Below, piece after piece: positions 1 to 32,278 of a stretch of DNA of 32,278 nucleotides; the stretch's first letter is position 1; each line of letters starts with the position of its first letter. The DNA comes from Pirellulales bacterium (lineage in GTDB: Bacteria > Planctomycetota > Planctomycetia > Pirellulales > Lacipirellulaceae), in the NCBI GenBank assembly GCA_016930815.1, contig JAFGFZ010000024.1, positions 1-32,278 on the forward strand, read 5' to 3'. Below the pieces are notes generated by a model that saw only the letters and a list, made by a program, of their open reading frames with translations, made no database searches and was not told where the DNA came from. A program made the position numbers and the translations under genes.

Positions 1-192
1 AGGAAAATCCCGCCTTATCGACAAATAGGGCGTGCAACCCCTAAAATTCCGCTCCCTAACATCAACGCATGAAATATGCGGGCTAAGGCACCTACGGGGA
101 AACCCAGATACGGATCTATGTCGAAACCTATAATGATCTCTGCTCCTCCTCTACTCGACTGGCTCCGTGAGAAATCAGACTTTTGATCGAAC
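1..192. other. No gene seen at the left edge
   Basis: I find no convincing coding region, RNA gene or terminator in these 192 bases downstream of the thioredoxin-like gene. The open frames here lack start context and family resemblance. Confidence 0.5.
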
Positions 193-672
193 CTACTTCT
201 TCTCCTCGCCATCGGTCGAGGCAGGTTGACGGGGGCCTGCCTGGGCTGTCCGCGCGGCCGGTTCGAGATAAGTGGCAAGTTGCTCCGGTCCGATAAAACC
301 TTCAATGCGGCCGACAATCTTACCATCGGGAGCAACAATGAATGTCGTTGGGAAGACACGGACTCTTAGCTTGCGAACCAGATCCGGACTAACGGAATTA
401 TCAATGGCCACCGCTTCGAAATTTCTCTCGATGGTTGTCATGATTTGTGGTTTGCCATACGATTCCTGCTCCATCTTGCGGCAGAAGTGGCAATTCTGTG
501 CCGTGACGAAGAGGAGCATTGGCCGGCCCGTCTTCCGAGACGAATGCCAGGCATCTGCATACTTCATGTGGCGGAATACTGACTTTACAGATTCGTTCGC
601 GTATAACGATTGGGTAAACCAAATGGCAAAAAGCGCGATGGATAGGGGCAGAAATCGGTAGGAATAGCGCAT
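193..672 (-). CDS. Exported thioredoxin-like protein (CHFC active site)
   Basis: A 159-residue protein, probably a periplasmic thiol-disulfide reductase or thioredoxin-fold chaperone. Residues 1-25 form a signal peptide (basic start, hydrophobic core, cleavage near SLYA). The thioredoxin-type CxxC is C61-H-F-C64, and the cis-proline region appears as VFPTTFIV followed by PDGKIVGRIEG, typical of the thioredoxin_7/SoxW-like group. The tail is polar and low in complexity. The open frame extends upstream to 891, but I chose the ATG at 672 because only that start puts the signal peptide at the N-terminus; a weak GGTGA precedes it. It diverges from the amidohydrolase gene with about 400 bp between them. 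The partner protein is unknown. Confidence 0.85.
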   Translation of the reverse strand: MRYSYRFLPLSIALFAIWFTQSLYANESVKSVFRHMKYADAWHSSRKTGRPMLLFVTAQNCHFCRKMEQESYGKPQIMTTIERNFEAVAIDNSVSPDLVRKLRVRVFPTTFIVAPDGKIVGRIEGFIGPEQLATYLEPAARTAQAGPRQPASTDGEEKK

Positions 673-753
673 AGATTCACCGTACCATAGGATAATTGGA
701 GGGGAACCGAAGACGTGTTTGGATTGGTTATCGGAAAAATAAAATGCTTCAGA

Positions 754-771
754 TGTGTGAATTGGCACACA
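754..771. promoter_or_regulatory. Inverted repeat TGTGTG-N6-CACACA upstream of the thioredoxin-like gene
   Basis: This is a perfect 6-6-6 palindrome about 80-100 bp upstream of the minus-strand thioredoxin-like start at 672. The layout resembles CRP/FNR-type operators, but the half-sites do not match those consensus sequences exactly. The rest of the 673-1071 spacer holds only a TATAAT-like hexamer (925-930) with no well-spaced -35 box. Confidence 0.3.
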
Positions 772-1071
772 AATGAAAGAGTTGCCCATTGGCGTGAATC
801 GATGCAATCGTAAAGACCGTGCCCCAGCAGATTGAGACTGACATATGCGGCAGGTAATCCCTAAATCGTTAGATAAACAATAATGGCCCACCTTGATAAT
901 TGGGCTGCCGGTCAGGCAAATTGATATAATCGATGCATATTCTCATCATGGGGACTTTTGTTGCTCAAACGTCTGGTGGCAGATGGCCATCTTTCAAAAT
1001 TTGGAACACTTCAGCCAATTGCAGCAACTATTTGACACTTAAAGGACTTGTTGAACAGGAGGAGTCGTGAA

Positions 1072-2793
1072 ATGATCCGTCAAAGAAGTTTTGTTCCTTC
1101 GGCCTGGTTTGGCTGCATCGTGCCGGTGATATGGTGCAGCAGTTTCCCTGGCTTGGCGACCGCTGCCGGTAAACCGGATAAGGATGCCTCCTACGCCATC
1201 ACCGGAGCCCGCATATGGACGGGAAATCCATTCCAGCCCCGGGCTGAAGCGATTGCCATCCGGGACGATCGGATTGTTGCGGTGGGAAGTGACGAAGCGG
1301 TCCGGCCATGGATCGGCCCGAATACGGATCATCTTGCCGCTTCCGGCCGGTTTGTCGCGCCTGGATTTATTGATGCGCATATCCATTTCATCGAGGGCGG
1401 CTTGCGATTGGCTTCCGTGCAACTCCGCGATGCCAAGACTCGTGATGATTTCGTTCAACGGATCCGCGATTTTGCGTCCACCGTCGAGCCAGGGACATGG
1501 ATTACCGGTGGCGATTGGGATCACACTCTCTGGGGTGGCGAGTTGCCAAGCCGCGATTGGATCGATTTCGCAACAGCCAACCATCCCGTTTGGATGAATC
1601 GATTGGATGGACACATGGCTCTGGCCAACTCGGCTGCACTCTCCAAAGCAGGGATTTCCCAAGAGACGGAAAGTCCGGCAGGCGGCACGATTGTCCGGGA
1701 TGCCGAGGGATTGCCGACTGGGATCTTGAAAGACAATGCGATGGCCCTGGTGGAACGCGTCATTCCCAATCCCACCAGCCAGCAAAACGACCGCGCGCTC
1801 CGCGCAGCCATGGAATATGTCGCGGCGCAGGGAGTCACATCGGTCCACCATATGGGGACGTGGGCTGATCTGGAGGTCTTTGAACGGGCCCATCGCGAAG
1901 GCGCTTTGACAACCCGGATCTATGCCGCCGTACCATTGGCGACCTGGCAGCGGTTGAAAGACCGGATCGACTCCGACGGCCGCGGGGATGCGTGGCTTCG
2001 TATCGGTGGCCTGAAGGGATTTGTCGATGGTTCGCTGGGATCCCATACGGCCGCTTTTCTCGAACCATACACGGATGCGCCCAGGGACCGGGGCCTTCTG
2101 GTAAATTCCCGTGAGGACTTGTACGAGCAGATTTTAGGTGGCGATCGGGCTGGTCTGCAGGTGATCGTCCATGCCATCGGTGATCGAGCGATTCGGATGC
2201 AGCTTGATATCTTTGAGCAGGTCATTACTGAAAACGGTGCCCGTGATCGGCGGTTCCGTATCGAACATGCTCAACATATTGCACCCACTGACATCCCGCG
2301 ATTCGGTGAGCTTGATATCATTCCGAGCATGCAGCCGTACCATTGCATTGACGATGGCCGCTGGGCCGAACCGCTGATCGGAGCCGAGCGGGTCAAGACG
2401 ACCTATGCTTTCCGGTCTCTCATCGAAGCTGGCTGCCGGCCCGCGTTTGGTAGCGATTGGTATGTCGCCCCAGCAACGCCACTGGATGGCATCTACGCAG
2501 CCGTCACGCGGCGGACACTCGATGGGAAGAATCCAAACGGCTGGGTGCCCGAACAAAAAATATCGGTCGAAGCGGCATTACAGGCCTATACAGCCAATGC
2601 CGCCTACGCATCGAACGAAGAAGATATCAAAGGCACCCTCCAACCGGGCAAATTAGCCGACCTTGTTCTTCTAGATCGTGATCCGACCGAAATCATGCCA
2701 AACGACATCCGCCATATCCGAATCGATATGACCATGGTTGGGGGGAAAATCGTCTACGAGCGGAAAGAGGCATCAAATGCCTGCAGTAACTGA
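1072..2793 (+). CDS. Exported YtcJ-family amidohydrolase (metal-dependent)
   Basis: A 573-residue amidohydrolase of the Amidohydro_3/YtcJ type, which hydrolyses amide or formamide-like bonds; the substrate is not predictable. Visible metal-site signatures in order are AHIHFIEGG (HxH), the GFVDGSLGSHTAAF segment, VIVHAIGDRA, RIEHAQHIAP and the C-terminal FGSDWYVAP aspartate motif. The N-terminus (about 30 residues, hydrophobic core, ending ATAAG) looks like a signal peptide, so it probably acts in the periplasm. The frame opens at a TTG at 1048, but the ATG at 1072 has an excellent ribosome site (AGGAGGAG at 1057-1064, spacing 7). Its 3' end overlaps pntB tail to tail by 40 bp. Confidence 0.9.
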   Translation: MIRQRSFVPSAWFGCIVPVIWCSSFPGLATAAGKPDKDASYAITGARIWTGNPFQPRAEAIAIRDDRIVAVGSDEAVRPWIGPNTDHLAASGRFVAPGFIDAHIHFIEGGLRLASVQLRDAKTRDDFVQRIRDFASTVEPGTWITGGDWDHTLWGGELPSRDWIDFATANHPVWMNRLDGHMALANSAALSKAGISQETESPAGGTIVRDAEGLPTGILKDNAMALVERVIPNPTSQQNDRALRAAMEYVAAQGVTSVHHMGTWADLEVFERAHREGALTTRIYAAVPLATWQRLKDRIDSDGRGDAWLRIGGLKGFVDGSLGSHTAAFLEPYTDAPRDRGLLVNSREDLYEQILGGDRAGLQVIVHAIGDRAIRMQLDIFEQVITENGARDRRFRIEHAQHIAPTDIPRFGELDIIPSMQPYHCIDDGRWAEPLIGAERVKTTYAFRSLIEAGCRPAFGSDWYVAPATPLDGIYAAVTRRTLDGKNPNGWVPEQKISVEAALQAYTANAAYASNEEDIKGTLQPGKLADLVLLDRDPTEIMPNDIRHIRIDMTMVGGKIVYERKEASNACSN

Positions 2794-4178
2794 TTCAAGG
2801 TATCTTTTGCATTTCCCGCTAGAAGAATCGTTTTGGGGCTGTGATAAAGGGGGTTTTCTACCCCAGAATAGCCTGGGCGTTCGTCCAAATTGCATACCAG
2901 GACGTATCTGGCCTCATGGGCAGCGAGAATCGGCATGCCCGAGATGGGTGTTCCCTTGGCAGTGATTGCAGCCGGATTGACGACATCGCATGCTCCCACG
3001 ATCAGTGCCAGGTCCGTCTCTTGAAACTGGGAGTTGATTTCAGGCAGGTCAAACAGCATCTCGGGATCCGCATCGGCCTCGGCAAGCAATACGTGCATGT
3101 GACCGGGCATTCGCCCGGCAACCGGATGGATCGCGAATCGGACCTTTTTGCCATGTTGTTTGAGCCAGTTCGTGATTTTTACAATCTCAAACTGGGCATG
3201 AGCCAGTGCCATCCCGTATCCAGGAATGATGATGACCGTCTGGGAATCTCGGATTACTTCAACAGCATGGTCGATTGGGGTTCCATCTTGGGATACTGGC
3301 TCTGGCGTGGGAAACAGCGATGGTGTGATAAGATTTTGATCCTGAGGCGCAGTCGCGATGGATTGTAAATCATCGGCGACAAGAACCTTGAATAGAGTAC
3401 GGTTCATCGCCTTGCACATGACATGCGTGAGAATAGAACCTGAGGCGGCCACTGTAGCCCCGCACGCGATGAGCAGCCGATTCTGAATAATGATCCCGCA
3501 GAATGATGCTGCCACTCCTGCCGTGGCATTGAGAAAAGAAATCAGTACTGGCATATCAGCACCACCGATTCGGATGGCGAATACAGCGCCCAATAGAATC
3601 GACAGCCCAATCAAGACCAGGGAAGCAATAAAAAGCGGCAAGCCAGAAGAAAATACCGCAAATGCACCGAATGCCGCCAATCCCACGACGATCACAACGA
3701 GAATGAAGTTGTGTTTTGGCAATAAAATAGGCGTTTGGCGAACCAATCCGGCAAGTTTCGCACTGGCGACCATGCTGCCATTGAACGTGGCTGCGCCAAT
3801 AATAATTCCCAGGATACCAGACAACTGTTCAACCAAACGGAAGTCGCTTTGGTCTCGTGTCAACTCAACAAAAGAGATCAGGAAGGCAGCAATTCCGCCC
3901 GCACCATGCTGGAATGCAACCATTGCAGGAATTTGGATCATTGTGACGCGTCGCGCCACAAGCCATCCAACGGCGCCGCCCACAGCCAACGCGAGAACCA
4001 CAACGATCGGTTCCTGGAGCGTGTTCCGGACCAGAACAACCATCATGGCGCACAGTAGGGCGAAGGAGGCAGTCCAATTTCCACATCGAGCAATTTGCGG
4101 AGTCTTGAATTGACCCAAGGCAAGGAAGAGGATCGCGATGATTATGGAATCGATTAAAAGACTCCAAGTGCTATCCAT
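2754..4178 (-). CDS. pntB: NAD(P) transhydrogenase subunit beta
   Basis: A 474-residue membrane subunit of the proton-translocating transhydrogenase, which moves hydride between NADH and NADP+ using the proton gradient. The first ~265 residues contain about eight or nine hydrophobic helices. The C-terminal domain III binds NADP(H), with the motifs GYGMALAHAQ, HPVAGRMPGHMHVLLAEA, DVVNPAA and GYSGVENPLY. The segment before the last motif reads NLDERP where E. coli has KRSM-type residues; I believe this is a natural family variant. It is the last gene of the gdh-pntAa-pntAb-pntB operon, 89 bp after pntAb. Its stop lies 40 bp inside the 3' end of the opposing amidohydrolase gene. Confidence 0.95.
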   Translation of the reverse strand: MDSTWSLLIDSIIIAILFLALGQFKTPQIARCGNWTASFALLCAMMVVLVRNTLQEPIVVVLALAVGGAVGWLVARRVTMIQIPAMVAFQHGAGGIAAFLISFVELTRDQSDFRLVEQLSGILGIIIGAATFNGSMVASAKLAGLVRQTPILLPKHNFILVVIVVGLAAFGAFAVFSSGLPLFIASLVLIGLSILLGAVFAIRIGGADMPVLISFLNATAGVAASFCGIIIQNRLLIACGATVAASGSILTHVMCKAMNRTLFKVLVADDLQSIATAPQDQNLITPSLFPTPEPVSQDGTPIDHAVEVIRDSQTVIIIPGYGMALAHAQFEIVKITNWLKQHGKKVRFAIHPVAGRMPGHMHVLLAEADADPEMLFDLPEINSQFQETDLALIVGACDVVNPAAITAKGTPISGMPILAAHEARYVLVCNLDERPGYSGVENPLYHSPKTILLAGNAKDTLNQLLQAFDASFRS

Positions 4179-4267
4179 GATATGTCCGATCGCAAGAACG
4201 TTGTATATAAACTCCCCAAGCGAGAAGAAATCGCCAATATGACCAACTTCTATTTTTCGCGAACCTT

Positions 4268-4558
4268 TCAGGAATGGGGCTCTTTTCGTTTAAACATCTT
4301 CAACATACGATCCGTGATCGCGAATCCACCAACCACGTTGAATGCAGCCAGGGCAATTGCCGATGCGCCGAGCCATTTTTCGAACGTGGTTGTATCGTCA
4401 GCGAATAGAAGAACGCCTCCTAGAATAGTTACCGCGGAGATCGCATTCGTCATGGACATGAGAGGTGTATGCAAACGTGTGGGAACGCGCGAGATCAATA
4501 GATATCCGATTATGAAAGATATTGCGAATACGGATACCATGAGCAAAAGGTTAACCAT
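4268..4558 (-). CDS. pntAB: NAD(P) transhydrogenase subunit alpha, membrane part (PntAb)
   Basis: A 96-residue protein corresponding to the C-terminal membrane segment of PntA, made as a separate chain as in many bacteria with split three-subunit transhydrogenases. It shows the signature RVPTRLHTPLMSMTNAIS and three or four hydrophobic helices. I chose the ATG at 4558 because GAGGAG (4566-4571) precedes it with spacing 7; the ATG at 4573 would overlap that ribosome site. It lies 26 bp after pntAa and 89 bp before pntB, as expected for coordinated assembly of the membrane domain. Confidence 0.93.
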   Translation of the reverse strand: MVNLLLMVSVFAISFIIGYLLISRVPTRLHTPLMSMTNAISAVTILGGVLLFADDTTTFEKWLGASAIALAAFNVVGGFAITDRMLKMFKRKEPHS

Positions 4559-4584
4559 TCTTTGACTCCTCAACCACCGTTGAA

Positions 4585-5751
4585 CTATGCCTCTTTCTTG
4601 TTTAAAGCCTTCAATATGCCCTGATGGACAATTTGACCATGGCGCACCACAAGTGAATGTTGCACGATTTCGTCGTCGTAGTCAGGCGCATCGGTGCCAT
4701 TTTTGAACAGGTTCTCAACGAAGTGAAGGACGTTATGCGCATAGAGCCAGCTGGCATGGACGGGCATCGATCCGGGGATATTCCATAAACCGCACAGATG
4801 AACTCGGTGCTTGACACATTCGTGTCCGGCTTCGGTGATTTGGCAGTTGCCGCCTTGATCGATTGAAACATCGATAATCACGGAACCGGGTTTCATTTTC
4901 TGGACCATCTCTTCGGTGATGAGTACCGGAGCAACTTCGCCGGGCACGAGGGCGCTGAGGATAACCACATCCGCCTCTTGCAAGTGCGGCTCGATTGCTT
5001 TTCGCTCTTTCTCTAACCACGGTTCGGGAAGGGCTTGGGCGTAACCGCCTTCACCAACGGACACCTCGCCAGGAACATCAAAACCCACGATTTTAGCGCC
5101 TAGGCTATCGGCCGCTTTCTGCGCTTCCTCCATGATATCCAAGGCCATGATGGATGCTCCCAACCGTTTTGCAGTCGCAATGGCCTGCAGCCCGACGACA
5201 CCGGTGCCAATGATGAAAAATTTCGCCGGTTTGATCATCCCGATCGCGGTCCCGATCATCGGAATGAACTTCGGGCACCGATTCGCGCCGATAAGGACCG
5301 ACTTGTAGCCCGTGATGGTGCTCATGGAGGTCAAGGCATCCATCGTTTGGGCACGCGAAATCCGGGGAATACCGTCCATGGTCATAGCAGTGACGTTTTT
5401 TTCCGCTAGCATCTTGATCATTTCATGGTTCGAAGGCGCTGCGGGATGCAGGAATGAAACCAGAAGCGTCCCCGGCTGCATCATCTCGACTTCGTGTCTG
5501 CCGGCTTGCTTGTTGAACCAGGGCTGTTTTACTTTCAAGATGACATTGGATCTGGCAAATAGTTCTTCGGGATTGTCGACGATTTGTGTTCCGGCAGCCA
5601 TATATTCCGCATCGGATTGCAGTGCCCCATCGCCTGCCGACGACTGGACGAGGACATCAAATCCCATCTTGAGGAATCCCGGCACCGTTTCCGGTAACGC
5701 AGCAACCCGCATTTCATCGTCCAGGATTTCCTTTGGAATTCCGAGAATCAT
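4585..5751 (-). CDS. pntAA: NAD(P) transhydrogenase subunit alpha, NAD-binding part (PntAa)
   Basis: A 388-residue soluble domain I that binds NAD(H). It shows the N-terminal GIPKE...RVAALPE motif shared with alanine dehydrogenase, the transhydrogenase signature IPRISRAQTMDALTSMSTIT and a Rossmann fold starting IGTGVVGLQA. The segment DVSIDQGGNCQITE follows. The length is normal for a split alpha subunit. GGAG about 10 bases before the ATG is a plausible ribosome site. It follows the glutamate dehydrogenase gene by 67 bp on the same strand. Confidence 0.95.
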   Translation of the reverse strand: MILGIPKEILDDEMRVAALPETVPGFLKMGFDVLVQSSAGDGALQSDAEYMAAGTQIVDNPEELFARSNVILKVKQPWFNKQAGRHEVEMMQPGTLLVSFLHPAAPSNHEMIKMLAEKNVTAMTMDGIPRISRAQTMDALTSMSTITGYKSVLIGANRCPKFIPMIGTAIGMIKPAKFFIIGTGVVGLQAIATAKRLGASIMALDIMEEAQKAADSLGAKIVGFDVPGEVSVGEGGYAQALPEPWLEKERKAIEPHLQEADVVILSALVPGEVAPVLITEEMVQKMKPGSVIIDVSIDQGGNCQITEAGHECVKHRVHLCGLWNIPGSMPVHASWLYAHNVLHFVENLFKNGTDAPDYDDEIVQHSLVVRHGQIVHQGILKALNKKEA

Positions 5752-5818
5752 TGAACTGAGACTCCATATAGTGGCAGAATTGGTAGTGATGCAGCGTATT
5801 ATAATACGGCCTTAAATT

Positions 5819-7105
5819 TCACGGCAATAGGCCGCGGGCAATGATCCCATCGCGAACTCTGGCCACGGCAATATCCATCGCCGCTTGCCGCATTGTTGAA
5901 TGTGTCTTTTGGGCATGGGAAAAGACCATTTCAAAAGTGCTTTTCATGCGATGGTTAAGGCGGTGTTGCACCTCTTCCAGTGTCATCTGGTCCCGTTGAG
6001 TTTCCTGTGTGTATTCCAGGTAGGACACGAATACGCCACCCGCATTGCAGAGAATGTCCGGAATGACGAAAACGCTTCGCTGGCGCAGGATATCGTCAGC
6101 CAGTGGCGTCATTGGCGCATTGGCTCCTTCGGCGATGATCCGCGATCGAATTCGACCAGCATTCTCCTCGGTGATTGCCGAATGCGTTGCGGCGGGGACC
6201 AGCACATCGCAATCCGCTTCCAATACTTCTTCCAGAGGGATCTCGGTGCCGCCATGGAATCCCTTGACATTCCCCGAGGTTTGGACATGTTCGATGAGTT
6301 CTGGCACGTTCAGGCCGTCGGGATTGGAAATTCCACCACTGATATCGGAGACCGCCACGATGGTCGCTCCGTGCTGCGATAGGAGTGAGGCTGTCACCGA
6401 GCCGACATTGCCGAATCCTTGCACCGCGACACGCAGGTTCGAAAGATTCAGATCCAGGCGTTCGCAGGCGGCCGCGATGGTGGAAACGACCCCGTAACCA
6501 GTCGCCTCGCGCCGGCCAGGAATTCCACCAAGGATGACTGGCTTGCCGGTCACAAAACAGCCGGTGGTGATCGAAACGGCGCCACTGTAGGAGATACAGT
6601 CGCGGATATGGCCCATATCCTGTTCGTTCGTGCCCATATCGGGGGCCGGGACATAGATCTCCGGCCCGACGTGCCTCCTCACGCCGCGTATGAAACCTCG
6701 AATCAGAACTTCCTTTTCCGACGGTTTGAGCCGGTTGGGATCGTAGCGGATCCCCGATTTACCACCACCAAAAGGAACACCGATTAGAGATGTTTTCCAA
6801 GTCATTTCCATGGCCAGGCCGGTGATTTCATTGAGACTCACCGTGGAGGTCATACGGATGCCGCCCTTGGTTGGTCCGAGTGCGTCGTTGTGGCGCACGA
6901 GGAAGACTTTCGCGTGGAGCATCCGGCCGTCATGGGTCACAGGATGGATTCGCGTGGTGATTTGCTCCGCAGGTTCGATAATCCGGCGAGTGATGTCTTT
7001 CGCCAAGCCGAGTCTCCCGGCGGTTTGCTGAACATTCCATAATGCGGTTTGCAGTCCTGAACTGCGGGCGGCAGCCGCGGGCGGACTTAAGTATTCAGTG
7101 ATCAT
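5819..7105 (-). CDS. gdhA: Glutamate dehydrogenase
   Basis: A 428-residue hexameric-type glutamate dehydrogenase, which interconverts glutamate with 2-oxoglutarate and ammonia. Conserved elements are GPTKGGIRM (K80), TWKTSLIGVPFGGGKSG with the catalytic-type lysine (K116), PAPDMGTNEQDM and the Rossmann segment VQGFGNVGS, then EGANAP and DILCNAGGV near the C-terminus. The coenzyme cannot be assigned with confidence. It is the first gene of an operon with pntAa, pntAb and pntB, so it is likely tied to the NADPH/NADH balance set by transhydrogenase. A GGAA lies about 9 bases before the ATG. The 171-bp upstream spacer shows no clear promoter. Confidence 0.95.
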   Translation of the reverse strand: MITEYLSPPAAAARSSGLQTALWNVQQTAGRLGLAKDITRRIIEPAEQITTRIHPVTHDGRMLHAKVFLVRHNDALGPTKGGIRMTSTVSLNEITGLAMEMTWKTSLIGVPFGGGKSGIRYDPNRLKPSEKEVLIRGFIRGVRRHVGPEIYVPAPDMGTNEQDMGHIRDCISYSGAVSITTGCFVTGKPVILGGIPGRREATGYGVVSTIAAACERLDLNLSNLRVAVQGFGNVGSVTASLLSQHGATIVAVSDISGGISNPDGLNVPELIEHVQTSGNVKGFHGGTEIPLEEVLEADCDVLVPAATHSAITEENAGRIRSRIIAEGANAPMTPLADDILRQRSVFVIPDILCNAGGVFVSYLEYTQETQRDQMTLEEVQHRLNHRMKSTFEMVFSHAQKTHSTMRQAAMDIAVARVRDGIIARGLLP

Positions 7106-7276
7106 AACTCTGTTCCATTAGAAACATTCTTCATCGTAAAAATTCCTCCCTTCAGACTTAAGGGAAAGGTGAATCCAACGCAACTGGCCATTGGCAGACA
7201 ATCCAGTCAATTACCGTGGCTTTTCATGAGATGCAACATGCTTTTTTGTTTTTCTTCCAGCCAGTTGGTTTCAATC

Positions 7277-7915
7277 CTAGTCCACCGATTTCCTTGCTCT
7301 TAGTACAACAAAGGAACCCTCACCATATCCTTGGCGGACTATCTCAGGAGAATGCAGGCTGGACAAGTCTCGAAAGATCGTCTGAGCAAATTTAAATTCC
7401 TCAAAATGACTATTCTTCATGAATGAGACAACTTCTTGAACCGAATAGAACTGGGCTTCCGCGTAAAAGGGGCTTTCACTCTGGTGCTCCTGATACATAC
7501 GGCCAAGTGGGCTTTCTCGGTCAATCAATCCGACTAAAAAGAAGCCACCGCGTTTGAGCACTCTGTGGACCTCGCGAAAAGAAATTCCGACGTCGTCCAG
7601 GAAACACAACGTGGTAACCATGAGCACGAAGTCGAACGTTTCATCCATGAACGGCAGAGCTTCCGCGACGGCTTGGACAACTTGGATCCCCCTCTGCCGG
7701 GCAATCATGGCCATTGCCGTTGACGGTTCAATCCCTATCCGGAGACCCAAAGGAGCAGCAAACCGCCCGGTGCCTACGCCTATCTCAATTCCAATTCCAC
7801 GCGGGGGCAGCAGACTCTTGACAGCGCGGAGTTCCGATTGATAGGCAAACCGGTTCCTTTCGAACCAAGCCTCATATCTGGCCGCATGTTCCTCAAAAGG
7901 CCCAACTTTTGGCAT
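7277..7915 (-). CDS. Class I SAM-dependent methyltransferase
   Basis: A 212-residue methyltransferase of the Methyltransf_11 type. Motif I is IGIEIGVGTGRFA, followed by the acidic strand GIEPS, AEALPFMDETFDFVLMV (motif II region) and VLKRGGFFLVG (motif III). The acceptor substrate is unknown: no substrate-specific domain is visible. Stand-alone proteins of this kind act on small molecules, quinones or lipids. GGAG sits only two bases before the ATG, so initiation may be weak or coupled to an upstream frame. No functional partner is evident nearby. Confidence 0.88.
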   Translation of the reverse strand: MPKVGPFEEHAARYEAWFERNRFAYQSELRAVKSLLPPRGIGIEIGVGTGRFAAPLGLRIGIEPSTAMAMIARQRGIQVVQAVAEALPFMDETFDFVLMVTTLCFLDDVGISFREVHRVLKRGGFFLVGLIDRESPLGRMYQEHQSESPFYAEAQFYSVQEVVSFMKNSHFEEFKFAQTIFRDLSSLHSPEIVRQGYGEGSFVVLRARKSVD

Positions 7916-8165
7916 GTCTCCAACTTCGCCGTTGCTTACTGGTGTCCAACTCCCTAAGAAGAGTTGTCGGCCACTTTCTCGGAGGTAACTCCTGTTGCAA
8001 AACGACCTCAGACCACTCGATCACCGCACGGCCAACCGTGCTTTCCTCATAAAGAAACCATTCAAAAAATCCTATCAACGAGGGACCAGGCCGTCCATAA
8101 TAGCTCGGCAAAAAGCATCGCAGATACTGCAGGGTGTTTGCATTTTGCGACTGTAATAGCGTCAT
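7893..8165 (-). CDS. Doubtful small ORF overlapping the methyltransferase start
   Basis: A 90-codon frame with protein-like composition (aromatic-rich middle, Trp-containing tail) that I do not recognise. It overlaps the first 23 bp of the methyltransferase gene. Its 5' end lies over the distal half of a predicted sigma-54 enhancer pair (8138-8150), which argues that this stretch is regulatory rather than coding. It could also be the remnant of an older gene. Confidence 0.22.
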   Translation of the reverse strand: MTLLQSQNANTLQYLRCFLPSYYGRPGPSLIGFFEWFLYEESTVGRAVIEWSEVVLQQELPPRKWPTTLLRELDTSKQRRSWRHAKSWAF

Positions 8166-8183
8166 CTAAATTGCATTATGCAA
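8138..8183 (+). promoter_or_regulatory. Paired enhancer sites (UAS) for the sigma-54 promoter at 8274
   Basis: There are two 13-bp palindromes, TTGC-ATTTT-GCGA (8138-8150) and TTGC-ATTAT-GCAA (8171-8183). Their starts are 33 bp apart and their centres lie 142 and 109 bp upstream of the -12 G at 8286. The same pair with the same spacing recurs before three other sigma-54 promoters in this window. They are inferred binding sites for the activator encoded at 9356-10720. Confidence 0.8.
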
Positions 8184-8273
8184 CTCAAGGGATTTCTCAC
8201 TTTCCTTGGTCTTATCTGCGTAAGTCCCATCCATGAGAAGACTTGCATTTTTTCAATCATTGTGGATCGTTTG

Positions 8274-8287
8274 GGCACAGCTATTGC
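8274..8287 (+). promoter_or_regulatory. Sigma-54 (-24/-12) promoter P1
   Basis: GGCAC-N5-TTGC with the obligatory GG-N10-GC spacing, a near-perfect RpoN promoter. The predicted transcription start is about 8298, upstream of the small genes at 8470 and 8789. The paired enhancers lie at 8138-8183. Confidence 0.85.
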
Positions 8288-8469
8288 GATTCCATACTGA
8301 ATGATGTCTATCAGGAATGCATTTCTTTGTCGCCAAATGCAATCGGTATGGATCGCGACGAAGGGAGAATTAAGAACTCTTGCGGTGAAGGTTCTTGAAG
8401 ATCACTTAGATTCAACATGCCTATGGATTCGAAGTCCCAGGAGATGAATATGCATTTGAGGCGAGTGTG

Positions 8470-8766
8470 ATGAAGACAATGGCTCTTGAATTCGTTGGAG
8501 GATATTGGGACGGAAAAACACTACGTACTGATTCATCCGACTTCGAAGAACAACTCCTGGTAGCCGGTTGTTATGAACTGTCTCATCACGGTTCGATCGG
8601 AGGTAGGTGTGCTGAACTCTCCTCTGATGCAGTCAGATTTGCCCAAAGACATAGTTGGTTGGCAAAAGAAGAAGCCAGTTGGAGTGGAGATCATCGGTAT
8701 CTGGTTACCGAACATCGAGAAACGGAAACGGAGATTATTATTACATTCAAGTTTCAAACGACGTGA
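8470..8766 (+). CDS. Small conserved-looking protein of unknown function
   Basis: A 98-residue soluble protein with no signal peptide or membrane segment. It begins with an EFVGGYWDGKTL element, resembling the G-G-x-x-D-G-K/Q start seen in various small uncharacterised bacterial proteins, and ends in a beta-rich segment (EIIITFKFQ). Two cysteines (in GCYELSHHG and GGRCAE) and several histidines are present, but no recognised metal motif. I chose the ATG at 8470, with GAGG at 8458-8461 (spacing 8), over a GTG one codon earlier. It is the first clear gene after promoter P1 and is followed 22 bp later by the His-rich coiled-coil gene, so the two are probably co-transcribed. I do not recognise its function. 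Confidence 0.72.
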   Translation: MKTMALEFVGGYWDGKTLRTDSSDFEEQLLVAGCYELSHHGSIGGRCAELSSDAVRFAQRHSWLAKEEASWSGDHRYLVTEHRETETEIIITFKFQTT

Positions 8767-8788
8767 AATTTATATTGGGAGGGCAGAT

Positions 8789-9193
8789 ATGAGCACTTTG
8801 GATAATTCAATAATGCACAAAGAGCATCATGAGGCAGATGGCGAACACCTAATGTGGCTTGAGGAAATCGGACATTGGCGCACGGAACATCGTCGTGCAG
8901 CCTCGATGTTGGCGCAGGTCCAGGCTGCATTGCTGGAACAGGATGCTGCTTTGGAAGCTCATGCTGAAACTGTCCGCGCCCACGAGATGCGCATGCAGAG
9001 GCACGAGCGGGAAATCGCCGACTATGAGCGGGGTAGTATCCAGGTCGACCATGACAAACTGGCAGAATTGCACCAAGAGTTACAGACCGTACACGATCAA
9101 GCCCGCGAGGCACACCAGCGAATCAAAGCGCATCACGGCATGGTTACTGCGGAAATTAGACGTCTCTCCGAAAAACTCAATGCGCCTATGTGA
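8789..9193 (+). CDS. Histidine-rich coiled-coil protein of unknown function
   Basis: A 134-residue, highly helical soluble protein with heptad-like charged and Ala/Leu-rich segments over most of its length. Many histidines are scattered through the helices (HKEHHEADGEH, EAHAETVRAHEMRMQRHERE, HDKLAELHQE, AHQRIKAHHG). There is no cysteine pair and no signal peptide. It might bind metal through the histidines or be a structural protein; both are guesses. The frame is open from 8573, but the ATG at 8789 has a strong ribosome site (GGGAGGG, 8777-8783). It is probably co-transcribed with the preceding gene from sigma-54 promoter P1, and the activator gene follows 162 bp later. Confidence 0.75.
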   Translation: MSTLDNSIMHKEHHEADGEHLMWLEEIGHWRTEHRRAASMLAQVQAALLEQDAALEAHAETVRAHEMRMQRHEREIADYERGSIQVDHDKLAELHQELQTVHDQAREAHQRIKAHHGMVTAEIRRLSEKLNAPM

Positions 9194-9355
9194 GTGTCCG
9201 CCCAACACTCCCAAACGACCTGTTGATGTTTGCGCCCGGTATCAATCGGGATCATCAATGGGAGTTCAATAATTTCCAAACTGAATTCTTGCCTAAAGTC
9301 TCTTTCTGAGAAACCTTATTGGAATTAGAGCTAAAAATCTTTATAAACAAGCCCC

Positions 9356-10720
9356 ATGAGATTAATACCTCAAAAGCAAATACGAGATGTCATCCTCGAT
9401 TCGATCGTCGATGGTGTTTTCACGGTTGACGAAAATTGGCGAATTACGTCCTTCAATCGTGCAGCCGAGGAGATCACCGGCGTGCCGAGCGAGGATGCGA
9501 TAGGTCAACGTTGCTCCGATGTTTTCCACGCCAGCATTTGCGAAAACGAGTGCGCACTGAAGGAAGCACTAGGTACCGGACACCCGATCATCTGCAAACC
9601 CATATACATTGTGAAAGCGGATGGTCACCGGGTTCCAGTGAGCATTTCAGCAACGGCTTTAAAAGACCAGAAAGGCTACGTGATTGGTGGTGTAGAAACC
9701 TTTCGTGATCTCACCGTGATTGAGCAACTGCGTAAGGAGTTGCAGGACAAGTACACATTTGCCGATATTGTCGCTCGAAGTTCGGAGATGCGCCGGATTC
9801 TGGATATCCTTCCCAGGTTGGCCGATAGTGATAGCACGGTACTGATCGAAGGGGCCAGCGGCACGGGCAAGGAGTTGGTTGCACGTGCTATCCATGACCT
9901 TTCACCCCGAAGTAAGAAGCGGTTCGTGGCCCTCAACTGCGGAGCACTTCCTGATACGCTCTTGGAATCCGAGCTGTTTGGCTACAAGGCTGGCGCGTTT
10001 ACCGATGCCAGGAAGGACAAACCCGGCCGGTTTGCTGCAGCTATGGGTGGGACAATCTTCCTGGATGAGATTAGCGATGTTTCACCTGCCATGCAATCTA
10101 AATTACTTCGTGTGTTGCAGGAGAGGGTATATGAACCTCTGGGATCTGTGGATCCGGTCGCCGCCAACGTACGGATCATTGCGGCAAGCAATCAAGACCT
10201 TGGCACGCTGGTCAAAAAAGGTGGTTTTCGGGAAGATCTCTTTTACCGTGTCAATGTCATGCAGATCCAGCTGCCACCGCTTCGCGACCGCCGGGAAGAT
10301 ATTCCTCTTCTAGTAGAGCATTTCGTTTCAAAGTTCAATCGGTTGCAGCAAAAGAACATAGCTGGCGTGTCAGAAGAAGTGATGGCGATACTGCTGGAAT
10401 ACGATTATCCGGGGAATATCCGCGAATTGGAGAATATCATCGAACATGCTTTTGTTCTCTGCCGTGGAGGACTGTTAAAACCAGCGCACTTGCCAACTAT
10501 CTTTCAAAACAGGTCACCATGGGAACCATTCGCGAGCGATAGAGAACTTACCTTGCGATCCCTGGTAAAAATGCACATAACAAATGCAATCCAACGACAT
10601 GGTGGGAACCGCAAGGCAGCAGCTAAAGGACTGGGCATTCACCCCAGTACATTATTCCGGAAGATCAAGTTATTGAACATTGAATTGCCGGAGAAAGATG
10701 GCCGCAGCAGGATTTTGTAG
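9356..10720 (+). CDS. Sigma-54-dependent activator with Cys-containing PAS domain (PAS-AAA+-Fis)
   Basis: A 454-residue enhancer-binding protein. Residues 10-125 form a PAS sensor with four cysteines (C53, C62, C66, C80); C62-x3-C66 lies in the segment ASICENECALKEA, common in one subgroup of these activators and possibly a redox or metal sensing site. The AAA+ domain has Walker A GASGTGKE (166-173), the sigma-54 contact loop GAFTDA (213-218, where most members have GAFTGA) and Walker B GGTIFLDEI. The C-terminus has a Fis-type helix-turn-helix (GNRKAAAKGLGIHPSTLFRKI). There is no receiver domain, so it senses directly rather than through phosphorylation. No clear ribosome site precedes the ATG, and I see no enhancer pair in front of this gene itself. 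Four sigma-54 promoters with matching enhancers lie within about 11 kb. Confidence 0.95.
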   Translation: MRLIPQKQIRDVILDSIVDGVFTVDENWRITSFNRAAEEITGVPSEDAIGQRCSDVFHASICENECALKEALGTGHPIICKPIYIVKADGHRVPVSISATALKDQKGYVIGGVETFRDLTVIEQLRKELQDKYTFADIVARSSEMRRILDILPRLADSDSTVLIEGASGTGKELVARAIHDLSPRSKKRFVALNCGALPDTLLESELFGYKAGAFTDARKDKPGRFAAAMGGTIFLDEISDVSPAMQSKLLRVLQERVYEPLGSVDPVAANVRIIAASNQDLGTLVKKGGFREDLFYRVNVMQIQLPPLRDRREDIPLLVEHFVSKFNRLQQKNIAGVSEEVMAILLEYDYPGNIRELENIIEHAFVLCRGGLLKPAHLPTIFQNRSPWEPFASDRELTLRSLVKMHITNAIQRHGGNRKAAAKGLGIHPSTLFRKIKLLNIELPEKDGRSRIL

Positions 10721-10881
10721 GATCGCATACTTCGATTTGTATGTAACCATCCATTTTGTTAAACAACCAAACTCCACCGCAAGAATAATTGAATGGGAGA
10801 TTGCGGAAAGAGGCAAGTTCTCTGTTTGCTCGGTCTATTTTGTTGACTCCCATTGCTCTGCCAATGATCGATCGGTAAGAT
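10721..10881. other. Spacer after the activator gene
   Basis: I see no gene, terminator hairpin or promoter that I can defend here. The longer plus-strand open frame that continues the activator's 3' side lacks a start signal and has an unlikely composition. Confidence 0.4.
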
Positions 10882-11070
10882 TTAGTCGAAAGGCGCGAAC
10901 AACTTCTCAATGTGATCCACCAATTCGTTCTGGAGACGCACTAACTTCGCATCGTCAATCCCCGCGGTATTGGCCAGAATCTCTAGGTAACGGCGCCTGT
11001 CTAAAATTGACAGATACAAAACTACATCACAGTATTGAAGAGCATTTCCTGCGAGTAGCCCGCTTAGCAA
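10882..11070 (-). CDS. Doubtful short ORF after the radical SAM gene
   Basis: A 62-codon minus-strand frame whose C-terminal 45 residues look like a real amphipathic helical protein (for example ILDRRRYLEILANTAGIDDAK). It has no ATG, its only upstream start is a TTG inside the poly-T of the radical SAM terminator, and no ribosome site is visible. It may be a decayed gene or chance. Confidence 0.22.
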   Translation of the reverse strand: MLSGLLAGNALQYCDVVLYLSILDRRRYLEILANTAGIDDAKLVRLQNELVDHIEKLFAPFD

Positions 11071-11090
11071 AAAACTCAGCTACTGAGTTA
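11069..11090 (-). terminator. Rho-independent terminator after the radical SAM gene
   Basis: On the minus strand, AACTCAG-TAG-CTGAGTT forms a perfect 7-bp stem with a 3-base loop, followed by a run of six T. It starts 3 bases after the radical SAM stop codon and closes the nifX-like operon. Confidence 0.85.
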
Positions 11091-11092
11091 GC

Positions 11093-12025
11093 TCAACGAT
11101 ATGCTGGCTTAGAAACCTTGTAGTAGAGTTTCTCTGCAATAAGTGATTCCTCCAGCAATTTCTCGGCGTGGAGTTCCTCAATGTACTTGACGACTTCATT
11201 GCGGTGCATGCCAAGTCCGTCGGCGATATCGTCGACAGAGCAGGGACGCCTTCTCAATAACTGGACGATCTCTTCCCGGCCCGCGATGAATTCCTCTTGT
11301 TGGTGGACACCGCGGAAATCTGCAATGATCTCGGCACACGGGTGGAAGAGAGACGAAATTTCTTGCAGACGTTCGGAAGATACACCAACAGCATATTTCT
11401 CGGCCGGAGGGCGGGTAACCGTGTTCAGTTGCACGCGATCCGGACCAATGCGTTCGACGCATTTGGCCAACTTGGCAAGTTCACCGGGGGTGGCCGTGTA
11501 AGCACCAATCACGAAGACTTCCAGCCAATATTCTCCTCGAAATTCCGAGCGCAGCGCGATGAGCCCGTCCAACATCTGCACAAAGGAAATTTCCTCGTGC
11601 GGGCGATTCACGAGCCGAAACATGGCCTCGTCGCCGGCGTCCAGGGACGGGATGATCAGGTCGGCGTTCGACAACTGGCGGCGAACGTCTTCCTGCCATA
11701 ATAGGGATCCGTTGGTCAGGACTGCCACCGGCACGCGCGTCATCGCTTTGATGCCGTCAATAAGTTCGCCGACTCGCGAGTAGAGAGTCGGTTCCCCGGA
11801 TCCACTGAGAGTGATGTAATCCGGCTTGCTGGACAGCTTCTCGCTTAGTTGCTCAAGAACATGATCCAGCGGCACCCACTCCTTTTTCTCCATTGTCTTA
11901 CACGTGGTCCGGCCCAGTTGGCAATAGATACAGTCGTAGGTGCATGTCTTGAACGGAACGAGGTCCACGCCGAGCGAGCGTCCCAGCCGGCGCGAGGGGA
12001 CGGGTCCGAATATCGGATTGGTCAT
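11093..12025 (-). CDS. Radical SAM enzyme with C-terminal winged helix (COG0731-like)
   Basis: A 310-residue radical SAM protein. The cluster motif is C28-x3-C32-x2-C35 in TCTYDCIYCQLG; it follows the N-terminal FGPVPSRRLGRSLGVDLVPF typical of the COG0731 group, and TLSGSGEPTL is the SAM-contacting glycine motif. The last ~60 residues (REEIVQLLRRRPCSVDDIADGLG...) look like a winged helix. Members of this group are often mis-named wyosine synthases; the substrate is unknown. I chose the ATG at 12025 because it overlaps the FmdB-like stop as ATGA, implying translational coupling. It is the last gene of the NifX-like / Cys-rich / FmdB-like / radical SAM operon, so it may act in maturation or repair of a metal cluster or a modified protein. 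Confidence 0.88.
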   Translation of the reverse strand: MTNPIFGPVPSRRLGRSLGVDLVPFKTCTYDCIYCQLGRTTCKTMEKKEWVPLDHVLEQLSEKLSSKPDYITLSGSGEPTLYSRVGELIDGIKAMTRVPVAVLTNGSLLWQEDVRRQLSNADLIIPSLDAGDEAMFRLVNRPHEEISFVQMLDGLIALRSEFRGEYWLEVFVIGAYTATPGELAKLAKCVERIGPDRVQLNTVTRPPAEKYAVGVSSERLQEISSLFHPCAEIIADFRGVHQQEEFIAGREEIVQLLRRRPCSVDDIADGLGMHRNEVVKYIEELHAEKLLEESLIAEKLYYKVSKPAYR

Positions 12026-12222
12026 CGTGGGCATGTCCCCGTCGGACAGCTCGTCCCGCCAGACCGGGAGGATCCACTGCTTCCGACCGCAAAGGCCGAA
12101 AGGATCCTCTCGGTTTTCTTGGAGCCGCACTCTTCACATGGATGTTCTGCCTTGGTATCGGCCTTTTCCAGGAACTCCGTCACATGGCCACAATCCTGGC
12201 AGCGATATTCGAATAGAGGCAT
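12022..12222 (-). CDS. FmdB-type zinc ribbon protein
   Basis: A 66-residue protein with the FmdB/CxxC-CxxC-SSSS layout: MPLFEYRCQDCGHVTEF, then HPCEECGSKKTERILSAF, followed by a Ser/Gly-rich tail ending SCPTGTCPR with two further cysteines. The four ribbon cysteines should bind Zn or possibly Fe. FmdB-family regulators take their name from the formamidase operon, but most members are uncharacterised. GGAGTG lies about 4 bases before the ATG. The stop codon overlaps the start of the radical SAM gene by four bases. Confidence 0.88.
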   Translation of the reverse strand: MPLFEYRCQDCGHVTEFLEKADTKAEHPCEECGSKKTERILSAFAVGSSGSSRSGGTSCPTGTCPR

Positions 12223-12246
12223 ACGTCACTCCATATTTGCTGGAGA

Positions 12247-12441
12247 TTATTGTCGGGTCATTGGGGTTCCGCATTTTGGGCATGTTCTTTGGTTACAGGG
12301 CTGCCCGACAACATGGGGAACCTTATGGCCGCAGTTTGGACAAATGCAATTCCCGCCTGGCCCGGCGGCGAACTGACCGCGCATGCGACCGCCGCCGCGT
12401 CCGCCCCCCGCCGGTGGTCCTGATCCGTCACCACGTGGCAT
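12247..12441 (-). CDS. Small Gly-rich, four-Cys-pair-like protein (MPRGD type)
   Basis: A 64-residue protein. The first half is Gly/Arg-rich (MPRGDGSGPP...GGRGGGRMRG); the second half holds six cysteines in a CICPNCGH ... PCNQRTCPKCG pattern, suggesting a zinc ribbon or small iron-site fold. Proteins starting MPRGDxxGP are commonly encoded beside NifX/NifB-domain Mo-Fe cluster proteins in anaerobes, as here. The ATG at 12441 has an exceptional ribosome site, AAAGGAGGTGAT at 12446-12457, embedded in the 3' end of the nifX-like gene, which it overlaps by 14 bp. The biochemical function is unknown. Confidence 0.8.
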   Translation of the reverse strand: MPRGDGSGPPAGGGRGGGRMRGQFAAGPGGNCICPNCGHKVPHVVGQPCNQRTCPKCGTPMTRQ

Positions 12442-12856
12442 TGTTATCACCTCCTTTCATGATATCAACCTGTGGATTATTTTGCATTGGAGAGCCGCCA
12501 TGAGACCGTCGCCGCCGATGTCCGCAACTGCCCGGCATGAGGAAGGCCTGCTCGGTCAATTGTCCCGCCATGAACGCCCTCAGCACCTCTTCTACCTGCC
12601 CGCAGGTCTGCGGGATAACCTCCACTCCTGCCGATACTAGCGTGGCTTCCAGCGGTCGAGAGATCGCGCCACAGATCAGGATATTGGCGCCAAATTCGAC
12701 AATGCGCCGTGCCCGGAAAGTCGGTTCTGGCTCATCCATAATCTGCTCGGTCCGCCAGATCTCACGTCCGTTCTCGATATCTACCAACAACAGACGCCTG
12801 GCAGCATCGAAGACGGGAGAAATCCTGCCATCGCAAATTGGAATCGCAGCTCTCAT
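12428..12856 (-). CDS. NifX/NifB-domain protein (dinitrogenase iron-molybdenum cofactor family)
   Basis: A 142-residue protein whose first ~110 residues are the small Fe-Mo cofactor-binding domain (also MTH1175-like or orange-protein-like): MRAAIPICDGRISPVFDAARRLLLVDIENG at the start, then the GANILICGAIS segment and TCGQVEEVLRAFMAGQL. A basic His/Arg/Ser tail follows. No nif structural genes are present, so a role in nitrogen fixation is unlikely; stand-alone members bind metal or metal-sulfur clusters. The ATG at 12856 matches the family start. It lies only about 5 bases after the predicted start of sigma-54 promoter P2, and no ribosome site is visible, so the message may be almost leaderless. 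It is the first gene of a four-gene operon. Confidence 0.88.
   Translation of the reverse strand: MRAAIPICDGRISPVFDAARRLLLVDIENGREIWRTEQIMDEPEPTFRARRIVEFGANILICGAISRPLEATLVSAGVEVIPQTCGQVEEVLRAFMAGQLTEQAFLMPGSCGHRRRRSHGGSPMQNNPQVDIMKGGDNNATW
12446..12457 (-). promoter_or_regulatory. Full-length Shine-Dalgarno sequence
   Basis: AAAGGAGGTGAT matches the whole anti-Shine-Dalgarno stretch at the 3' end of bacterial 16S rRNA, 4 bases before the ATG at 12441. It lies inside the coding sequence of the upstream nifX-like gene. Confidence 0.85.
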
Positions 12857-12871
12857 AACCGGCCTATGATA

Positions 12872-12887
12872 GCAAAAGCTATGCCCA
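12872..12887 (-). promoter_or_regulatory. Sigma-54 (-24/-12) promoter P2
   Basis: On the minus strand, TGGGCAT-AGCTT-TTGC with GG-N10-GC spacing. It resembles promoter P1 closely (TGGGCAC-AGCTA-TTGC). The predicted start near 12861 falls just before the nifX-like ATG at 12856. Confidence 0.83.
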
Positions 12888-12976
12888 TTTGGGAATAACA
12901 ACCATCTCCAGACATAACCTCCATTGCAGTCATGAGTTGCGATGGTTGCACGTGGAACCAATGCAAGGTTTGAGCA

Positions 12977-13022
12977 TTGCATCGTGCAATTCATTGGCCC
13001 CATAAGGAATTGCGATCTGCAA
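12977..13022 (-). promoter_or_regulatory. Paired enhancer sites (UAS) for promoter P2
   Basis: TTGC-ATCGT-GCAA (12977-12989) and TTGC-GATCT-GCAA (13010-13022), both perfect TTGC-N5-GCAA palindromes with starts 33 bp apart. Their centres lie 110 and 143 bp upstream of the -12 G at 12873, matching the other three promoters to within 1 bp. Confidence 0.8.
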
Positions 13023-13274
13023 CTGGAAAGAAAAGGTAGCCCAATCGTGGAATGCGATCGAAAAGGATCCTCAACTACCCATCCCGTTTTCGAATCACCT
13101 GCCTACGATAGGACGCCCATCCGGTATCTGAAAAAATGAGGAGAAAGACCTGAACAGAAAGTTGCCTCATGCGGGTGGGGAAACACAATTTTCCCATCAG
13201 TTTAAAATAAGTTATGCCGATGGTAGCAGATAATCCGAGAATTCCATCTCTGCGGCAACGGGGGGAGTCTGAAT
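13023..13274. other. Upstream region of tolC, with a hairpin at 13178-13195
   Basis: This spacer between the P2 enhancers and tolC contains the inverted repeat GGGAAA-N6-TTTCCC (13178-13195) and a single enhancer-like word TTGCCTCATGCGG (13162-13174) with no partner 33 bp away. I see no clear promoter for tolC. Confidence 0.35.
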
Positions 13275-14687
13275 ATGAAGGCTTTAGACAAGAAATGCAT
13301 GACGACGAACATCGGATCGTCCATCATGGGGATTTCGATACTCTTTGGCAAACTTTTCAGCAGTCAGATAGCGGCTTTGATAACAATCAGCCTATTAATG
13401 GCCGCAAGACTCTGTCAAAATGGAACGGCAGCAACGCCAATGGACCAGGTAGCGGATCAGACGATCACGCTAGCTGAAGCTATCGAGATTTCACTAGCCA
13501 ATAATCCAGAGCTAGCCGCGAAGCGCTACGGAGTTGACGCAGCAAGGGCCGAGTATGACATAGCTGTTGGAGCACGTTTACCAGAGTTCTACTTACTGGG
13601 CAGGTATAATTATTATCGTGCGCCCAGGCTGATCCAGCCAAGACGACCTGGCACTTCCGAATCCTTGGCATTCACCGATGAGCTCCTTTCTGGAGACTTC
13701 GTCCTGACAATGCCGTTATACACAGGAGGACAACTTCGAAATCAGGTTATTGCCACTGATTTGATCACTCAGGCAAAATGGGAACGGCTCCTTTACAGTC
13801 GAGCCGAACTGGTATTTAACGTATCGAGTGTCTTTTACGCGATGCTCGGCCAGCATGAAGTGATTGCTTCACTGCAATTCTCGCAAAAGGCTCTGGAACA
13901 GCATCACAAAAAAACGCAGGAACTGCTCAATGCCCAAAAAGCCGCGCGAGTCGATCTGCTGAGAACCGAGGTCAGGCTTGCCGATATCCAACAGCAGCTG
14001 CTTCGCGAACGTAACGCGCTGGAAGTCCAGGGTTATTTACTTGCCAGTCTCCTCGGATTAGGCGGCAAAGAGGAACCTCTGGAGATTGAAGGCGAACTGA
14101 TGCTGATGGATGTTCCAGCCAATCTTGATCAGGCAATTGGAATAGCATTCGGCAACAGACAAGATTATCAATCTTTAAAATACGAAGTGCGCGCGCAGCA
14201 AACACAGGTCAACATAGCTAGAGGTAAACGGCTACCTGAACTTGCGCTTTATGCATCCTATGGAGATCGATGGGCTACAGATTCGAGCAAACACAATGAA
14301 GTTGGGGAAGTGGGGATGCTCTTCGATGTACCGCTTTTTGAAGGCGGGCGGATCAATGCGGGAATACGGCGGGAATATAGCCGTCTTGGAGCCCAACAGG
14401 AAGCATTGCGGGCTCTGGAGCTCAAAATTCAGTTAGAAGTGGAAACATCAATCTCCAATATTGAATCCACGCGCGCAAGAATCACCGTGACACAAAAAGC
14501 TGTCGAACAGGCGGAAGAATCGTTACGGATAGAGCGCGGTAAATATGATCAGGGCAAAGGGGCTATCGTAGACGTCCTGGACGCCCAGTCGGCCCTGTTG
14601 GATTCGCAGACGAATTATTACCGAGCCCTAGCGGAGTATAACACCGCCTTGGCCCAATTTCGGCTCGCCGTGGGTGAAAATGAATAA
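13275..14687 (+). CDS. TolC-family outer membrane efflux protein
   Basis: A 470-residue outer membrane factor that would form the exit duct of a tripartite pump. The N-terminus has a long, somewhat unusual leader (about 50 residues, with the hydrophobic segment QIAALITISLLMAARL). The mature part starts with the family motif ITLAEAIEISLANNPELA and contains two OEP repeats: one ending around the DFVLTMPLYTGGQL strand region, and a second with MLFDVPLFEGGRINAGI. Long alpha-hairpins and a C-terminal SQTNYYRALAEYNTALAQF complete it. GGGGGAG (13261-13267) lies 7 bases before the ATG. It precedes the adaptor and RND genes, but the 429-bp gap holds its own sigma-54 promoter, so tolC is probably transcribed separately. 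Confidence 0.9.
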   Translation: MKALDKKCMTTNIGSSIMGISILFGKLFSSQIAALITISLLMAARLCQNGTAATPMDQVADQTITLAEAIEISLANNPELAAKRYGVDAARAEYDIAVGARLPEFYLLGRYNYYRAPRLIQPRRPGTSESLAFTDELLSGDFVLTMPLYTGGQLRNQVIATDLITQAKWERLLYSRAELVFNVSSVFYAMLGQHEVIASLQFSQKALEQHHKKTQELLNAQKAARVDLLRTEVRLADIQQQLLRERNALEVQGYLLASLLGLGGKEEPLEIEGELMLMDVPANLDQAIGIAFGNRQDYQSLKYEVRAQQTQVNIARGKRLPELALYASYGDRWATDSSKHNEVGEVGMLFDVPLFEGGRINAGIRREYSRLGAQQEALRALELKIQLEVETSISNIESTRARITVTQKAVEQAEESLRIERGKYDQGKGAIVDVLDAQSALLDSQTNYYRALAEYNTALAQFRLAVGENE

Positions 14688-14745
14688 AGGCTCATTCGAG
14701 GATATTCTGCACGAGCCAAATAGTTTGTCGCAAGAAAGCACAGCG

Positions 14746-14791
14746 ACATATTATGCGACTGAACGTATCCCCCACGAATTGCATTTTGCGA
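14746..14791 (+). promoter_or_regulatory. Paired enhancer sites (UAS) for promoter P3
   Basis: The proximal site is TTGC-ATTTT-GCGA (14779-14791), identical over the 13-bp core to the P1 distal site. The distal site is ACAT-ATTAT-GCGA (14746-14758), with a degenerate left half. Starts are 33 bp apart and centres lie 109 and 142 bp upstream of the -12 G at 14894. Confidence 0.72.
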
Positions 14792-14881
14792 CTCTCATGA
14801 TTTCTCACGCCTTCTAATATTATCTACGCAAATCCTATCTATGAATGGATTTATGTCTCAAGATAAATCACCGGCCATTTA

Positions 14882-14895
14882 GGTATGACACTTGC
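14882..14895 (+). promoter_or_regulatory. Sigma-54 (-24/-12) promoter P3
   Basis: GGTAT-GACAC-TTGC with GG-N10-GC spacing; the -24 half is weaker than in P1, P2 and P4. The enhancer geometry identical to the other promoters makes it credible. The predicted start is near 14906, giving a leader of about 210 bases to the adaptor gene at 15117; the rest of the 14688-15116 gap shows no gene. Confidence 0.68.
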
Positions 14896-15116
14896 GGTCC
14901 TACCAGAAAATTCTGGGGAGTGAGCAAGCTGAAGAAATCCTTAGCATCGCACACGGGCCATATGATCTTGGTTGACATATTATTCGGTCAGGAAATTTAA
15001 CAGCTGGTTTAGGTTGGAAAACGCCGCTGCTAGATCCACATAAGAATGACCAAAAAAACACTAGTAGATGATTACATGCCTTTGGCCCAGTTCCATATGG
15101 CAGCAGGAGAAAAGTA

Positions 15117-16931
15117 ATGAGGACAGCAAAATGTGTGTTGGCTGTCGCATGCCTTGGAATGGCCATGATGGGGTTGACGGGGTGTGGTCCGGACAAGAAA
15201 GAAGAGGGCAAAGCTAAGAAACCTCCCTTCGTTCAGGCCATCGCGGCGGAAAAAACACGCCTTGTCGAACTCCTGGAAACGACCGGGGATGTTGTGGCGG
15301 TAAACGCCGTGACGCTGCATGCTACTGTTGAGGGTCCAATCAGCTTTTGCCCTTGGCGGGAAGGTGACCGCGTCGAGCAAATAGGGCAGAAATTGATCGA
15401 GATCGATCGGCCGTTGTACCGGCAGGAGGTTTCGGCGGCCGAGGCGGCACTGGTTGTGGCCAAGGCCAAGTTGGCTGATCTCAAGGCCGGCGCCCGCCCG
15501 GAGGAGATCGCCCAGGCCAAGGAATCCGTCCGACATTTCGAGGATTGCACGAATTTTGCCAAGGCCGACTACGACCGGACCGCGTCGTTGGTCAAGAGCG
15601 GCGCACTTCCCCCGGAGGAGGTGGAAAAGGCACGTGTAAACTATGTCGAGTGTCAGACAAAGCTTGAGGCCGCAAAGGAACGGGTGGCCATGCTCGAAGC
15701 GGGACCAACGTTAACACAGATCGCCGTCGCGCAGGCCACCGTGGAGGAAGCGGCAGCCAAGCGGGACCTTGCTCAGGCGAAACTCGATGAATGCGTGCTC
15801 AAGGCGCCCTTTTCTGGAGTGATCACCGAGGTCCTTGTCCGTCCGGGGGACCTGGCCAGGCCACAAGCGCCATTGCTGAAGATGATGGATCCATCATCCC
15901 TGGTCGTGCGGGCCGGCCTGCCGGAAAGTTGCTCAGCTCACATCCGCGAAGGCACCGATGCGGACATCCGATTGGATGCATATCCGGGCAAGAAGTTGAG
16001 CGCTAGGATCGAGCGGATTTATCCTCGACTGGAATGGGACACTCGGACGCGGATTATCGAAGCTAGGGTCATTGATCCCGTGGAATTGATTCCCCATCTG
16101 TTTGCCCGCTTATGGGTGCGGGGCCGTGTCGTCGAGGATGCCGTGGCGGTCCCCGATGCGGCAATCGTGACCACACCAAGAGGCCATCGGGTCATTTACG
16201 TCGCCAAAGAGGGCAAGGCGCAAAGGCGAACGGTTACAATCGGGCTAGAAGAGGAAAATCGCGTACAGGTCATCGACGGTGTGCAGGTCGGCGAGATGGT
16301 GATCATTTCCGGGAACCTGAACCTCAAGGACGGGGCACAGGTGCGATTGGGAAAGCCACCGGCAAGTATAAAAAACAATCTCGCGCAAAAAGGCCCGGGG
16401 CTCATCGCGAAAGATCAATTAGCGCAAAACAATCCGGGATCCAATCCTAAAAGCAAGCACCCACAAGAAGGATCTGTCGATGGCAAAACGGGCTTACAAC
16501 GAATCATGTTTCAGAATAAATTCCCAGTGCGATTGAGGGAATACAACAAGGACCAACTGGAATTTCGCACACTGGATGAAGTCTGCCAATACTTCCACGA
16601 TGAAATCGAAAAACACCCATTCGCGCGCTACATCGGTACATTTGATCATTATTCTCATACCATGGGCCTGAAGGATCGCGTTGTTGATCCCAGCATTATC
16701 GGCGCTAAAAACATCATTTTCTGTTTTGGCAAAATACTCGAGAGCCCCGAAACGTTGTCGGTGCGGCCAAGGTCAATCGGTGTATGTGAAACGGAATCGC
16801 AGTGGATTATCTCGTTCCTTGAAGCACCATCGCCTGTCGCGACCGAGACAATGGAACGATGGGTTCTCGAGGCGATGAAGCCAACTCCAAACGCTGGAAG
16901 CAAGCAATCGCCGGGAGGTGAAAGTCCATGA
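15117..16931 (+). CDS. RND efflux periplasmic adaptor (HlyD/MFP lipoprotein) with extra C-terminal domain
   Basis: A 604-residue membrane fusion protein, far longer than the usual 350-420. It is probably a lipoprotein: signal sequence with lipobox LTGC (C23). Then come a biotinyl-lipoyl-like half-motif, a long coiled-coil hairpin (about residues 105-215), the second lipoyl half (LKAPFSGVITEVLVRPGDLA), a beta-barrel and a membrane-proximal domain ending near residue 415. A low-complexity linker (about 415-462) leads to an extra domain at 464-590 (MFQNKFPVRLREYNKDQLEF, GTFDHYSHTMGL, NIIFCFGK, RPRSIGVCETE) that resembles small stand-alone proteins I believe are annotated DUF6858. AGGAG lies 7 bases before the ATG. 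It overlaps the RND gene by 4 bp and is driven by sigma-54 promoter P3. Confidence 0.9.
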   Translation: MRTAKCVLAVACLGMAMMGLTGCGPDKKEEGKAKKPPFVQAIAAEKTRLVELLETTGDVVAVNAVTLHATVEGPISFCPWREGDRVEQIGQKLIEIDRPLYRQEVSAAEAALVVAKAKLADLKAGARPEEIAQAKESVRHFEDCTNFAKADYDRTASLVKSGALPPEEVEKARVNYVECQTKLEAAKERVAMLEAGPTLTQIAVAQATVEEAAAKRDLAQAKLDECVLKAPFSGVITEVLVRPGDLARPQAPLLKMMDPSSLVVRAGLPESCSAHIREGTDADIRLDAYPGKKLSARIERIYPRLEWDTRTRIIEARVIDPVELIPHLFARLWVRGRVVEDAVAVPDAAIVTTPRGHRVIYVAKEGKAQRRTVTIGLEEENRVQVIDGVQVGEMVIISGNLNLKDGAQVRLGKPPASIKNNLAQKGPGLIAKDQLAQNNPGSNPKSKHPQEGSVDGKTGLQRIMFQNKFPVRLREYNKDQLEFRTLDEVCQYFHDEIEKHPFARYIGTFDHYSHTMGLKDRVVDPSIIGAKNIIFCFGKILESPETLSVRPRSIGVCETESQWIISFLEAPSPVATETMERWVLEAMKPTPNAGSKQSPGGESP

Positions 16932-19900
16932 AGATCACCGCCCTTGCGCTGAAACGGCCCGTGGCCGTCACCGTGCTTACAATCGCGGCCTTGGCGGCTG
17001 GATTGTTTAGCCTGTCGCAGCTTGACGTGAACTATCTGCCAGACATTTCCTACCCGATGGTGAAGATTCACGTCTGGTGGCGCGGGGCGACGGCAGATGA
17101 CATCGAGAACAACGTCGCCGATCCTTTGGAGGAAGTGATTGCCACGGTAGATGACCTCGATTACCTCGAGTCCTCCAGCATCGAAGGCATGTACACGCTG
17201 TTGGCGAATTTTTTCTATGGCGTGGATGTGGAGGTGGCCTTTCAGGATGTGGTAGCCGCCATGGGCCGAGTCACGAAAAATTTGCCCCGCGATATGGATC
17301 CTCCAGTGATCATTAAGGCCGACCCATCCCAATTGCCGGTGGTCGAGATTATGATCACATCCGACAAACACGATCTCGTGTGGCTTCGCACGTGGGCGGA
17401 AGAGTGGCTCATCGATCGCCTGGCGGCCGTGCCGGGCACGGCCGGCGCCGAGATCGTTGGTGGACTAGAACGGGAAATCCGCGTCCACCTCGACCCAGAA
17501 CGGCTTCAAGCCCACAAGCTATCGCCCGACCAGGTGGCCAAGGTATTGCACGAGGAGAATATCGAGACCTTCGCTGGAAGGGTTACCATCGAGCCGCGAG
17601 AAATCATTGCCCGGACGATGGGCGAATTCGAGAATATCGAGGAAATCGAGCAAGTTGTCGTCGCGATCGGACCGAAGGGTGAGAAAGTCTACGTCAAAGA
17701 CATCGCCCGCGTGGAAGACTCGCATGCCGAGATGCGAATCAACACCCATTTGAACGGTCGGCCCTGCATCGAGTTCAAGGTCCTCAAACAGTATGCCGCC
17801 AACGCGGTCACGGTTGCTGAGGGTGTCAAGGCTCGGATGGCCGAGTTGCAGGCGCGAGGAGACATCCCCGAAGACATCCATTTCGACTATGTCGAGGATG
17901 ACGGCCTCTATGTGATGAACGCCATCAATGGCGTAAGGGATTCGGCGATTCTGTCCGCCGTGCTCGTCGTCATCGTGGTATACCTCTTCCTGGGGCGATG
18001 GCGTCAAGTGATTGTGATGATCGTCGCGCTTCCGGTCACGCTATTGGCCAACTTCGCCGTGATGAGCGCGGCCGATTTTTCTATCAATGTCTTTTCTTTA
18101 GGAGGGCTGGTGGTTGCGCTGGGTGTTATTTTGGATAACTCGATCGTCGTCCTGGAAAACATTACACGATTGAAGGCTGAGGGTGTGCACGATTACGCCC
18201 AACGCGGCACGCAGGAGGTTGGTTCTGCGATCGTCGCCGCCACCCTTACGTTCCTTGCGATCTTCATGCCGTTCGTCTTCGTGCCGGGCATGGTGGCCGT
18301 CCTGCTCAAAGAGCTCGTCTTCGTCGTAGGCGGGGTTGTGGTCATCTCGCTATTAATCGCGCTGACTTTCACTCCCCTCTTCACCGACAGGCTTTTGCGA
18401 CACGAAACGTCTGGGCAAATTTCCAAAATCGCGAGGATCTTCGAACGTATTATTGGATTTGGAATCCGCATCTATCAGCGACTGCTGAACGGCTGCCTCC
18501 GCGTCAAGTGGCTGGTCATATTTCTCGCGCTGGCAATATTTGGTTTGGGTGTCTTGTTGGCCAGTCGCGCCGGTACGGAATTTTTACCTAAGCTGGACGA
18601 CGGTCGTGTCATGGTGAAACTCATCATGCCCAGTGGCTCCTCCGTCTCCGAGGTGGATCGCATTCTGACGCGGGTCGAAGATCGGCTCCGGGACTTGCCC
18701 GAAATCGATACCATGTTCCGACTCGCCGGCGGTAGAGTTTTTGGATTGTATACCCTTGAGGTAGGTAATGAGGGCAACCTGGACATTCAACTTATGCCGC
18801 GAAGCAAGCGGAACATTACCACAGCCCAGTTTGTCGAGAAAATCAGGCCCTGGGTGACAAAAATCCAAGCGGATGAACCAGGTGCCAAACTGCCTGTGAA
18901 GCCAAGACCGATCAAGGGTCTACGCAAGGTAGGTGAGCAGGATGTTGAAGTGAACATCAAGGGAAGTGACGTCGTCGTGCTGTTTGAATTCGCCGAAAAG
19001 TTGGCAGCGCAACTCAACCAGACGCCAGGGCTGTCAGGCGTCAACATATCGATGGACATGACCAAACCGGAGTACCGCGTGTACGTGGACCGCGCCCGTG
19101 CATCGGCTATGGGAATTTCTGTCAACCAAGTCGCTAATACAATGCGAGCTCAGGTCCACGGCGTGGTGGGAACCGAATACCGCGAGGGCGTTGAGTATTA
19201 TCCAATTCGGGTTATGGTGCCAGAGATTACGCTCGCGAGCAAGGCGGATCTTGAAAACCTGATCATCCAGACCCATAGCGAGCCGGTCTATCTGCGGGAT
19301 ATCGCCGAGGTCCGCCGCGCTGTAGGTCCCGTGGAGATCTCCCGCGAGGATCAAGTGGTAAGGGTGATTGTCCGCGCCGATCCATCTGGAGTCAGCGTGG
19401 GGGAGGCTCTCGCCCGGGCCGAACAGGCTGCCATCGCTTTGGATCCACCCTCAGGCGTCGAGATATCCATGGGCAGCGAAGCCCGATTCATGGAAGAAAG
19501 TCGGCGGGTTGTAGGGTTGATCATTGGCTTCGCTATCCTCTTTGCCTACGTTATCTTGGCCATCCAGTACGAGTCCTTTATCCTGCCTTTCCTTATTATT
19601 CTGAACGTTCCGTTGGCTCTAACCGGGGCACTCCTCGCCCTCTTTCTCGTGAACGCGTCGGTCAGCGTAACCGTGCAGATCGGCATCCTCGTCATGATGG
19701 GCGGCATCACATCACAGGGTGTGGTTCTGTTGACATTGGCTGAGCAGTATCGCCAAGCCGGGATGTCTTCCCTGGAAGCCATTCGCAAGGCGGCTCCAAC
19801 CCGCGTTCGCCCCATCTTGATGACCCAATTGACCACGGTGCTAGGGCTGATCCCCCTGGCAATGAACCTCGGCGAGGAGGGCGGCATGCTGGTGACGATG

Positions 19901-19993
19901 GCCGTCGCCGTGATCGGCGGTCTGCTCTACTCGCTGTTATTGACGTTGTTGTTTCTTCCAGCGGCGTATGGATTGGTCCGTTTCAGGCATTGA
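16928..19993 (+). CDS. RND-family efflux transporter (AcrB/HAE-like)
   Basis: A 1021-residue inner-membrane proton-driven pump of the normal length. It starts with ALKRPVAVTVLTIAALAAG (first helix) and shows two large periplasmic loops and two six-helix bundles. TM4 carries LGGLVVALGVILDNSIVVLENI with D403; the following residue is Asn where AcrB has a second Asp, a common variant in non-AcrB RND pumps. Short NxLPD-like and PxxY-like motifs (DVNYLPDISYPMVKI) match heavy-metal and drug exporters alike, so the substrate is open. A good GGAGGTG ribosome site lies inside the 3' end of the adaptor gene, and the ATGA overlap implies coupled translation. Together with the adaptor and TolC it forms a complete tripartite pump, probably under sigma-54 control. 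Confidence 0.95.
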   Translation: MKITALALKRPVAVTVLTIAALAAGLFSLSQLDVNYLPDISYPMVKIHVWWRGATADDIENNVADPLEEVIATVDDLDYLESSSIEGMYTLLANFFYGVDVEVAFQDVVAAMGRVTKNLPRDMDPPVIIKADPSQLPVVEIMITSDKHDLVWLRTWAEEWLIDRLAAVPGTAGAEIVGGLEREIRVHLDPERLQAHKLSPDQVAKVLHEENIETFAGRVTIEPREIIARTMGEFENIEEIEQVVVAIGPKGEKVYVKDIARVEDSHAEMRINTHLNGRPCIEFKVLKQYAANAVTVAEGVKARMAELQARGDIPEDIHFDYVEDDGLYVMNAINGVRDSAILSAVLVVIVVYLFLGRWRQVIVMIVALPVTLLANFAVMSAADFSINVFSLGGLVVALGVILDNSIVVLENITRLKAEGVHDYAQRGTQEVGSAIVAATLTFLAIFMPFVFVPGMVAVLLKELVFVVGGVVVISLLIALTFTPLFTDRLLRHETSGQISKIARIFERIIGFGIRIYQRLLNGCLRVKWLVIFLALAIFGLGVLLASRAGTEFLPKLDDGRVMVKLIMPSGSSVSEVDRILTRVEDRLRDLPEIDTMFRLAGGRVFGLYTLEVGNEGNLDIQLMPRSKRNITTAQFVEKIRPWVTKIQADEPGAKLPVKPRPIKGLRKVGEQDVEVNIKGSDVVVLFEFAEKLAAQLNQTPGLSGVNISMDMTKPEYRVYVDRARASAMGISVNQVANTMRAQVHGVVGTEYREGVEYYPIRVMVPEITLASKADLENLIIQTHSEPVYLRDIAEVRRAVGPVEISREDQVVRVIVRADPSGVSVGEALARAEQAAIALDPPSGVEISMGSEARFMEESRRVVGLIIGFAILFAYVILAIQYESFILPFLIILNVPLALTGALLALFLVNASVSVTVQIGILVMMGGITSQGVVLLTLAEQYRQAGMSSLEAIRKAAPTRVRPILMTQLTTVLGLIPLAMNLGEEGGMLVTMAVAVIGGLLYSLLLTLLFLPAAYGLVRFRH

Positions 19994-20066
19994 CAAATTC
20001 GTAAAACATGGCCAGAGGAGCACTTGTGGACGCGCAGCAGAAAGCTCATGAAATATGCGGGTTCGA

Positions 20067-20657
20067 TCAGCCGTCACTTGAAGTATCTGCGATCGTCCAT
20101 TTTGGCACATCAAAGTGGTCTGCCAAACGGTTGGCTAAGTCAACATAAGTTTCGCAGGCACATTGTGCTTCCCCATCACCGCAGGTTGTATCCAGGGCAA
20201 CCTTGAGCCGCGCCTTCTCCGACTTGGGCAGGACTTGGGCAATCATTGGAAACAAACAGTCCTCCTGCTGGGCAATATATTCCAAGAGCAATTCGATATA
20301 CGCCTGGGCATGCTCGGTAAATTTCTGCAGGGCGATGGGATCACCATTTGAGGCGGATTCAATTGCTGATTCCATCGCATCCACATGCAACAGCCCCTCC
20401 TCGCGCCGTTGATACATGGAACAACTCAGGCACCGTTCCGGCGAAATACCCATCGCCTGCATCGTCGGGATTAGCTTACTTTCTACTTTAGCGCGATGGC
20501 AGCGCTCAGTAAAACCGCGAAAAAAGATAATCGCGTCTTGCGCCGGTGCACCTTCCAACCTCTGTTGAGATGTACAGCGATCCACCATCCTTTCAAGGCA
20601 GTTGAGAACCTGCTCGATCAGGCGATGCTCGCCAAAGAGAATATGGGTGGTCTTCAT
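20067..20657 (-). CDS. Hemerythrin-like protein (diiron-type four-helix bundle)
   Basis: A 196-residue protein related to the hemerythrin HHE family. Candidate iron ligands in helical context are FGEHRLIEQVL, CHRAKVESKLIP, EGLLHVDAMES, TEHAQAYIELL and QQEDCLFPMIA, although one expected histidine in the last helices looks replaced. Additional cysteines occur in PERCLSCSMYQRRE and near the C-terminus (TTCGDGEAQCACE), an unusual feature suggesting further metal binding or disulfides. Such proteins bind oxygen, NO or iron. I chose the ATG at 20657, whose KTTHILFGEHR matches the family start; an ATG at 20690 is an alternative. Neither has a ribosome site. It lies behind sigma-54 promoter P4 and converges on the RND gene. 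Confidence 0.8.
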   Translation of the reverse strand: MKTTHILFGEHRLIEQVLNCLERMVDRCTSQQRLEGAPAQDAIIFFRGFTERCHRAKVESKLIPTMQAMGISPERCLSCSMYQRREEGLLHVDAMESAIESASNGDPIALQKFTEHAQAYIELLLEYIAQQEDCLFPMIAQVLPKSEKARLKVALDTTCGDGEAQCACETYVDLANRLADHFDVPKWTIADTSSDG

Positions 20658-20710
20658 GTCTGAATGATTGATCTTGGGAATAGGTCCCATATCCGAAAAG
20701 ACAAAACAGA

Positions 20711-20726
20711 GCAACGGATGTGCCCA
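20711..20726 (-). promoter_or_regulatory. Sigma-54 (-24/-12) promoter P4
   Basis: On the minus strand, TGGGCAC-ATCCG-TTGC with GG-N10-GC spacing, an almost perfect RpoN promoter. The predicted start is near 20700, giving a leader of about 43 bases to the hemerythrin-like ATG at 20657, or about 10 to the alternative at 20690. Confidence 0.85.
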
Positions 20727-20814
20727 AGTGGGGCTGCCCAATGATATAGCCCACAAACTTTATACAGTACACAAGATGCGTCGCGGAAGGCCACCGGGCG
20801 GACCATTGGATTGT

Positions 20815-20860
20815 TTGCAATCTGCGATTCAGCCATAAGCGGGGTAACCGCGGAATGCGA
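20815..20860 (-). promoter_or_regulatory. Paired enhancer sites (UAS) for promoter P4
   Basis: The proximal site is TTGC-AATCT-GCGA (20815-20827) and the distal site CCGC-GGAAT-GCGA (20848-20860, degenerate half). Starts are 33 bp apart and centres lie 109 and 142 bp upstream of the -12 G at 20712, the same geometry as P1 and P3. Confidence 0.72.
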
Positions 20861-21083
20861 TCCAAAGAAACCAGGATAATATAACGTTTATGTAATATAA
20901 ATATAAAGTTATATGGTGGCTTGGTTCGATAAATTTCGTATGTCGGCGAGAATGCCATGTCATGGCCAGAGGGATACCGACAGCTAAAAAAGGTTGTTGT
21001 CCCAGAGGGCAATTGAGATTGATCTTTCTTGGCAAGCCTTTTTTCCATTTCAAATATGTTACCTAGCAAGCAGGGCGCAGACT
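20861..21083. other. AT-rich spacer with inverted repeat ATATAAC / GTTATAT
   Basis: The spacer between the P4 enhancers and the next plus-strand gene contains a very AT-rich block with a 7-bp inverted repeat (20879-20885 and 20908-20914). It could hold the promoter of the thioredoxin-like gene at 21084, but I see no well-spaced -35/-10 pair that I can defend. Confidence 0.3.
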
Positions 21084-21707
21084 ATGACCAATATCCTCAT
21101 GGCAATCTCTGTAGGGATTTCCGCTCTTGGAGCCGACCAGCCGGATTTCAACCAAGCTTATCGTCAAAGCTTGGCAAGCGGGCGCCCGCTAGTCGTATTG
21201 ATCGGCGCGGACTGGTGTCCCGGCTGTCAAACGATGAAGAACTCGGTCCTGCCGCAAGTTGCCAAATCCGGCGGGCTGGAAAAGGTTGTTTTCATCTATG
21301 TTGATTACGATCAGCAGCGGCAGCTCGCCTCCCATCTGAAGTGCGCAACTTCCATTCCCCAGTTGATCCGATTCGATCAGACACCCACGGGATGGAAAAG
21401 CCAATGCCTTGTTGGAGCGAAGAGTCCTCTGGAAGTCTATAACTTCATTAATTCGGGATTTATCAAAAAAAAAGAGGTAAGCAAAGTCTCGTCCACGCAT
21501 CTATCCGGAGACACTTTTTACAGGCCATCTGTGGCTAAAACCCCCACATTAGTAACAACCGCTTCAGCATCACAAACCACATCCTCGGTGGATGTCCCAC
21601 CACTTCGCGGGCACATGGTTCGTTCCCCACCCGTGAGAAAAACAGGCTGGTTTTCTAACAACTGGATGGTGCTTCAAAAAACTTTTCCCGAAAAGAAGCC
21701 AGATTAA
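21084..21707 (+). CDS. Exported thioredoxin-like protein (CPGC)
   Basis: A 207-residue protein with a short signal-like N-terminus (MTNILMAISVGISALGA). The thioredoxin-fold domain shows LIGADWCPGCQTM (C45, C48) and the cis-proline segment TSIPQLIRF. From about residue 135 on there is a Ser/Thr/Pro-rich tail of unknown role without motifs. The frame is open from 20994, but the ATG at 21084 gives the signal peptide and follows an AGGG about 10 bases upstream. It is the first of a plus-strand run with cytoplasmic thioredoxin and DsbD, so it may be a periplasmic thiol protein kept reduced by DsbD. The spacer to the next gene (21708-21888) shows no other feature. Confidence 0.8.
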   Translation: MTNILMAISVGISALGADQPDFNQAYRQSLASGRPLVVLIGADWCPGCQTMKNSVLPQVAKSGGLEKVVFIYVDYDQQRQLASHLKCATSIPQLIRFDQTPTGWKSQCLVGAKSPLEVYNFINSGFIKKKEVSKVSSTHLSGDTFYRPSVAKTPTLVTTASASQTTSSVDVPPLRGHMVRSPPVRKTGWFSNNWMVLQKTFPEKKPD

Positions 21708-21888
21708 TGGGAAAAAATGTCCATTTGGGCAGATACATGGGGGAAAAGGTGTTATTTGATGAATCGCGAGAAACGAATCAACAATAACTTCCTCTTTTTC
21801 TATCTCCTTTGCTGCCTCCCCGGCCGGGTGAAATGAGACCTGGAGAATTCGTTTTGAGTTGTTCCTTCAATCCAAGGAGTCTGAATCC

Positions 21889-22215
21889 ATGTCAAATGTC
21901 TATAAACTCTCGGAGCATAATTTCAGAAAGGAAGTCTTGATGTCTTCCATACCCACGCTCGTCGATTTCTGGGCGCCTTGGTGTGCTCCCTGCCGGGCTG
22001 TTGGCCCGATCGTCGAGCAATTGGCGGCCGAGCGAGGGAACTCCGTCAAGGTGGCCAAACTCAACGTCGATGAAGCTCCTGACGTGGCAGCCGCGTACGC
22101 AATCCACAGTATCCCCACTTTGATCATCTTCAAGGATGGGAAAATCGTTCATCGTTTCATAGGCGTTCGGTCCAAGGTGGAACTGGAACTCGCACTCGAT
22201 CGGATCGCGGCTTGA
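21889..22215 (+). CDS. trxA: Thioredoxin with CAPC active site
   Basis: A 108-residue thioredoxin of standard length: LVDFWAPWCAPCRAVGP (C32-A-P-C35), then KLNVDEAPDVAAAYAIHSIPTLIIFKDG with cis-Pro and the IGVRSK region. The active site is CAPC rather than the canonical CGPC. This variant occurs naturally and usually changes redox potential little, but it may reflect a special partner. AAGGAG (21874-21879) lies 9 bases before the chosen ATG; the frame opens earlier at 21859. It precedes dsbD by 31 bp and would donate electrons from the cytoplasm to DsbD. Confidence 0.92.
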   Translation: MSNVYKLSEHNFRKEVLMSSIPTLVDFWAPWCAPCRAVGPIVEQLAAERGNSVKVAKLNVDEAPDVAAAYAIHSIPTLIIFKDGKIVHRFIGVRSKVELELALDRIAA

Positions 22216-22246
22216 TGATCCCTTCTTTCCGAAGGAGCCTAATTCC

Positions 22247-24286
22247 ATGAAAGGATTATATCTGCGCCCCATTTTGGCGATTGCTTTCTCCATTGGCGTG
22301 ATGATCGTGGTGATGATCCCGTCATCGAAGGCCGGGGTCGAGGAACTCTTTGCCCAGCAAGCTGAAAAGGAAATTGTTTCGGTCACTGCGGAGTTTACCG
22401 CCTCAAAAGCTAATCAACCGGGACAGCTCTCGATCACGGCCCAAATTGAGCCGTCGTGGCATATCTACTCGATCACTCAGTTGCCAGGAGGCCCGCTTCC
22501 TACGGAAATCAAGCTCCGTTCTACCGACGCATTCCACCAGGTGGGTGACATCCGTGCCGAGCCGCTTCCCGACAGAAGAAGAGAGCCAGCGTTTGATAAC
22601 CTGGTTGTTGAGACGCATCACGACAGAGTCACGTGGCACATTCCCATTGCGATTGCCTCTGGTGTGGACTTAGATTCGCTGACCGTCGAGGGACTTCTTC
22701 GTTTTCAGTCCTGCAATCTTGAAAATTGTCTTCCCCCGAAAAGTCTCCCTTTCACGGCAAGGCTGGCACGGAACGCGGTATTGCCGACCGAGGGTTCCAT
22801 GTCGATGGCCTTGCGAGAGCCTGAGGGTTTGCAAGCGACGGCCCCGAAAGCTCCACTTGCCAGTCCCGGGCCCATCAGGCCCGATACGCTGGAAATCGCC
22901 ACCCACAATGAATTGGAACAGACTTCAATGGCCGTGATCTTGGGCCTTGGTTTTCTAGGGGGTTTGATCCTCAACCTTATGCCATGTGTATTGCCCGTGA
23001 TTGGCCTGAAGATCCTCTCGTTTCTCCAGCAGGCCGGCCAAAGTCAACGCCGCGCGCTGGCGCTGAATGTCTGGTATTCACTCGGTCTACTTACAGTATT
23101 CATCGTGCTGGCCACCTTGGCCGTTTTCTGTAACATGGGCTGGGGGCAGTTATTCAGCATGACGCGATTCAACGTGATACTGGCGGCCGTCGTTTTCGTT
23201 ATGAGCTTGAGCCTGCTCGGCGTATGGGATATCCCAATTCCTGGCTTGTTTGGTAGCGGCAAAGCGAATCATTTGTCCGAGCGCGAGGGCGCCATCGGCG
23301 CGTTCTGCAAGGGTGTACTGACCACCATCCTGGCTACGCCATGCAGTGGTCCTTTTCTTGCTTCCGCGTTGGCTTGGGCGGTCGGACGGCCACCCATTGA
23401 AAGCTATGCTGTATTCATTGCAGTGGGAATTGGCATGGCCAGCCCCTATTTGCTCATAGGCGCGTTTCCCAAGCTCATCCGCTTCCTGCCGAAACCAGGC
23501 CCCTGGATGGATACGTTCAAACAGGTCATGGGCTTTGTGTTGCTTGGCACCGTGGCCTATCTTCTGACGCTGATTCCATGGGCATCCATCGTCCCAACTG
23601 TCACGTTCCTATTCGGTCTCTGGGCGGCCTGTTGGTGGATCGGCCGGACACCGCTGACGTCGGAATTCCATCACAAGGCCCGAGCATGGCTTTCGGCGGC
23701 TGCGTTGACTGGTGTGGTCTGGTTGATTAGCTTCGCTTGGTTAGCGGAAGTCACTGCAGCCCGTTTCGAGCACACACTCCAAACCGCCTGCGGCAATATG
23801 GTCAACCATAAGGCAAGTCGAAGCAAGGATGAACTGACGTGGCGCCCGTTCTCTCGCAAAATCTTTGACGAATTGACTGCCACGCAAACCACCGTCATGG
23901 TCGATTTCACGGCCGACTGGTGCATGACCTGTAAGACCCTGGAAAAGTTCGTATTGAACACACCTCGTATTTGCAATGCGGTGCGGCAACATGGCGTGGC
24001 GACCTTGCGAGCAGACTGGACACACGCGTCACCGGAGGTAACCCAGATGCTGGAAATATTAGGAAGTAAGCAAGTGCCTGTGATTGCTATTTTCCCCGCC
24101 GGACGGGCAAACCGCCCCATTATCCTTCGCGGTAGCTATACTCATGAAATGCTTCTCGGAGCCCTGGACAAAGCCAGCCGTTATGTGTCTCGACAAACCC
24201 GCCCGCAACCGACTAGACTCTCTACACGGGGACCTTCGCCTAACTCCGTGTCCAATGAACGAACGGCTCCTTCAGGTCTTCTATAA
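22247..24286 (+). CDS. dsbD: Thiol:disulfide interchange protein DsbD
   Basis: A 679-residue protein with the complete three-domain DsbD plan. A signal peptide is followed by an N-terminal alpha domain whose cysteines are C156 and C161 (SCNLENCLPP). The membrane beta domain of about eight helices carries the redox cysteines C247 (LNLMPCVLPV) and C366 (ATPCSGPF). The C-terminal gamma thioredoxin domain has DWCMTCK (C559, C562). It carries reducing power from cytoplasmic thioredoxin to periplasmic thiol proteins. AAGGAG lies 9 bases before the ATG. The adjacent trxA and the exported thioredoxin-like gene are its likely donor and client. A short proline/serine-rich tail follows the gamma domain. 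Confidence 0.95.
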   Translation: MKGLYLRPILAIAFSIGVMIVVMIPSSKAGVEELFAQQAEKEIVSVTAEFTASKANQPGQLSITAQIEPSWHIYSITQLPGGPLPTEIKLRSTDAFHQVGDIRAEPLPDRRREPAFDNLVVETHHDRVTWHIPIAIASGVDLDSLTVEGLLRFQSCNLENCLPPKSLPFTARLARNAVLPTEGSMSMALREPEGLQATAPKAPLASPGPIRPDTLEIATHNELEQTSMAVILGLGFLGGLILNLMPCVLPVIGLKILSFLQQAGQSQRRALALNVWYSLGLLTVFIVLATLAVFCNMGWGQLFSMTRFNVILAAVVFVMSLSLLGVWDIPIPGLFGSGKANHLSEREGAIGAFCKGVLTTILATPCSGPFLASALAWAVGRPPIESYAVFIAVGIGMASPYLLIGAFPKLIRFLPKPGPWMDTFKQVMGFVLLGTVAYLLTLIPWASIVPTVTFLFGLWAACWWIGRTPLTSEFHHKARAWLSAAALTGVVWLISFAWLAEVTAARFEHTLQTACGNMVNHKASRSKDELTWRPFSRKIFDELTATQTTVMVDFTADWCMTCKTLEKFVLNTPRICNAVRQHGVATLRADWTHASPEVTQMLEILGSKQVPVIAIFPAGRANRPIILRGSYTHEMLLGALDKASRYVSRQTRPQPTRLSTRGPSPNSVSNERTAPSGLL

Positions 24287-24360
24287 ATAAATCTACTGTA
24301 GCCCGACTAGAAATCCGGGAAACGGACGGAACCGCCCCCTCAAAAAGTAGTGAGACATCG

Positions 24361-25545
24361 ATGGCCTATCTACGGCGTCTATCCAAAGTGCAATGGGGCT
24401 GGCTCATTGGGAGCCTGATCATTGGGGCCGTAATCGTGTCGGTCGGGTGGATTCTGGAGCCGAGTGGCAACTCAGAGATCCCCTCTTTTACGACGTCGAT
24501 GAGCATTCGGGACATCGCTCCAAAACTCGGTGTTACCGGCAAGTCGTTGGCCCGTGAGTTTGGGCTACCGCTCGATGTGCCGAAGGGGAAATCGCTTGAT
24601 AAGCTGGGCATCGCCCAGGATAATCTCGACCACGTCGCCGAGCACCTCATCGAGCACCAATCTGGTCCGCTGAAGTATTACATCTTTTCGGCGTTGGTTT
24701 TGTTGGGGCTTGTCTTCCTCGTTCGTCTGGGGCGGCCCGACGGATCTTCGAACGCCGAACGAAAGACTTGGTATCCCCGCTGGCCCTATGTCGTCGCGCT
24801 CGTGCTTGCGGTAGCGGTTTGCGGATTCGCATTGGGCAAGTCCCCGAACCCGATGGAAAGCGCCGTCAAGGTGTTCAAGTCCATGGTTGGGCTCTACCCT
24901 TCGGTCTGGGAAAAGGTCGCCGCGCTGGTCTTCTTCCTGGCGCTGGCGATTGTCGGGAACAAGCTGGTATGCGGCTGGGCATGCCCTTTCGGGGCCTTGC
25001 AGGAACTGCTCTGGAGCCTCCCGCTTTTCAGGAAGATCAAACGCCGGAAGGTTCCCTTTCTGGTCTCCAATACCATCCGCTTCACTCTTTTCGCAGTGAT
25101 GTTGCTGCTGCTATTTGGTGTTCTCGGTGGGCGTAAAGGCTTTGTCGTCTATCATAGCATCAATCCTTTCAACCTTTTCAACTTCGAGTTCGAAGAACTG
25201 CCCGTCGTCATCACCATCCTTGCCGCGTCTATCTTAGCCCTCTTGATCTATCGCCCCTTTTGCCAATTTATCTGCCCGTTTGGACTGATCTCGTGGCTAG
25301 CCGAGCGATTCAGCCTGGCGAGGATTCGGATTGACCCGAACCGGTGCAACCAGTGCGGTGCTTGCTCGCGAGCGTGCCCGCTCGATGCCGCCAAGGATCG
25401 CGTGGCCGGAAAGTTCCTCGCCGCGGACTGCTACAGTTGTGCCCGCTGTCTGAACGTCTGTCCGCACGAGGCGATTTCCTATCGTTTCTTGCAGATCAGC
25501 CAGCTACAGAGCGATATGGAAATTTCCCAAGCCCCGCGGAAATAG
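24361..25545 (+). CDS. NapH/NosR-like membrane polyferredoxin (two [4Fe-4S] clusters)
   Basis: A 394-residue membrane protein with roughly five to six hydrophobic segments. Two CxxxCP motifs typical of the NapH/NosR/CcoG group are present (CGWACPFG at 204-208 and CQFICPFG at 301-305). The C-terminus has two ferredoxin motifs: C329-x2-C332-x2-C335-x3-C339 and C357-x2-C360-x2-C363-x3-C367. Between the first two helices is a soluble segment (TTSMSIRDIAPKLGVTGKSL...LGI) found in several membrane Fe-S and FMN-linked proteins. The role is probably electron transfer between quinol and a periplasmic or cytoplasmic partner, unidentified here. It follows dsbD by 74 bp. Confidence 0.88.
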   Translation: MAYLRRLSKVQWGWLIGSLIIGAVIVSVGWILEPSGNSEIPSFTTSMSIRDIAPKLGVTGKSLAREFGLPLDVPKGKSLDKLGIAQDNLDHVAEHLIEHQSGPLKYYIFSALVLLGLVFLVRLGRPDGSSNAERKTWYPRWPYVVALVLAVAVCGFALGKSPNPMESAVKVFKSMVGLYPSVWEKVAALVFFLALAIVGNKLVCGWACPFGALQELLWSLPLFRKIKRRKVPFLVSNTIRFTLFAVMLLLLFGVLGGRKGFVVYHSINPFNLFNFEFEELPVVITILAASILALLIYRPFCQFICPFGLISWLAERFSLARIRIDPNRCNQCGACSRACPLDAAKDRVAGKFLAADCYSCARCLNVCPHEAISYRFLQISQLQSDMEISQAPRK

Positions 25546-25611
25546 GCCGGTTTCAATATTCCTTGCAGTTTCAATGGATCGCATCATGCGATTGTCCCTT
25601 CTTCTAGCAAT

Positions 25612-26406
25612 ATGATGAAGTTGCTTATTGCCTCAGTGGTTATTTTTTTGATCGCTCTCCTTGGCACGATGGCTGGGCGCGGTGGCGGTAATTTCTACGT
25701 GCCAGCCCTCGTGGCAACGGGCCAACCGATGCATCAGGCAGCAACAACGGGACAGTTGATCCTCTTATTGACAGCCTCCGCGGGAATGCTCGTGTTTCAA
25801 AAACATGGACTCGTGGATTGGAAGCTTGCAATGGTCATTGATCCCCCCACGGACGTGATGGCGTTCGTAGGGGGTTCTTTGGCGCACATCGTTCCCGAAG
25901 TTCTGCTGAAATTTGTGCTTGCCGGACTCCTTGTCATTGCTGGATTTTTGATGTTAATGAAAGCCAAGGAAAGGCCGATCCCGCGAAACAAGCGTTTTGG
26001 ATTCTGGTATCGTTGCTTTGACAACCATGAATACGTCGTTAACCTTTGGCTAGCCATCCCTATTGCCGCTGCAACCGGTTTGGCAGCAGGTGCCGTGGGG
26101 ATCTCGGGCGGATCGTTCAAAGTACCTCTGATGGTGCTCCTTTGCGGTGTCCCCATGCGGATCGCGGTGGCGACTTCCTCCGCCATGGTCGCCGTGACTG
26201 CACTGATGGGATTCATCGGGCACACCATCAGCGGTGATTTTTATCCGAGTCAGGCCGTGCCGCTGGCTTGTGTGGCCATGGTGGGTGGTCTCATCGGCGC
26301 AAAGCTAGCGGTGAAAGCCAAGCCGCATCATTTGAAACAGTTATTTGCTTGGACGACCTTTGCCGCGGCGGTTTTCATGATCATCAATGCAGGACTTTCG
26401 AAATAG
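25612..26406 (+). CDS. TSUP-family membrane permease (sulfite/sulfonate exporter type)
   Basis: A 264-residue membrane protein with about eight hydrophobic helices in two related halves. The halves begin LGTMAGRGGGNFYVPAL and AAGAVGISGGSFKVPLM, the glycine-rich duplicated motif of the TauE/SafE (TSUP) family. Family members export or import sulfite, thiosulfate, sulfoacetate or similar anions; the substrate cannot be read here. No ribosome site precedes the two adjacent ATG codons at 25612 and 25615. It follows the polyferredoxin by 66 bp on the same strand. Confidence 0.88.
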   Translation: MMKLLIASVVIFLIALLGTMAGRGGGNFYVPALVATGQPMHQAATTGQLILLLTASAGMLVFQKHGLVDWKLAMVIDPPTDVMAFVGGSLAHIVPEVLLKFVLAGLLVIAGFLMLMKAKERPIPRNKRFGFWYRCFDNHEYVVNLWLAIPIAAATGLAAGAVGISGGSFKVPLMVLLCGVPMRIAVATSSAMVAVTALMGFIGHTISGDFYPSQAVPLACVAMVGGLIGAKLAVKAKPHHLKQLFAWTTFAAAVFMIINAGLSK

Positions 26407-26504
26407 GGCAATCCATGAAAGTATTTGCAATTCTTCGATGGGCACAAGAGACAGCCGCAGATGGTTCATCAAGCCAAAACCTCATCCATAGGGGAAAGTG
26501 AACG

Positions 26505-26957
26505 ATGCATATTTACCAAGTAAAAAATGTGTGGCAACATGGTCGAGAGTGCCTTATCCATGCCAGAGAAAATCCCGATCTGAATGTGGCAGCGCCGCCC
26601 GAGTTCGGTGGCCCGGAAGGCGTATGGTCACCCGAGGAACTTCTTGTCGCTTCCGTGGATTCCTGTCTTCTGAGTACCTTTCTTTTTTTTGCGGACCGGT
26701 CCGGGCTTCCATTGGAATCCTATTCGAGTATATCCACCGGCAGGATGGAGAAAACTTCCGAAGGCCTCCGGTTCACGGGTATCGATGTCTCGATTGCCGT
26801 TACGGTATCGGCTGAGGTAACGACAGAAAGAATCGCCTCGCTACGACTAAAAGAGAAGGTGGAAAAGTATTGCCCCGTATCAGCTTCGCTCAACTGTCCC
26901 GTCCATCTCGATCTGGAAATAATTCCCAGGGCTGGAGCACAGGGCAGGAGTGTGTAA
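26505..26957 (+). CDS. OsmC/Ohr-family protein
   Basis: A 150-residue OsmC-fold protein with the characteristic sequence VWSPEELLVASVDSCLLSTFL (C54) and the second cysteine region KYCPVSASLNCPVHLDLEI (C123, C131). OsmC and Ohr proteins reduce organic hydroperoxides by a two-cysteine mechanism; some YhfA-type members have no known role. A GGGGAAAG before the ATG (spacing about 5) is a possible ribosome site. It neighbours the TSUP permease and lies upstream of the YggS-type gene, fitting the redox/sulfur theme of this region. Confidence 0.88.
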   Translation: MHIYQVKNVWQHGRECLIHARENPDLNVAAPPEFGGPEGVWSPEELLVASVDSCLLSTFLFFADRSGLPLESYSSISTGRMEKTSEGLRFTGIDVSIAVTVSAEVTTERIASLRLKEKVEKYCPVSASLNCPVHLDLEIIPRAGAQGRSV

Positions 26958-27055
26958 AAATGCTTCAAACCAGATCGGCTGTGTGTTCACCGCCCACACA
27001 GAATTGAACGTTCGATCACCTCTCAAACAAGTCCAAAGTGCAAAGATGAGCAAAG

Positions 27056-27760
27056 ATGAGCATAACAGATAACTATCGCCGTCTCAGAGAAGAGATTCCC
27101 GACAACGTTACCATCGTCTTGGCTGGCAAGAAAAGATCGCCGCACGAGATTGTTGAGGCCATCGAGGCAGGCGCTAGGGATATCGGGCAAAACTATGTAC
27201 AGGAATGTTCAGCCATGCGCAAGGCTCTTGGAGCCAGGGCAGAAGACGTGACGTGGCACATGATTGGCCATCTCCAGACGAACAAGATCAACAAAGCGCT
27301 CCGTGAGTTGGATGTCATTCAAACGGTCGATTCCTTGGAAAAAGCAATTGCCATTGATCAAAGGGTGGAAGCAGCGGGCAAGACTGTCATTCCTGTTTAT
27401 ATTGAGATCAATATCGGCAACGAAGACTCCAAAATGGGCATCAACCCGGATGAACACGAACCATTTGAAGACTACATGGAACGCCTTGTTGTTGAGATGT
27501 CGGATCTCGTCCACTTAAAGATAGCAGGCCTCATGACTATGGGCCCGCGATTTGGAAACCCTGAAGATACAAGACCGTATTTCGCGAGGACTAAGAACAT
27601 ATTTGACAAGCTCCAAACACTTACCTTGCCCAATGTCGACATGCAATATCTTTCGATGGGAATGACCAATTCCTACCGGATCGCAATTGAAGAAGGATCC
27701 AACATGGTCCGGATTGGAACCGCCGTCTTTGGCGAAAGGGCATGTCAATGGGTGGAATAG
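27056..27760 (+). CDS. YggS/PLPBP-type pyridoxal phosphate-binding protein
   Basis: A 234-residue protein of the PLP homeostasis (YggS/PROSC) family. The barrel strand motif TIVLAGKKRSPHEI supplies the PLP lysine (the canonical form is LxAVSK), followed by DIGQNYVQE, TWHMIGHLQTNK and the C-terminal SMGMTNSYRIAIEEGSNMVRIGTAVFG phosphate-binding segment. The replacement of the usual AVSKT by AGKKR and of FGENY by IGQNY is unusual, so this may be a divergent paralogue. The start codon lies in a direct 10-bp tandem repeat (27041-27060). It converges with the CoA-disulfide reductase gene, 12 bp apart. Confidence 0.88.
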   Translation: MSITDNYRRLREEIPDNVTIVLAGKKRSPHEIVEAIEAGARDIGQNYVQECSAMRKALGARAEDVTWHMIGHLQTNKINKALRELDVIQTVDSLEKAIAIDQRVEAAGKTVIPVYIEINIGNEDSKMGINPDEHEPFEDYMERLVVEMSDLVHLKIAGLMTMGPRFGNPEDTRPYFARTKNIFDKLQTLTLPNVDMQYLSMGMTNSYRIAIEEGSNMVRIGTAVFGERACQWVE

Positions 27761-27772
27761 GAATTCTCCAGA

Positions 27773-29542
27773 TTACCGGGCTGGATGGCTGTCAGAGCCC
27801 TTCGGATCCAAATTCTGGCGGGCGCGTTGGTGTCGATGCGGCGTTGGCACGACACGCTTTCGGATCACCTTTTCATAGGGCCACATGGCAATGCCGCCGT
27901 CCATCACCCGAACCTTTTCGAATTGAGCCGCCTTGAGGATCAGAGCGCCCTCGTATCCCCGGAGCGAGACCTGGCAGAAAGCAACGATTTCTTTGTCTTT
28001 AGGTAACTCACCCAACCGCTCGCGAAGCGTTCCAAGGGGGATCAAGGTTGAGCCGGGCAGTTGCACCTCTTCATACTCGGCCGGACTACGGAGATCCAAA
28101 AGGATGAAATCCTCGTTGGCTTCCATCATCTGATGGACTTCCTGCGGTGGTACTCCAATCATGGTGCCGTCGAGCTTATTCCTAGCCACGTTGGCGGCGG
28201 TGATGATATTGTCCATGGCGGGCGCGTAGGGCGGGGCATAGCATAAGTCGACATGGGCAAGTTGGTCGACAGTCATCCCCGCAAGAATGGCCATGGCCGC
28301 GACGTCGATGCGTTTGTCACCTGTTCCTGGTCCAACAGCCTGGGCGCCAAGAAGCCGTCTGCTCTTGCTATCAACGACAAGCTTTAACAAGAGGGACGCC
28401 GCATTCGGCATGTAGTGGGCCCGATCCGGCCCCGGTACCATGGCCATGGCGACTTCGTAGCCTAGTTTTCTGGCGGCAGTCTCGGTCAGCCCCGTTCTGG
28501 CCACGCAATAATCGAACACCTTGCAGACCGTGCTTCCCAAAACACCCGGGAACGTATCCTCGCCACCGCAGATGTTGATCGCGGCGACTCGGCCGTGTTT
28601 GTTCGCTGTTGAGCCGAGGGGTACGAAGCAGGGCTGGCCCGTGATCAAGTCGATCGACTCGACGCAATCGCCGACCGCGTAGATATCCGGATCAGAAGTC
28701 CGCATGTGACTATTGACCTTGATCGCGCCAGTCGATCCGATCTCCAAGCCTGCGTCTTTGGCGAGTTTGACATTTGGGCGAATGCCAACCGCAAGGACCA
28801 CCATGTCGGCGGGAATGGTCCCCTGGGTGGTCACCACCGCGTTCACATGGCCATCCCCCTGAAACGAGAGAACTTTGCAGTCGGTCAAAACCTTGACACC
28901 GTGCGACTCCATGTGTTTCTCAACCAACCTGGCCATTTCCCAGTCAAGGATATTTAGCAATTGTGGGAGCATTTCCACAATGGTCACGCGGCAACCCGCA
29001 TGAACCAGTGCTTCGGTGGTTTCCACCCCGATCAGTCCGCCGCCGACAATGACCACATCCTGGGCCTTCCCCTGCGATAGGACTTCCCGAATTCCTTCGG
29101 CGTCATGCACCCCATGCAGCTTGAAGATTCCTCCCAATGCCACGTTGGGAATCGGTGGCACGACCGGCGTGCCTCCCGTGGCCAAAACAAGCTTGTCGTA
29201 GTCCAACCAGGATTCGTTGCCCTTCGTCAGAGCTTGAACGCGGATACGCTTCGCGGCGCGGTCAATTTCCAAGGCCTCCGTCTGATTCATCACATGAACG
29301 TTCTTGACTTTGCGAAAGAAGACCGGATCGCGGACCACGCCGACGGGGGTGGATAAGAGTTCTTTCTGCTCCTTGACGACACCGGAGACATAGTACGGCA
29401 ATCCGCAGCCGGCATAGGATAGGAGCGTCCCCTTTTCAACAATGGTAACCTCCGCGTCCGCCATGAGTCGGATCACTTTTGAGGCTGTCTTGGGGCCGGC
29501 AGCAACGCCACCGATGATTACCGTCTTTAGGGGTTCGGGCAT
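27773..29542 (-). CDS. CoA-disulfide reductase / rhodanese fusion (CoADR-RHD)
   Basis: A 589-residue two-domain flavoprotein. The N-terminal pyridine nucleotide-disulfide oxidoreductase domain has two Rossmann folds (VIIGGVAAG and VIVGGGLIG), the single redox cysteine C46 in SYAGCGLPYYVSG that defines the CoADR group, AVGDC, and the C-terminal DLCYAPPYAPAMD tyrosines. From about residue 470 a rhodanese domain carries the catalytic C523 in CQVSLRGYEG. These fusions reduce CoA disulfide, CoA persulfide or polysulfide with NAD(P)H. A basic, His/Arg-rich tail (~25 residues) is extra. AAGGA about 10 bases upstream of the ATG is the ribosome site. Confidence 0.95.
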   Translation of the reverse strand: MPEPLKTVIIGGVAAGPKTASKVIRLMADAEVTIVEKGTLLSYAGCGLPYYVSGVVKEQKELLSTPVGVVRDPVFFRKVKNVHVMNQTEALEIDRAAKRIRVQALTKGNESWLDYDKLVLATGGTPVVPPIPNVALGGIFKLHGVHDAEGIREVLSQGKAQDVVIVGGGLIGVETTEALVHAGCRVTIVEMLPQLLNILDWEMARLVEKHMESHGVKVLTDCKVLSFQGDGHVNAVVTTQGTIPADMVVLAVGIRPNVKLAKDAGLEIGSTGAIKVNSHMRTSDPDIYAVGDCVESIDLITGQPCFVPLGSTANKHGRVAAINICGGEDTFPGVLGSTVCKVFDYCVARTGLTETAARKLGYEVAMAMVPGPDRAHYMPNAASLLLKLVVDSKSRRLLGAQAVGPGTGDKRIDVAAMAILAGMTVDQLAHVDLCYAPPYAPAMDNIITAANVARNKLDGTMIGVPPQEVHQMMEANEDFILLDLRSPAEYEEVQLPGSTLIPLGTLRERLGELPKDKEIVAFCQVSLRGYEGALILKAAQFEKVRVMDGGIAMWPYEKVIRKRVVPTPHRHQRARQNLDPKGSDSHPAR

Positions 29543-29600
29543 GGTGCGATTTCCTTATGCGTCTATCGTGGTGCTTATTGAGCGGAAATCAAAAATCTCC

Positions 29601-29629
29601 AAAAAAAGTCCCCGATTTCCAGGGACTTT
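29601..29629 (-). terminator. Rho-independent terminator after tRNA-Glu
   Basis: On the minus strand, AAAGTCCC-N9-GGGACTTT forms an 8-bp stem followed by a run of seven T. It lies 34 bp after the tRNA 3' end and before the CoA-disulfide reductase gene. Confidence 0.9.
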
Positions 29630-29662
29630 CCTTGTCTTGCAACTTCATGGCAAATGCCATAA

Positions 29663-29735
29663 TGACCCCGACGGGACTCGAACCCGTGTTGCCGGCGTGA
29701 AAGGCCGGAGTCCTGGACCGCTAGACGACGGGGCC
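29663..29735 (-). tRNA. tRNA-Glu (anticodon TTC)
   Basis: A 73-base cloverleaf with acceptor stem GGCCCCG paired to CGGGGTC (one G-T pair), anticodon stem CCGGC/GCCGG with loop CTTTCAC (anticodon TTC), T-arm GGTTCGAATCC and discriminator A. The D-arm GTCTAGCGGTCCAGGAC is the usual Glu form. The 3' CCA is not encoded. It is followed by its own terminator and preceded by a sigma-70-type promoter. Confidence 0.95.
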
Positions 29736-29791
29736 TTTTCCATTAAGACGGCGGCGGCCGGTTCTGCCTTGGAAAATGGCCTAATGAAACT

Positions 29792-29820
29792 GGTATAAGT
29801 GGCATCCTCCAGGCCGTCAA
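29792..29820 (-). promoter_or_regulatory. Sigma-70-type promoter of tRNA-Glu
   Basis: On the minus strand, TTGACG (29815-29820), 17-bp spacer, TATACC (29792-29797). The predicted start is near 29785, about 50 bases before the tRNA. The rest of 29821-29974 shows no gene. Confidence 0.5.
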
Positions 29821-29974
29821 GGGCATTGGGTGGCCGAATTTATTGGGAAATAAGAGGCCTTGAGGATTCCTGATGCCAATCCCACACCGAGAATCCTAGT
29901 CCCAATCCAGATCCCATGCCCTCAACCGCACGGTTTCTACAATAACCGGCTCCTCCAGAGGCCACTTCTTTACG

Positions 29975-30343
29975 CTATCGGGCGTGCTCCTGCCAGCGCT
30001 GGATTTCTGGCTGGTAATGGACCGTGTCCAGCATCGTGATCGCGAGGAAGAGGCCCAAGAAAGCGATGCCAATCACGAAGATTAGGGCATGAAATGGATG
30101 GTCGTAGCGGAGATGCATGAAATAGAGGGCTACCAGCGTAGTTTTAATCGATGCCACGCCTAAGGCTACCCACAAATTGAAAACTCCAAAATCAAAATAT
30201 GAAACGGCCACGGTGATTGCTGTCAATACCATGAGGGCGAAAAACACAGAGTACAGCACGCGAATCGGAACCACGTGGGCGACAGATGAGACTGAATCGT
30301 CCAAGGCGTTCTCCGAGGCGGCCTGTACTGTTGACTCCATCAT
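29975..30343 (-). CDS. Cytochrome c oxidase subunit IV (small membrane subunit)
   Basis: A 122-residue subunit with a short soluble N-terminus and three hydrophobic helices (YSVFFALMVLTAITVAVSYF, then VALGVASIKTTLVALYFMHLRY, then ALIFVIGIAFLGLFLAITML). The SIKTTLVALYFMHL segment is typical of the bacterial prokaryotic subunit IV family. The frame is open further upstream, to 30436; I chose the paired ATG codons near 30343 because the longer form adds an odd polar stretch. It is the last gene of the cytochrome oxidase set, 112 bp after subunit III. Confidence 0.85.
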   Translation of the reverse strand: MMESTVQAASENALDDSVSSVAHVVPIRVLYSVFFALMVLTAITVAVSYFDFGVFNLWVALGVASIKTTLVALYFMHLRYDHPFHALIFVIGIAFLGLFLAITMLDTVHYQPEIQRWQEHAR

Positions 30344-30455
30344 AATATGCGCTCGTAGAAATCTTGCGATAGTGGATTGTGAAGCTGGACGTGATTTATT
30401 GCATCCTTCCAAATGGAGCAATAGTCCTCTAATCATGCATGGATGCAGCCCACGT

Positions 30456-31262
30456 TCAGTGAATGAGATACAATAGAGGGAACAAAAAAATCCAAATCAG
30501 GTCGACCAGATGCCAATAAAGGCCGACCAGGTCCACGGGTGTGAAATTGCGACTTTCAATATGACCCCGAATCGCCCGAATCAGCAGCCAGGCGATGATT
30601 CCTATCCCGATAATGACGTGTAGGGCATGGAGTCCGGTTAGCATGAAATAAATCCCAACAAACGATCGGATATTATTGACGCGATAGGCCAGTTCCCGCT
30701 CGCCAAGGCTTGGGTATCCGGCATCGGCTAGCTTTTCCTGGATATGGACTTCATCTGGCCGGAATTCCTTTCCTGGAGTGATGGAGTCTTGATGCGAGGT
30801 GCCTCTTTCTGGCCCGCTACCGAACCAATATGTCAGCCGTGCTTGGCCTGGGACCAGTTGGTGCTCCCATTTGCCATGGTATTCGACGAACTTGACACCC
30901 AAAAAGGCGAGCCCGCAGAAGAGCGTGATGGCCAACCAGCCGGTTAATGACAACTTTTGATCGAGTTGGGCCGATCGGACAGCTAGCGCCATCGTCAAAC
31001 TGCTGAAGATCAAAATAGCCGTGTTCAGGGCGCCGAGGCGGGTGTCCAGGAAATGCTGGCCGTCAGCGAACACCGCCGGATGATTCGCCCGATAGACGCC
31101 GTACGCGCAAAAGAGACCGCCGAAAAACAGGACTTCGGTAACGAGAAAAATCCACATCCCAAGCTTGGCCGAGTCGTACTGTTGCTGGGGCGATTCGAAA
31201 TGATGGGCCAGGTATGGGGAGCTGCCCTCGTCTCCGCCCGATTCATGCTTGGGAGGATTCAT
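30456..31262 (-). CDS. ctaE: Cytochrome c oxidase subunit III
   Basis: A 268-residue subunit with about five helices: [22 protein letters not shown] at the start, [19 protein letters not shown] in the middle and [26 protein letters not shown] then [20 protein letters not shown] near the end. The conserved EVLFF, VEY and FxxTGLHxxHVxxG/YWHxVDxIW motifs are all visible. A hydrophilic insertion of about 55 residues lies between the third and fourth helices (around residues 140-190). The start overlaps the subunit I stop as ATGA, with AAGGAAAG upstream, so translation is coupled. Confidence 0.95.
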
Positions 31263-32278
31263 TTCTTTCCTTCAACTTTCACATACTCCTGCCTGGCCTC
31301 GTCATAGACCAAATCGTCATAGTGATAGCAATCGCCGATTGGTGGCGGCGAGGAGAAATTATCGTGCGGTGGTGGTGAACTGCACTGCCATTCCAGCGTC
31401 GCGCCACCCCATGGATTGGCTGGTGCTTGCTTGCCGGCAAACAGGGATCCGATAAGATTCATGGCAACCAGCAAGAGTCCACCGACAAAGATAAAACCGC
31501 CGATCGAGGAGATCATCTGATAGAAGGCGAATTCCGGATTCGCTTCCAAGAGCCGTGTGAAATCGAAGTACCGGCGCGGCATGCCGCGGGCGCCGATGAT
31601 GAACTGGGGAAAGTAGGTCAGGTTGAATCCAATCAATATGATCAAAGCCGTGATCTGGCCCCACCTGATGTTGTACATGCGGCCTGTCATTTTTGGCCAC
31701 CAGAAATAGAGCCCGGATATAAAGCCCATCAACATGCCACCGAGCATCGTGTAGTGGAAATGGGCGACGACAAAGGAGGTGTCGTGGACATGAATATCCG
31801 TCGCCAGCGCTCCGAGGAACAGACCCGTTAATCCCCCAATTCCGAAGAGGAATATAAACAGAAGTGCAAAACACATCGGTGGCGCCAAGCTGATCGAACC
31901 CTTGTACATCGTGGCCAGCCAGTTGAATACCTTGATTGCCGATGGAATTGCCACCGTGAACGTCAGAGCGCTGAAAATCATGGCGACGAGTTTCGACTGG
32001 CCGCTGACAAACATGTGATGGCCCCACACGAGAAAGCCCAACAGGGCAATCGCAATACTGCTGTACGCAATCATCCTGTAGCCAAAAATATGTTTGCGCG
32101 AGAAGACGGAGATCACTTCACTGATAATCCCCATTGCTGGCAAGATCATGATGTAGACCGCTGGATGCGAATAGAACCAGAAGAAATGCTGGAATAGAAT
32201 CGGATCCCCGCCCATTTTTTGATCAAATATGCCAATCCCCAGCAGCCGCTCCACGGCTAGAAGCAGGAGCGTGATCGC
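31259..32278 (-). CDS. ctaD: Cytochrome c oxidase subunit I, 5' end beyond the window (A2-type)
   Basis: The frame continues without a stop to the window edge, so about the first 200 residues are missing. The 339 residues visible contain the CuB histidine and cross-linked tyrosine motif YSHPAVY, the CuB histidine pair (WGHHMFVSG), the K-channel lysine (AIPSAIKVF) and the heme a/a3 ligand segment [16 protein letters not shown]. The YSHPxV motif, lacking the Glu of GHPEV, places it with A2-type heme-copper oxidases, which use the Tyr-Ser pair at the end of the D-channel instead. It catalyses oxygen reduction coupled to proton pumping, and is followed by subunits III and IV. Confidence 0.95.

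Follow-up and report, generated by a model that had tools for sequence, protein, structure and literature searches.

A DUF6858 domain fused to the C-terminus of an RND efflux adaptor in a Pirellulales bacterium and its possible role in ligand handling

The stretch of DNA analyzed here (the window) comprises 32,278 nucleotides from a Pirellulales bacterium and carries the genes of an RND tripartite pump. A TolC-type outer-membrane factor (13275..14687), a periplasmic adaptor (15117..16931), and an RND permease of 1021 aa (16928..19993) are encoded on the forward strand, and the start of the permease gene overlaps the stop of the adaptor gene by four bases (ATGA). As in AcrAB-TolC, MexAB-OprM, and CusCBA, an OEP, a HlyD-type adaptor, and an ACR_tran permease are encoded together, whereas the pump of the window differs from those systems by an extra domain on its adaptor. 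Before the pump genes, a PAS-containing sigma-54 activator, similar to the one at 12823-14160 of the related locus L098, is located at 9356..10720 on the forward strand, and a NifX/Nitro_FeMo-Co-like protein, the start of which was re-assigned by comparison with L098, is encoded at 12428..12856 on the reverse strand. Downstream of the pump genes lies a forward-strand run of thiol and sulfur genes (20994..26957) encoding two thioredoxin-like proteins, a DsbD-like protein, a 4Fe-4S membrane protein, TauE/SafE, and OsmC. Moreover, a CoA-disulfide-reductase-like protein, whose rhodanese-like C-terminus was read by eye, is encoded at 27773..29542 on the reverse strand.

The permease scored under the cut-offs of all named NCBIfam subfamilies. 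In this protein and its L098 orthologue, LDN and SQG replace D407/D408 and the K940 motif of AcrB, respectively. These replacements suggest an unusual energy coupling in the RND clade of this pump.

The adaptor is a lipoprotein of 604 aa encoded in one intact frame, with matches in both Pfam and NCBIfam. It begins with a hydrophobic N-terminus read as a signal peptide that ends in a lipobox (LTGC, Cys23; 15117..15185), which would anchor the protein on the periplasmic side. The adaptor core (residues 24-412; 15186..16352), delimited by Pfam and NCBIfam matches and by orthologue comparison, was matched by HlyD_D23 and HlyD_3 in the Pfam profile search. The score of the adaptor against the NCBIfam family RND_mfp (TIGR01730) was 183 bits at a cut-off of 94.9, and together with the lipobox recognized in the sequence and the neighboring OEP and ACR_tran genes, this places the adaptor in that family. 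The core is followed by a low-complexity linker of approximately 48 residues (residues 413-460; 16353..16496), delimited by its composition and by low confidence in the full-length model, then by a DUF6858 domain (residues 461-585; 16497..16871), and finally by a tail (residues 586-604; 16872..16931, stop included) that holds the ribosome-binding site of the RND gene. The domain matched PF21651 with an E-value of 6.4e-46 and 156 bits, compared with a gathering cut-off of 27, and the match covered positions 2-126 of the 129-position profile. Accordingly, the assignment of residues 464-590 to DUF6858 in the first-pass annotation was correct, and all three motifs quoted there were found; the domain contains FDHYSHT, AKNIIFCFGK, and RPRSIGV. 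The physical fusion of this family to an RND adaptor was likewise borne out by the single 604-aa frame. Two details were revised: Pfam placed the domain start at 16497, three codons upstream of the 16506 given earlier, and the linker described as rich in Ala, Gln, Pro, and Lys was confirmed for Pro and Lys but not for Ala and Gln, its most frequent residues being Lys, Pro, Gly, and Asn.

The first-pass annotation had named an assembly error at the junction and separate production of the C-terminal part as alternatives, and the junction was evaluated in several ways. Codon statistics favored frame 0 within the DUF6858 domain and did so weakly in the linker. At 16480, an ATG outside the reading frame is accompanied by a Shine-Dalgarno-like site, and a one-base shift, arising by a deletion or by a sequence error, would turn this ATG into the start of a separate gene; yet equally strong off-frame sites are expected by chance at 0.13 per 60 nt in genes of the source genome. 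A frameshift joining two genes through this ATG was rejected, as such sites are too frequent by chance and as an independent fusion in a second genome (G991) excludes it in practice. An internal start that yields the domain on its own would be the in-frame ATG at 16506, but its ribosome-binding site is weak, its residue is Val in G991, and a product beginning there would lose part of beta-strand 1 of the predicted model. Given the codon statistics, the chance rate of off-frame sites, and the second fusion, an assembly or sequencing error is very unlikely; the in-frame fusion is genuine, and an internal start is an equally remote prospect.

In the case of G991, a genome of the same order and another family, DUF6858 was found in an RND adaptor of 575 aa as residues 437-563, C-terminal again and behind a charged linker of 39 residues. 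The recurrence of the fusion in one open frame there contradicts the assembly-error account. The fused adaptor gene of G991 adjoins an RND permease gene, and the gene order is reversed relative to the window, with the RND gene first. At 65% identity, the two DUF6858 domains pair as sisters in the tree (99/92), while the adaptor cores share 25% identity and the permeases 26%. Two different adaptors thus carry DUF6858 C-terminally. This reflects either transfer of the domain from one adaptor to another or two separate fusion events, and under both histories the fused arrangement was retained with every family motif intact.

The placement of the window in Planctomycetota is supported by 23 PSCyt2 genes in a genome of the same family. 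DUF6858 is rare in planctomycetes. Among overlapping samples of 392, 60, 397, 39, 397, and 119 genomes, six were positive (G000, G127, G746, G770, G825, and G991), and their DUF6858 copies formed one clade (100/99). The domain is encoded by a separate gene in four of them (G127, G746, G770, and G825). In support of the first-pass annotation, the stand-alone gene lies next to genes belonging to the orthologous pump in three of these four genomes, G127, G746, and G770; the contig of the fourth stops short of that point. The run in G127 consists of a sigma-54 activator, a small lipoprotein, thioredoxin, DUF6858, and an ACR3-like transporter with CBS domains, after which come TolC, USP, adaptor, RND, and OsmC genes. 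In G746 and G770, DUF6858 lies directly 3' of the RND gene and is followed by the ACR3-like-CBS gene, behind which G746 also has TauE-like and CoA-disulfide-reductase-like genes. G825 shows activator, thioredoxin, DUF6858, and ACR3-CBS genes before its contig ends.

These pumps are orthologous. The G746 permease is 78% identical to that of the window, and the adaptor core orthologues of G127 and G746 are 68-72% identical. The adaptor genes of G127, G746, and G624 share the ATGA overlap with the RND gene, and their products terminate within about 20 residues past the core. As the permease of G624 is 84% identical to that of the window and no DUF6858 was detected in this MAG (76% complete), the pump can probably do without DUF6858, and the two are not obligatorily linked. 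The G624 locus (L138 and L139), which holds the pump closest to that of the window, also has genes for the activator, thioredoxin, TolC, USP, and the adaptor, the last being split by contig ends. Adaptors from the window's own family were considered as evidence on the junction, but at approximately 31% identity to the window adaptor among the matches listed, they were uninformative. Since a different class has adaptors of 68-72% identity and the top matches listed from the same family reach about 31%, the pump locus has probably spread horizontally. Two further pumps were also observed. The window's own genome has another adaptor-RND pair from this clade (L099, 6788-11574); its adaptor is 46% identical, and DUF6858 is absent. 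In G658, a more distant pump operon with an adaptor about 50% identical (L142, 5991-13201) is flanked by a gene for an exported thioredoxin-like protein and one for a DsbD/CcdA-like protein, which again gives this pump clade a thiol-redox context.

Outside planctomycetes, 64 loci were found in the genome collection, mostly in Campylobacterota and also in Chlorobiaceae and Rhodobacteraceae. These proteins carry the same domain and motifs at full length; they are about 130 aa long and, unlike the window protein, unfused in every one of the 64 loci with a complete frame, the frames of a few being broken by ambiguous bases or contig ends. As none of the stand-alone copies checked has a signal peptide, the usual compartment of the family appears to be the cytosol, and the periplasmic placement in the fusion would represent a change of compartment relative to these signal-less relatives. 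This bears on the possibility that neighboring operon genes simply merged and that the domain is tolerated on the periplasmic side with no job to do. Adaptor and DUF6858 do share an operon in relatives, and the missing signal peptides would suit a domain that arrived there by accident; but a second, unrelated adaptor bears DUF6858 at its C-terminus with all family motifs kept, and such a passive merger is regarded as highly doubtful.

With regard to gene neighborhoods, an SQR-like oxidoreductase occurred in 8 of 60 DUF6858 neighborhoods and SLAC1 in 6 of 60 (raw counts), and in most Campylobacterota the neighbors were lineage-specific genes with no obvious sulfur link. In seven Chlorobiaceae loci (L004, L017, L018, L025, L046, L051, and L063), DUF6858 lies near a Nitro_FeMo-Co/NifX-like gene, and some of these loci also have an SBF/ACR3-like transporter. 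The occurrence of both kinds of gene in Chlorobiaceae and planctomycete loci suggests a module shared across phyla.

The motifs F(D/E)(H/Q/N)..(H/Q)T, (F/L)CFG, and RPR were present in all 52 DUF6858 sequences, including that of the window, and the Cys of the FCFG motif was invariant. An AlphaFold2 model of the domain built from 47 family members gave a confident alpha/beta fold with a mean pLDDT of 93.6. Its top match in the PDB was a DUF302 structure (1q9u), with a Foldseek probability of 1.00, a TM score of 0.56, and an E-value of 2e-3. Comparison of DUF6858 by hhalign with a DUF302 profile, made from 13 sequences of DUF6858-bearing genomes, was co-linear but weak (P = 6e-4, probability 29%). 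DUF302 (PF03625) resembles DUF6858 in predicted fold, in a co-linear profile, and in its occurrence in sulfur oxidizers, but its conserved motifs differ. Filing DUF6858 within DUF302 was rejected: PF03625 did not match the window protein at E-values up to 1, a listing of matches to the 47 members at E-values up to 10 gave 24 families, DUF302 not among them, and the likeness is one of predicted fold only. No significant sequence relatives of DUF6858 were found in the PDB, and a viral fold library gave no useful match. In the full-length AlphaFold2 model of the fusion, the adaptor part was plausible, and the linker and DUF6858 part had pLDDT values below 50 because the alignment had no rows there; this model was thus uninformative as a guide to domain contacts.

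Published work describes DUF302 genes within sox clusters (PMC5037610, PMC11034169) and within an sqr operon of a cyanobacterium (PMC5061849). Within the DUF6858-bearing genomes, DUF302 members were read from sequence as cytosolic, exported, and lipoprotein forms; thus, a periplasmic role is feasible for such a fold. DUF6858 could itself be a small DUF302-like catalyst that alters a sulfur compound before export, the fusion bringing the enzyme to the mouth of the pump. Its strongly conserved polar residues (FDH..HT, the K in AKN, and RPR) and the DUF302 proteins of sox clusters would agree with catalysis, but DUF302 is given no established function in those two papers and no catalytic motif is known, which makes an enzymatic role rather improbable.

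A closer parallel to the fused adaptor is offered by SilB of Cupriavidus metallidurans, an RND adaptor with a metal-chaperoning CusF-like domain at its C-terminus (Bersch et al. 2011, reviewed in PMC4446572). In both proteins, the adaptor is extended by a C-terminal accessory domain whose family also stands alone in such systems. In SilB, the CusF-like domain forms a small Ag/Cu-binding beta-barrel, whereas DUF6858 has a different alpha/beta fold and relatives that lack signal peptides. As its C-terminal domain is DUF6858, the adaptor of the window is not of the CusF type, and it may work in a SilB-like manner. By analogy with SilB, the tethered DUF6858 is proposed to be an accessory ligand-handling domain on the adaptor of a genuine fusion, a reading to which we assign a probability of about 0.5. 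The flexible linker would tether the domain to the adaptor C-terminus at the periplasmic face of the inner membrane, and as this end of the adaptor would be near the permease, the domain would sit at the pump entrance. There, it might capture the pump substrate, or a thiol or sulfur signal tied to the substrate, and pass what it has captured on to the adaptor and permease, much in the way that SilB uses its CusF-like domain for silver and copper. The periplasmic location, the ligand binding, and the sulfur or thiol nature of the ligand are what we infer in this proposal.

The gene neighbors point to a probable role in thiol or sulfur stress. Thiol and sulfur chemistry is proposed from the thioredoxin, DsbD/CcdA-like, OsmC, TauE, CoA-disulfide-reductase-like, SQR-like, and SLAC1 neighbors. 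Thioredoxin occurs at the loci of the window, G127, G746, G624, G825, and G658; DsbD/CcdA-like genes occur at the window and G658, OsmC at the window and G127, and TauE together with CoA-disulfide reductase at the window and G746. A more specific version, in which DUF6858 is a carrier or chaperone of reactive sulfur species (sulfide, persulfide, or polysulfide) exported by the RND pump, with this carrier fused to the adaptor, and in which the stand-alone protein plays an equivalent part in the cytosol of sulfur-oxidizing bacteria, is considered unlikely. The invariant Cys in 52 of 52 sequences, the thioredoxin and DsbD/CcdA-like neighbors, and the thioredoxin in the same operon as stand-alone copies would also suit a sensor or gate, through which DUF6858 reports the redox or sulfide state by that Cys and regulates pump assembly or activity. 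This Cys lies within a predicted beta-strand and may be structural, and a second conserved cysteine was not seen; a sensor is therefore held to be somewhat unlikely, and ligand handling by the tethered domain remains the preferred reading.

No mention of DUF6858 was found in the literature searched. C-terminal accessory domains on RND adaptors are already known, and as far as we checked, DUF6858 and its likely chemistry are new in that position. The two fusions to unrelated adaptors and the operon linkage in planctomycetes provide the first concrete handle on the role of DUF6858 and suggest that the family works with RND tripartite pumps. Should the fused domain handle a ligand, the SilB principle of building such a domain into the adaptor would apply to more than metal pumps and to more than the CusF fold.

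The pump operon had also been described as part of a sigma-54 regulon, and this was supported in relatives. The interval from the activator gene to the thioredoxin operon holds a perfect TGGCAC-N5-TTGC in L145 and L140 and a version of this site with a single mismatch in L098. Paired palindromes (GCGCAT and TTTGCGCAAA types) precede each of the three sites, the promoters with their enhancer-like pairs spanning 1789-2250 in L140, 2080-2764 in L145, and 10925-11172 in L098. This layout is consistent with sigma-54 control that depends on enhancers. The operon behind the sigma-54-type site has DUF6858 after thioredoxin in L098 and L145; in G746, whose contigs L140 and L129 are not joined, DUF6858 stands after the RND gene, at the distal end of the pump gene run. 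In the window itself, neither TolC (13275) nor the adaptor was found to be preceded by a -24/-12 site, so that sigma-54 control of the pump operon is supported for the relatives rather than for the window. As counts of -24/-12 sites in the whole window were not above chance, only the position of a site relative to genes and palindromes is informative. A -24/-12-like site (GGGCATAGCTTTTGC; 12872..12886, reverse strand) precedes the NifX-like gene, and the palindrome ATTGCATCGTGCAAT (12976..12990) may be an enhancer for the sigma-54 activator. Palindromes of the ATTGCA/TGCAAT type occur in the window at 8171 and 12977, each about 90-100 bases before a -24/-12-like site (regions 8171-8287 and 12872-12990), one of the resulting pairs lying before ORF 8573 and the other before the NifX-like gene. 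The two pairs may define a small regulon of sigma-54 next to the pump operon.
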